Below the pieces are notes generated by a model, which was not told where the DNA came from, did no database searches, and worked only from the letters and a program-made list of their open reading frames with translations. The translations under genes were made by a program, and so were the position numbers. DNA of 64,000 nucleotides from Bolinopsis microptera (Eukaryota; Ctenophora; Tentaculata; Lobata; Bolinopsidae), in NCBI RefSeq assembly GCF_026151205.1, contig NC_087079.1, positions 17,540,945 to 17,604,944 on the forward strand, given 5' to 3'. This document shows positions 1-64,000 of the stretch, piece by piece (the stretch's first letter is position 1; each line of letters opens with the position of its first letter).

Positions 1-51
1 AACCAGCTGCTCGATGCAAAGCATTACGCTCTCCAGATAATCTTTTCAATC
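1..51 (-). CDS. Ankyrin-repeat protein, exon 2 (partial, runs off left edge)
   Basis: On the minus strand a 3' splice site (TACCAG) at 52-57 opens a frame that continues to the window edge and reads ...GERNALHRAAG, the classic ankyrin-repeat core (ALHxAAxG). It begins with two bases that complete a codon left open by the exon at 443-521, so the two exons join in phase. The rest of the gene lies outside the window. Ankyrin repeats are protein-binding scaffolds, and no more specific role can be read from this piece. Confidence 0.6.
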
Positions 52-442
52 CTGGTATTCTTAACAATCACAATCAACAATGGTCTAAATTTGAATAAGT
101 GAGGATATTTAGGATTGATTAAATAAAATATGCGCATAATATAACAGTGGTTAATTATTAGCTGCTTTCAGTCAGGTAGAGATATAAGAATAATCAATTC
201 AGTTGGAAAATAATGCGGTTCATGAGTGCTGTATTTGTTTAGCTGCCAAATTGCACTTTTATTTACAGGTTTTATGATTATTTAGTTCACTTTTACACAA
301 GAATGAAGAGAGAATGTAAGGGGCCGGTCGATCACTGGCATAGAATTCATTCAAGGGATCGATTAATTATAGGGATCGATTAATTACAAAAAACAGATAT
401 AAATATAATTTTTGTTTCGATTTTGGTTTTATTTAAAAATAC

Positions 443-521
443 CAGCATCTGAAGACAGCAAGTTCTTCACAGCATCTGTATCCCCTTGGTCAACTGCAGT
501 TAGAAATGCAGATTCAGTCAT
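443..521 (-). CDS. Ankyrin-repeat protein, first coding exon
   Basis: The minus-strand ATG at 521-519 starts 26 codons (MTESAFLTAVDQGDTDAVKN...) with the look of the first ankyrin helix pair (TAVDQGDTDAVKNLL). The exon ends with one base of a split codon before a GTATTT donor at 442. Joined in phase to 1-51 it gives a continuous ankyrin repeat, which is the main support. The intron between (52-442) is AT-rich and otherwise featureless. The start is chosen because it is the first ATG in the only open frame; a non-coding upstream exon cannot be excluded. Confidence 0.55.
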
Positions 522-904
522 CCTGGATTATACTGAATGGTAATGTAAGAAACAAATTGAATGCAGAACTATGCTAATCGGTCACTCCTCTGGATGAATA
601 TCTGTCTTACTCCTGACTAGGAGAGTAAGAGCCTGCTGTAAATTATTTCTGGTATTCAACCACTCTAAGCTAAAAAAGGTAGCTATAGGATATCCGACTG
701 GCCTTAACTTCAGCATACACTACATCTTGTTTAAGATATGCTTGCATACATCATACATTTAATAATAATAATACTAATTCTATACAGTTACATAATTGAA
801 ACAATTATGGCCCCTTATTGTGGGCAGAGTATGTGTCTTTGTTGAAGTGTCCTGTTATAAAACTTATTTATTTTATGTCCTGTTTTAAAACTTATTTGAG
901 TGAC
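522..904. other. Upstream region of the ankyrin gene; nothing else seen
   Basis: This AT-rich stretch should hold the 5' UTR and promoter of the minus-strand ankyrin gene. No TATA box, repeat or other gene is convincing. Confidence 0.3.
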
Positions 905-1071
905 AGCAAGGCCGACCATGACAAAGCTACTTGTCTATGTTACCGAAGGAAGTTGGGACAAACTCTAAAGAGGAACTGCGAACCCTGATGCGGGACAGGG
1001 ATATATGGAGGGGTTATCAGGCGTAGATCTGACTTAGTTCCGACATAGTAGTAGTAGTAGTAGTAGTAGTT
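905..1071 (+). mobile_element. 3' end of a decayed LINE with a (TAG)n tail
   Basis: A short plus-strand frame ending at a TAG near 1016 reads ...ELRTLMRDRDIWRGYQA, which resembles the last residues of many RTE/Ingi-like LINE polyproteins (MxRDRxxWR...). About 30 bp later comes a (TAG)n microsatellite at about 1045-1070, the kind of simple-repeat tail such elements leave. No upstream coding sequence is preserved. The call rests on a short motif and the tail. Confidence 0.4.
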
Positions 1072-1699
1072 GAGTGACTGCATTAAAATAATTTAAGGTG
1101 AGTGCTCTAAAAACTTTAAGACAATAGGGATAAATACTAGGACCTACTAAAATCAAAACAAAATGCAGCCACCTAATTCTCTTCTCCTACGATTGACTAG
1201 AGAGGAACCATCTTTGGCGAGTATTAGGGACCATTACAAATACCGTGCTTTAAGTTTGCAAGACATGTGGACTGAGAATAAAACAAATATTATATTCAAA
1301 TCTATTCATTCAACAATATTAAATCATTATAGGGACCTAATTTGTGGCTTGATCGTTATGTTTGGCTATTTTGTTAGCTGATGCTGACAGGCACCGCATG
1401 AGGCAGAGACTTAGGACCATTACGCTGGAGGCTTACAATGACCCTTTTTGAACCCCATGGCAGTGCTAGTTTTATTATGGTACAAATTGTAAATCGAAGT
1501 TATGCAAACGATCAGGTCACTCCTGTTTTACACTATCAACAGCTACTTAAAACAACCTAGATTGTACAACTCACTTTGAAGAGTAAACTGTTAAGTGATG
1601 AGTGATTGGGCTAATTAAACATTTTAGTAGCAGAGACATGTGGATCAGCTTCTTGTGGTTCAAATAGTTCATTCAGACAAGAAGTTTTACTTTTCAAAT
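1072..1699. other. No recognisable gene
   Basis: An open frame at 1163-1381 has no family resemblance and composition like its surroundings. I see only AT-rich unassigned DNA. Confidence 0.4.
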
Positions 1700-1919
1700 T
1701 TAGTCGTTCAAGCTGCCTGAATTCAGGAAGTTTGCCAAAGGGGCCCAGGTATTCTGGTCACCTTTACCCTGGGACGAGAGAATAAGTTTTTTAACCTTTG
1801 ATTTGAATACATCATGAGTGATTTCAAGGTCGTTGAGTGCCAACATCTGACGGAATGTATTCCAAAGGCAACTAGATTGGTAAACGAAACTGTTTGAGGG
1901 TATGGTTGTTATAAGAAGA
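1700..1919 (-). pseudogene. LINE ORF2 C-terminal remnant
   Basis: On the minus strand a frame of about 73 codons ends at the stop at 1702-1700. It contains CLWNTFRQM and FKSKVKKLIL, the W-N...FK..LK pattern found near the C-terminus of CR1/L2/jockey-type reverse transcriptases. It ends in NTWAPLANFL, similar in style to NTWTPNNF at the end of the LINE ORF2 at 4907. The frame is closed upstream by a stop, so this is a 5'-truncated relic, probably of a related LINE family. Confidence 0.55.
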
Positions 1920-3812
1920 GTTTCTTAAGTGGGCCTAGAGTACTCGACTGGGTGTCTAACTAAACTAAAGATAATGACGTCCAGAAGATGAGGCATTAGA
2001 GTGAGTAGAAGAGGCTGAAGGAGGAGTATTATTACAAGGAGATGTAGGACATGAAGGGCAGGGATGAAGGGCAGGGAGAGCACTATAATAATCATTTTTA
2101 CGATAGTTCACCGATGGCAATTGGTCTGTCAAACTCTGTAGGAACAGCTGTACAGTGAACAGGAGAAGATTCTGTGGTAGTTGTTGTCTAACACTTGACA
2201 ATTTGGACACTGAGGGTCACAGTTGCTGGCCACCCCTGCCTGGAAGGCTGTAAAGGTGATGACTCAGGGGTGTAGGAAGTGGGGGGGGGGGGGGTTGACC
2301 ATTGTTAATGATCTGGCCCGGCGCGCGCTACTTCGTAGCACTTGCCATCGCCCCCATGAAATCTGGGCAAGGGGCCAAATAGGGTAAACCTTTTAATTAA
2401 GGTTCCTTTGGTTTTTTTAACCGAACATTTTTTAAGTCAAAAATTTTCTAATTTTTCTTGGAAAGTAGTGTTGAATATTTGATATTCATATTTACATGAT
2501 TATTGAATTAATTTAAGAATTGTATATAAATATCTTTTACCAAGTTTAATTGTCAATGAGAATGCACCACAGCAATTGGCGCGCGAGGCGGCTTTGATAT
2601 TAGCGCGGCGGCTACAAGTTAGGCAGCTGCCGATAAGACGCCGCGCGCGTTCAGCGTACGGCTTTTCGTTTTTGATTTTACAAAACAACTCTTAATGATT
2701 ATTAATGAAATTATTGGATATTTATAATTCAATATGTATTGATTCTTTTGTGGAAAATAAAAATTGTATTTTACTTAAATTGAATTTTACTTAAACCAAT
2801 CTTCCCAGCAGACCTTACCGGCTAAAGATATTAATACAGGGTGATCGCCTTTTCACAGCTTGTTGAACTCCGCGCGCGCTCGCTAGTTCATTGCATTTGC
2901 ACGCTTCAAATATTCCAAGAATGCAATTGTACCGCGTACCACGTGATACGATTCAGCCAATCAGAGAACAACAATCTGCAAAGTTAAAGCTGCGCAGTTT
3001 TATAAGGCCTAAAATAAGACTTTTCGCATTAATTCAAAATCTACAGCGTTTTGAATTTTCCTCCTGGGGAGGAAACGAACACGAGTGTGCGGCTCCCCCT
3101 GTATCGTACAAACTCTACTATAGTGAAACGACAATGGGGGTCACGACGTTATACAACGAATTAGTAATAAGAGCCCTTTACAGTCGATCTTCGGTCTTTC
3201 ATTGCGCTTTATTGACCCAGGCAGGCACTGGGGGCAGACATCCCAAGACCAGTGCGTTGGGATATAGTGTTGGTCTGCTTCAGGATGTCTTAGATCCCAG
3301 AGAAGCCATCATCTCCTCTACTGCTTTAGCTTAGCGGCAGCATGAGCCCTAGTTTCCTTCACATTGGTACCTCTGAAAGTACAGAAAAGTGGTGGATTTC
3401 GGGGCCCAGGATCCTCCCTCTTTAAGGTGGTATTATTTCCCTAAGATGTGTGCAGAGTCTTGATTTTGTTATATATATATTAGCTTTTCGGCAGCATGAG
3501 CCCTGTTTACTGACTTTACTGACGATGAATTATTCACTACAATGTGCAGTAATCAAACTGGACGAAAATTTTGATTAACTTGGTGGCTGGTGCCGTTCCT
3601 TATTTTCAGTTTTATATAATGTTTACTGACCTGCCCAGTTTCTTTCTGTACAGTTCCTTTCTGTACAGTTTCTTTCTTCTGGACTAGCAGATTTTCTATT
3701 TAATATTTAGTTAACCTGATTCCAGCAAATTGGTACATTAAAGTTTGCTGATGGTGGGACAGTTTGGCAGAGACTTGAAAGAGTAGTCGGATCCCAACCG
3801 TTCTAAAAGGCT
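1920..3812. other. Unassigned DNA with GC-rich islands and short repeats
   Basis: There is a poly-G run at 2281-2294 and GCGCGC-rich patches at about 2320, 2580-2660 and 2868-2885. A weak TA-flanked inverted-repeat pair (CAGGG...CCCTG) at 2835-3103 might be an old mariner-type MITE. A short block is repeated at 3327-3352 and 3481-3505. The 147-codon open frame at 2891-3334 has no family resemblance and spans the putative MITE edge, so I do not call it a gene. Confidence 0.35.
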
Positions 3813-4327
3813 ATCTCGTTAGCTTTTCGTGTTAAAAGCGATTTCTCAACGGTTATCACCTCTCTAGATGATTCTCAAAACATTTGGACTTTATTGCATT
3901 TTTGAAATAAATGCAATAAGGGCGTTTTCGGCCACACCCTTTTTCAGGGTTTTGAGGTCACTCGATGTTTTGTATTTCAGTCCAGGAAGGTCTTAAAGAC
4001 TATTCCGATACACCAAAATGTGCCTAATAGCCACATTTATATACAACTTATGAAGCAACATATACCTTAAAATGCTTCGTTTCGGAAATATGGCCGAAAA
4101 ACGGTTTTTGCCTTGACGCAGTTCAAATTTCCGTGATTTTTGGCATTTCCGCCTAGGAAGGTCGTAGAGACTATTCTGATACACTAAAATGTACATAATG
4201 GCCACATTTATATACAACTTATGAAGCAACATATACCCTAAAAGGCTTATTTTCGGAAATGTGGCTGAAAAACGGATTTTTGCCAAGCGAACAATAACAA
4301 TATTCACAAATGGGCTATTGGACTGTT
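3813..4327 (+). repeat. Left inverted arm, outer part
   Basis: This is the inverted copy of about 25990-26504. It includes an internal tandem duplication in which two stretches of about 130 bp (about 4010-4140 and 4150-4290) share a common core. The same duplication is present in the right arm, so it predates the palindrome. The arm stops abruptly at GACTGTT (4321-4327), where LINE sequence begins. Confidence 0.8.
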
Positions 4328-4906
4328 CAAGAAAACAACAATTTCAAGAAAACAACAATTTTATTTAGTATCAATTGAAGCAGACAAAAATATATTTCAT
4401 ATATATATAACTAGCACGAACTTTAGATCAGATATTTTAGGGGACTTGGAGTAGCAAGAGATTGACTAAAAGGTATATATAACTTTTACAAAGATACGTC
4501 GAGAAGAATCCAGGGTGATACAGGATCGGAGAGTGCAGACCAAAAGTTTACGCACCCACCTTTGCCTCCTGAGTTCTTGGTTGGGTAGAAATTTATGCAA
4601 ACTTGGTCGTTTATACTCCAAGTCCCTTTCTTAAAAGAAGTAGTATTAACTATGTCTAGAGTTAGCTTCGTTCAATAATAACAATATCAATATAATCAAT
4701 ATCAATACCAGATAAACCTACCGAATAAATTATTAAATATCAATTAATTCATTCCGATAAAAAATTTTATAAATTTAGATATTTAACTTATCTAAAAACA
4801 TTACAACAAATGTTTAAAAAGCGCCCAAAATCGATTTGAAAGATTTTCTGTCTATAGTACAATCATGATAGTAATAGTAAGTGTGTGCCGCTGCAATTAG
4901 ACTTGC

Positions 4907-6133
4907 TTACTGCAATTTAAAATTGTTTGGAGTCCAAGTATTTTTTAAGTCAGCTGCCTGTGCTTGTATTAATAGTGCTTTGGTTCTCAGTTTTATCAAG
5001 CTAATGGACGTTTCTAAGCAATTGCTTGAAGTTAAAATTTTTTTATGAACAGCGTTCCAAAGCTTGGCTGCATTAAACAAAAAGGTATTTGATTTATTTA
5101 AGAGAATAACCATTAGACTCGTTGCACGGTTTGAAATGTTGATAGCCTCATAAAGAGAGTATGGGCAGTGGTACTTGATAATCTTAGAGAATTCTAAAAT
5201 ACAGTGATATTTGTACAAGTTTTGAGCTGTAAGAATTTTTAATCTATTAAAAATGGGTTTTGTATGCTCCTTTTCGAAGTGTTTATGGTCTAGTTTTTGC
5301 ATACCGTATGGTCTAGTACGTGCACATGTTGATTGTTTATCTAAATATGAGTCAAGGTCGCCAAAAAGGATCCTTATACAGTGCTTCTGTGTGATGAAAA
5401 GACTATCATTGGACCGTTCTTTGAGGACAACACCCCAAACACTTATACCATAACTGAGATGTGATTCAAAAAGAGCATTATATATTTTCAAATATAGTTC
5501 AGAAGGTATCGAGTGCCGAATTCTGCAGATTGCACCAGTCATAGATCGCAGTTTTTTACGGATGTAGTGCATGTGGGCAATCCAGTTTAGCTTACTATCT
5601 ATAACAACACCTAAGAATTTGGTATCCTTGACTTTAGTAATAACCTTACCATTGATGAATATTGATCTAGATTCATCTAGCAGGATAGCAAATGGTCTGG
5701 TCCGTGCACAGGTGTCATCATATTCAGAGGCAGGTTTAAAATGTATGTAGCAGCATTTGGACATGTTGATATGAAGTAGATTACATTTCATGTAAATCGA
5801 GACATGTTTAAGTACTAAGTTGGCTTTTTTGTATGTTGCTTCCCTAGATGGTCCTGATATGAAGATATTAGTGTCATCAGCATAAAGTACAAATTTCACC
5901 TCACTGTCTGAAAAGCAGTTTACTATATCGTTCATATACAATAAGAAGAGTAACGGCCCTAGAATTGACCCTTGTGGTACTCCAAATTTCACGTCCATTG
6001 TATCTGATGGTACATCGTTATACATAACATACTGCTTTCTGTTAGTCAAATAGCTTTTTAGTAAGGTAAGTGCTGTGCCCCTAATACCGTAGGAATTTAA
6101 TTTGCATAAAAGAATATCGTGATCAAGGGTGTC
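4907..6133 (-). CDS. LINE ORF2, C-terminal half (reverse transcriptase)
   Basis: This is the downstream half of ORF2, cut off from its start by the PLE insertion. From 6133 leftwards the frame is open and carries the RT motifs VPQGSILGPLLFLLYMND (fingers/palm) and the catalytic YADD box (VLYADDTNIF). A C-terminal domain of about 250 residues follows, ending ...NTWTPNNFKLQ at a stop at 4907-4909. No RNase H domain is recognisable. The frame continues without a shift from the N-terminal half at 18565-20754, allowing for the 12-bp target duplication. As it stands it has no start codon or promoter of its own. Confidence 0.85.
   Translation of the reverse strand, partial: DTLDHDILLCKLNSYGIRGTALTLLKSYLTNRKQYVMYNDVPSDTMDVKFGVPQGSILGPLLFLLYMNDIVNCFSDSEVKFVLYADDTNIFISGPSREATYKKANLVLKHVSIYMKCNLLHINMSKCCYIHFKPASEYDDTCARTRPFAILLDESRSIFINGKVITKVKDTKFLGVVIDSKLNWIAHMHYIRKKLRSMTGAICRIRHSIPSELYLKIYNALFESHLSYGISVWGVVLKERSNDSLFITQKHCIRILFGDLDSYLDKQSTCARTRPYGMQKLDHKHFEKEHTKPIFNRLKILTAQNLYKYHCILEFSKIIKYHCPYSLYEAINISNRATSLMVILLNKSNTFLFNAAKLWNAVHKKILTSSNCLETSISLIKLRTKALLIQAQAADLKNTWTPNNFKLQ
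6122..6133. repeat. Target-site duplication of the PLE cluster, left copy
   Basis: ATCAAGGGTGTC here is identical to 18565-18576. One copy on each side of 6134-18564 marks the integration in the LINE RT gene, at codons for D-T-L-D just after the conserved SKAF. Confidence 0.9.
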
Positions 6134-6251
6134 AAATAACGGAGTAGTTCGCTGTTTATTAGTCTCATGATTGAAATACTGATATCTGGATATTATCCGG
6201 TTAGAAGAGACAAGGACAAGTGAAACAAGGAAGTTAGGAGTAAGGGCAAAT

Positions 6252-6275
6252 TTTCGGCGTCAACGCCATCTTCAG
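6252..6275 (-). ncRNA. Hammerhead-like ribozyme core, PLE minus unit 1
   Basis: In element sense it reads CTGAAGA, then a stem GGCG-TTGA-CGCC, then GAAA, followed by an AAATTT palindrome that could act as a dimeric stem III. Penelope-like elements are known to carry hammerhead ribozymes in their terminal repeats. One extra unpaired U before stem II and a weak stem I are departures from the consensus, so activity is uncertain. Confidence 0.45.
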
Positions 6276-6471
6276 GCTAAAATTGTTATAAATGTTAGTA
6301 TATAATAAATGCTTCTATACTAGTTAAAATGCTAAATTAAAATTACACACACTGAATACAGGTTACATCAAATGGTATTGTACATTACATTGAAAATAGT
6401 GATGTACACACGTTTTACACTCTGTTCAAGTACATAATATCTACTGAACAACAGGGTCGTGTGCTATTTAT

Positions 6472-9285
6472 TTAAATTTGTCTTTGAATATGTTGTAAAA
6501 GAAATCCCTTAAGCTTCTCGCACTCTTCTTTGTTATTGATACTAGGTTTAAATAAATTAATGTAGTAAGCTTCTGTCACTTTACGTTTAATGGTGCTATA
6601 TAAGTTAATTTCTAAAATATCGAAGGAAATATCTGGTTCTATGTTATCGTGAAACTCTGAATAATGAGCAGCCAACGCATTATCAGGATAGGTTAAAGGC
6701 CTGTTGACTGCTCTTCGATGCTCTGAAAATCTATCGTGTGCTGTTCTACTCGTTTCCCCTATATATAGCTCTTGACATAATTTACACGTAACTTTGTATA
6801 TGACACATTTTGGTTTGCAGTCGTGATTTGTTGTGATGAGTGGACATATGATACAGTTTGGTATGGTGCAGTGTGGTTTGTCGTGTGGTCGTGATGAACA
6901 TAAGATCTCTGAGAGTTTCTTACCTGGTGTGAATATGAATTTGACCGGTAAGTTGTGTGAGAGGGCAAATTGAGTGACTTCTTTGGAAAATGGCTCGTTG
7001 ATGAATGGTAGAGTGCATGTTACGTGGTCGGTATCTTGTATGTTTGATGATGAAGGGTTATGACGTGTTGTAGGTGAGAGAGGGTGAAATCGTCCTGTTT
7101 TGTTTATACGTCGTGGGTCTTGGTAACCGTTGTTGACCAACAAGTTGTCTACTATCTTCATGGACTCTTCTTTATACTCTGGTGTTGATGAGCAAAAAGC
7201 AGCCGTTTTGTAGAAGTTCTTGATGGTTGCTACTTTAGTTCCCTCATTGTGGTGGCTGTTGGCGTGCAGTGTGATATTCTTTTTCTGCTTCTTTCTGTAG
7301 AATTTGTGGTGTAGTGTTCCCTGTTCGTCGATCTTTATCTGGGTGTCGAGGAATGGGGTGAAATCCTGACGGCTTTCCGGATAGTCAATTTCCCATTTGA
7401 GCAACTGGTCTGGGTCCTCGTTTGAGATGGACTCCACTATCCTCAGAGCTTCTTCTTTGGAGCTGGCTAGACTCCCGGCATCATCCACGTATCTCCGGTA
7501 GAATGAGACGTGTAAATCAGTGTAAATCGATCTTCTCTCGAACATATATACTCGTACTATCGCTCCTATTGGTGATGGTTGGCACCCCATGAAGAGACCA
7601 ATTTTCTGGAGGTAGAGTCTTGAGTGATATGTAAAGTATGAGTTGGTGAAGACGAATTCAAGGATCTTGTGGATGTGCGTGAGTGTTAGACCCCAGGTGT
7701 CGAGGTCTTCCCAATGTTCTTCGGTGAGTGTAATGAGGTCTTGAATGCAGCCACTGATGTTGATGTTTGTGTACAGTGCTGTGACGTCAGCTGTGAAGAA
7801 TGAGAGACCTGAGAGTTGTTGATGTGACATGTTTTGAAGCTCTTCTAGGTGAGTGTGTATATTGCTCAGGTGAGATGGAACATGATTAAGCAGAGGAGAT
7901 AGAATAGATTTAACAATCCAAGCAAGCTTCTCAGAAGGGGAATTTATACAAGACACAATTGGACGTATTTTACAATTAGAAATAATATCTACATCTGAAA
8001 CTAAGACATTACAATCAAATTTATGAGTTTTCTGTATTAAATAAATAGTCGGTAGTTGGGTATTATGTGATTTAAATAAGTCTACTGTTTTGCTGTCATA
8101 ATTACACATCCTACTTATCTCTGTCCATAACACATTACTCTCAGTCTCTAGTCTCTCAGTAACCCTGTTGATGAGGCGGCTGTAGGAGACTTCTGAGGGG
8201 TTTGCTATTGGTTGGATCCGATTTTGTCGCGTGGTGGTAGGTGCAACGTAGGTGTACGCTTCTTGCGAGGTCATGTCTGACAGATGTTTCTGCGTAATCT
8301 GCTGTTGTACTCCACTGCTCATAATCACAAACTCACCCCCCTTGTCGCTTCTCGAGAAGTGGAGTTCTTCTTTTCTTGCAATCAAGGATTTGAGTCCCTC
8401 CCGTTGTTTTGCTGTTAGGTTAGAGGGTACTTTACTGTGTTCTAATCTGGTGTTAATGATGTAACACAGTTGGCGGAGGTGATGTTCCATGGCGAGGTTG
8501 GTGGTGGGTGGAGCACCAGCAAACGGTCGTTGAAATGGCACGTTTTTCGACTTAATAAATGCGAAGCTGGTCGGGCATGTATCATCTGGGATCTCATCTG
8601 AAAAACAGGTTTTCCAGCGGAGCCGGTAGGCGGTCTGAGCAAGGCTGATCTGCACATCTTTCTTGAGGCGTTCATCTACTCGGGGTGCTAGGGCGAACTT
8701 GGGGCCTAAGCTGAGGACGTTAGTCTCATTCTCGTTGAGGACAACGCCTACCGCAGATACTTTGCTGCTAGGTGGCTCGATGGTAGAGGTGGAGTCGTGT
8801 GACACATTAGACTGATAGGTGTGGGTGGGAGTACTGAGAGCATTAAACTTATGAATCAATCTCTGTTTAGATGACTCCTTAACATCGTGGTTGTTATCAC
8901 TAAACATTTGACATATTTCATAAAACTCTGGTCTCCCAGACAGTCTACATTTTAACAAATAAATGTTTTGTTTACAATTATCGATCTTATAATATAAGTC
9001 ATCAATGCACTGATTCAGTGAGTGGGTATATAATTTATTTACATAATAATTTAAAAAGTTAGGTAGTTTCACAGGAAAAAGAATATTAATGTTAAGATGA
9101 ACTGAGTTCGAAATAAATTTAGGAATTAAATGGCAATGTTTACAATGTTTTAGAAAATTCAGTTTTTGTTCGTAGGATTTTAGGTGTTCACCGAAGGATA
9201 TAAGATCTTTTGCGGAACTGAAGGTTTCCCGGTCGAGGTTAAGAAATATCAAATAACGGAGTAGTTCGCTGTTTATTAGTCTCAT
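6472..9285 (-). CDS. PLE polyprotein (RT + GIY-YIG endonuclease), minus copy 1
   Basis: A 937-residue single ORF. RT motifs include FFTADVTALYTNI (motif A, about residue 500), FMGCQPSPIG (motif B) and YVDD (599-602). A Cys/His-rich linker (HCTIPNCIICPL...) leads to a C-terminal GIY-YIG nuclease at about 825-915 (VIYKVTC...LYIGETSRTAHDRF...EAYYINLFKPSINN), with the catalytic Tyr, Arg, Glu and Asn in place. PLEs use this enzyme pair for target-primed reverse transcription. RT order and size fit EN+ PLEs; the polymerase box is YVDD rather than the common YADD. The ORF is intact and identical to the copies at 9589 and 15455. Its start (MRLINSELL) lies just downstream of the previous unit's hammerhead-like motif. 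Confidence 0.9.
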   Translation of the reverse strand: MRLINSELLRYLIFLNLDRETFSSAKDLISFGEHLKSYEQKLNFLKHCKHCHLIPKFISNSVHLNINILFPVKLPNFLNYYVNKLYTHSLNQCIDDLYYKIDNCKQNIYLLKCRLSGRPEFYEICQMFSDNNHDVKESSKQRLIHKFNALSTPTHTYQSNVSHDSTSTIEPPSSKVSAVGVVLNENETNVLSLGPKFALAPRVDERLKKDVQISLAQTAYRLRWKTCFSDEIPDDTCPTSFAFIKSKNVPFQRPFAGAPPTTNLAMEHHLRQLCYIINTRLEHSKVPSNLTAKQREGLKSLIARKEELHFSRSDKGGEFVIMSSGVQQQITQKHLSDMTSQEAYTYVAPTTTRQNRIQPIANPSEVSYSRLINRVTERLETESNVLWTEISRMCNYDSKTVDLFKSHNTQLPTIYLIQKTHKFDCNVLVSDVDIISNCKIRPIVSCINSPSEKLAWIVKSILSPLLNHVPSHLSNIHTHLEELQNMSHQQLSGLSFFTADVTALYTNINISGCIQDLITLTEEHWEDLDTWGLTLTHIHKILEFVFTNSYFTYHSRLYLQKIGLFMGCQPSPIGAIVRVYMFERRSIYTDLHVSFYRRYVDDAGSLASSKEEALRIVESISNEDPDQLLKWEIDYPESRQDFTPFLDTQIKIDEQGTLHHKFYRKKQKKNITLHANSHHNEGTKVATIKNFYKTAAFCSSTPEYKEESMKIVDNLLVNNGYQDPRRINKTGRFHPLSPTTRHNPSSSNIQDTDHVTCTLPFINEPFSKEVTQFALSHNLPVKFIFTPGKKLSEILCSSRPHDKPHCTIPNCIICPLITTNHDCKPKCVIYKVTCKLCQELYIGETSRTAHDRFSEHRRAVNRPLTYPDNALAAHYSEFHDNIEPDISFDILEINLYSTIKRKVTEAYYINLFKPSINNKEECEKLKGFLLQHIQRQI

Positions 9286-9588
9286 GATTGAAATACTGAT
9301 ATCTGGATATTATCCGGTTAGAAGAGACAAGGACAAGTGAAACAAGGAAGTTAGGAGTAAGGGCAAATTTTCGGCGTCAACGCCATCTTCAGGCTAAAAT
9401 TGTTATAAATGTTAGTATATAATAAATGCTTCTATACTAGTTAAAATGCTAAATTAAAATTACACACACTGAATACAGGTTACATCAAATGGTATTGTAC
9501 ATTACATTGAAAATAGTGATGTACACACGTTTTACACTCTGTTCAAGTACATAATATCTACTGAACAACAGGGTCGTGTGCTATTTAT
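9286..9588 (-). repeat. PLE inter-ORF (pseudo-LTR-like) segment, minus units 1/2
   Basis: A 303-bp non-coding segment between tandem ORFs, present identically at 6169-6471, 12403-12705, 15152-15454 and 18269-18564 (truncated). It contains the hammerhead-like motif (9369-9392) and should serve as both the 3' UTR of one unit and the promoter/5' UTR of the next. Confidence 0.75.
9369..9392 (-). ncRNA. Hammerhead-like ribozyme core, PLE minus unit 2
   Basis: Identical to 6252-6275, exactly 3117 bp away. Because units are tandem, two such motifs bracket a complete unit in any read-through RNA. Confidence 0.45.
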
Positions 9589-12402
9589 TTAAATTTGTCT
9601 TTGAATATGTTGTAAAAGAAATCCCTTAAGCTTCTCGCACTCTTCTTTGTTATTGATACTAGGTTTAAATAAATTAATGTAGTAAGCTTCTGTCACTTTA
9701 CGTTTAATGGTGCTATATAAGTTAATTTCTAAAATATCGAAGGAAATATCTGGTTCTATGTTATCGTGAAACTCTGAATAATGAGCAGCCAACGCATTAT
9801 CAGGATAGGTTAAAGGCCTGTTGACTGCTCTTCGATGCTCTGAAAATCTATCGTGTGCTGTTCTACTCGTTTCCCCTATATATAGCTCTTGACATAATTT
9901 ACACGTAACTTTGTATATGACACATTTTGGTTTGCAGTCGTGATTTGTTGTGATGAGTGGACATATGATACAGTTTGGTATGGTGCAGTGTGGTTTGTCG
10001 TGTGGTCGTGATGAACATAAGATCTCTGAGAGTTTCTTACCTGGTGTGAATATGAATTTGACCGGTAAGTTGTGTGAGAGGGCAAATTGAGTGACTTCTT
10101 TGGAAAATGGCTCGTTGATGAATGGTAGAGTGCATGTTACGTGGTCGGTATCTTGTATGTTTGATGATGAAGGGTTATGACGTGTTGTAGGTGAGAGAGG
10201 GTGAAATCGTCCTGTTTTGTTTATACGTCGTGGGTCTTGGTAACCGTTGTTGACCAACAAGTTGTCTACTATCTTCATGGACTCTTCTTTATACTCTGGT
10301 GTTGATGAGCAAAAAGCAGCCGTTTTGTAGAAGTTCTTGATGGTTGCTACTTTAGTTCCCTCATTGTGGTGGCTGTTGGCGTGCAGTGTGATATTCTTTT
10401 TCTGCTTCTTTCTGTAGAATTTGTGGTGTAGTGTTCCCTGTTCGTCGATCTTTATCTGGGTGTCGAGGAATGGGGTGAAATCCTGACGGCTTTCCGGATA
10501 GTCAATTTCCCATTTGAGCAACTGGTCTGGGTCCTCGTTTGAGATGGACTCCACTATCCTCAGAGCTTCTTCTTTGGAGCTGGCTAGACTCCCGGCATCA
10601 TCCACGTATCTCCGGTAGAATGAGACGTGTAAATCAGTGTAAATCGATCTTCTCTCGAACATATATACTCGTACTATCGCTCCTATTGGTGATGGTTGGC
10701 ACCCCATGAAGAGACCAATTTTCTGGAGGTAGAGTCTTGAGTGATATGTAAAGTATGAGTTGGTGAAGACGAATTCAAGGATCTTGTGGATGTGCGTGAG
10801 TGTTAGACCCCAGGTGTCGAGGTCTTCCCAATGTTCTTCGGTGAGTGTAATGAGGTCTTGAATGCAGCCACTGATGTTGATGTTTGTGTACAGTGCTGTG
10901 ACGTCAGCTGTGAAGAATGAGAGACCTGAGAGTTGTTGATGTGACATGTTTTGAAGCTCTTCTAGGTGAGTGTGTATATTGCTCAGGTGAGATGGAACAT
11001 GATTAAGCAGAGGAGATAGAATAGATTTAACAATCCAAGCAAGCTTCTCAGAAGGGGAATTTATACAAGACACAATTGGACGTATTTTACAATTAGAAAT
11101 AATATCTACATCTGAAACTAAGACATTACAATCAAATTTATGAGTTTTCTGTATTAAATAAATAGTCGGTAGTTGGGTATTATGTGATTTAAATAAGTCT
11201 ACTGTTTTGCTGTCATAATTACACATCCTACTTATCTCTGTCCATAACACATTACTCTCAGTCTCTAGTCTCTCAGTAACCCTGTTGATGAGGCGGCTGT
11301 AGGAGACTTCTGAGGGGTTTGCTATTGGTTGGATCCGATTTTGTCGCGTGGTGGTAGGTGCAACGTAGGTGTACGCTTCTTGCGAGGTCATGTCTGACAG
11401 ATGTTTCTGCGTAATCTGCTGTTGTACTCCACTGCTCATAATCACAAACTCACCCCCCTTGTCGCTTCTCGAGAAGTGGAGTTCTTCTTTTCTTGCAATC
11501 AAGGATTTGAGTCCCTCCCGTTGTTTTGCTGTTAGGTTAGAGGGTACTTTACTGTGTTCTAATCTGGTGTTAATGATGTAACACAGTTGGCGGAGGTGAT
11601 GTTCCATGGCGAGGTTGGTGGTGGGTGGAGCACCAGCAAACGGTCGTTGAAATGGCACGTTTTTCGACTTAATAAATGCGAAGCTGGTCGGGCATGTATC
11701 ATCTGGGATCTCATCTGAAAAACAGGTTTTCCAGCGGAGCCGGTAGGCGGTCTGAGCAAGGCTGATCTGCACATCTTTCTTGAGGCGTTCATCTACTCGG
11801 GGTGCTAGGGCGAACTTGGGGCCTAAGCTGAGGACGTTAGTCTCATTCTCGTTGAGGACAACGCCTACCGCAGATACTTTGCTGCTAGGTGGCTCGATGG
11901 TAGAGGTGGAGTCGTGTGACACATTAGACTGATAGGTGTGGGTGGGAGTACTGAGAGCATTAAACTTATGAATCAATCTCTGTTTAGATGACTCCTTAAC
12001 ATCGTGGTTGTTATCACTAAACATTTGACATATTTCATAAAACTCTGGTCTCCCAGACAGTCTACATTTTAACAAATAAATGTTTTGTTTACAATTATCG
12101 ATCTTATAATATAAGTCATCAATGCACTGATTCAGTGAGTGGGTATATAATTTATTTACATAATAATTTAAAAAGTTAGGTAGTTTCACAGGAAAAAGAA
12201 TATTAATGTTAAGATGAACTGAGTTCGAAATAAATTTAGGAATTAAATGGCAATGTTTACAATGTTTTAGAAAATTCAGTTTTTGTTCGTAGGATTTTAG
12301 GTGTTCACCGAAGGATATAAGATCTTTTGCGGAACTGAAGGTTTCCCGGTCGAGGTTAAGAAATATCAAATAACGGAGTAGTTCGCTGTTTATTAGTCTC
12401 AT
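9589..12402 (-). CDS. PLE polyprotein, minus copy 2
   Basis: A second complete 937-residue ORF, the same protein as 6472-9285, in head-to-tail tandem with a 303-bp spacer. All RT (motif A Asp, YVDD) and GIY-YIG residues are retained. Confidence 0.9.
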   Translation of the reverse strand: MRLINSELLRYLIFLNLDRETFSSAKDLISFGEHLKSYEQKLNFLKHCKHCHLIPKFISNSVHLNINILFPVKLPNFLNYYVNKLYTHSLNQCIDDLYYKIDNCKQNIYLLKCRLSGRPEFYEICQMFSDNNHDVKESSKQRLIHKFNALSTPTHTYQSNVSHDSTSTIEPPSSKVSAVGVVLNENETNVLSLGPKFALAPRVDERLKKDVQISLAQTAYRLRWKTCFSDEIPDDTCPTSFAFIKSKNVPFQRPFAGAPPTTNLAMEHHLRQLCYIINTRLEHSKVPSNLTAKQREGLKSLIARKEELHFSRSDKGGEFVIMSSGVQQQITQKHLSDMTSQEAYTYVAPTTTRQNRIQPIANPSEVSYSRLINRVTERLETESNVLWTEISRMCNYDSKTVDLFKSHNTQLPTIYLIQKTHKFDCNVLVSDVDIISNCKIRPIVSCINSPSEKLAWIVKSILSPLLNHVPSHLSNIHTHLEELQNMSHQQLSGLSFFTADVTALYTNINISGCIQDLITLTEEHWEDLDTWGLTLTHIHKILEFVFTNSYFTYHSRLYLQKIGLFMGCQPSPIGAIVRVYMFERRSIYTDLHVSFYRRYVDDAGSLASSKEEALRIVESISNEDPDQLLKWEIDYPESRQDFTPFLDTQIKIDEQGTLHHKFYRKKQKKNITLHANSHHNEGTKVATIKNFYKTAAFCSSTPEYKEESMKIVDNLLVNNGYQDPRRINKTGRFHPLSPTTRHNPSSSNIQDTDHVTCTLPFINEPFSKEVTQFALSHNLPVKFIFTPGKKLSEILCSSRPHDKPHCTIPNCIICPLITTNHDCKPKCVIYKVTCKLCQELYIGETSRTAHDRFSEHRRAVNRPLTYPDNALAAHYSEFHDNIEPDISFDILEINLYSTIKRKVTEAYYINLFKPSINNKEECEKLKGFLLQHIQRQI

Positions 12403-12485
12403 GATTGAAATACTGATATCTGGATATTATCCGGTTAGAAGAGACAAGGACAAGTGAAACAAGGAAGTTAGGAGTAAGGGCAAAT

Positions 12486-12509
12486 TTTCGGCGTCAACGC
12501 CATCTTCAG
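12486..12509 (-). ncRNA. Hammerhead-like ribozyme core, PLE minus unit 3
   Basis: Identical to the motifs at 6252 and 9369; it belongs to the 5'-truncated third unit. Confidence 0.45.
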
Positions 12510-12705
12510 GCTAAAATTGTTATAAATGTTAGTATATAATAAATGCTTCTATACTAGTTAAAATGCTAAATTAAAATTACACACACTGAATACAGGTTAC
12601 ATCAAATGGTATTGTACATTACATTGAAAATAGTGATGTACACACGTTTTACACTCTGTTCAAGTACATAATATCTACTGAACAACAGGGTCGTGTGCTA
12701 TTTAT

Positions 12706-13690
12706 TTAAATTTGTCTTTGAATATGTTGTAAAAGAAATCCCTTAAGCTTCTCGCACTCTTCTTTGTTATTGATACTAGGTTTAAATAAATTAATGTAGT
12801 AAGCTTCTGTCACTTTACGTTTAATGGTGCTATATAAGTTAATTTCTAAAATATCGAAGGAAATATCTGGTTCTATGTTATCGTGAAACTCTGAATAATG
12901 AGCAGCCAACGCATTATCAGGATAGGTTAAAGGCCTGTTGACTGCTCTTCGATGCTCTGAAAATCTATCGTGTGCTGTTCTACTCGTTTCCCCTATATAT
13001 AGCTCTTGACATAATTTACACGTAACTTTGTATATGACACATTTTGGTTTGCAGTCGTGATTTGTTGTGATGAGTGGACATATGATACAGTTTGGTATGG
13101 TGCAGTGTGGTTTGTCGTGTGGTCGTGATGAACATAAGATCTCTGAGAGTTTCTTACCTGGTGTGAATATGAATTTGACCGGTAAGTTGTGTGAGAGGGC
13201 AAATTGAGTGACTTCTTTGGAAAATGGCTCGTTGATGAATGGTAGAGTGCATGTTACGTGGTCGGTATCTTGTATGTTTGATGATGAAGGGTTATGACGT
13301 GTTGTAGGTGAGAGAGGGTGAAATCGTCCTGTTTTGTTTATACGTCGTGGGTCTTGGTAACCGTTGTTGACCAACAAGTTGTCTACTATCTTCATGGACT
13401 CTTCTTTATACTCTGGTGTTGATGAGCAAAAAGCAGCCGTTTTGTAGAAGTTCTTGATGGTTGCTACTTTAGTTCCCTCATTGTGGTGGCTGTTGGCGTG
13501 CAGTGTGATATTCTTTTTCTGCTTCTTTCTGTAGAATTTGTGGTGTAGTGTTCCCTGTTCGTCGATCTTTATCTGGGTGTCGAGGAATGGGGTGAAATCC
13601 TGACGGCTTTCCGGATAGTCAATTTCCCATTTGAGCAACTGGTCTGGGTCCTCGTTTGAGATGGACTCCACTATCCTCAGAGCTTCTTCT
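12706..13690 (-). pseudogene. PLE polyprotein, minus copy 3, 5'-truncated
   Basis: This keeps only the C-terminal third of the ORF: sequence after the YVDD box, the Cys-rich linker and the GIY-YIG nuclease. The coding sequence is cut at about 13690, where it meets the oppositely oriented copy. An internal ATG at 13671 opens a 321-codon frame, but it lacks the polymerase domain. Confidence 0.85.
13686..13690. other. Inversion junction between the two PLE arrays
   Basis: At CTTCT the minus-strand array (matching 10565-10573) switches to plus-strand sequence (matching 16801-16808). Five bases are shared by both partners, a microhomology join like those of twin-primed LINE inversions. Confidence 0.8.
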
Positions 13691-15151
13691 GAGAAGCTTG
13701 CTTGGATTGTTAAATCTATTCTATCTCCTCTGCTTAATCATGTTCCATCTCACCTGAGCAATATACACACTCACCTAGAAGAGCTTCAAAACATGTCACA
13801 TCAACAACTCTCAGGTCTCTCATTCTTCACAGCTGACGTCACAGCACTGTACACAAACATCAACATCAGTGGCTGCATTCAAGACCTCATTACACTCACC
13901 GAAGAACATTGGGAAGACCTCGACACCTGGGGTCTAACACTCACGCACATCCACAAGATCCTTGAATTCGTCTTCACCAACTCATACTTTACATATCACT
14001 CAAGACTCTACCTCCAGAAAATTGGTCTCTTCATGGGGTGCCAACCATCACCAATAGGAGCGATAGTACGAGTATATATGTTCGAGAGAAGATCGATTTA
14101 CACTGATTTACACGTCTCATTCTACCGGAGATACGTGGATGATGCCGGGAGTCTAGCCAGCTCCAAAGAAGAAGCTCTGAGGATAGTGGAGTCCATCTCA
14201 AACGAGGACCCAGACCAGTTGCTCAAATGGGAAATTGACTATCCGGAAAGCCGTCAGGATTTCACCCCATTCCTCGACACCCAGATAAAGATCGACGAAC
14301 AGGGAACACTACACCACAAATTCTACAGAAAGAAGCAGAAAAAGAATATCACACTGCACGCCAACAGCCACCACAATGAGGGAACTAAAGTAGCAACCAT
14401 CAAGAACTTCTACAAAACGGCTGCTTTTTGCTCATCAACACCAGAGTATAAAGAAGAGTCCATGAAGATAGTAGACAACTTGTTGGTCAACAACGGTTAC
14501 CAAGACCCACGACGTATAAACAAAACAGGACGATTTCACCCTCTCTCACCTACAACACGTCATAACCCTTCATCATCAAACATACAAGATACCGACCACG
14601 TAACATGCACTCTACCATTCATCAACGAGCCATTTTCCAAAGAAGTCACTCAATTTGCCCTCTCACACAACTTACCGGTCAAATTCATATTCACACCAGG
14701 TAAGAAACTCTCAGAGATCTTATGTTCATCACGACCACACGACAAACCACACTGCACCATACCAAACTGTATCATATGTCCACTCATCACAACAAATCAC
14801 GACTGCAAACCAAAATGTGTCATATACAAAGTTACGTGTAAATTATGTCAAGAGCTATATATAGGGGAAACGAGTAGAACAGCACACGATAGATTTTCAG
14901 AGCATCGAAGAGCAGTCAACAGGCCTTTAACCTATCCTGATAATGCGTTGGCTGCTCATTATTCAGAGTTTCACGATAACATAGAACCAGATATTTCCTT
15001 CGATATTTTAGAAATTAACTTATATAGCACCATTAAACGTAAAGTGACAGAAGCTTACTACATTAATTTATTTAAACCTAGTATCAATAACAAAGAAGAG
15101 TGCGAGAAGCTTAAGGGATTTCTTTTACAACATATTCAAAGACAAATTTAA
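13691..15151 (+). pseudogene. PLE polyprotein, plus copy 1, 5'-truncated
   Basis: This begins at the SEKLAWIVK segment of the RT and continues intact through motif A, YVDD and GIY-YIG to the normal stop. An accidental ATG at 13631 in the antisense copy gives a 506-codon chimeric frame with about 20 foreign residues. The N-terminal third is missing, so full activity is unlikely. Confidence 0.85.
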
Positions 15152-15347
15152 ATAAATAGCACACGACCCTGTTGTTCAGTAGATATTATGTACTTGAACA
15201 GAGTGTAAAACGTGTGTACATCACTATTTTCAATGTAATGTACAATACCATTTGATGTAACCTGTATTCAGTGTGTGTAATTTTAATTTAGCATTTTAAC
15301 TAGTATAGAAGCATTTATTATATACTAACATTTATAACAATTTTAGC

Positions 15348-15371
15348 CTGAAGATGGCGTTGACGCCGAAA
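15348..15371 (+). ncRNA. Hammerhead-like ribozyme core, PLE plus unit 1
   Basis: CTGAAGA at 15348-15354, stem GGCG/CGCC with a TTGA loop, and GAAA at 15368-15371. AAATTT immediately after is self-complementary. Identical to the other four copies. Confidence 0.45.
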
Positions 15372-15454
15372 ATTTGCCCTTACTCCTAACTTCCTTGTTT
15401 CACTTGTCCTTGTCTCTTCTAACCGGATAATATCCAGATATCAGTATTTCAATC

Positions 15455-18268
15455 ATGAGACTAATAAACAGCGAACTACTCCGTTATTTGATATTTCTTA
15501 ACCTCGACCGGGAAACCTTCAGTTCCGCAAAAGATCTTATATCCTTCGGTGAACACCTAAAATCCTACGAACAAAAACTGAATTTTCTAAAACATTGTAA
15601 ACATTGCCATTTAATTCCTAAATTTATTTCGAACTCAGTTCATCTTAACATTAATATTCTTTTTCCTGTGAAACTACCTAACTTTTTAAATTATTATGTA
15701 AATAAATTATATACCCACTCACTGAATCAGTGCATTGATGACTTATATTATAAGATCGATAATTGTAAACAAAACATTTATTTGTTAAAATGTAGACTGT
15801 CTGGGAGACCAGAGTTTTATGAAATATGTCAAATGTTTAGTGATAACAACCACGATGTTAAGGAGTCATCTAAACAGAGATTGATTCATAAGTTTAATGC
15901 TCTCAGTACTCCCACCCACACCTATCAGTCTAATGTGTCACACGACTCCACCTCTACCATCGAGCCACCTAGCAGCAAAGTATCTGCGGTAGGCGTTGTC
16001 CTCAACGAGAATGAGACTAACGTCCTCAGCTTAGGCCCCAAGTTCGCCCTAGCACCCCGAGTAGATGAACGCCTCAAGAAAGATGTGCAGATCAGCCTTG
16101 CTCAGACCGCCTACCGGCTCCGCTGGAAAACCTGTTTTTCAGATGAGATCCCAGATGATACATGCCCGACCAGCTTCGCATTTATTAAGTCGAAAAACGT
16201 GCCATTTCAACGACCGTTTGCTGGTGCTCCACCCACCACCAACCTCGCCATGGAACATCACCTCCGCCAACTGTGTTACATCATTAACACCAGATTAGAA
16301 CACAGTAAAGTACCCTCTAACCTAACAGCAAAACAACGGGAGGGACTCAAATCCTTGATTGCAAGAAAAGAAGAACTCCACTTCTCGAGAAGCGACAAGG
16401 GGGGTGAGTTTGTGATTATGAGCAGTGGAGTACAACAGCAGATTACGCAGAAACATCTGTCAGACATGACCTCGCAAGAAGCGTACACCTACGTTGCACC
16501 TACCACCACGCGACAAAATCGGATCCAACCAATAGCAAACCCCTCAGAAGTCTCCTACAGCCGCCTCATCAACAGGGTTACTGAGAGACTAGAGACTGAG
16601 AGTAATGTGTTATGGACAGAGATAAGTAGGATGTGTAATTATGACAGCAAAACAGTAGACTTATTTAAATCACATAATACCCAACTACCGACTATTTATT
16701 TAATACAGAAAACTCATAAATTTGATTGTAATGTCTTAGTTTCAGATGTAGATATTATTTCTAATTGTAAAATACGTCCAATTGTGTCTTGTATAAATTC
16801 CCCTTCTGAGAAGCTTGCTTGGATTGTTAAATCTATTCTATCTCCTCTGCTTAATCATGTTCCATCTCACCTGAGCAATATACACACTCACCTAGAAGAG
16901 CTTCAAAACATGTCACATCAACAACTCTCAGGTCTCTCATTCTTCACAGCTGACGTCACAGCACTGTACACAAACATCAACATCAGTGGCTGCATTCAAG
17001 ACCTCATTACACTCACCGAAGAACATTGGGAAGACCTCGACACCTGGGGTCTAACACTCACGCACATCCACAAGATCCTTGAATTCGTCTTCACCAACTC
17101 ATACTTTACATATCACTCAAGACTCTACCTCCAGAAAATTGGTCTCTTCATGGGGTGCCAACCATCACCAATAGGAGCGATAGTACGAGTATATATGTTC
17201 GAGAGAAGATCGATTTACACTGATTTACACGTCTCATTCTACCGGAGATACGTGGATGATGCCGGGAGTCTAGCCAGCTCCAAAGAAGAAGCTCTGAGGA
17301 TAGTGGAGTCCATCTCAAACGAGGACCCAGACCAGTTGCTCAAATGGGAAATTGACTATCCGGAAAGCCGTCAGGATTTCACCCCATTCCTCGACACCCA
17401 GATAAAGATCGACGAACAGGGAACACTACACCACAAATTCTACAGAAAGAAGCAGAAAAAGAATATCACACTGCACGCCAACAGCCACCACAATGAGGGA
17501 ACTAAAGTAGCAACCATCAAGAACTTCTACAAAACGGCTGCTTTTTGCTCATCAACACCAGAGTATAAAGAAGAGTCCATGAAGATAGTAGACAACTTGT
17601 TGGTCAACAACGGTTACCAAGACCCACGACGTATAAACAAAACAGGACGATTTCACCCTCTCTCACCTACAACACGTCATAACCCTTCATCATCAAACAT
17701 ACAAGATACCGACCACGTAACATGCACTCTACCATTCATCAACGAGCCATTTTCCAAAGAAGTCACTCAATTTGCCCTCTCACACAACTTACCGGTCAAA
17801 TTCATATTCACACCAGGTAAGAAACTCTCAGAGATCTTATGTTCATCACGACCACACGACAAACCACACTGCACCATACCAAACTGTATCATATGTCCAC
17901 TCATCACAACAAATCACGACTGCAAACCAAAATGTGTCATATACAAAGTTACGTGTAAATTATGTCAAGAGCTATATATAGGGGAAACGAGTAGAACAGC
18001 ACACGATAGATTTTCAGAGCATCGAAGAGCAGTCAACAGGCCTTTAACCTATCCTGATAATGCGTTGGCTGCTCATTATTCAGAGTTTCACGATAACATA
18101 GAACCAGATATTTCCTTCGATATTTTAGAAATTAACTTATATAGCACCATTAAACGTAAAGTGACAGAAGCTTACTACATTAATTTATTTAAACCTAGTA
18201 TCAATAACAAAGAAGAGTGCGAGAAGCTTAAGGGATTTCTTTTACAACATATTCAAAGACAAATTTAA
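15455..18268 (+). CDS. PLE polyprotein, plus copy 2, full length
   Basis: A complete 937-residue ORF on the plus strand, identical in protein to the minus copies. The YVDD box is encoded at 17249-17260, and the GIY-YIG domain occupies the last 110 residues. It follows the truncated plus copy in tandem with the same 3117-bp spacing. Confidence 0.9.
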   Translation: MRLINSELLRYLIFLNLDRETFSSAKDLISFGEHLKSYEQKLNFLKHCKHCHLIPKFISNSVHLNINILFPVKLPNFLNYYVNKLYTHSLNQCIDDLYYKIDNCKQNIYLLKCRLSGRPEFYEICQMFSDNNHDVKESSKQRLIHKFNALSTPTHTYQSNVSHDSTSTIEPPSSKVSAVGVVLNENETNVLSLGPKFALAPRVDERLKKDVQISLAQTAYRLRWKTCFSDEIPDDTCPTSFAFIKSKNVPFQRPFAGAPPTTNLAMEHHLRQLCYIINTRLEHSKVPSNLTAKQREGLKSLIARKEELHFSRSDKGGEFVIMSSGVQQQITQKHLSDMTSQEAYTYVAPTTTRQNRIQPIANPSEVSYSRLINRVTERLETESNVLWTEISRMCNYDSKTVDLFKSHNTQLPTIYLIQKTHKFDCNVLVSDVDIISNCKIRPIVSCINSPSEKLAWIVKSILSPLLNHVPSHLSNIHTHLEELQNMSHQQLSGLSFFTADVTALYTNINISGCIQDLITLTEEHWEDLDTWGLTLTHIHKILEFVFTNSYFTYHSRLYLQKIGLFMGCQPSPIGAIVRVYMFERRSIYTDLHVSFYRRYVDDAGSLASSKEEALRIVESISNEDPDQLLKWEIDYPESRQDFTPFLDTQIKIDEQGTLHHKFYRKKQKKNITLHANSHHNEGTKVATIKNFYKTAAFCSSTPEYKEESMKIVDNLLVNNGYQDPRRINKTGRFHPLSPTTRHNPSSSNIQDTDHVTCTLPFINEPFSKEVTQFALSHNLPVKFIFTPGKKLSEILCSSRPHDKPHCTIPNCIICPLITTNHDCKPKCVIYKVTCKLCQELYIGETSRTAHDRFSEHRRAVNRPLTYPDNALAAHYSEFHDNIEPDISFDILEINLYSTIKRKVTEAYYINLFKPSINNKEECEKLKGFLLQHIQRQI

Positions 18269-18464
18269 ATAAATAGCACACGACCCTGTTGTTCAGTAGA
18301 TATTATGTACTTGAACAGAGTGTAAAACGTGTGTACATCACTATTTTCAATGTAATGTACAATACCATTTGATGTAACCTGTATTCAGTGTGTGTAATTT
18401 TAATTTAGCATTTTAACTAGTATAGAAGCATTTATTATATACTAACATTTATAACAATTTTAGC

Positions 18465-18488
18465 CTGAAGATGGCGTTGACGCCGAAA
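18465..18488 (+). ncRNA. Hammerhead-like ribozyme core, PLE plus unit 2
   Basis: The last copy of the motif, 77 bp inside the right border of the cluster. Confidence 0.45.
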
Positions 18489-18564
18489 ATTTGCCCTTAC
18501 TCCTAACTTCCTTGTTTCACTTGTCCTTGTCTCTTCTAACCGGATAATATCCAGATATCAGTAT

Positions 18565-18576
18565 ATCAAGGGTGTC
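18565..18576. repeat. Target-site duplication of the PLE cluster, right copy
   Basis: ATCAAGGGTGTC, identical to 6122-6133. Confidence 0.9.
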
Positions 18577-20754
18577 GAAGGCTTTGCTTAAGTCAACGAA
18601 TATCCCTAGGACATGTTTATTGCTTGCCAGAGACTTAGTAACGGAGTCTATAGATTTGTGTAGAGCATGGGTGGTAGAATGGCCTTTTCTAAATCCAAAC
18701 TGTGAGTCTGTTAGTACACCTTTAGATGTGAAGAAATTATAGAGGCGTTTATAAATGACCTTCTCGAAGATCTTTCCAAATAAAGGTAATATTGATACAG
18801 GCCGATAATTTTCAATGCATTCCTTATTGTCTTTCTTGTAAATAGGAATAACTTTACCAGTTTTAAAAATACTTGGGAATGTACCACTTTGTATACATGT
18901 GTTGTAAAGCCTAGCCAAGGTACCAGCAATGAGCTTGGCTGGTTTTTTAACAACAACTATAGGTATGTCACTCGCCTTACCATTTTGAAAATCCCTGATC
19001 ACCTCTATAATTTCTTCTTCATTAGTTTCTTCCAGGTATATGGAGTCAGATACCGAATTAGACATAAACTGAGCAAATGATTCTACTGGTTCCAGAGAAA
19101 TACTATTGTTTGACAATACATTTTTATTGAGATTACTTGCAAGAGATGTAAAATATTCACAGAATTTGTTAGCAATTATTCGTCTGCAAGTAACTCTCTG
19201 GCCATCTATAACAAAATCGTCCTTACATCTAGACAAATTTTTGCCACGGAGTTCATTTATAATTTCCCAAGTCTTTTTTGAGTTCATGCTGTACTTCTCG
19301 AATTTTTGAGTATAGCACATAGCCTTTGCCATCTTTATTGAGCTCTTGAGAAACTTGTCGAATTCCTTGTAGTAGATGTGCTTGTTTGGATCCCCATCAG
19401 GTAGTTTTAATGTACAAGTCTTCTTCCATTCGAAATACAACCTAGCTTTCTTGTCGATGGAGTTAATGAGGCCCTGGGTGATCCAAGGGTTGGTTATGCT
19501 GTTACGTTTAGTGGTTCTAGGAGTTAGAAGTTTGCAAGACAAATCTATCTTTTCTTGAAATAACTGCACGAAAGAGTCAAATGTGTTACAGCTGTGGTGG
19601 AACCTATCTATATCGTTTTCTATTTCAAGACAGAGCTTCTCTAAGTTAGCATTACTATAGTCGTAGTGTATAGTAATTTTGTCTGATGAATCAGGTGTTG
19701 GCACAGAGTCAGGGGAAAGTTCAATAAGAGTGAATATAGGGTGATGGTGGGAGATCTTGTCAGATATCACACCAGAAATAAGGGATTGATCTACGACATT
19801 GGTATGGATATTGTCAATACAGGTCCTGGAACAGCCAGGCATTTGGTGAGTTGGTACTGATATGGTTGGTATGAAGCCGTTATTGAATATTATTTCTTGG
19901 AATTTGTCCTCTGATGGAGATGGGTCGTTCAAAATGTTAACATTGAAATCACCAAGAATATATACTTTTTTGCCATTCAGTTTTGAGAGAATACATTCAT
20001 ACGCTTTGTTGAACATCTCAAGTGATGCGTTTGGGGGACGGTATATAACCCCTACGACAGTTGGATCTTGCAAGCTAGTGATAGATACAAACAGTGATTC
20101 TATGTGTTCATTACAGAGAGATAAGTCAGTGATTTTGTTAAAGTTAAGGGAATCGTGTAGGTAAAGACACACTCCTGACCCTTTACCCTTGAACTGGTTT
20201 TTCTCTTGGCAAAAGTAGCGTGATTGGTAACAGGAGGAGTATCCGTTAAGCTGATACAGAGTTCCATTTTCGGGATTAGTGTTTGTTTCTGCAAGGCCGA
20301 TAACAGAGAATTTGTGGTCGATACAAGACAATTCAACTGCAAAGTTGTCAAAGTTTGATGCATTTCCATCAATATTTAGAAATAATTTTGACAAATATTT
20401 AGCTGAATTTTTAGGTAGGATGGTGGCATTCAACTCTGTTATTGAGAATGTTTTGCAATTTTCAAGAATCTTTGAGCTATTGTAGATAGATTCAATATAA
20501 TTAACTGGCTCATCATCAATGAGGCCATTGTTTGCAAAGTGGGGAGCTTGGTAGAAAGGGTTATACCGAACGATATCATTGGCATCAGTGCATATTTTGC
20601 AGTATGTTGCATCTCGAAATTTGACTATGTTATCATCAGTTTTGCATTTTTTGTGCATTATTTTGTCACACATCTGACAAGTTATGAATGGATGTCCAGC
20701 ACGCACAGGTCTATTGCAGCAGCAGCAAATTTCGCATATTAGTTTGGCTATCAT
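18565..20754 (-). CDS. LINE ORF2, N-terminal half (PHD-like finger, APE endonuclease, start of RT)
   Basis: Starts at an ATG overlapping the ORF1 stop. Residues about 7-57 form a Cys/His-rich PHD/RING-like finger (CEICCCC...CQMCDKIMHKKC...YCKIC). Residues about 120-345 are an apurinic-type endonuclease with N127, E156 (LAETN), YRP at 238-240, GDFN at 268-271, D314 (CIDNI) and the terminal SHHHP. The RT begins near 610 (GKVIPIYKK...NYRPVSILP, SQFGFRKGHS, VDLSKAFDTLD). The frame is native to the insertion at 18565; a read-through ORF runs 15 residues into PLE sequence and stops at 18517. The order EN-RT is that of CR1/L2/jockey LINEs. Confidence 0.9.
20751..20754 (-). promoter_or_regulatory. 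ORF1/ORF2 ATGA stop-start overlap
   Basis: The ORF2 ATG (20754-20752) and the ORF1 TGA (20753-20751) share bases as ATGA. This layout suits termination-coupled reinitiation, used by some LINEs to translate ORF2 from a bicistronic RNA; mechanism inferred. Confidence 0.7.
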
Positions 20755-22799
20755 GACATAACTACGGATCTACGAGAACGTGGGGAAAATCTTTTTTGGG
20801 CCTTGGTAACATCACTGAACAACCTCCCATCAACGGGGCTAGCTAGGATCTTATGTGCAATTGCCCGGGAGAGTTTAAAGATACCGCTTGACCCCAGGTG
20901 GATTGGGTCATCCGGCTTCTTATATCTACAAAACTGCTTGTCCAGTAGACCCTCCTCATCAACAAAACTATCAAAATCTAAAGTGCCTATTCTAGTATTA
21001 GTATTACAGTACCCAAATAATAAACTATTAAACTCCATGGCTCTGTCATTCAGCCAGGAGGACCTAGTTGGAAGGATGGGTGAGACAATAACTTTAGAAT
21101 ATGGACACATATCACAAATATTCTTGAGCTTCTTCGTCAGCTCATTAGCCCAATGTTTAACATCACCCCCTCCCCTCTTGATATTATTTATACCACAGTG
21201 TACTACAACGTTCTTGTATCCAACACAAAGAACAGGGTCTAACTGATCTATTGTGAAACATTCGATTCTTTTCCCAGGCAGCTTGTGTCCAAATGTTCCT
21301 TTTCCAGCCCCAAATTTGAGGAACCGGGTGTTTGAATCACCGACAATCAAGGTCGCATTGATGCTCCTGCTTACGTAGCGGAAGGTAATACTGTATCTTA
21401 AGTCCCTCTTTTCTGTGCTTTTATCAATTCGGTGGTCCCAAAGAAACTGGGACTGTTTGCTCATGACATAGAGACTACGTCCCTCTATTGTCTCTACGAC
21501 CTCTCCTTCAAGCTGATCCTTTTTTGTGAATTTTACAGAGCAATCACCACCTAAGGATACTGTAAATATGGAACTATCATGGACCAGTGATTGCTCGTTA
21601 TCAGAGTGCTTAGGAAGAAAACTGTTCCCATCAGTGTACCGATTTATCAAGCACTGATTGATTGTTGAACTAGGACATTCTTCCTTTATCTTGGAGACAA
21701 GCTCATTCAGAACATCAGGGAAGTCTGTCGATTTTGGTTTTTCAGCTTTAGCCCCGGGGTATTGATAAGGTTCGCCAAAGCTCAGAACCCCATGCCCATT
21801 TTCGGAGTTACTATCAAAGGCTTCCTTATGTTGGTCTAAGAAAACTAAAAGCTCAGAGTTCAATTTTTCATCTACAAATTCTGGGACATACGACAGAATA
21901 TGCTTGGACTTAGGGTCGTCTACACTTGCATGCTTCTGTGCATCTAGGAGAAGCTGTTCTTGGTCCGTTTCACATGGTGCAGGTGACCCTATATTAAAAG
22001 GAGGCATGGGCAGATCAGGGGTGGAAACATTTGATGACCTACTGTTTTTAAAACAGTTTATGTCAAGTTTGAGCTCAGCAAGCTTGCTGTTGATGGAGTC
22101 GAGAGTTCTGAGATGGCTATCGTTGTCTTTAAGGTTCTTGATGGACTTCTGAATGGCTTCTAGAGAATCTTGTAGAGAGCTACCATCCGAGGTAGTGTGA
22201 CCCATTGGCATGCTCAAGCTGCAGGGAGCTGACAAGTAGGAAGAGGACTTGACTTCGTTTTCACATCTCTGTCCACTTACTACAGCACAAACACTTTCAG
22301 CAAGACCTAGCAGGGATAGGAGACCTTCTGCTAAAGTTAGTTTGTTCAGGGATGAACAACTCTTGATCATAGCTGGTGTAATGATCGCAAACTTGTTTAC
22401 TTCAAGTTTCAGGATACTGCAAATGTTAATCTTGATTAAGTCTACCTCTGAGCGTAGGTTCTGTGCGTGGGTTAACAGATAGGTGTCGAGGGGAGCAGAT
22501 CTATTTGTGAAGAAACTAAGGAGACTGCTGACATTTTTGTCTTCTTCTGAGTCCTGATTTTCTGAATGAATTAGTTTATCGACATCTCTAAGCATTTCGT
22601 CAATATTGTCAATGACTGAAGCTGAGGAAGTGGTGGGTGTATCCTGATCGGGAACCGTAGTGGATGAAGTCTGGTCTGCAACAGGTTGAGGTTTCTCACA
22701 CTTTTCTTGAGTGTCAGTGGGGGTTTCCATCATGGTGAAGAGGCAATGGGGGTACCAGGCAGACCAGGGGGCACCTTCACGTCCAACTAGCACACTCAC
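20751..22799 (-). CDS. LINE ORF1: coiled region + AlkB-type dioxygenase + SGNH esterase
   Basis: A 682-residue protein. Residues about 205-250 look like a coiled coil. Residues about 300-478 match an AlkB-type Fe(II)/2-oxoglutarate dioxygenase: NRYTDGN, then H398-x-D400, distal H456 (WDHR) and R468-x5-R474 (RYSITFR). Residues about 482-655 are an SGNH/GDSL esterase with GDS at 487-489, GxN at 536-538 and DPIH at 631-634. CR1/L2-type ORF1 esterases are known; an adjoining AlkB domain is not, to my knowledge, standard. The AlkB part could reverse alkylation of element RNA or cDNA (inference). The start may be internal, at M23/M24. The ORF1 stop overlaps the ORF2 ATG. Confidence 0.88.
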   Translation of the reverse strand: MSVLVGREGAPWSAWYPHCLFTMMETPTDTQEKCEKPQPVADQTSSTTVPDQDTPTTSSASVIDNIDEMLRDVDKLIHSENQDSEEDKNVSSLLSFFTNRSAPLDTYLLTHAQNLRSEVDLIKINICSILKLEVNKFAIITPAMIKSCSSLNKLTLAEGLLSLLGLAESVCAVVSGQRCENEVKSSSYLSAPCSLSMPMGHTTSDGSSLQDSLEAIQKSIKNLKDNDSHLRTLDSINSKLAELKLDINCFKNSRSSNVSTPDLPMPPFNIGSPAPCETDQEQLLLDAQKHASVDDPKSKHILSYVPEFVDEKLNSELLVFLDQHKEAFDSNSENGHGVLSFGEPYQYPGAKAEKPKSTDFPDVLNELVSKIKEECPSSTINQCLINRYTDGNSFLPKHSDNEQSLVHDSSIFTVSLGGDCSVKFTKKDQLEGEVVETIEGRSLYVMSKQSQFLWDHRIDKSTEKRDLRYSITFRYVSRSINATLIVGDSNTRFLKFGAGKGTFGHKLPGKRIECFTIDQLDPVLCVGYKNVVVHCGINNIKRGGGDVKHWANELTKKLKNICDMCPYSKVIVSPILPTRSSWLNDRAMEFNSLLFGYCNTNTRIGTLDFDSFVDEEGLLDKQFCRYKKPDDPIHLGSSGIFKLSRAIAHKILASPVDGRLFSDVTKAQKRFSPRSRRSVVMS

Positions 22800-23359
22800 T
22801 GAAAAGAAGGAAGAGCAGAAAGCAGTTTGAAATGTCTGTTGTGGAAAACAATGAAAGTGTTAACTGGATTAGTCAAAATGATTCAAAAGATTGAAAAATT
22901 GAACAGACTGACGGACTACGACACATGGGACAAGAGAGTGAGTGAGTATGAAAAATATGAGGTGGTTGGACTGGCAAGCCCTATCATTTAATCAGAATAC
23001 ATTACATATAATCCATAAGCCATATATAAATGTCAGCCTGTTCTTGGAGCACAGCCCCAAAAGTTATTAGAAGTGAAGTTCAAGTTTTAAGTTTAAAATT
23101 CTTTCAACACTATCTACACATTAATCAGGGTTGTCCAATTGTCCAATTGTGGATTGTGGTGTGAATGGAGTTATACATTGCCAAACAGAAACATTATTCA
23201 CTACAACTACTTAACTTCTTAACAGGTTAAGAGTGCCAGTCTTCTGTTTCAGCACCCCCTGGACCATCATAGTACCCCCGATGCAGTTGACTTTAGCAAG
23301 CCATGGACATATTGGACATCCTCAAATTATTTGTTATATAGTAGTGTTGAAAGTATTAA
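22800..23359 (-). other. LINE 5' UTR / internal promoter region
   Basis: About 560 bp between ORF1 and the junction with the inverted-repeat arm at 23360. No motifs stand out. Internal promoters are expected here in LINEs. Confidence 0.55.
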
Positions 23360-24405
23360 AACTAGAACGGTCTTAAAGACTCATGAGCAACATAGCATTT
23401 GTCACAAGATGTAAGATGAGTCACTTTAATTTGTGTCCAGAAACACCTACAAAAATTAGAGAATGATCTACTTTATTGGGCATCTCTCTTAATGGGCCAG
23501 GCCAGCAGCATATTTGTGTCTTACAAAAGGGCGATTTTTCAAAATTACGGTTTCTTAAGGCAGCTAACAGCGAATTGGTCGCATTTGGCGACTCATGCAC
23601 ATCATGTACTCAAAAATGCTCATTTTAGGAGTCATTAGTAAATAACTACTACGGGGTCCGGACTCTAGGGCGTAAGACTCTAGGGCGTAAGACTCTAGGG
23701 TCTTAGGGTTAGGGTTAGGGTTAGGGTTAGGGTTAGGGTTTGGGTTTGGGTTAGGGTTAGGGTTAGGGTTAGGGTTAGGGTTAGGGTTAGGATAAGGGTT
23801 AGGGATAGGGTTAGGGTGATGGTTAGGGTTAGGGCGCCGCCCTAAAGTCTCACGCCCTAGAGTCTTACGCCCTAGAGTCCCGGACCCAACTACTACATGA
23901 TTTGTGAAAACCCCCAATTTTTCCTTGGCACCAATTTAATTTTTAAATTTGATATGTGCCAGACCAAAATTCAACTTCAAACTTTTTATTTATTTAATTT
24001 TATGCCATGAAACCATGATATATGTACTGGTCAAGAATACTATACCGGACCTAAAATAAATCGGCACTGGATCTGGTCCAGATTGTTGCTTGACCGCTGT
24101 ACCCCACTTTAAAATTATGATTGATTTCGCTGTCTCGACCAATATTGGTCTGTTATCCCTGGTTTGAGATCTGTTGGCCGCAGTTTAATAATACCGCAGT
24201 GGTTTGGTTCGCATAGATTTTACCATCGTATGATAATGTGTGTCATTCCCTAGTTTTTTAATCTAGTTGTTACTGGCTAGCTCTTTTGTTACTACAGCTG
24301 CCTCGAGATCTTATCTAGGGCACTAATACATTAGTACTAGAACATTATAACTATAATTCTAGAACTTCAGATTAAGATTACTTGGCCGAATGGCAGGGTT
24401 CGAGA
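23360..24405 (+). repeat. Left inverted arm, inner part
   Basis: This is the inverted copy of 25262-25995, resuming exactly where 4327 left off. The homology is broken only by the 235-bp hairpin element at 23653-23887, absent from the right arm. Confidence 0.8.
23653..23887. mobile_element. Hairpin element with telomere-type TTAGGG repeats
   Basis: Flanked by a perfect 9-bp duplication AACTACTAC (23644-23652 and 23888-23896). The site without it survives in the right arm (near 25705). The ends are inverted repeats (GGGTCCGG-ACTCTAGGGCG type) built from 15-bp ACTCTAGGGCGTAAG units. The centre is about 20 degenerate TTAGGG repeats, ending in a GGGCGCCGCCC hairpin. There is no coding capacity: the Asn-Pro frame on the minus strand is just the translated repeat. 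The 9-bp duplication fits a Mutator-like MITE; the class is uncertain. Confidence 0.7.
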
Positions 24406-25261
24406 TTCGACTCTAAAACGCTCAGTTTAGGAGTGATTAGTAGATAACTACTGCATGATATGCGAAAATTCCAACTAGACAAGGATGATACTTAATCAAA
24501 GTGTTCCTCGACTTGAACTTAAGTCTTGTAACCTACTGGAGTTTGGGCCACTGAATCGAATACGACCTGATATTAATTTTAGGATGTCAGGAATTCATTA
24601 AGATTTTTATTCTTTGGTTTTCAATTGTGCTACGAATCCGACTTTGAGTTGATAACACCGAATTTCCTGTTTGCCTCTCAAAGAGAAGAACCGAGGCTTA
24701 GGTTCCTCTTATGGCTCTGAGATTCAACTTTAAGATCGGAGTTCGGAGATCCTCGCGTCGAAGATCATGTAAGTGTAACATCAGTACCGGAGATCAGACT
24801 TTTTGCTTGATATTGGACCTATAAATCTAATTATATATTCGAAACAGCACGGGATGTAACCAAGGTTAATTTAGATAAGATATACCAGCTTTCGGGGTTA
24901 CAAGACCTTATGAAAGGCAGGCAGAGCATCCTAAATCCTCATGCTATCCTCACGTTGACCATCTAGGTGCAGACTCCAGCTATTAGGCCCGAGATCCGTC
25001 CCTTGTCCCGTAGTGTCCCGTTAGTAAGAGATCGTTCAGATTTTTGTCATTAAGACCCCCTCCCCGCTCTAAAATCCACTTTACCCACAGCTGGAAACAT
25101 TTCACATGTGAAACCTAAATAGCCAAATCAGCATCTCGAGACCTTCTATTATATAAACCCCTTGATCCTACTATAAGCTTATAACTTATAAGGCATTGCA
25201 TGCCGAAATTAAGATTCACCTCAACTGGTGATATGAACCTGGTATGTTACCTGAATGCCCT
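24406..25261. other. Loop of the inverted-repeat element
   Basis: 856 bp between the arms without an ORF. Its first 60 bp (24408-24470) are a diverged direct repeat of 23608-23650 plus 23897-23912, i.e. arm sequence repeated in the loop. No transposase remnant is seen. Confidence 0.5.
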
Positions 25262-26504
25262 CAGTCAAATCTCGAACCCTGCTAATGCTATTCTGCCAAG
25301 TAACCTTTATCTGAGGTTCTAGAATTACAGTTTTAATGTTCTAGTATTTGTGCCCATGCCCCAGATAAGTTCTCGAGGCAGCTCACTGCTGTAATAACAG
25401 AAGAACTAGCCAGTCAATGACACGCATTATCATATGATGGGAAAATCTATGCGACTGAAAAAAAGGATATGGGGTCATTCTGAAGTACTGGTCAGTACTG
25501 GTCAGTGGTCAAGCAACAATCTGGCCCGGAAACAGTGCCGATTTATTTTAGGTCCGGTATTCTTAGTACATTATACATATCATGGTTAAGTTTCATGGCA
25601 TGAATAAATAGAAAGTTGAATTTTTGTCATAACATTTTGGCTAAATTGGTGCCAATAAAAAAGTGTTGGATTTTTCACAAATCATGCAGTAGTTAAACTT
25701 ATTTACTAATCACTCCTAAAGTGAGCGTTTTTGAGTATATGATGTGCATGAGTCGGCAATTTCAAACAATTTACTGTTAGCAACTGACCCATTGACCTTT
25801 ACTAAAGAAACCGTAATTTTGAAAAATCGCCCTTTCGTAAGACACAAATATGCTGCTGGCCTGGCCCATTAAGAGAGATGCCTAATAAAGTAAATCATTC
25901 TCTAATTTTTGTAGGTGTTTCTGGACACAAAGTGACTCATCTTACATCTTGTGACAAATGCTATGTTGCTCATGAGTTTTTAAGACCGTTCTAGTTAACA
26001 GTCCAATAGCCCATTTGTGAATATTATCGCTCAGCAAAAATCCGTTTTTCAGCCACATTTCCGAAAATAAGCCTTTTAGGGTATATGTTGCTTCATAAGT
26101 TGTATATAAATGTGGCCATTATGTACATTTTAGTGTATCAGAATAGTCTCTACGACCTTCCTAGGCGGAAATGCCAAAAATCACGGAAATTTGAACTGCG
26201 TCAAGGCAAAAACCGTTTTTCGGCCATATTTCCGAAACGAAGCATTTTAAGGTATATGTTGCTTCATAAGTTGTATATAAATGTGGCTATTAGGCACATT
26301 TTGGTGTATCGGAATAGTCTTTAAGACCTTCCTGGACTGAAATACAAAAATTCGAGTGACCGCAAAACCCTGAAAAAGGGTGTGGCCGAAAACGCCCTTA
26401 TTGCATTTATTTCAAAAATGCAATAAAGTCCAAATGTTTTGAGAATCATCTAGAGAGGTGATAACCGTTGAGAAATCGCTTTTAACACGAAAAGCTAACG
26501 AGAT
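25262..26504 (-). repeat. Right inverted arm, uninterrupted
   Basis: The intact arm. It preserves the pre-insertion sequence for both the LINE site (near 25990-26000) and the hairpin-element site (near 25705). The divergence from the left arm is spread out and includes small indels, so the element is older than its insertions. Confidence 0.8.
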
Positions 26505-28257
26505 TCCGTTTCGTCTCAGACTAGAGTGTCTGTTCTATCTCAACCTGGCTATGGATAGCATAATTGAGTATTGGACATCTTGTTGGCGCATGGTAATAGA
26601 CTGTGATGTAATAAGACTGAGATTGTATGCTTCAACTCTTATGATTACGATGGAATCCCACCTTCATTCAACCTAGGAAGGAACTCAATTTATTGCAGAT
26701 TTGTTGTGAAAATTTAGATAATAGTTTATTGGTAGAAGATCCTCAATGCAAATGGAGGGACTTGCTTACCAGTGGGAAAATAGAAAGCTTTCCGTCGTAA
26801 AAGCATGAAGCTTCCTGGCACAATGGGAAGGGAGGAAACTTCCTGAATCCTGGTTAGAAGAGAGAAAGCTTCCTTGCATTGTGGGAAGACAGGAAGCTTG
26901 GAATGGAGATTTAAAACAAAACTTGACTAGATTTATCATCACTCATTGTAAGATTTCAATCCTATAATCTGCATCCTCTTTTTCGAATCACACTTATTTC
27001 ACAATTGACTTCCTGGTTTTTATGGGAATAGAAACTTAACCAGGAACACGATTTTGGAAGGCTTTGGTTATTGTAGACTTCAATGTGACCAAGCAAAAAC
27101 GTAACAAATTTACCAGCAGGCTGGTGGGAAATATTATGTGGAGAAAGAAAAACTTTTAAAAGGTAAAACCCCCTTAAAAGGTAAGGGAATGGGCTCCTTA
27201 CTCCTTAGTATTGATAACTATGCAAATGTACCAGTATATAATGCCGTTTATAAGGTTGTTTATTTGTATGTGGTTTTAAAATAATGTTTAAACCTGGCAT
27301 AATGATCTTCATACGTAAACTCCAAATTCCACTTACAATTAGAATTTGATTTATTTTACAAATTCTAAACTTAAGTTTTGCACACCTGCTGGACTTACAC
27401 ACTTACATGTTTTCAAGTAGTTATCATGACAAAGAATTTTTGAATTTTCTACATTCAATAAAAACAGTTGATCTATGATACATTGGAATATGCTTGCTAT
27501 TTAAATCTCTTAGGCTACAAAAGTAGGGTATCAGTAAGCCACATGAGGCTGATGTGATATTTTGATAAACTCTGCTGCACCAGCTCACACAATTTCTGAC
27601 ATTAGTAAGGATTTATGGATCGTGAAAAATACATGCATAGATCTGAATACTAATTTTGACATGTGACATTGAATTTGGGTTTTTATTTCAATATTAGTGT
27701 AACCCGGCCAGCGGCCTTCAGTTGAAAAGGCTAGGAGTATTTACTGTAACACATAATCGCATAAGCAGTTCTTTCTATTGAATAATTAAGTCATTATTAG
27801 GCACCACATTCCATGATCACTCTGTACCACGACTATTACACCTCATCACTCCCGTCTTAAACCGCTTTCCATTTTTATTTAAATCCTTTTAGAAATTAAC
27901 CCTTATTAACTAAGCACCACACCCGCCTATTATATTTGAAAACATGCATGACATTGTCGTATGAAAGTATGAACTCTCTCTAGCTCTACAGTCCAAACAG
28001 ACTGCAATCAATGCCCTTCACCCCTAATAAGCTTAAAGTATCACTTGCAGGGGCTCACTTAATTATGATTCATGAACCAACACTACATAATCTGCAGTAA
28101 TGGAAGAGAGAGCCAAGAGGGAGAAAAAGTGAGCCATTTTTTGTCACATTTATGGTACAAACCCATCAATTAAACCACTTACCACCGGCCGGTTTAAAAA
28201 AATTTGCTTATTGGTTTCGTCAGAAATTACACACAGATTTATTGAGATTATTATTTA
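26505..28257. other. Unassigned AT-rich DNA
   Basis: No gene seen. 26770-26900 holds a few degenerate GGAAGCTTCC-type short repeats. The small open frames here lack family resemblance. Confidence 0.35.
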
Positions 28258-28424
28258 AGATATGTAATATGTAATATGTAATATGTAATATGTAATATGT
28301 AATATGTAATATGTAATATGTAATATGTAATATGTAATATGTGATATGTAATATGTAATATGTAATATGTAATATGTAATATGTAATATGTAATATGTAA
28401 TATGTAATATGTAATATGTAATAC
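28258..28424 (+). repeat. (TAATATG)n microsatellite, first block
   Basis: About 24 nearly perfect 7-bp units, preceded by TATTTAAGATATG, a flank also seen at the end of the second block. Confidence 0.95.
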
Positions 28425-29036
28425 TAGAAACCCGCTAGTCGAAAGCTTTGTTCGAGGAAATTTTAAAAATCAGTTATGTTTTAATTTCTCTTCATCATAC
28501 AGCTCTGTTATACAGTAGACATAATGGAATTTATTTAACAATGGCGACAGCGTTGTTAGTATTCGGATTCCCAAAACGATACTTTTTACCGCATCAAAAA
28601 ATACCAATCACAACCAAAGTTATGAATATAAGTCATAGCGTGAGCGTAAATGTGAGCTAGTTTTGAAGTTATGACGTAGCATACAGCATAACAACGCGCG
28701 TAGTTAAGATGTACTTGCTCGCGCACGTGCATTTTTATCGTTGCTACGCAACAGCACAGTAAACCTTTGCTAAAATAACGCCATTATTCTAACGATTATT
28801 TAACCTCACTTCCGACGTTAATTATAAAAAATCTAAAGCCTAAATCAAAATTCTAAGAATGCTATAGCCTATTCCTATCCTTTTTCTACAACCCTGCTAA
28901 AAATGGCGAGGTTTCAACTCCATTTGCGAGCTGGGTTTGGCTTCACCAGAGGGTCATTTTGAGGTCGATTTTCGGTGTTTTTTCTTCTATGTCCCCGTTG
29001 CCGGGGAAATTTCGTCAAGTTTAAAATATTGTATAG
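28425..29036. other. 612-bp unique segment splitting the 7-bp microsatellite
   Basis: Non-repetitive DNA between two blocks of the same microsatellite. It holds GC-rich patches (about 28695-28725) and a short hairpin CCCCGTTGCCGGGG near 28984. No ORF of note. It may be an insertion into a once continuous array. Confidence 0.4.
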
Positions 29037-29347
29037 ATGTAATATGTAATATGTAATATGTAATATGTAATATGTAATATGTAATATAATGTAATATAAT
29101 GTAATATAATGTAATATGTAATATGTAATATGTAATATGTAATATGTAATATGTAATATGTAATATGTAATATGTAATATAATGTAATATGTAATATGTA
29201 ATATGTAATATGTAATATGTAATATGTAATATGTAATATGTAATATGTAATATGTAATATGTAATATGTAATATGTAATATGTAATATAATGTAATATGT
29301 AATATGTAATATGTAATATGTAATATGTAATATGTAATATGTAATAT
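29037..29347 (+). repeat. (TAATATG)n microsatellite, second block
   Basis: About 44 units of the same 7-bp repeat, interspersed with 10-bp TAATATAATG variants. Confidence 0.95.
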
Positions 29348-29356
29348 TTAAGATAT

Positions 29357-29382
29357 GGAGGTGTAGGTGGTGAGGGAGGTGT
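29357..29382 (+). repeat. Isolated fragment of the 18-bp minisatellite
   Basis: One and a half units identical to the array that starts 1.7 kb downstream at 31054. It sits between two copies of TATTTAAGATAT (29345-29356, 29385-29396). Confidence 0.8.
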
Positions 29383-30838
29383 AATATTTAAGATATATAT
29401 GGTTGGATAGTCATGGTCATGGTTCGGAAAAAATATGGTTCACCTTCTAACGAGTTTACTATTCAGTAACTGATTACACATTGACAATTTGACAATCACT
29501 ATAATTACTAATCAACAGGTAACAGGTGTTGTGGAAACAGTTGATGTCTGGACAAGTAAATTTTTATCAATATGGAAGGGATTACTCCTTGATGAAATTT
29601 CTTGTATTGAAAATCTTAATTTACTTGCCTCGACAGTCTAGCTGTGTTTTGTTTGTTTGAAGGATGATCCTTAGTGACGCCTACTCACACTGCTCACACT
29701 AATCTGGTTGCAACTAATAAATGTAAATGGTATAAACACCACACCTACCTATCTACCACCCCAGCATTACAAAAGAACGGAAATGTCCTCCTCTCTTTAC
29801 TTTCAATCTATTGTTAAATTTGGTCATTACTTTTTGCCCCTCCTTTGATGGAGTCACGATGACAGGAAAATTTAGTAATCTATTGTTTCATCAATTATAA
29901 ACTGGCTCACTAGACTGAAGATATATATATATAGTAGTAGTAGTAGTGCTACACTAGACCTGAAGTATACTGGTATGTTAAGTGGTCCTGGATTTGCTAA
30001 GATCAGTGTTATGAGCTGCTCAGTATTTTATTTTCAGCTAGCCGGATGTTTACACAGCCTGTAAACTATTTTTATATGTTAAGTACGTGCCGACACATTT
30101 CCAATCAAACTGTCATGTTTTGCTTATATAATGTCGACTACATAATATCTTCTTTTCACCTTACTGTTGGGATTTCACCTTGTCCTGGCATTTGTTTGTG
30201 CTGTATGTAGTTTGAATCGATCCTTTTAAAGAATACGAATCGTGTTAAACAAAATTCTGGATTGTGTGAAATTTCACAAGTGAACACAAGTTTCCGAGTG
30301 TGGATTAACAATAGTGAACTCACGCTCGCAATCCTGCATTATCACATTCATGTGTTATTTGACACTACTGTATTTGGCGTTATTCACCTTTATCGCTGTA
30401 AAACAAAGCAATGAGAAGCTAAATGTTTCGTCACGTGACTTGACACACTAGTATCAGATTGCAGTCCGATGAAAACAGGATACACATTTCAACTCTTATC
30501 TCAGTTTTATTCTGAGTAAGTCCATTTTCTCTCCGGTTTATAACCCTTTCAGTTACATCATGGCCACTTGTTCTCTTTTACCAATTTTTCTTTGTTCATT
30601 GTTTACCAACCTATTTTACTGTATCTTTATATTTTACATTTAATTAACTTAATACCGATCATAGTCATTCCAAAGTTTAACTCTAGATACGTTTCATATT
30701 TTCAGTTTGATGATATATAGCATGTTAGTACTGTTATAAGATTTGAGCAGTTTAGAATTAAAATGTCTCTACCTATGAATATTCTTTCCTTTTTTCTAAC
30801 GCATATTCTATATTTAGCGTTGCTGAATAGGTGAAATC
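29383..30838. other. Region upstream of plastin exon 1a
   Basis: No gene seen. A short (TAG)n run lies at 29934-29947. The palindromic E-box GTCACGTGAC at 30430-30439 is the only clear promoter-type motif before the candidate first exon at 30839. Confidence 0.35.
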
Positions 30839-30877
30839 ATGGATTCTGTTGAAGAATGCAAGGAAGTCTTCGAGAGA
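30839..30877 (+). CDS. PLS: Plastin alternative first exon 1a
   Basis: ATG in good context (AAATCATGG) followed by 13 codons, MDSVEECKEVFER, then a consensus donor GTGAGT. It ends in phase 0 and joins to exon 2 at 41129 to give ...KEVFER|FDTSSKG, a proper EF-hand E helix into the Ca loop. Its fit to exon 2 and the strong donor are the evidence. The intron to exon 2 would be 10.25 kb and holds all the minisatellites up to 39.1 kb. No transcript evidence. Confidence 0.6.
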
Positions 30878-31053
30878 GTGAGTACCTACATATCTTACTA
30901 CTTCTAAATATTATAACTTACCTACTTTACTACTTTTAAATGTTGCTTTTAATAGCATATTTTAGTAGTAGTATCACAAAAGAAATGTTGTTGATTGTAG
31001 CAAGTTGCAGCTGATCTGCATGCTTATGATATAATAAAGGATACGTAGAATAT

Positions 31054-33440
31054 GTGGTGAAGGAGGTGTAGGTGGTGAGGGAGGTGAGGGAGGTGTAGGT
31101 GGTGAGGGAGGTGTAGGTGGTGAGGGAGGTGTAGGTGGTGAGGGAGGTGTAGGTGGTGAGGAAGGTGTAGGTGGTGAGGGAGGTGTAGGTGGTGAGGGAG
31201 GTGTAGGTGGTGAGGGAGGTGTAGGTGGTGAGGGAGGTGTAGGTGGTGAGGGAGGTGTAGATGGTGAGGGAGGTGTAGGTGGTGAGGGAGGTGTAGGTGG
31301 TGAGGGAGGTGAGGGAGGTGAGGGAGGTGTAGGTGGTGAGGGAGGTGTAGATGGTGAGGGAGGTGTAGGTGGCGAGGGAGGTGTAGGTGGTGAGGGAGGT
31401 GTAGGTGGTGAGGGAGGTGTAGGTGGTGAGGGAGGTGTAGGTGGTGAGGGAGGTGTAGGTAGTGAGGGAGATGTAGGTGGTGAGGGAGGTGTAGGTGGTG
31501 AGGGAGGTGTAGGTGGTGAGGGAGGTGTAAGTGGTGAGGGAGGTGTAGGTGGTGAGGGAGGTGTAGGTGGTGAGGGAGGTGTAGGTGGTGAGGGAGGTGT
31601 AAGTGGTGAGGGAGGTGTAGGTGGTGAGGGAGGTGTAGGTGGTGAGGGAGGTGTAGATGGTGAGGGAGGTGTAGGTGGTGAGGGAGGTGTAGATGGTGAG
31701 GGAGGTGTAGGTGGTGAGGGAGGTGTAGATGGTGAGGGAGGTGTAGATGGTGAGGGAGGTGTAGGTGGTGAGGGAGGTGTAGGTGGTGAGGGAGGTGTAG
31801 GTGGTGAGGGAGGTGTAGGTGGTGAGGGAGGTGTAGATGGTGAGGGAGGTGTAGGTGGTGAGGGAGGTGTAGGTGGTGAGGGAGGTGTAAGTGGTGAGGG
31901 AGGTGTAGGTGGTGAGGGAGGTGTAGGTGGTGAGGGAGGTGTAGATGGTGAGGGAGGTGTAGGTGGTGAGGGAGGTGTAGATGGTGAGGGAGGTGTAAGT
32001 GGTGAGGGAGGTGTAGGTGGTGAGGGAGGTGAGGGAGGTGAGGGAGGTGTACATGTCATGTAGATGGTGAGGGAGGTGTAGATGGTGAGGGAGGTGTAGG
32101 TGGTGAGGGAGGTGAGGGAGGTGTAGGTGGTGAGGGAGGTGAGGGAGGTGTAGGTGGTGAGGGAGGTGAGGGAGGTGTAGGTGGTGAGGGAGGTGAGGGA
32201 GGTGAGGGAGGTGTAGGTGGTGAGGGAGGTGTAGATGGTGAGGGAGGTGTAGGTGGTGAGGGAGGTGTAGGTGGTGAGGAAGGTGTAGATGGTGAGGGAG
32301 GTGTAGGTGGTGAGGGAGGTGTAAGTGGTGAGGGAGGTGTAGGTGGTGAGGGAGGTGTAGGTGGTGAGGGAGGTGTAGATGGTGAGGGAGGTGTAAGTGG
32401 TGAGGGAGGTGTAGGTGGTGAGGGAGGTGTAGGTGGTGAGGAAGGTGTAGGTGGTGAGGGAGGTGTTGGTGGTGAGGGAGGTGAGGGAGGTGTAGGTGGT
32501 GAGGGAGGTGTAGGTGGTGAGGGAGGTGTAGGTGGTGAGGGAGGTGTAGGTGGTGAGGAAGGTGTAGGTGGTGAGGGAGGTGTAGGTGGTGAGGGAGGTG
32601 AGGGAGGTGAGGGAGGTGTACATGTCATGTAGATGGTGAGGGAGGTGTAGATGGTGAGGGAGGTGTAGGTGGTGAGGGAGGTGTAGGTGGTGAGGGAGGT
32701 GAGGGAGGTGTAGGTGGTGAGGGAGGTGTAGGTGGTGAGGGAGGTGTAGATGGTGAGGGAGGTGTAGATGGTGAGGGAGGTGTAGGTGGTGAGGGAGGTG
32801 TAGGTGGTGAGGAAGGTGTAGATGGTGAGGGAGGTGTAGATGGTGAGGGAGGTGTAGGTGGTGAGGGAGGTGTAGGTGGTGAGGGAGGTGTAGGTGGTGA
32901 GGGAGGTGTAAGTGGTGAGGGAGGTGTAGGTGGTGAGGGAGGTGTAGGTGGTGAGGGAGGTGTAGGTGGTGAGGGAGGTGTAAGTGGTGAGGGAGGTGTA
33001 AGTGGTGAGGGAGGTGTAGGTGGTGAGGGAGGTGTAGGAGGTGAGGGAGGTGTAGATGGTGAGGGAGGTGTAGGTGGTGAGGGAGGTGTAGGTGGTGAGG
33101 GAGGTGTAGATGGTGAGGGAGGTGTAGGTGGTGAGGGAGGTGTAGGTGGTGAGGGAGGTGTAAGTGGTGAGGGAGGTGTAGGTGGTGAGGGAGGTGTAGG
33201 TGGTGAGGGAGGTGTAGATGGTGAGGGAGGTGTAGGTGGTGAGGGAGGTGTAGATGGTGAGGGAGGTGTAAGTGGTGAGGGAGGTGTAGGTGGTGAGGGA
33301 GGTGAGGGAGGTGAGGGAGGTGTAGGTGGTGAGGGAGGTGTAGGTGGTGAGGGAGGTGTAGGTGGTGAGGGAGGTGTAGATGGTGAGGGAGGTGTAAGTG
33401 GTGAGGGAGGTGTAGGTGGTGAGGAAGGTGTAGGTGGTGA
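31054..33440 (+). repeat. 18-bp minisatellite, about 2.4 kb
   Basis: Well over 100 units of GGTGGTGAGGGAGGTGTA with point variants (A for G in GTAGATGG/GTAAGTGG, GAGGAAGG) and 9-bp half-units. Since 18 is divisible by 3, several frames stay open for hundreds of codons on the minus strand (His-Leu-Pro, Thr-Tyr-Thr-Ser-Leu and Pro-Pro-Ser-Pro repeats). These are not genes. A marker insert ACATGTCATG occurs at 32051 and 32620, showing a duplication of about 570 bp within the array. The purine/G-rich strand could form two-tier G-quadruplexes. Confidence 0.95.
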
Positions 33441-34871
33441 GCCAGGTCAATATCATCCGGCAAAACAACAAGTCAGCTGATAGGCGTATTAAATAAAGAA
33501 ATTAAACTATTTAAACTATGACAGTTCTCATTAACTGTAAAAAAATTTAACGCTATTTGAATTGTCAGTTATATTTAGTTGGAGTCAATAAGGGGGAGGA
33601 ACTAAAGTTACTGCACGAACAATAAGATAGGCATGTACATGATCTACCAGGACCTATATAATACCAGTCTCATAGGTTGTACAGATAAGGGATAAGAACC
33701 AATGAGAGTCAAGTATAAAGGTCACGTGGTATGTCCACTATTATCATTATATGCAGGGTACAATAGCGGTAAATATTGTACAATTGTTATGCCGTCCTGT
33801 TGTGTAACCCGTAGTTCGTTATGCTTTGGTTAACGGTTATTAGTCAACTTTCATTGAATAAATAACCATTGTGGTTGTGACTAAAAGGTTTACCAGAGAC
33901 CTCATGTAGCTGTAGGACCTGTAGGTGTTATATTAGTGTTATAGGTATATTAGTTGTGACATTTGAATACATCTTGTGGACTGTTTTTGTTTAAACTCGA
34001 TAATCTAAACGCGACAAAGAACCACCTGCTACACTCAACGAATCCCCTGTTTAATAATTCATACATTTCATGGACTCATGTTGTTGCATGAGTAACTTAC
34101 TTTTACTTTAATTACTCGTGACGTTATGGATGTACAGAAGCCCTGTGGGTAAAAATAATATCACGTGACTTACCCTCCCTGAAGCTCTTTATTTCATACG
34201 TTAATATTACTCAGTTTATTGAGATCTGTGAAGTTAATTAGCATGTCTTGTTTATATTTTACGCAAATCATTGTCTGGCGATGTTGTCGTGTTTTAACCC
34301 ATGGTTATTGGCTAATGCAAATTATTTTGATTTATCGAACTGATAGGCTACCTATAAACCTTACATTTGAACTTTGTGTTTAAGTGAACTTCTGATAACG
34401 AGGAATCAATTACCTCTCAATCATATAATTACCTCTCCATTACATTCCTTCCCCCGAAAGGTAATTAGGAGTAGAAGATACTAGTGACTCTCTGAGTACA
34501 AAATATACCTGATCGACCTGTGACTCACTTTTCTTTGTGTTCTTTTGTAAAGACTCACACTTATTGTAGCGAGTTACCATCCCTTTTCTCTTGACGCGTT
34601 CTTTAAACCCTGCTTACCACGTGACTAAAGAATGGGGCTACACATGACCACGTGACTAGCTACCTCCTCTGTTAAACCTTATTCTCTGCTCTCTGATTGG
34701 TGGAGAAATGACACGTGTTGTGCGGCACACGGGTTGATTGGTCGTCATGACAGCGTGTGCACTGAGCATTGTTTTAATTATACCCTGTGCGGGGTATATG
34801 CTGAGGAGGATTGCTTTGTTAGGCCCCAATTAACCCGGCCCCGACTTCCTATATTTCCAAATGTGCACCGT
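33441..34871. promoter_or_regulatory. Intron/intergenic DNA with a CACGTG E-box cluster
   Basis: Five CACGTG palindromes in about 1 kb (33723, 34162, 34618, 34649, 34712), with inverted CCAAT motifs at about 34695 and 34737. This is a promoter- or enhancer-like composition inside the plastin 5' intron. No first exon with a fitting phase was found next to it. Confidence 0.4.
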
Positions 34872-35807
34872 GTGCTGTGCCGGTTTATTGACTTGATGTT
34901 AACTGCTTGTGTATTTTACAAGCCAGCCTCATGGCTGATTGTTGTGCTGTGCCGGTTTATTGACTTGATGTTAACTGCTTGTGTATTTTACAAGCCAGCC
35001 TCATGGCTGATTGTTGTGCTGTGCCGGTTTATTGACTTGATGTTAACTGCTTGTGTATTTTACAAGCCAGCCTCATGGCTGATTGTTGTGCTGTGCCGGT
35101 TTATTGACTTGATGTTAACTGCTTGTGTATTTTACAAGCCAGCCTCATGGCTGATTGTTGTGCTGTGCCGGTTTATTGACTTGATGTTAACTGCTTGTGT
35201 ATTTTACAAGCCAGCCTCATGGCTGATTGTTGTGCTGTGCCGGTTTATTGACTTGATGTTAACTGCTTGTGTATTTTACAAGCCAGCCTCATGGCTGATT
35301 GTTGTGCTGTGCCGGTTTATTGACTTGATGTTAACTGCTTGTGTATTTTACAAGCCAGCCTCATGGCTGATTGTTGTGCTGTGCCGGTTTATTGACTTGA
35401 TGTTAACTGCTTGTGTATTTTACAAGCCAGCCTCATGGCTGATTGTTGTGCTGTGCCGGTTTATTGACTTGATGTTAACTGCTTGTGTATTTTACAAGCC
35501 AGCCTCATGGCTGATTGTTGTGCTGTGCCGGTTTATTGACTTGATGTTAGCTGCTTGTGTATTTTACAAGCCAGCCTCATGGCTGATTGTTGTGCTGTGC
35601 CGGTTTATTGACTTGATGTTAACTGCTTGTGTATTTTACAAGCCAGCCTCATGGCTGATTGTTGTGCTGTGCCGGTTTATTGACTTGATGTTAACTGCTT
35701 GTGTATTTTACAAGCCAGCCTCATGGCTGATTGTTGTGCTGTGCCGGTTTATTGACTTGATGTTAACTGCTTGTGTATTTTACAAGCCAGCCTCATGGCT
35801 GATTGTT
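34872..35807 (+). repeat. 72-bp tandem repeat, 13 copies
   Basis: Thirteen almost identical 72-bp units; only one G/A difference is obvious (TTAGCT, near 35548). The unit length keeps a plus frame open at 34734-35840, encoding 24-residue repeats VLCRFIDLMLTACVFYKPAS... that end soon after the array. There is no splice or family support for coding, so I treat it as a satellite. Confidence 0.9.
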
Positions 35808-37262
35808 GTGTTATCGATTAGCGATCGTACGGCATGTTAATTGCACATGGTTCCAGATACGCACAATCAAGATCGTTTAATTGCTTAATTGTTTCCGATC
35901 GTTATTCCTTTACCTTCTCCGTTTCATGCTCTTGGTTGAACACGTAGAGTAGTTACCGTGATCTGCTATGTACCGACATTGTTCATTTCTTGGGTCATTT
36001 CTCTTAGCTAGCTCATTTTGTGTATAGAATCTACATTTATGTTAGTACAAGATCTCACTGCACCTCTACTACTAGGCTAATGTTCTAGAGTAGAATGATA
36101 ATGATCTTATGCTCGTGATGTTACAGCCCACTCCACTCTCTACCCCTCCCTTTCGTTCACTAGAAAAGTTCCACCATCAGTTTGCTACTCAACCACCTCT
36201 TTGATAGCTCAGATATTGTCACAACCCTAGAAATGTACAACTAACAGCTGTTTTCCATGATAACTCGTGTAAGAACACTCTCTCTGTAACGTATGAACTG
36301 CGACTGCATGGAGGCATCCTCTGTGGCAAAAATGGGCGCCGCCGGTCATACGCCGCCGCCGCCGTGAAATAACCCACGCTGCCGCCGCCCACGGCGTCGC
36401 CCATGTCTGCTTTGTGGGCTCCTTAAAAAACCAGTGTATATGGGGCTTATTTCTTCCTTTAGATTATGTGATAATTGTGTTGTATCGAGAAGAGTCCGGT
36501 ATATAATTAGTTGGCAGCCAAGTTGTGACGAGTGTTTTGACACATGGTTATTACTATATTAGACTGCATGATAGGATTACATCACGTTAAACATATTACA
36601 TAATTGTAATTTGTAGAGCAGCGGATATCTCATGATTTGTATCATGGACCTGTCTTACCAAGCTGTGGAGCTGCTGTACTTACACAATTTTAATATTGCT
36701 ATTTTACAATCATGAAAGATTGTGCTCATACCCAAAATATGTTGCAGAAAGCCCACTCAACAGTGTAACATGGCCGCCGCGCCGGCCATCGATTTCCCCC
36801 AAAACAAGGTTATTTTGCTTTGGTTAGTTGAGACGCTGCCTGTTTCGTTGAATGGTTATAATATGGACAGTTTGACACATTTTGACAGAATATAAGTATC
36901 ATGTCACGTGAACAAGTTGTCTTATCTTTGGTAAAGATAAGTCTTTCTTGGAAATTTGATAGCGGAAGTTAACGCAGTCCAAATTGTTTTAAATTCGTCG
37001 GCCGGTTTGGTCGAAAAAGTATCGGTGACCAACTAGAACTGTCAGTGCTACTGATAAATTGCTCGAACATTTGATTAAACGAACTCTTCCTCTTGAGGTA
37101 CCGAAGTCGAACAATAAAAGTTCAACTCAGATGATCAGATCTAAAAAAGTGCAAACTAAAACAAGAAGGTTTTTACTGTACAACTGTAGACTTGAGTAGT
37201 TCAAGTTTTGCTATGGTTTGCGTTTTTGCGACTCTCATGAAATTACAAGATTAAACACCAAA
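35808..37262. other. Unassigned intronic DNA
   Basis: GCC-rich patches at 36329-36405 and 36771-36792, one E-box at 36905. No supported gene. Confidence 0.35.
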
Positions 37263-37270
37263 GGCCGTCA

Positions 37271-37833
37271 CAGGGACGTAGCCAGGATTTTTCTTTGAGG
37301 GGGGCTGTCGGCGAGCGAAGCGAGCCGACGCGTCCAATCAAGCTGCGCAGCGAGCGAAGCGAGCAAGCTGTGGCAGGGGTCTGGGGGCGCAGCCCCCAGC
37401 GGGGTCCAGGGGCGGAGCCCCTTGGCGGGGGCTAGAGGGGCGCAGCCCCCCGGAAATTTTTTGCGAAACAGGGTGTTTTAGACGACATTTGGCATTAAAG
37501 AAATTTGTAGGACAGCAATAAACTGGGATTGAAAAGAATCAAGTACTCACGTAAATTTGGTAACTTCACAACAGCAATCTGCATTCTCCAATCAGAATTT
37601 ACGACTTACTCAGGCCTCATCGTCTTAAGATTTTTACATTTCCCTACGGTCTAGGGGACACTATTGACTATAATTATAGAAGTCTTCTAGAATGTTTGCT
37701 TGGATTTAATGACATATATTTACTAATCCACAGTTCAAATCTTTGACTGACTGCAGTCATAAACACAGCCCAGTTACCAGGCGACCATGGCTGCCGCCCC
37801 CCTAGCCCCCCCCCCCCCCTGGCTACGTGCCTG
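37271..37833. mobile_element. hAT-type MITE with 8-bp target duplication
   Basis: Terminal inverted repeats CAGGGACGTAGCCAGG and CCTGGCTACGTGCCTG are flanked by a perfect 8-bp duplication GGCCGTCA (37263-37270, 37834-37841). The CAGGG start and 8-bp duplication are diagnostic of the hAT superfamily. The interior is GC-rich on the left, with short internal repeats of GGGGCGCAGCCCC type, and encodes nothing, so it is non-autonomous. Confidence 0.88.
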
Positions 37834-38073
37834 GGCCGTCACTCCCTTGCCAACTTGTCTGCTGAGCAGAAAAGTTTAAAGAGGCGCTGCATTCCATTTA
37901 CTGTCTGATGAGAGCCTTTTACTTGCTTTGCTTGCTCTCTCTCAGCCACCCAGCACCTCCCCTATTATATAACTTGGTGTGAGTGGTGTTGTATAATACA
38001 GGCTCAGTTGCTATTTACCTCTCTTTGTCATACTAATTCTCAAGTGAATAAATTCAGCGTTGTAATATTCAGT

Positions 38074-38547
38074 GGTTACACATGTCACTGTTGTGTCTTT
38101 CTGTAGTTACAGTTGTCACTGTTGTGTCTTTCTGTAGTTACAGTTGTCACTGTTGTGTCTTTCTGTAGTTACAGTTGTCACTGTTGTGTCTTTCTGTAGT
38201 TACAGTTGTCACTGTTGTGTCTTTCTGTAGTTACAGTTGTCACTGTTGTGTCTTTCTGTAGTTACAGTTGTCACTGTTGTGTCTTTCTGTAGTTACAGTT
38301 GTCACTGTTGTGTCTTTCTGTAGTTACAGTTGTCACTGTTGTGTCTTTCTGTAGTTACAGTTGTCACTGTTGTGTCTTTCTGTAGTTACAGTTGTCACTG
38401 TTGTGTCTTTCTGTAGTTACAGTTGTCACTGTTGTGTCTTTCTGTAGTTACAGTTGTCACTGTTGTGTCTTTCTGTAGTTACAGTTGTCACTGTTGTGTC
38501 TTTCTGTAGTTACAGTTGTCACTGTTGTGTCTTTCTGTAGTTACAGG
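38074..38547 (+). repeat. 31-bp tandem repeat, about 15 copies
   Basis: Unit GTTACAGTTGTCACTGTTGT plus GTCTTTCTGTA, highly homogeneous. Each unit ends in TCTTTCTGTAG, a pyrimidine tract plus AG that resembles a 3' splice site, although no coding sequence follows. Confidence 0.93.
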
Positions 38548-38723
38548 TGTTTACTGAACTTTAACATGGTGTTTTCATTAGAGCTGTCGCATTTTAATTC
38601 TCCTGTGGCTTGAAGCTGTCAACACGTTATACGTTACTACGTGATATAGTATTACTACTAGGTAGCTAAGTTAGCAGTTCACAGCCCTCCTTAAATCTCG
38701 CGTTATATATAGTTTATACGTCT

Positions 38724-39135
38724 CTCTATATAATATATTATAGTCAGCAGTCAGGTAGTGCTATTCTAATAGTCACTCTATATAATATATTATAGTCAGC
38801 AGTCAGGTAGTGCTATTCTAATAGTCACTCTATATAATATATTATAGTCAGCAGTCAGGTAGTGCTAAATTTCTAATAGTCACTCTATATAATATATTAT
38901 AGTCAGCAGTCAGGTAGTGCTATTCTAGTAGTCACTCTATATAATATATTATAGTCAGCAGTCAGGTAGTGCTATTCTAATAGTCACTCTATATAATATA
39001 TTATAGTCAGCAGTCAGGTAGTGCTATTCTAATAGTCACTCTATATAATATATTATAGTCAGCAGTCAGGTAGTGCTATTTTAATAGTCACTCTATATAA
39101 TACATATAGTCAGCAGTCAGGTAGTGCTATTCTAA
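38724..39135 (+). repeat. 53-bp tandem repeat, about 8 copies
   Basis: Unit containing TCTATATAATATATTATAG and CAGCAGTCAGGTAGTGCTA, with a 3-bp insertion in one copy and minor decay in the last. Confidence 0.9.
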
Positions 39136-40069
39136 ACGAGAAAGGGACGAGAGAGTAGGTAACAAAAAGAAAGTGGAAATTAAAATTTCGAATCAAGTCC
39201 ATAGTAAGAAGCGTAAGATGTTCTTGAAAAATGATCTTGGAAACTGTGCCCTTCTCTCTCTCTCTCTGTTCTGTGCCCTTAATCTAGGTAGTACCCCCTA
39301 CTTAATCAGTTAAAATACAAAGACTAGACTCTCTAGAAACATCAGTAAGAGTAAAATATTGAAATTGTGAACTGTGAATAGATAAGGGTACAATATATCT
39401 GAGGACTCTCTCAGATTGTTGAACAGATGCGTGATTGGGACTGTATCTGAAGATCAAATAACGGATCTAGCTAAGTCTCACCACATCAGGTGGCCTAATT
39501 GAAGGAGGCGTCAAATGAGTTTTTGCAAAGCTCGTCCTATTTGTCCCCTTGAAATCAGTCTACTTTCAGATTGACATTGGACATGTTGTGTTAAGTTCCG
39601 CTTAGTTTTACTATTTCCTTTCCATCCAATTCATATGTTTAGTTAATGTTATGCACAGTAGTTTTCCCTTTGATTTATCAAATAAACAGTATATTGTCGT
39701 CTCCTCAAACCTTTCAGGCTTTTACTCACTGTACGTCGCGTAGGTACTAGACTCCATTGAAAATCGCTTACGCAATACAATTACACATAAGCGCTGACCT
39801 TTGGCCGGCGATAATTTCGGCTAGGAACAATATTTTTCCATGGGACCAAATGCAGCTGATAGATATGACTCCGACCTCCGTCCCCGCGCCCCCACCCCCG
39901 CCCCCCGCCCCCTTGAACAGACTTCTAAAGCTTTCCAACCTCTCATTTATCCGCAATTATTGTTTAAAATTCTGAGATAATACGATTTTACATTTTGAGT
40001 CGTTGTGAAGTGTAAACCCCTAATAAAAACAAACTTGTGTTTTTAAAAGGATATAATAGCTGCGTAGTC
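39136..40069. other. Region upstream of exon 1b
   Basis: No gene. A (CT)n tract lies near 39253 and a C-rich stretch at 39885-39913. The sequence just upstream of 40070 (GGATATAATAG at 40049-40059) could be a TATA-like element but is too close to the ATG to be certain. Confidence 0.3.
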
Positions 40070-40147
40070 ATGGCAACCAGCCCACCTCCACTGTGTCGAG
40101 ACATTTCAGCCATGTCGCTGACGGAGTTCAAAGATGCTTTCGAGCAG
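40070..40147 (+). CDS. PLS: Plastin alternative first exon 1b
   Basis: ATGG in good context opens 26 codons starting MATSPPPLCRDI and ending SLTEFKDAFEQ, then a GTAGCA donor. It ends in phase 0. Joined to exon 2 it gives [17 protein letters not shown], the most canonical EF-hand helix of the three first exons. A second in-frame ATG (residue 15) lies just before SLTEF. The donor is weaker than those of 1a and 1c. Confidence 0.6.
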
Positions 40148-40778
40148 GTAGCAATTTTTAGGTAGAAAATACCGTAGCAATTGTTAGGTAGCAAATATTG
40201 TAGCAATTGTTTGGTAGCAAATAATGAAGCAATTCTTCTCATATTCAGAAAAATTATCAAGTTTCCTAATTTGACATTGCTGTGGTTTTAAGCTAACAAA
40301 TGATTTAATAACTGCTTGAGTTGTAATGATAGGGGTGGGCACCAGCCCCTAGTAATGAGAGTACAAATCAGGCAGGCTACAATCCAAAACTAGAAACACG
40401 CGTGTCTGACAAGGCTGACACCGATAAAAATGTCGTGAAATACGAGAGAAAAGTTGGTGTCGTTACAAAAACTAAGACTGAGTTGGACGTATTCAATGAC
40501 AAAATGATCATCCTACCTACTGTACTTTGTCGGATAAACTTAATTTGCGAACATTAAATCGAATTTCGGCCCCTATTGAGCAGGGTCTAGTTATGGATGA
40601 AGTAACTGAGTTAGGATTTAGAATGTTGACAGTCGTTGAGGTAACAAGGTATTGGGTTCCTTGAGCTAATTAGTGGCGCATAGTGCGTTGGGGCAGTTTC
40701 TTTTGCTCCGTTGTAGTAAAGTTGTTCCCTGTTTGTATAGTACTGTAATAAGGTACCTGCTGTCTGATTTAAGTGAAA

Positions 40779-40847
40779 ATGTCTGGTGATGAGCAAACTG
40801 TTCTCAGTAGGACCAAGTCCTTTACTGTCCGTGAGATATTTGACCAA
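40779..40847 (+). CDS. PLS: Plastin first exon 1c (used for the main model)
   Basis: ATG with A at -3 opens 23 codons ([15 protein letters not shown]..., ending VREIFDQ) before a strong GTAAGA donor, phase 0. It is closest to exon 2 (281-bp intron) and so the simplest start. A short polar N-terminus precedes the first EF-hand helix. Choice among 1a, 1b and 1c would depend on promoter use. Confidence 0.7.
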
Positions 40848-43800
40848 GTAAGAGTTGTACATACACGCAAACGTACACACAAACATACATACATACAGAC
40901 ATACATACATACACAAATTATTGAGGGAGATTAGAGATGTGATCAGAGATAAGGATTTGTTATATCCCGGAAATGTACTTAGATTCTGGCAGTCTGACCA
41001 GTACAGAACATTGATTAAGTTATTAATATCAATATTAAGTTATTAATTTCAATATTTCAATATGGTCGGCTGACTGAAAGCTTATGGAATATCAGTATAT
41101 ATCAGTAAATTCATGATTCTCATTTCAGTTCGACACCTCGAGCAAAGGTTCGATCACCACCAACAGTCTGGGTGATGCTTTGGCAGCTTGTGGAGCTAAG
41201 GTTCCTGGTTTCAAGGTCAGGGACATCTGTGATAGCTACAAAGATGGCGCCATCAGCTTCGATGAGTTCTGCAAGGTCAGTTATTGAGTTATTTTCTTGT
41301 TTTATTTGATTTTGTTATATTTTTGTTTAATATTGTCCTTACAACATTTGTTGTTAAATGTGTTCAGTATTCGTCGTTGAAGCAAATTTCAAAACTGGTC
41401 GATTTATTTAGATTCTGAACCAAGTGAAATCGAAAAACACATTCAAAGAGACAATCAAACCGATTGAGCTGAAGAAGAAGGTTAACGTCAACAAGGGATC
41501 AGAGAAATCGTCTGAGTGGACTACTCACTCTTACGCAGAAGAGGTAATAATTACACGAATCTTATCTTAACTAGCAAATTATGAAATTTTTCTGATTGCA
41601 AAACCGTGCGAAGTATCATTTCTTAACAGATAATTTATATTATGATTGATTGATCATAATGATCGAATAGTTTCCTAATCCCTAATTATAAATATCGATT
41701 AAAGCTTGTGATTAAAGCTTATTTGTATGTCAATTTCAGCCTCATGCTTCAGACCATACGGCCAGACAATCAGTAAATAGCTTTTGAGTTAATCCTAGAG
41801 AGGATTTGAGCTTTTCACTCTTTCGTTGAATTCTTCTACTTAATCTAGCTCTTCATATAAACTCCATAATTGCAATGCAATATTGGTTTATCTTTAGCTT
41901 TGCATGGCTATACGTGACTGCGTTACTCTGCTTTTAGAGGTGCTCGGATGTGTGCGATTTATAATAGTTTGATCTTTACACAGCACTGCTACAGGTTTAC
42001 CATTTTTGACTGTGACGTCTCTGCAAATTTCTCCATTGTCCACCACAATTACCTTACGTTTAAATAATAGAAGCAAGTCTCTCGACTGAAATCCTTTCCA
42101 TCTGGTTTACTTTAAATCTACTTAATTTAGTAGAGGTTGAATATTTTATTTATTATATTGGTAATGAAAACCATTACCAAGTTTGAAATAACTCTTCACC
42201 AGGAAAAACTGGCCTTTGTTGACTGGATCAACTTCCGTTTGAGCAAAGACGAACTCCTACTGAAGCATGGCAATATCCCCATTGCAGAAGATGGTACCGC
42301 TCTCTTTGCAGCTCTTAGGGATGGTATCATCTTGAAGTAAGTGGAATGTGGAGATCAGGATTCAGGGGGCATTTGCCTCTAAATGTTTGGATAATTTTGT
42401 TTTCAATCATTTGAGGTGATATAAAACTATGTAGTTTAAACAAATTTTGTGATGCGCTTGCGGTCACTTATCACCTTGAAAACAGTAAGAAGACATTAAG
42501 AACTCATATCAACTATCGTTTAAAAGATAAATATAGAACAGTCGCATAATGAATATTATATCTGTCAAGCAAATATGTTTGGCGGAATTCAATTGACATT
42601 CTACAGGCAAGTTAAACGTTCAGAACAATAATGCTTTTGACACAACATGTCATGTTATGACGGGCGCTACACAGTCCCTCAATTCAAACTATTGTGTTTC
42701 ATACCTCCTCACCCCAGCAACTATTTAACCTCACATTTACCTCAGCAAGCTGGTAAACGACTCAGTGGAGGATACAGTTGACGAGAGAGCTCTGAATCTG
42801 CCTAATGATGCTGGAAAGTTATCCATTTTCAAGATTCAGGAGAATCAGACTCTTGCCCTCAACTCTTGCGTCGCTATCGGTTGCAACGTGGTCAACATTG
42901 GTGCGCAGGATCTCATCGAGGGTAAAGCTCATCTCTGTCTTGGTCTGTTGTGGCAGGTTGGTTATTCGGTCTTCTTAATTAATTATACTGTGTCACGGTT
43001 ATTTAGTTTAAAAATGAGTCTGGAACCCTCTAAAATAGCTCAACATTTTTCCGCACGGTTAAATTAAATTACACTTTTACTCGATATCGCTTGCCGCACG
43101 CTAGTTATTTTCTCTAAGATATGACAAGTATCCTGAAAATTTGTATTGAGTACATGGATAGAGACGTAGGATTGATCAATACAGTTGATACAGTGCTGTG
43201 TTGCATTATTTAAAGCTTGGTTTTATGATGCTTTGTTTAAGTATATCATATTATGAACCCAGCAACGGAATTCCCAGAAAGTTTGAGGTACATGTTTATT
43301 ACCATTGTTTCATTTTTTGAATTTAACGTTTTAAAACTACGTGAAGTTTGCCTAATGTTTAATCGTTTGTAAACTTCACGATCGAAAAATCACGTTGATT
43401 TAAACATTGGTGTTGGTCAGGTTATCAGGATTGGACTGATGGCTAAGATCACCCTCAAAGACTGCCCCGGTCTCCGAGCTCTTCTGGACGAGTTCGAAAC
43501 TCTCGGTTAGTTCACACTCATTATAATGTAACATTTTAGTTGGTTCATGTAAAGTATAAATGTGATTTGTTATTTTAAAAATAACAAATCACATTTTTAC
43601 TTTACTTGAGTCATGTGTTAATGTATTTACTACAATAACAAATCACATTTATACTTTACTTGAGTCATGTGTTAATGTATTTACTACCATTTCTTATAAT
43701 ATGGTGGAAAATAGACAGAAACACTGAACTACCGACTTTGCTTAAAGTCACGTCCGTCTTGCGTGACTTTGAAAATAGAATATACTACTAGGTATATAAT

Positions 43801-46800
43801 ATAGAATATAGGTGTGGCATTAACTTGAGCCGTTTTTCAACATAACATTGTTTGAGTATTAACTCTTAACCATCTGTTACATTAGATCAAGTAGCCCAAC
43901 TCTGCTACCTACTGTCCACTTCATTATCTATCATATTATTATGATTGACATGTTCAAAATAATGCTACTGAAATCTGCAATGGACCTTGATTAATTCGAC
44001 TCATTTATTTGGTATGAAGGCCATGTATGGCACATGTGGTGCCGAGCAGTCCATTACGTCATAGGCTCCAGTTAATAGATTACTAAAGATGAATGCTCTG
44101 TACATTAATACACCTGTACCTGTGTAAGTGTGTAACACTGTACTTATTGTAATATATTACATATGTAGCGGATCAAGTTACAATAGTAATTACCACCATT
44201 ATTCCTAGTGTCTTTATTCACTCGAGAGCAAATTCTGATAACGTCACTTCATGAATCTAAACTGATTAATATCATCAATACTTATTGTAGATAACAAAAC
44301 TTTAATCTGTTCAAACTCGAAATTGCTCTGATTCCTGTCTTCACGCTACTGCACGATTATATGAATTTACTTTGTAGTTTTGTTAATTCAAATTAAATTG
44401 TATGTACACAAAACTTACTACCATAATAGTTGAACCGTAAAGATTTTTATTCTTTTATAAAAAAAACAAGCGAGTACCTATGCACAAAAAGTACAGAATT
44501 TATGCCCCGAGTTACTCTAACACTCACCATTTACTTTTTACAGCAGAGTGTGTTGGTTTTGGTTTTGGTTTAGGGAGCAAACTTACCACATAGGTCCAGG
44601 ATCGAAATCAACGTATACAGGGTGGCCCAGAGTAAATGTCCACCTTGTATACCGTATTGGAACGTATACAGGGTGGCATAGAGTAAATGTCCACCCTGTA
44701 TACCGTATTGGAACGTATACAGGGTGGCATAGAGTAAATGTCCACCCTGTATAATACCGTATTGGAGTTACGATACTTAGAAGATTAGTATGGCTACAGC
44801 GTTTTAGTAATGATAGTTAATTTACAATACAAAATACAGAACTTACAATCATAATAGTTGAACGGTAAAGATTTTTCTTCTATAAAAAAGAAACGAGTGT
44901 ACACAAAAAATTACAGAATTTATGGCCCAGAGTTAGTGTTAACACTCACCATTTACTTTTGTCACAGTGTACATTAGTAATGGTAGTTAATTTACAATCC
45001 ATTATATAGTACATACCAATAACCTGTACTATAGGTTATTGTCTCCGTTACACAGCTTGACTTGACCACATGGGGCAGCTACAGTCAACTCTATCACAGC
45101 CATATTAGCCAACACTTCTCATTACTGATTATCTAGATCTATATTTTCATTAGTTATAACTTAGCTTTTCCAAGAGCTCGAAGTGATCGTCCATAACAAT
45201 CTCACGTATGTTAAAAATTAGCTGGCAAACCTACACTACCTATACTACTGCACTAACTATACTACTACACTACTTGTTGTGTTTACCTACACGACGTGTA
45301 TATGTGAGGAAACTTAAGGCCTGAGCCAAGGGGGGGGGGGGGGGGGGGGGTAAATTATAATTTTTCCAGTTTTTCTTTTAAAAAGCGAATCTGAGGTAAA
45401 GTTAACCTCATATGTCAAGAACAGAGGCAAATATCAAAATTCTGTACAATAGAATTGTGTGAAACAGTCTAAGGAACACCTGTGCCAAGTTTCAGGTCCT
45501 GGGTGCAGGTGTGGCCAGTCTTTTCCAAAAGTTAAGCTCTAACTAAAGTTAAGCTCTAACTAAAAAAGATATTAAGAGTTAAAGTTTTACATGTTATTAC
45601 AGGTAAACCTCAAATTTTGGCGCGCAATATCTCAGCAACGCAAGGTCAGGTTTTTATGCGTTTTTTTTTCTACTTGTTCATCTCCAGCAGCTCTGATCAA
45701 ATATGTGAAAACTGCAAAAACGATTTTTACCCCCCCCCCCCCCCCCTCTGGCCTTAACCACTAAAGTTACGCTACACTGATCTTGTAACTCTCGTGGTTA
45801 ACCCACACAGCTTTATCATAATTAATGTTATACAGTTTATGCAGTATGTACAATAAGTGTGCAATCATGGTTTCCGCGTATGGCTGATTGCCAGGACGCA
45901 TTGGTCAGGTCAATATACTATAGTCCCTGCTCCTTATAATATTACAATGATCGTATTACAGATAATATCACTGCACATTATAAACGTAGCAAAATGTTTC
46001 CTCGCAATGTAACTGAATTGTGCGGTGTTTATACATTCCAGAATGTACATACCAATGTACTCATAACATTGCCTCCCTGAATTTACTTACCAGCTGGCAG
46101 CTGCAGAAGGAAATTATTGACTGTTCGTTCCACTGCAATGTCCACTGTACACTGGTCGCTGAATAACAATGATCTAGAGTCTTGTCTGAAATAATAATTT
46201 ATCGGTATCCACTAAATCCACTCCATTATTTCACGATTAGATGACGTCTTTAAACTGACTGATTCCAGATATAATCGTTATTGGCTAGTCTATACTTGCA
46301 GTGAGCGCGGTTTGACACAAACACGTAACTGCTTACTTTATGAAGGAGCACTTAGCTAGCAACTAGATGCTAGGTACGTTCTCATGTGGTAAGGAACCAC
46401 GCCCTAATTCAAACCCTTGACACGTCCTGCACACGATCAACACTGCTTTTATTGGACATGTGACATCATGCTAAGCTACAAAGGAAGCTGGAGATACGTC
46501 AGAACTGGCAAATGATCTATATCTCCCTGTTAATGACTAAACTGCTGACTTTATGAAGGAGCACTGAGTTACTTACTAGCGTGTCAACTATTTAGGATAT
46601 AACTAGTTTTTAAAGGATAAGTCAGGAGTGTAATGATTGTGTCAACTAGATTAGTATTATATATTATTATATATATACTACTAACTAGCTTTAAAGACAG
46701 TGAATATTTCGTTCCGTGGTGTGTTGGGTTTTATTGTTGCCAAATTTGGCGCTTACCTTACCTTGTATTATGTTGTTATTATACTGTCATGACAAAGTGA

Positions 46801-49800
46801 CAACATCATCACACCACATCATCCCTCTTAGTTAAACTACGTTACTATTTTATAAATGTTTACTGTGGAAATGTTGCCTGCCAAAATACGACTAAAAAAA
46901 CAGAATAGAATTACAATTTATTTGTGTATGTAATCTAACTGAAGTTAAGTTGTGGCAGTCTAACAAAATGAATAAAAACACGAACGACTAAAAAGTAAAA
47001 AGGTAAAAGCAGCCAAAATAAGAGACCTATCTAGACGTCTCAATATCCAATCAGATGCTCAGAACCACGCCACTGTCCAATCACAAAGCTGGTTCTAATT
47101 TGGTGATAAAACTACAATTTTGACCCGGATATTCCCGTCCCTCTAGTGGAAGAATGAACGATAGTGTAAACTGAAAATGACCTGGAAATAAGGCAAAAGT
47201 AAGGGTGAAGTAACTGGGTGTACTATATTTAGAGGTGATATTATATTTCACATTCTATTACACATCATATTTAATGAATCCTAACAAGACCCGTAAGATT
47301 GAATTATATTTTATGCTTTCATATATTCTAGACCTACATTGCAGCATGGACTTCTAACACGAGATGTAAACCGTGAACATTACAATTGAACATACTCATT
47401 TACTTGTCTCTCACTCTGTTGTGACTATTTATAATAGTGGGACTACTGTTTCTGAAACCCTCAACAGTCAATATAAAGTAGTTTTATAATCAATATAATG
47501 TAAAATTTCAGAACAGTTTCTGGCTCTGGGGCCTGAAGAGATTCTACGTCTTGGAAGTAAAATAAACGAGCTGTAAAATGCTAGTTGCTGGCTATGTAGT
47601 ATAAGAAACGAGCTGTAGAATTTCAGAAGTTTATGGCTATATCCCCTGAAGAGATTCTTTGTTTTGGAAGTAAAATAAACGAGCTGTAAAATGCTAGTTG
47701 CTGGCTATGTAGTATAAGAAACGAGCTGTAGAATTTCAGAAGTTTATGGCTATATCCCCTGAAGAGATTCTTTGTTTTGGAAGTAAAATAAACGAGCTGT
47801 AAAATGCTAGTTGCTGGCTATGTAGTATAAGAAACGAGCTGTAGAATTTCAGAAGTTTATGGCTATATCCCCTGAAGAGATTCTTTGTTTTGGAAGTAAA
47901 ATAAACGAGCTGTAAAATGCTAGTTGCTGGCTATGTAGTATAAGAAACGAGCTGTAGAATTTCAGAAGTTTATGGCTATATCCCCTGAAGAGATTCTTTG
48001 TTTTGGAAGTAAAATAAACGAGCTGTAAAATGCTAGTTGCTGGCTATGTAGTATAAGAAACGAGCTGTAGAATTTCAGAAGTTTATGGCTATATCCCCTG
48101 AAGAGATTCTTTGTTTTGGAAGTAAAATAAACGAGCTGTAAAATGCTAGTTGCTGGCTATGTAGTATAAGAAACGAGCTGTAGAATTTCAGAAGTTTATG
48201 GCTATATCCCCTGAAGAGATTCTTTGTTTTGGAAGTAAAATAAACGAGCTGTAAAATGCTAGTTGCTGGCTATGTAGTATAAGAAACGAGCTGTAGAATT
48301 TCAGAAGTTTATGGCTATATCCCCTGAAGAGATTCTTTGTTTTGGAAGTAAAATAAACGAGCTGTAAAATGCTAGTTGCTGGCTATGTAGTATAAGAAAC
48401 GAGCTGTAGAATTTCAGAAGTTTATGGCTATATCCCCTGAAGAGATTCTTTGTTTTGGAAGTAAAATAAACGAGCTGTAAAATGCTAGTTGCTGGCTATG
48501 TAGTATAAGAAACGAGCTGTAGAATTTCAGAAGTTTATGGCTATATCCCCTGAAGAGATTCTTTGTTTTGGAAGTAAAATAAACGAGCTGTAAAATGCTA
48601 GTTGCTGGCTATGTAGTATAAGAAACGAGCTGTAGAATTTCAGAAGTTTATGGCTATATCCCCTGAAGAGATTCTTTGTTTTGGAAGTAAAATAAACGAG
48701 CTGTAAAATGCTAGTTGCTGGCTATGAAGTATAAGAAACGAGCTGTAGAATTTCAGAAGTTTATGGCTATATCCCCTGAAGAGATTCTTTGTTTTGGAAG
48801 TAAAATAAACGAGCTGTAAAATGCTAGTTGCTGGCTATGTAGTATAAGAAACGAGCTGTAGAATTTCAGAAGTTTATGGCTATATCCCCTGAAGAGATTC
48901 TTTGTTTTGGAAGTAAAATAAACGAGCTGTAAAATGCTAGTTGCTGGCTATGAAGTATAAGAAACGAGCTGTAGAATTTCAGAAGTTTATGGCTATATCC
49001 CCTGAAGAGATTCTTTGTTTTGGAAGTAAAATAAACGAGCTGTAAAATTCTAGTTGCTGGCTATGTAGTATAAGAAACGAGCTGTAGAATTTCAGAAGTT
49101 TATGGCTATATCCCCTGAAGAGATTCTTTGTTTTGGAAGTAAAATAAACGAGCTGTAAAATGCTAGTTGCTGGCTATGAAGTATAAGAAACGAGCTGTAG
49201 AATTTCAGAAGTTTATGGCTATATCCCCTGAAGAGATTCTTTGTTTTGGAAGTAAAATAAACGAGCTGTAAAATGCTAGTTGCTGGCTATGTAGTATAAG
49301 AAACGAGCTGTAGAATTTCAGAAGTTTATGGCTATATCCCCTGAAGAGATTCTTTGTTTTGGAAGTAAAATAAACGAGCTGTAAAATGCTAGTTGCTGGC
49401 TATGTAGTATAAGAAACGAGCTGTAGAATTTCAGAAGTTTATGGCTATATCCCCTGAAGAGATTCTTTGTTTTGGAAGTAAAATAAACGAGCTGTAAAAT
49501 GCTAGTTGCTGGCTATGTAGTATAAGAAACGAGCTGTAGAATTTCAGAAGTTTATGGCTATATCCCCTGAAGAGATTCTTTGTTTTGGAAGTATTTTAAG
49601 GACGATATGTAAAATTTCAGAACAATTGCTTGCTATGTCCCCCGAAGAGAGACTGTGTTTTAGAGGTATTCTAAACGAGATATAAAATTTCAGAACAATT
49701 GCTGGCTATGTCCCCTGAAGAGATACTGTGCAGGTGGGTCAACTATCAACTCAACAAGGTCGGGTGTAAACGAGTCGTCAAGAACTTCACTCATGTAAGT

Positions 49801-52800
49801 TGAACATTTTATTCACGGTTACGTCACGAATTTGCAATGTTTATCTTGCTTGTTTTGAAACGTTATGAAAATAATCCAACTGTATTCTGTACAGCTATAT
49901 ACTGTATAGTGTATACAACTGATTATTGTTTATTTGGAGTGATTATAAAAACGCTTAGTTTGAGAGGTGTCATTTTGAAAAGTTAGCCTTGTAATTTACA
50001 CTGTATTACAATCAGGAACTCTAAGTATAAAGCACTGTAGAATTATTGATAAAACCTCTAAATTACACATTACAGCTCACTGTACGAGATGAACCACACT
50101 TATCATACGTTACTCAAACCTTGACTTGAGTAAAATGTGAATATTTTACCTGATAATAATAATAATCATGTTAAGGAATTGTAATAGGATTAGTGTCAGT
50201 GAGTATAAGGTATGTTAGCTGTGGAGCGTGAACCGGTGAACGGTTACTGGTCGTGTCATAGCCAGACTAATGAATAACTGTCACACCTTCATAAGATTAC
50301 AGATAAACTGTCATCTTTATTGAGATATTGACAAATGACAATACAAGCTGCTTAGCTAGACACAGATTTTCCATCCTGACTATTTATAAGGTAACAATTT
50401 GTAGTGTTATGTTACAAACTGTGGTTAAAATGATGTTAGTTTGATGTTAATCTTAACATTAATTGTTATTCTCTCACAGGATATCAAGGACAGTGAAGTA
50501 TACGCTCATTTGCTGGTAGCTGTATGTCCTGATGACAACGCCAAGGGACCAATTGGACTGGAGCCTCTCAATGTAAGTAAAATTTGTAATTATTTTAAAC
50601 TCAGACATAGATTTATTTAAGATTTAAATGGAGAAAACTGCCAAGTTAAAGTTAATTTTATACAGTAAAGAAGGGCTTGGTGATCGCTTGTTGTGCGTTG
50701 TATGTAAGACAGCTTAGGTTTCCTGAATACGTTTCCGTTAATTGGTGCACATACTTCAGCTCATACCTCAGCAGTGTGACGAAGTTATTATATTTACCAT
50801 ATTATACTAATGTCTTGCATAAATCATAATAATAGATTTAAAGTTATGTCATATCTTGTCGCCTTCTGTTGATTACTCCTATATTACCTGGACTGTTTAT
50901 CCCAAAATGGAAACTTGACAAATGACCCTGAGAAGTTTACTCAATACCCAATATATCTATATTTATTTATCTATTTATAGTATTATGGTAAAAATCGAAT
51001 TATAATCATTAGAGAAAATAAGAGGAATTATAACTGAACGTTACAAGTTAATCGCCTACTACATTACATTGAAGATCGTTACAATAATTAATTGGACAGA
51101 TTACCAAATTATTCTCTCCCCGTTACTAAATGTTTCCGTTATAAAGTCCCCCACTAATGTCCCACTCTAAATGTGGATAGCTGACATGTAGTCGTATGAA
51201 ATGATTGATAAAGGAGTATTTTTATTGAGGTTGCGTTAGACGGTTCGGGAGCTCTCAGGAATAAATCAAGAATTACATTAATTACGTGTCGAGTGTGCAC
51301 AGTGGGGCACAGTTACACGGTTTATCTGTTATTGCTCTAATTTGACTGAGTCTTACACTTTCTACTAATTTTACAGTTTACCATGTGTAGGAGATTTAGA
51401 CTAACGTCACTTGACAGTTAGATTAGAGCTACCCGAGTTGGGATACAAATTCTGATTGAACAATATATTTTACATATATAATTGTATAGCACGGTGATGT
51501 TAATATATATAATGCAACTTACATATAACATGTAATTTTACAGTGATGATGAAAAAGGATTTATAGTTAAATATATATCTTATTCCTTTATATCATGGCA
51601 GGTAAGATTGTGACAGTTTTAAATATGGCGGGTTGGTCCAAGAACTGCCAACTTTTAACCACCATAATATTAAGTATTAACTTCTTTTTTAATTATCGTT
51701 CATTATTCGCTCCATTATCAGAGTACACTGATCTCGTGGAAAATGGACGTAAGACATTAACTTGACCTTGTAATCTAAGACATGAACTTTTTTACTGCTT
51801 GAGACTCTAGTGACTCTATATACTTCTATAACTTTCTAATTTACCTTTATTTTCTACCAGCTCAATTGGAAAGTCTCAAGCACTGTGCACATTTTGCAAT
51901 ATTTATCAAACAATTGCCGTCTTAAAACAAGCAGAGGTAACAATAGATGTTTATTTCTGTGCTGATTGCCGGCCCTGAGAAATATAAATAATCTCGCTTT
52001 TCTACACGTGAGATTATAGTAGTGTGATTATAGTGCACTGATTGATGTGACAATATTGTGTCCAAGTGTGACCTGACTTCTTAATGAAGTAATGAAGAAT
52101 GTGACCAGCGCGTGAGAAATGGCATTTGTATGAAATTTCATGGAAATTTGGTGTACGCTAGAGGTTAATTAAAAATTACTTGGCTGGTAATTTATATAAT
52201 CTTACTTACTCGCTCTTTTCCACAAAACGATCAATAAGATCGGGAAACCTCTTTAATCTTACCTGCATTATATATACCTGCACTATCTTACCTGCATTTC
52301 AATCATATTTCCGTCTCTAATTAGTATCCTGATTTCTGCATATTTTATGGAAATAATAAACAGTTTCTAGTAATTTGTATGAAAGATAACTTTTGCAAAC
52401 TTCTATTCATTTCAAGAGTAGAGAATATTTCAATCTTCAGATTAAGTTATAGATTTACAGTAAGAGTGACTAGACCTCTTGTATTAAAATACGGACTTTT
52501 CAATAAAAAATCCTTGAACTCAGAATCCATACTACTAGACGCGCCCCATTCTTTTCGTATATTATTCTAAAGGGATTTTAGATGATCCATCAATATAGCT
52601 AGCTATCTTAGCATAGTTTAATTTACTATCAATAATGAACTTAATTGTGCAGAAAAGCTCTCTCATATTATGAATTAAGTTTAAGATTATACAAAATACA
52701 CCTATACGTAGTTCCAGTCTGAAATATTTCTGATTTAAAGTAAAATTAGCCATTACATCATGCTTGTGATGATAATATCTTGATACGCTATAAGTTGAAT

Positions 52801-55800
52801 TAGTAAATAGTGAATAGTGAATACACAATGTGTATTCAGTATAACTTCATCTCACGACATCATATCACGTGATCTTCATACTTTTTAATTGGTCCGACTT
52901 ACATCATTACTGTTTTACTGTACTAGGGATAAACAAGCATATCAATACTAGCTATTCACTTATAATCAAGCACATAAACAATTGGAGGAAAGTCCCATGT
53001 TACCAGGACATTACATTGAACAAACCAACGAACAAGAAAACAAACTAAAGTACTCTCTAACCTGGACAGTACTTAGATATCAAATAAAAATGTAACTCTT
53101 CTGTATCTCTATAAGATTGCACTGACACAGGTTCAAGATTTGACCAAGCGAGCTGAGATGGTGCTGGATAACGCGGAGATGCTTGACGCACGATCCTTCG
53201 TGCGCGCGCACGACATCGTCAACGGTAACCAGAAGCTCAACTTGGCGTTCGTTGCTAACTTGTTCAACATGTACCCTGCTATGGATGATGTAGGCGACTT
53301 TGAGATTATAGAGGAGACAAGGGAGGAGAAAAGTAAGTTTTATAATTTAATTATAATTGTCATATTTTAATTGATTGATATGTATAAGGTGAGAAATATA
53401 AATTATGAGATGTAATAACTCTGAATAGTACATGATTATTTGGACGAATTTGATACGGCGCTGGGAAAAGAGGGCCGAGAGGAGTTTGGTGAGAATAGTG
53501 CTCTTATTGTACTGTGTACCCTACTGTACTGTGTACCCTACTGTACTGTGTACCCTACTGTACTGTGTACCTACTGTACTGTGTACCCTCCTGTCATGTA
53601 CCTACTGTGTACCCTACTGTACCTTATCATAGTGCCCTGTTATTCAGGATATCATGATTCTAAGCAAAATGTTTCTAGTTTTGTGAAAAGTGCTCATTAG
53701 ATTTACACCTCGTATCTGAGAGAAACACTGTACGTTTTACATTTGTGAAATAATCTCTCAATAATAGTGACTGTTGCCATGGTTATCGTATCACACATTT
53801 GTTTTTTGTTGAGAAAAACTAGCACTTAAAATGCATGTACTGTTGTTCGGTGTTTTGCGTCCGTTCAGTGTTCATGTATTAAGTGGTATAACGTGTTACG
53901 ACTTTACGAAAATTAACTTGTAAGAGTGTTAATTTAATTGAAGTTGCAAGTTTTGTGATTGGTGAAATTTTAACTCTTAAATTTTCATTTTTGGTAACTT
54001 TTTATGAAGTAACTTTTAATAAATAATATAGAAAATATCAGAATGCAACGTTGTTATGTTCAGCGGTATAAATTTCCTAATTTTAAAAGTTTTAACATTT
54101 AGATTTACGGTTATAACGGTAAGGATATGGTAATATTTTTCAATTTAATATTAATTTTTCGTCCCAACAATGTAATTTTAACAGTTTGATTAAAGGTAGT
54201 GCACTTTTAACATTCACTCTCTAGTAAGGAGACATCATATAATTATAATATTATATGATTCATATTAATTATGCAAGTGTTCAGGGTGCTTTTAAAAGAG
54301 GGTTTAAGAACACATTCCTGATGTGAACATTTACATCCAGCATGCTTAATATAAACATCCAGGAATAACTTACATTCAGAATTTTACGTCTAGGAGCGTA
54401 TTCATAGCACATCCATGATCATGTTCACAGCACTTCAGAAATTGTGAACTGCATGATAATATCCTACAATTTTGAAATGCATTGTTATTTCGTCACAACT
54501 ATAGCTCTAACAGGGATGTAGAAATTACAAATGTTGGTTTCTACTCTCCCTTTGTGTAAAACCTTGACGCTTCTTTTTTTAAGATTGTATTGAAAATTGT
54601 AACAGGGAGGAAGGTCTGTAACATTTAGGAAGTTAATTACAAATCCCCAGTCGCTCTCTGGGAAAATTCAGATGTACAGAAAATTCTAGAAAACACTGCT
54701 CCAGTCGTTCTCTGGGAAAATTCAGATGTACTAGGAAAAAGGACTTTGAGTCTCTTCCTTCCTCATTATACTTTTAGATATAAAATAGGATATTTCTTGA
54801 TTAGCTGCACTGTATGGCGTGGGTACAAACATATTTAAATATTTCAGCAATGAAAAGGTGGATCCAGAGTTTAATATGTGAGCAGATCGAATACTTTGAA
54901 GACTCAGATGACGAAGAGGAAGAAGAGGAATTCCAAGATTGCGTGGAATTTTATGAGGCCTCTGAAGGATCAGGCAGAGCCCCTGAGGCAGAGGGAGGAG
55001 ATAATAATTCAGATAAAAAGGATGGAACTGCTGATGGAAATTCCGTTGAAATTCCCAGTGGGACTTCCACCGGAGGCTCAACAGGAGCCTCTACTGGGAC
55101 AGCCAATACTAGCTCTGATAGGTCACATGGGGGAGCTGCAGGAGAGGATGCGGCTAAAGATGCGGCTAAAGATGCGGCTAAAACTGGTGGCGGTGAGAAG
55201 ATGACACTAGATCCTCGAGCATTCTTCAGCAGATTCTACTTTCTCATCTAGCTAGCACGCTTCAACAGATTCTCTCTGACTCAGCCCCAGCCACTTCTTT
55301 CTAAATTGACCAGCACACAACAAAGATTAATATATCTACGATCACCTTGATAATCAGCAACTTAGTTGATTTCGTAACATTTGTACTTTTTCTTCACTTC
55401 TGATGATTGCAAAGAACTATTTAATGAAGAGCATTTAATTGGTAAATCCCTTAACTAAACCGTCGGTATGTTTCAATATCAGAAAAACATCTGTTTTTAA
55501 AATTCCTATTTACTACAACCATGTGGCATGATCTCATTACTCTTGAGGAATTTGAGGAATGTAAGCGAACATTTACATTTAGCATGCTTCATATTTACAC
55601 TCAGATGTGAGGAGACTAATATTTAATGTGTGTCCCGCAGTGGCGTAACGTTGCCTGTTGGCCCCCGCCCCCCCCCCGCTACTGGTGTCCCGCAGTGGCG
55701 TAACGTGCCTGTTGGCGTCCCCCCCCCCCGCTACTGGTGTCCCGCAGTGGCGTAATGTTGCCTGTTTGGCCCCCCCCCCCTACTAGCGCCCCCCCCGCTA

Positions 55801-58800
55801 CTGGTGTCCCGCAGTGGCGTAATGTTGCCTGTTGGCCCCCCCCCCCCTCTACTAAGCGCCCCCCCCCCGCTACTGGTGTCCCGCAGTGGCGTAACGTGCC
55901 TGTTGGCGCCCCCCCCCCCCGCTACTGGTGTCCTGCAGTGGCGTAACGTTGCCTGTTGGCGCCCCCCCCCCCCCGCTACTGGTGTCCTGCAGTGGCGTAA
56001 CGTTGCCTGTTGCCCCCCCCCCCCCGCTACTGGTGTCCTGCAGTGGTGTAACGTTGCCTGTTGGCGCCCCCCCCCCCCGCTACTGGTGTCCCGCAGTGGC
56101 GTAACGTTGCCTGTTGCCCCCCCCCCCCCGCTACTGGTGTCCCGCAGTGGCGTAACGTTGCCTGTTGGCGCCCCCCCGGCCCCGCTACTGGTGTCCCGCA
56201 GTGGCGTAACGTTGCCTGTTGGCGCCCCCCCCCGCTACTGGTGCCCCCCCCCCCCCCGCTACTGGTGTCCCGCAGTGGCGTAACGTTGCCTGTTGCCCCC
56301 CCCCCGCTACTGGTGTCCCGCAGTGGTGTAACGTTGCCTGTTGGCGCCCTCCCCCGCCCCCCCCCCCCCCGCTACTGGTGTCCCGCAGTGGCGTAACGTT
56401 GCCTGTTGCCCCCCCCCCGCTACTGGTGTCCCGCAGTGGCGTAACATTCCTATTGCAACTTAATTTGATTAAGCCGGGTTACCATAGAAAAACTGCAGTA
56501 ATAACCCACTTCTTCTTTTGTGAATGACTAGCTCAGCTATGCTAGAACAAATTCCAGAAAATACCTGTGTTTAGTCTATGAGTTACATAATTGGCCAGCT
56601 GCCCAACAGCTACCTATAATAATAACTATCTGTTACGAGCGCCTCCCCATCTTTACCCCTCTCAGAAACTAGTTGCCAGGGTTATTGCGCGGATAAGGTT
56701 TCAGATAATGGTAGTCACCAGTTTCAAAGTTGGTAGAATGTAATAAGGTAGAATTAGAACAATTAACCCGCAAACTATCCGGGGGAGCTTTTGTAACAGA
56801 ATGATTTTGGTGGTGTCTCTTGACAGTGTACCGCTTCATAAACAGCCCAGATTATATTTCTTGTAATTCAAATATTCAACTCATCTTAGTGATAATATCA
56901 TGATGGGTATATTATTATTATTATTATTTTGATTTACGACTTTCATCTATGAACGATTAGAGCACACCAAAATCTAAATTCCTAAAACTGTTATCACATT
57001 TCATATTCTCACCTGTGGTTAACAATAAAACGTGGATACGGTTATATCATATTCAAACTAAACTTTGAGCAGTTATAATGTGTTGAGTGTTAGTGTAGCC
57101 CTATGTGTGAGAGGGTACCACAGAAATAGAGTGATACAATTCCAACTCCAGTAATGATTGCATTCCATAACCATTGTACAGGCGCCGACTAATGCTCTGA
57201 TATTTCCAACAATATTTTAATTACAGCATTTATATGGAGCCAGATGATGATAATGCGTATATTTTCAGCTATGAGGAACTGGATGAACAGTCTTGGGGCT
57301 ACTCCTCGTGTTAAATATATCTACCTTTTCAGCTATGAGGAACTGGATGAACAGTCTTGGAGCTACTCCTCGTGTTAAATATATCTACTTTTCAGCTATG
57401 AGGAACTGGATGAACAGTCTTGGGGCTACTCCTCGTGTTAAATATATCTACTTTTCAGCTATGAGGAACTGGATGAACAGTCTTGGAGCTACTCCTCGTG
57501 TTAAATATATCTACTTTTCAGCTATGAGGAACTGGATGAACAGTCTTGGGGCTACTCCTCGTGTTAAATATATCTACTTTTCAGCTATGAGGAACTGGAT
57601 GAACAGTCTTGGAGCTACTCCTCGTGTTAAATATATCTACTTTTCAGCTATGAGGAACTGGATGAACAGTCTTGGAGCTACTCCTCGTGTTAAATATATC
57701 TACCTTTTCAGCTATGAGGAACTGGATGAACAGTCTTGGAGCTACTCCTCGTGTTAAATATATCTACTTTTCAGCTATGAGGAACTGGATGAACAGTCTT
57801 GGGGCTACTCCTCGTGTTAAATATATCTACTTTTCAGCTATGAGGAACTGGATGAACAGTCTTGGGGCTACTCCTCGTGTTAAATATATCTACTTTTCAG
57901 CTATGAGGAACTGGATGAACAGTCTTGGAGCTACTCCTCGTGTTAAATATATCTACTTTTCAGCTATGAGGAACTGGATGAACAGTCTTGGGGCTACTCC
58001 TCGTGTTAAATATATCTACTTTTCAGCTATGAGGAACTGGATGAACAGTCTTGGAGCTACTCCTCGTGTTAAATATATCTACTTTTCAGCTATGAGGAAC
58101 TGGATGAACAGTCTTGGGGCTACTCCTCGTGTTAAATATATCTACTTTTCAGCTATGAGGAACTGGATGAACAGTCTTGGGGCTACTCCTCGTGTTAAAT
58201 ATATCTACTTTTCAGCTATGAGGAACTGGATGAACAGTCTTGGAGCTACTCCTCGTGTTAAATATATCTACTTTTCAGCTATGAGGAACTGGATGAACAG
58301 TCTTGGGGCTACTCCTCGTGTTAAATATATCTACTTTTCAGCTATGAGGAACTGGATGAACAGTCTTGGGGCTACTCCTCGTGTTAAATATATCTACGAA
58401 GATCTGAAGGACGGTCTTGCAATCATCCAGGTTTGCAGCAATCTTCTAATGTTTTTCTGTGTAAGGTAGAAGTGGTCTCTATTATTCTGGTTTATATTTG
58501 CCGATAACCTAATTCTTTTGGCTGAAGAAGCTAAATTGGTAGATTGATCGGTGAACCCTAACCAAGTTCTCAAGGATCAACCCTCTCATTTATCTTAGTC
58601 CTTACGCTAATTTAACCCCCCCCCCCCCCCCCCCCCACCTTAACCTTTACCACGAGCTGAGCGATTAGCCAAACGTAGACTGAGGACTCCATACCAGGCT
58701 TTACAGCCTTTAGCTCTATGTCTAACCCCAGTCCCTAACTGCAACCCTACCGGCCTAACGTATACTCTTGCGTGTTTCCTTACCCAAGCAAGACAGGTAG

Positions 58801-61541
58801 CATACCCAACGAGCCTAACTGTTACCACATTCCACTCCCTGTTTTCATTGCATGACCTCTAAAAGCATTTGTTCTGCGGAACGACGGAAGTCGATTATCT
58901 CAAGATCCTATTGAGTACTGTATGTGATTTTCTTGAAACTTTCCGGATAGCAAGACAGGTACTGCAAGAGTAACATACTGTGACAGTTAGAATATAAATT
59001 TTATGTGCCAAATTGAGATATCGATTCAAACACAAGAATAACTTTATGTTAGTGAATTGTATGGATCAATATCTCGAATTTGGCACATAGAAATTTATCA
59101 AAATTTGCATGGTATGTCCATCTTACCATCTGGAAAGTTTCAAGAAAATCGTATATTCAAATTTGGATAAAATCCACCGTGTTCCGTAGAATTCACTAAT
59201 TTGTTTTATACCCAAACAATTGTATTCAGATCTAGAAACAATCTTAAAACGTTTTTTGTTAAGTAACATTAAATGTACTGCTAAAAACCTTGACTTTCGG
59301 CCTTGCAATTTGAAACAGTTTTGTCGAAAGTTCATTTTCTATGAGTCCCTTTGTAGATGTTCTCCGTGTATACTGAATACGTAGCGCGCGGTGACATAAA
59401 ATCTCCAAAAGGACTTCGCGCACTCTTGTTTAGCAGCTACATTAACATAGAGCGCGTCAGTCCGTGCTCGGTCGCACAGAAGCACGTGCGAAGATTGAGT
59501 AGATTCATATCTTGTAGATCGATCTCTCGATTCTAACTATTTAGCCGCAGGTGCATAGGCATTGACAAGCAACACAACTGATTTATCTCAAGCTTCACGA
59601 CTTAAATTTTCAGCTGTTCGACAAGATACAGAACGGATGTGTTAACTGGAAAAAGGTAAACACGCCTCCTTTCAAAGCTCTTGGTGGTGCCATGAAACAG
59701 ATAGAGAATTGTAACTACGCCATTGACCTTGGACACAACTTGGGCTTCGTTCTTGTCGGTAGGTTCCTCGGTCAGAATTTCGATAACTTGGTGTATCCAG
59801 TATCGAATCGTAATATTTATTTCAATCAAAGTGTGCTATTCAATAAATTGCTCTTTACTGGGCCGCGCTCAGCCTGTCATTCCGCCGAATCTCTATTCGG
59901 TTGTTTTATGAACATAATAGCCTGAGGTCCCCAGGTAAATTGCTCTATGATATTTTATATTGAATATCGTAATGATTCTAGAATGGTAAGTCAAAAGGAA
60001 TTGCAAACCAATTTTACTGAGCTACGACTAACACACAACTGAAATTTAAGAAAATGAATATGTCCATTGCGTTCAGGAATTGACGGTAAGAACTTGCACG
60101 ACGGAGACAAACTGACTCTGGGACTTGTCTGGCAGATGATGAGACATTACACTCTAGCTATGTTGACACACGACGGCAAGATCATGAAAGATAACGAAAT
60201 CATCAAGTGGTGTAACAAGTAAGTTGATGATCATAAATCTTTTCGGCATATTCACCCGTTATTAGTGAATAATTAGCAGCGAGTAAAAGAATCGAATGTC
60301 ATACAAATACAATGTTGCAAATTTGATTAAAAACTAATAATAATATTCAAAGCGACTGAAACTGGCTAAACCCATCCTAATTAAAACATATTGGTCACAC
60401 TTTAAAAGCGAATACTCATAATTTGTAACTAAATTTGATCACAGCAAGCTGGAGAGCGCTGGCAAGACCACAAACTTTAAGTCTTTCAAGGACTCTTCTC
60501 TGGGAACCTCTCGTCCTATTGTTGACCTGATAGATGCTATCAGTCCTGGTTACATCAACTACGATCTCGTCACAGCTGCCGAAACAGACGATGTTAGTTC
60601 TCATTTGTTTAATTGTTAAGTTTTACTTGGAGAATCGCTGTTTGCAGTATGTACAAACATTACTAATATTTGATGACTAATATTTCGTTTAAGTATGCTA
60701 GGTAATGTTAAACCATGTTTTTATTTCCAGGATAAGTTCCTGAATGCTCGATATGCTATCACCATGGCCAGAAAGATCGGCGCAAGAATATTCGCTCTGC
60801 CAGAGGACATCACGGAGGTAATTTATGGAAATCAATTAATCTCTAATTAATTTTAATTACTTTAACCTCGACTTCTTATTTTGAAAAGAATCACTGCTTA
60901 GTGTTTATCGGGGTCAACAGAATATCTCATTATGGCTACAAATACCACATGTATTCAAACTCAAAATGGCCAAAAAGGATTAAAATTGTGTGGGGGGGGG
61001 GGGGGGAATCGGAAAAAACCTACATTTTAATATACTTTAATATACCTACAATTAGTAGATTTATATTCTTCCGTTTTTCGTTAAGATTTACAAGATAAGC
61101 CAATTGTTAGTCCCCTGAACTCATACTTCATATATTTTAGCCCATAAATTGGTCAAATATCAATATCTTTGAACAAGACTAACTTTACATGAAAGGTAAA
61201 TCTAATCTATACATTAGAGGCCTTTAAAGAAATTAAGCGGCCAAATTTTGAATCGAGATAAGATAGGTATATTAAAGTATGTTAAAGTATATTAAAGTAT
61301 ATCCCCGGGTCAAAATTGGAAAAAAACCTACATTTTAATATACTTTAATATGGTTGCCCCCCCCCCCCCCCAATTCGTGATCATTGCTGATTGTCTTGAG
61401 CAATTCTAAATCACAATAGCCCCCACCCCCAACCATATATGTTATTGTCTAATATAAATATTATTCCAGGTCAACCCGAAGATGATAATGACAGTATTCG
61501 CCTGTCTTATGAGTGTAGGATTTGCTAAGGACAGGAAATAA
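40779..61541 (+). CDS. PLS: Plastin/fimbrin actin-bundling protein (15 coding exons)
   Basis: Exons: 40779-40847, 41129-41275, 41412-41543, 42203-42336, 42746-42956, 43421-43505, 49694-49794, 50480-50572, 53131-53332, 58342-58430, 59614-59758, 60077-60218, 60445-60592, 60731-60817, 61470-61541. All junctions are GT-AG and in phase, total 618 residues, against about 627-630 in vertebrate plastins. Order: paired EF hands (about 20-75), linker, CH1 (about 117-235), CH2 (258-365), CH3 (392-500), CH4 (510-618). The two CH pairs are actin-binding domains that cross-link filaments into bundles. Diagnostic segments are [38 protein letters not shown] and the C-terminal [12 protein letters not shown]. 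Introns 6 (6.2 kb) and 9 (5.0 kb) carry splice-site arrays. Confidence 0.93.
41129..41543 (+). CDS. PLS: Plastin exons 2-3: EF-hand pair and linker
   Basis: Exon 2 (41129-41275) encodes loop 1 [12 protein letters not shown] and loop 2 [12 protein letters not shown]. Loop 1 has Ser at position 12, where Glu normally gives bidentate Ca coordination; loop 2 has Tyr at position 3. Ca binding may therefore be weak, whereas vertebrate plastin bundling is Ca-inhibited through this module. Exon 3 (41412-41543) is the Lys-rich linker to CH1, ending THSYAEE. Both exons are phase 0/0. Confidence 0.88.
41740..41772 (+). CDS. PLS: Possible 33-nt cassette micro-exon in plastin intron 3
   Basis: A good acceptor (CAATTTCAG) and donor (GTAAAT) bracket 33 nt in phase 0 that read [11 protein letters not shown] without a stop. 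Inclusion would add 11 residues to the linker just before CH1. No homolog is recalled, so it could be chance. Confidence 0.3.
42203..43505 (+). CDS. PLS: Plastin exons 4-6: CH1 and start of CH2
   Basis: Exon 4 (42203-42336) starts CH1 with [13 protein letters not shown] and ends in a split AAC codon. Exon 5 (42746-42956) carries [11 protein letters not shown], the NLALNS-type helix ([13 protein letters not shown]) and [11 protein letters not shown]. Exon 6 (43421-43505) continues [10 protein letters not shown] to DEFETL, ending phase 1. This spans the first actin-binding CH domain and the inter-CH linker. Confidence 0.9.
43537..43690. repeat. Hairpin with adjoining direct duplication in intron 6
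   Basis: About 75 bp form a near-perfect palindrome centred on TTTTAAAAATAACAAATC (43537-43612). Its right half is then repeated directly to about 43690. MITE-like, but too short to classify. Confidence 0.6.
44411..44968 (+). repeat. Direct duplication flanking a 3-copy 53-bp repeat
   Basis: 44411-44552 and 44837-44968 are diverged copies. Between them, 44600-44760 contains three units with TATACAGGGTGG...CCACCCTGTATA, each itself palindromic at the ends, as in MITE termini. Confidence 0.65.
45312..45760. repeat. Inverted-repeat element with poly-G and poly-C ends
   Basis: TTAAGGCCTGAGCCAAG plus about 22 G at the left is mirrored by about 17 C plus CTCTGGCCTTAACC at the right. About 380 bp lies between, with no ORF. 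Possibly a MITE whose termini have grown homopolymers. Confidence 0.45.
45761..47503. other. Intron 6 interior, no gene
   Basis: AT-rich intron sequence with a TATATATATA stretch near 46670. No supported exon in the CH2 frame was found. Confidence 0.4.
47512..47556 (+). CDS. PLS: 45-nt exon-7-like mini-exon, outer copy
   Basis: Acceptor AAATTTCAG, then 45 nt in the phase of exon 7: (G)AA then [14 protein letters not shown], donor GTAAAA. It matches exon 7 ([11 protein letters not shown]...) over its first 14 codons. It enters and leaves in phase 1, so inclusion would not shift the frame. Either a decayed duplicate or a rare cassette. Confidence 0.35.
47564..49620 (+). repeat. 113-bp array of exon-7 acceptor/pseudo-exon copies (18 units)
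   Basis: Eighteen copies with exact 113-bp spacing (acceptor AG at 47625-47626 through 49546-49547). Each holds TTTCAG plus 43 nt related to the start of exon 7 (AAGTTTATGGCTATATCC...), a GTAAAA donor-like end and a second, more decayed half copy. The 43-nt length puts a TGA in the exon-7 frame, so use of any unit would truncate the protein. Units differ at only a few positions (TGTAG/TGAAG), indicating recent homogenisation. Confidence 0.92.
49621..49665 (+). CDS. PLS: 45-nt exon-7-like mini-exon, inner copy
   Basis: Directly after AAATTTCAG (49612-49620), 45 nt read (G)AA then [14 protein letters not shown], then a GTATTC donor. It is nearly identical to exon 7 over 35 nt and lies 73 bp upstream of it. 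Phase 1 in and out, so inclusion keeps the frame. Confidence 0.4.
49694..53332 (+). CDS. PLS: Plastin exons 7-9: CH2
   Basis: Exon 7 (49694-49794) encodes [19 protein letters not shown]. Exon 8 (50480-50572) encodes [17 protein letters not shown]. Exon 9 (53131-53332) encodes [32 protein letters not shown] and ends EETREEK plus one base. Together they complete CH2 and the acidic hinge to the second actin-binding domain. Exon 9 is locally GC-rich. Confidence 0.9.
50573..53130. other. Plastin intron 8
   Basis: 2.56 kb, AT-rich, no repeats or alternative exons that I can support. The small open frames near 52379-52828 lack splice or family support. Confidence 0.5.
53429..53488 (+). CDS. PLS: Candidate 60-nt cassette exon 9b of plastin
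   Basis: Acceptor CTGAATAG and donor GTGAGA bracket 60 nt that enter and leave in phase 1: [19 protein letters not shown]. The end (EGREEF|G) mimics the end of exon 9 (EETREEK|). Inclusion would insert 20 residues into the hinge before CH3 without a frameshift. The upstream pyrimidine tract is weak. Confidence 0.45.
53508..53632 (+). repeat. 17-bp tandem repeat (TACTGTGTACCCTACTG)
   Basis: Six to seven units with truncated variants, just downstream of candidate exon 9b. Confidence 0.85.
54848..55251 (+). CDS. PLS: Candidate alternative terminal exon of plastin with acidic tail
   Basis: Acceptor AATATTTCAG at 54838-54847. Read in the phase left by exon 9 it gives T-MKRWIQSL, matching T-MRNWMNSL at the start of exon 10. 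It then departs into [20 protein letters not shown], a Ser/Thr/Gly-rich stretch, three AAKD repeats and a stop at 55249. It looks like a duplicated exon-10 start fused to new coding sequence. Use would replace CH3-CH4 by about 130 mostly acidic, disordered residues, removing the second actin-binding domain. No AATAAA is obvious downstream. Confidence 0.6.
55636..56447 (+). repeat. Poly-C-bearing minisatellite, about 60-bp unit
   Basis: About 13 units of GTGTCCCGCAGTGGCGTAAC, GTTGCCTGTTGGC and 8-14 C then GCTACTG. Homopolymer length varies between units, so frames shift and no protein is implied. Lies in intron 9. Confidence 0.93.
56448..57268. other. Intron 9, 3' part
   Basis: No gene. A second acceptor-like AATTACAG near 57224 opens a frame into the first array unit but is out of phase with exon 10. 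(ATT)n at 56910-56927. Confidence 0.4.
57269..58397 (+). repeat. 63-bp array: 18 copies of the exon-10 acceptor and exon start
   Basis: Each unit is CTATGAGGAACTGGATGAAC... (56 nt of exon 10, coding [18 protein letters not shown]) plus TTTTCAG. Every unit thus carries a 3' splice site directly before an exon start. Differences are almost only GGG/GGA for one Gly codon (synonymous) and two 1-bp insertions in pyrimidine tracts (before units 2 and 8). Units 8-18 share the exon-10 frame, so an acceptor in any of these 11 gives an open protein with 0-10 extra 21-residue repeats. Confidence 0.93.
58342..59758 (+). CDS. PLS: Plastin exons 10-11: CH3
   Basis: Exon 10, drawn from the last array acceptor (58342-58430), encodes [18 protein letters not shown] then [11 protein letters not shown]. 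Exon 11 (59614-59758) encodes [35 protein letters not shown] and LGFVLV. The previous exon ends REEK plus one base, giving [14 protein letters not shown], very close to vertebrate plastins. Which of the 18 acceptors is used cannot be decided from sequence; the last gives the family-standard length. Confidence 0.88.
58431..59613. other. Plastin intron 10 with a palindromic element
   Basis: 58872-59191 is an imperfect inverted repeat (ends TTCTGCGGAAC and GTTCCGTAGAA; arms about 150 bp), MITE-like. Poly-C lies at 58617-58637. No gene. Confidence 0.5.
59854..59938 (+). repeat. Dispersed 85-bp repeat, copy 1
   Basis: Matches 63142-63228 closely (CTCAGCCTGTCATTCCGCC, TATGAACATRATAGCCTG, GGTCCCCAGGTAA). 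Lies 95 bp after exon 11. Family unknown. Confidence 0.75.
60077..61541 (+). CDS. PLS: Plastin exons 12-15: end of CH3 and CH4
   Basis: Exon 12 (60077-60218): [20 protein letters not shown]. Exon 13 (60445-60592): [19 protein letters not shown] and [17 protein letters not shown]; donor GTTAGT. Exon 14 (60731-60817): [20 protein letters not shown]. Exon 15 (61470-61541): [14 protein letters not shown]...KDRK and stop. This completes the second actin-binding domain; the C-terminus matches the family without extension. Confidence 0.92.
60993..61376. repeat. Duplicated/inverted TTAAAGTATA-type repeats with poly-G/poly-C
   Basis: In intron 14, the segment ACCTACATTTTAATATAC is present at 61018 and 61327, with inverted TATATTAAAGTATG units between. 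Poly-G (60993-61007) and poly-C (61355-61370) bracket it. It resembles the homopolymer-bounded element at 45312-45760. Confidence 0.45.
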
Positions 61542-61843
61542 ACTCTACATTATATTAGACGTTTCTTACTCTTCTAGCCTCACCTGGTGTTTTTCCGTTT
61601 TTAACAGCTTAATCATTATTTCCACTCATTTGAGATGCGGGCAACTTTTTGGTTAACAATGATAATTTAACGATGAAGAATTTTTGCACATATATTTGAG
61701 AGTGGAGCTGCTGTGCCAATAGCAGGTTTCGAGGTCGGTACAAAGAAAAATAATTAACATTTTTGGCAACTGTGTTTTATATATATTACGAAATAATTGC
61801 TATTTCTTGATTTCTCCTTTTTTATGTTGTATAACTATGATGT

Positions 61844-61849
61844 ATTAAA
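61844..61849 (+). terminator. PLS: Plastin polyadenylation signal candidate (ATTAAA)
   Basis: ATTAAA 303 bp after the plastin stop, in AT-rich sequence, the best near-consensus hexamer before the next gene. Confidence 0.45.
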
Positions 61850-62099
61850 TACACGATAATGTTACTTGATACAATTCTTGGTTTCAGTCCATCTTTTGGT
61901 ATGGTAATGTTGGTAATTTGCATGACTCTGGAATCTGTGATATAAAAAGAAATAAAAAACGTCGTTCTCAATATTTTGTTATCAAATCATAATAAATAAA
62001 AAATATACTATCCCGAGTGAAAAGTTCATTAATCGTAACCTTAGAATAGAAGACGAAAATTGAAAAATAAGAACTTAATTTATACTAAAGCAAGTCCAC

Positions 62100-63499
62100 T
62101 TATTGCTTCTTTGGAGGCACTGGTACAGGTCTGACTTGTTTGTAGCTTTTCAGAGCCTCAGCATACCACTTCAACTCCTTAGCTTGCTTGACCATGTTGG
62201 CCTTCACTCTGTCGTCTGTTAAGTTGCCTTCTTCATCAAACATTGAGCCTACCGACATGACGGTACACGACGCTGGTACCGGTACCATTCCCAGTTCTGT
62301 CACGTGAGCTTTCAGGTTTATCTGAATCCGGCATCCTCCAAAAGGACCCACACTGTACGTTAACAGAGCTGAGGAAAGTTTTGATTACAGATGCTATTAG
62401 TTATTTATAAAATATATAGAAAATGCTAGATTTATTTTAATTTGAACACCTGATTTTGCTTGATCAGGGGTAAATTTGGTACCATTAGAGTGATGACTGA
62501 TGACTTACCAACAGGTCTGTCCTTGTAAGCAGCAGGCGGGTAGTGGTCGAGCATGTTAGTGAGGGCGGGGGGCAGGGCTGAGTTGTACTCAGCAGAACAA
62601 ATTATAAAACTGTCAGCTTCCTCCAGCTCTTTCTTCTTGTCGTGCATCCATTGTGGAAAACCGGACTGAAATTGAAATTGATATCTAAGTGTATGTTAAG
62701 TGATAGTTCAGTCAGATGCAAAACTCCGGACTTTTCATAAAAAGATTAGATGGTGTAAGTAAATCGACCAATTGATGCTAATTTGCTAAAATAATAAAAC
62801 TTCTGAAAACTGAATTGTATAGAAAATATTTCTTACTGCATCTGGAACAAGATGCAGAGGCTGTTCTAGGATTGTGTAGGGACTATCTTTGGGGTCCCAC
62901 AGTGACACTTCAAGACCTTCTTCCTCCAGAATCTCCTTCATTGCTTTTCCTACCCTGTAGGGTATTAAAGTATTAACATGAAATTATTGGTATTGAATTT
63001 AACAGCTAAAGGTTTTACCTGCCTTCTGTTTTCTCGGCCATCACTGTTTTTCACTCAAGAACTCTGCGCGCAAACTTTGATATTTCGCAACCGGCTAATC
63101 ATATTCATAGACCATTTTAAAACCTGTTTTTTCTGGATATATTTACTGGGCGGCGCTCATTCTCAGCCTGTCATTCCGCCGTATCTCTATTCTGTTTATG
63201 AACATGATAGCCTGGGGTCCCCAGGTAAGGATATATGAGCATATCACTCGACATAAACAACATAAACAAACTCTTGTGATTTTTCGTTTGACAATTGACT
63301 GGTTTAGATGTTAGAACTAAAAACCGAAATAAATAGATCCTTGGCTTTTGGTAGAACCAATGTTTTCTAGTCTTGGTAGTGGTACAACAAAATTTTTGCC
63401 CCTCAATCTTTACCTGTCGCCCCATGATCCCTCGCCTGTGAAACTAGCACCTTTCCTACAGGATGAAAGGAACAGGATCGTCTTTAGCTTATCAGCCAT
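62100..63499 (-). CDS. NADPH-dependent FMN reductase-like flavoprotein (4 exons)
   Basis: Minus-strand exons 63414-63499, 62837-62954, 62509-62665 and 62100-62368, all GT-AG and in phase, 209 residues. Exon 1 gives the first beta strand and phosphate-binding loop (KTILFLSSCRKGASF). Exon 2 gives VGKAMKEILEEEGLEVSLWD. Exon 3 has SAEYNSALPPALTNMLDHYP, the flavin/dimer loop typical of the NADPH-FMN reductase (flavodoxin-fold) family. Exon 4 has LLTYSVGPFGG. Such enzymes reduce FMN or quinones with NAD(P)H in the cytosol. The gene is convergent with plastin, 558 bp between stops. Confidence 0.88.
63019..63041 (-). CDS. Alternative first exon of the FMN reductase-like gene
   Basis: ATG at 63041-63039, seven codons (MAEKTEG) and a split AG before a GTAAAA donor, the same phase as the main first exon. 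Spliced to exon 2 it gives MAEKTEGRVGKAM..., 188 residues without the first strand and phosphate loop, so FMN binding would be doubtful. It lies about 100 bp from the dispersed repeat at 63142-63228, which could supply its promoter. Confidence 0.4.
63142..63228 (+). repeat. Dispersed 85-bp repeat, copy 2
   Basis: Second copy of the repeat at 59854-59938, inside intron 1 of the flavoprotein gene. Confidence 0.75.
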
Positions 63500-64000
63500 C
63501 TTTTATCTGTGTATTAGAAAAAGTTTATTAATAAACATTCTAGCAATCATTTTACCTTTTCAACAAAGCTGCAACAAATCTGAACCAATCATAACAACAA
63601 ATCAATACTGCAGCAGTGCAGCAGCAAAGTTAGATCTTGAAAGGCTGAGCCGTGAGCGTTAGTTGTAGTTCTAGTTTTTAACATTGTATGTTCAGTACAC
63701 AGTAAGGAGCATCACGGCTCTCGACAGGCAAAATGAAACAAGGCAAAATGAAACAAGGCAAAATGAAACAAGGCAAATGACTTGAAAACTAAATGAAAAT
63801 GAGTGTCAAAACGTGTACTAAATTAAAATACTAAACACTAACAACAAACACAAAATGTAAAGCAACAGAGTGCTAACTGGGAGGTATTAACCAAATGATT
63901 ATGCTAATTTTCATAATTATAACTATGAATTAAACAGGAATTAAACTTGAAATGACCAAGGAGAACACTAACGAACTTGTCTTGGTAATACAACAATTCA
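63500..64000. other. Upstream region of the flavoprotein gene
   Basis: Presumed promoter/5' UTR on the minus strand. Three copies of a 15-bp repeat (GGCAAAATGAAACAA) lie at about 63728-63775. No other gene seen. Confidence 0.4.

What the first reader, a model, noticed from the sequence alone, without database searches (positions are those of the whole stretch)
57269..58430. Eighteen tandem copies of a 3' splice site plus exon start at plastin exon 10
Each 63-bp unit joins TTTTCAG to the first 56 nt of exon 10. The unit is a multiple of three and its only base substitutions are synonymous (one Gly codon, GGG/GGA). Eleven of the acceptors (units 8-18) keep the reading frame, so acceptor choice could yield plastins with 0-10 extra 21-residue MRNWMNSLG repeats in CH3. 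The absence of replacement changes suggests recent expansion or selection on the encoded peptide. Function is inference.
Basis: partly seen in the sequence, partly recalled or inferred. Interest (0 to 1): 0.85.

Follow-up and report, generated by a model that had tools for sequence, protein, structure and literature searches.

The report
Splice-site minisatellite in comb-jelly plastin
In a comb-jelly genome the start of one plastin exon, with its splice signal, is repeated 18 times in a row; similar arrays sit at other exon edges in the same genome, where only the copy next to the exon can work, so this is most likely a neutral "mirage" minisatellite rather than a device for making variable proteins.

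Summary
Eighteen near-identical units of TTTTCAG plus the first 56 nt of plastin exon 10 occupy 57262-58397. One site varies (synonymous GGG/GGA), two units carry an extra C, and acceptors 8-18 keep frame.

The interpretation does not hold up well. The genome is a ctenophore (13 chromosome-scale contigs, 264.65 Mb, Bolinopsis-like) full of minisatellites, and arrays across exon boundaries recur. The same gene has a second one at exon 7: 21 acceptors, with every upstream decoy giving three or more stops. Another CH gene has a 46-bp x 29 acceptor array whose decoys all give stops. Two further genes have donor arrays, one of them 63 bp x 6 and open in frame in a Cdc42/Rac-like gene. The exon-proximal site is required in the acceptor arrays, so the last exon-10 acceptor is the likely one here. 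It restores a CH3 colinear with human PLS3.

One synonymous site has a 20-29% prior, so it is no evidence of selection. The kind is known: amphioxus "mirages", including an acceptor + exon-start array in globin BflGb6.

New are the phylum, the copy number, and natural sets of competing identical splice sites. No transcripts were available; low-level in-frame use of units 8-17 is not excluded.

The parts
57262..58397 (+). Array of 18 units (63 bp, two of 64 bp): TTTTCAG acceptor + first 56 nt of plastin exon 10
58342..58430 (+). Plastin exon 10 as defined by the last (exon-proximal) acceptor; encodes (T)[29 protein letters not shown], start of CH3
   Evidence: colinear with PLS3 residues 401-431, phase-1 junction
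57705..58397 (+). Units 8-18: acceptors whose use would keep the reading frame without stops
57262..57704 (+). Units 1-7: acceptors whose use leads to a premature stop (separated from units 8-18 by 1-bp insertions)
53129..53332 (+). Plastin exon 9 (approximate start), ending ...GAGGAGAAAA before donor GTAAGT
41129..61540 (+). Plastin (fimbrin) gene: EF-hand exon and four CH domains in about 14 exons found by tblastn with human PLS3; first exon not identified
47505..49693 (+). Second, older acceptor + exon-start array in the same gene, at exon 7 (113-bp units x 18, two 73-bp copies, 21 ATTTCAG acceptors); every upstream acceptor leads to stops
49694..49792 (+). Plastin exon 7 (approximate 3' end), used from the last acceptor
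59614..59760 (+). Plastin exon 11, rest of CH3 (approximate end)

Best explanation
The array is a recent minisatellite of the 'mirage' kind: a short stretch across the intron 9 / exon 10 boundary (7 nt of intron, 56 nt of exon) was tandemly duplicated and then expanded to 18 copies by slippage or unequal exchange. It lies upstream of the working exon and behaves as intron. The spliceosome most likely joins exon 9 to the last, exon-proximal acceptor (58342), the one that gives a normal-length CH3. The identical upstream acceptors are then decoys, used rarely or not at all. Because 63 is divisible by 3, leaky use of acceptors 8-17 would add 21-residue blocks in front of CH3, while use of acceptors 1-7 would truncate the protein. 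Shown here: array structure, frame consequences, other boundary-spanning arrays in the genome, and arrays whose decoys cannot encode protein. Inferred: which acceptor is used, neutrality, expansion mechanism.
For: Array and frames. The last acceptor yields a sequence colinear with human PLS3 without gaps. Same gene, exon 7: 20 decoy acceptors, all giving 3 or more stops. L021 (C8:18064297): 46-bp x 29 acceptor array, every decoy giving 3 or more stops in the frame that keeps the exon open. L025: 52-bp x 16 donor array; in the frame of the CH exon, use of the later donors tested runs into stops. L072: 63-bp x 6 donor array in a Cdc42/Rac-like gene. Two-copy boundary duplications, possible seeds, in L023, L062 and L065. 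TRF arrays cover 8965 of 107922 bases of the CH sample, 3574 of 84340 of the Ras sample and 8858 of 64000 of the window, so overlap with exon edges needs no special mechanism. Amphioxus mirages: same anatomy, splicing reported as undisturbed (PMC3087553).
Against: No transcript data. Acceptors 9-18 have locally identical upstream sequence, so nothing in the DNA alone forces use of the last one. Units 8-18 form an intact open frame with no replacement change, which is what low-level translation would also look like. Length polymorphism, expected of a neutral minisatellite, could not be tested.
Confidence: 0.8

Rival explanations
1. Acceptor choice in units 8-18 produces functional plastin isoforms with 0-10 extra 21-residue blocks ahead of CH3, changing the spacing between the two actin-binding halves.
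For: 63 bp is a multiple of 3; phase-1 junction fits; units 8-18 open and stop-free with identical acceptors; polypyrimidine content of internal acceptors is at least as good as that of unit 1 (sequence).
Against: Other boundary arrays in this genome (exon 7 of the same gene, L021) cannot encode protein yet persist, so arrays do not imply coding use. One synonymous site is no evidence. Units 1-7 are frame-broken. Each block duplicates the first helix of CH3, an unlikely stable addition. The AlphaFold2 beta-solenoid is a known artefact for perfect repeats (PMC11795689).
Confidence: 0.06
2. The first acceptor (unit 1), which keeps the original intron end and branch region, is used at least part of the time; the resulting frameshift exon (1162 nt) soon meets a stop and lowers plastin output through decay or yields a protein with only the first actin-binding half.
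For: Scanning from an upstream branch point favours the first AG (established splicing knowledge); unit 1 sits next to the real intron end; stop reached within 40 codons.
Against: It would disable the gene on this haplotype if dominant, and the exon 7 array would do the same; the rest of the gene is open and colinear with PLS3; amphioxus mirages splice normally.
Confidence: 0.1
3. Copy number is an assembly artefact or differs strongly between haplotypes and individuals, so that 18 copies is not a property of the species.
For: Near-identical units; amphioxus BflGb6 has 6 and 3 units in two haplotypes and was misassembled in the draft (PMC3087553).
Against: The array is 1.1 kb, within one long read; distinctive order of G/A and extra-C variants; contig of 18.5 Mb. 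Polymorphism would not conflict with the best explanation.
Confidence: 0.04

Closest known systems
Amphioxus 'mirage' minisatellites (Adh3; globins BflGb6, BflGb9), PMC3087553
   Same: Tandem repeats whose unit spans an exon-intron boundary and carries the splice signal. BflGb6: 3' end of intron + 5' part of exon 2, as here. BflGb9: donor side, as L025 and L072. Several genes in one genome.
   Different: Ctenophore rather than cephalochordate; 18 copies instead of 3-6; 63 bp instead of 150-160 bp (Adh3 10-72 bp); units 98-100% alike instead of 81-100%; unit divisible by three, so some decoys keep frame. Polymorphism and RT-PCR known there, not here.
Intron gain by tandem genomic duplication (potato RdRp case, PMC4974935; Rogers model as discussed in PMC3087553)
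   Same: Tandem duplication that copies splice signals within a gene.
   Different: Here no new intron is apparent; the copies are extra acceptors of an existing intron.
Tandem acceptors (NAGNAG type; own knowledge)
   Same: Several competing 3' splice sites at one exon, some keeping frame.
   Different: Spacing of 63 nt with copied exon sequence, not 3 nt; alternative use not shown.

Membership tests
Mirage minisatellite (exon-intron boundary tandem repeat) | Tandem repeat whose unit spans an exon-intron boundary | tested here: met
   7 intronic + 56 exonic nt per unit, 18 units
Mirage minisatellite (exon-intron boundary tandem repeat) | Splice signal retained in the copies | tested here: met
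   TTTTCAG|CT intact in all 18
Mirage minisatellite (exon-intron boundary tandem repeat) | Found in several unrelated genes of the same genome | tested here: met
   Plastin exon 7, L021, L025, L072; two-copy cases L023, L062, L065
Mirage minisatellite (exon-intron boundary tandem repeat) | Length instability between haplotypes or cells | not testable with these tools
   Single assembly; one match only
Mirage minisatellite (exon-intron boundary tandem repeat) | Regular splicing of the mRNA not disturbed | not testable with these tools
   No transcripts; indirect support from arrays whose decoys give stops
Plastin / fimbrin gene | EF-hand N-terminus and four CH domains in order | tested here: met
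   PLS3 tblastn hits in order 41126-61529; PDB best hit Plastin-3, 5.4e-51
Regulated alternative acceptor cluster producing protein isoforms | More than one acceptor used in mRNA | not testable with these tools
   No cDNA available
Regulated alternative acceptor cluster producing protein isoforms | Excess of silent over replacement change among units | tested here: inconclusive
   One variable site, synonymous; prior 0.20-0.29

The most novel reading that the evidence does not exclude
Plastin in this ctenophore exists as a length series: acceptors 8-18 are all used, inserting 0-10 copies of a 21-residue block between the two actin-binding halves, and a 5'-side mirror array (63 bp x 6, open frame) does the same in a Cdc42/Rac-like GTPase. 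Minisatellites at splice sites would then generate protein length variants in ctenophores.
Probability: 0.05. Interest if true: 0.85.

Novelty: new member of a known kind. Interest (0 to 1): 0.42.

Why it matters
These arrays are natural experiments on splice-site choice. Up to about 20-30 nearly identical acceptors (or 16 donors) compete at one exon, and in the exon 7 and L021 arrays only the exon-proximal one can give protein. Reading which is used from existing cDNA would test exon definition against first-AG scanning directly. The arrays also show how abundant minisatellites in a ctenophore genome intrude on gene structure and could seed new introns or exons, as proposed for amphioxus.

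Tried and rejected
Selection on the peptide from the silent-only pattern: rejected, one site only. Folding of the repeat peptide: AlphaFold2 gave a beta-solenoid, pLDDT 77, pTM 0.79, which is a documented artefact for perfect repeats, so no fold search was run. Pfam hits of the repeat reading frame to Terminase_6, HipN and others are repeat-driven chance matches. Enrichment of arrays at exon edges: not seen; roughly 1-2% of sampled exon edges against 4-8% of bases in arrays. L027, L030, L033, L055 and L058 have arrays near exons, but boundary overlap was absent or unclear. No literature hit for ctenophore minisatellites at introns in the held library.

Full report
Observation. Reading the sequence and running TRF confirm 18 head-to-tail units at 57262-58397. 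Each is TTTTCAG plus the first 56 nt of an exon. Spacing is 63 bp, except 64 bp after units 1 and 7, where one C is added. The only substitution is G/A in a Gly codon. The array occurs once in the assembly.

Gene. tblastn with human PLS3 places plastin exons in order from 41126 to 61529. The PDB search with the CH exons gives Plastin-3 first. Exon 9 ends GAGGAGAAAA|GTAAG and the last unit begins CAG|CTATGAGG, a phase-1 junction reading E-E-K-T-M-R-N-W, colinear with PLS3 R-E-E-R-T-F-R-N-W. Use of the last acceptor therefore gives a CH3 of normal length. Acceptors 8-17 would add 21-residue blocks just ahead of an intact CH3; acceptors 1-7 end in a stop.

Organism. G000 has 13 chromosome-scale contigs (C1-C13 of 15-26 Mb, C14 only 0.2 Mb) and 264.65 Mb. 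An ionotropic glutamate receptor from it is closest by far to Mnemiopsis ML032222a (407 bits against 244 for the next kind), similar but clearly not identical. Ctenophores have n = 13, and Bolinopsis microptera is listed at 265 Mb (PMC10232365, PMC11797021). I take it as a lobate ctenophore, probably Bolinopsis; the species is inference.

A second array in the same gene. Upstream of exon 7 lies a 113-bp x 18 array plus two 73-bp copies that derive from that exon's acceptor and start. It holds 21 ATTTCAG acceptors. From every one of the 20 upstream acceptors the reading frame meets three or more stops; only the last gives exon 7. It looks older, because its exonic parts have diverged from the exon.

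Other genes. I sampled 41 exons matching CH (or plastin) and 70 exons matching Ras in 192 kb of this genome. Arrays of three or more copies across an exon edge were found at L021 (acceptor, 46 bp x 29), L025 (donor, 52 bp x 16) and L072 (donor, 63 bp x 6, in an exon of a Cdc42/Rac-like gene that was not in the matched list). Two-copy duplications at exon edges occur in L023, L062 and L065. In L021 all decoy acceptors give at least three stops in the frame that keeps the exon open; in L025 the later donors tested give stops in the frame of the CH exon. Two of the five multi-copy arrays have units divisible by three, about what chance gives. Tandem arrays cover 8.3% of the CH sample, 4.2% of the Ras sample and 13.8% of the window, so overlap with exon edges needs no special cause. 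The sample is small and not random, so the frequency is rough.

Mechanism. In the exon 7 and L021 arrays functional protein requires the exon-proximal acceptor, although upstream copies are locally similar or identical. The simplest rule is exon definition: the site nearest the partner splice site across the exon wins. Applied to exon 10 it predicts use of the last acceptor, with the other 17 units behaving as intron. That is inference; no transcript was available. [quoted passage not shown]

Selection claim. A random substitution in the unit is synonymous with probability 0.20 (0.29 for transitions). One synonymous site, shared by several units through array turnover, is one event at minimum. 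Two frame-breaking insertions also persist. There is no evidence for selection on the peptide.

Structure. AlphaFold2 turns the read-through repeats into a beta-solenoid. This is a documented artefact of perfect repeats (PMC11795689) and disagrees with the helix that this sequence forms in CH3 (established plastin structure), so I give it no weight.

Comparison. The match to amphioxus mirages is close. [quoted passage not shown] BflGb9 duplicates the donor side. The tested defining features are met; instability and undisturbed splicing could not be tested. In the held library I found no earlier report for ctenophores, which is weak evidence of novelty.

Verdict. A real and tidy feature, best read as a recent boundary minisatellite in a genome where such arrays recur. 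The more general finding, arrays of competing identical splice sites in several ctenophore genes, is the part worth following with cDNA.

Noticed in passing
47505-49693: Second boundary-spanning array in the same plastin gene, at exon 7: 21 ATTTCAG acceptors, 20 of them leading to stops.
   Followed up: yes
L072 2806-3187 (G000:C4:3870400-3873600): Cdc42/Rac-like exon end plus donor repeated six times, 63 bp, identical, open frame: a 5' mirror image of the plastin exon 10 array.
   Followed up: partly
L021 3443-4780 (G000:C8:18061000-18068000): 46-bp x 29 array of acceptor + exon start at a CH-domain exon, minus strand; decoys give stops.
   Followed up: yes
L025 1222-2046 (G000:C3:17023100-17027200): 52-bp x 16 array of a donor site at a CH-domain exon, minus strand.
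   Followed up: partly
54848-55248: Open frame in plastin intron 9 directly after ATTTCAG; starts TMKRWIQSL in the same phase as exon 10 TMRNWMNSL and ends in an acidic tail and stop. Local alignment score 36, 0 of 2000 shuffles reach it; single copy in genome. May be a diverged copy of exon 10 used as an alternative last exon.
   Followed up: partly
6475-18265: Apparently identical 945-aa reverse transcriptase ORFs with a C-terminal stretch that looks like a GIY-YIG endonuclease (Penelope-like from memory), repeated head to tail and in inverted order.
   Followed up: no
23661-23879: Interstitial TTAGGG array (22 copies) flanked by 15-bp repeat blocks, one containing CTCTAGGGCG and the other its near reverse complement.
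   Followed up: no
31083-33441: 18-bp x 133 array GGTGAGGGAGGTGTAGGT, strongly G-skewed, open in several frames.
   Followed up: no
34871-35810: 72-bp x 13 array, 99% alike, inside a 394-aa open frame.
   Followed up: no
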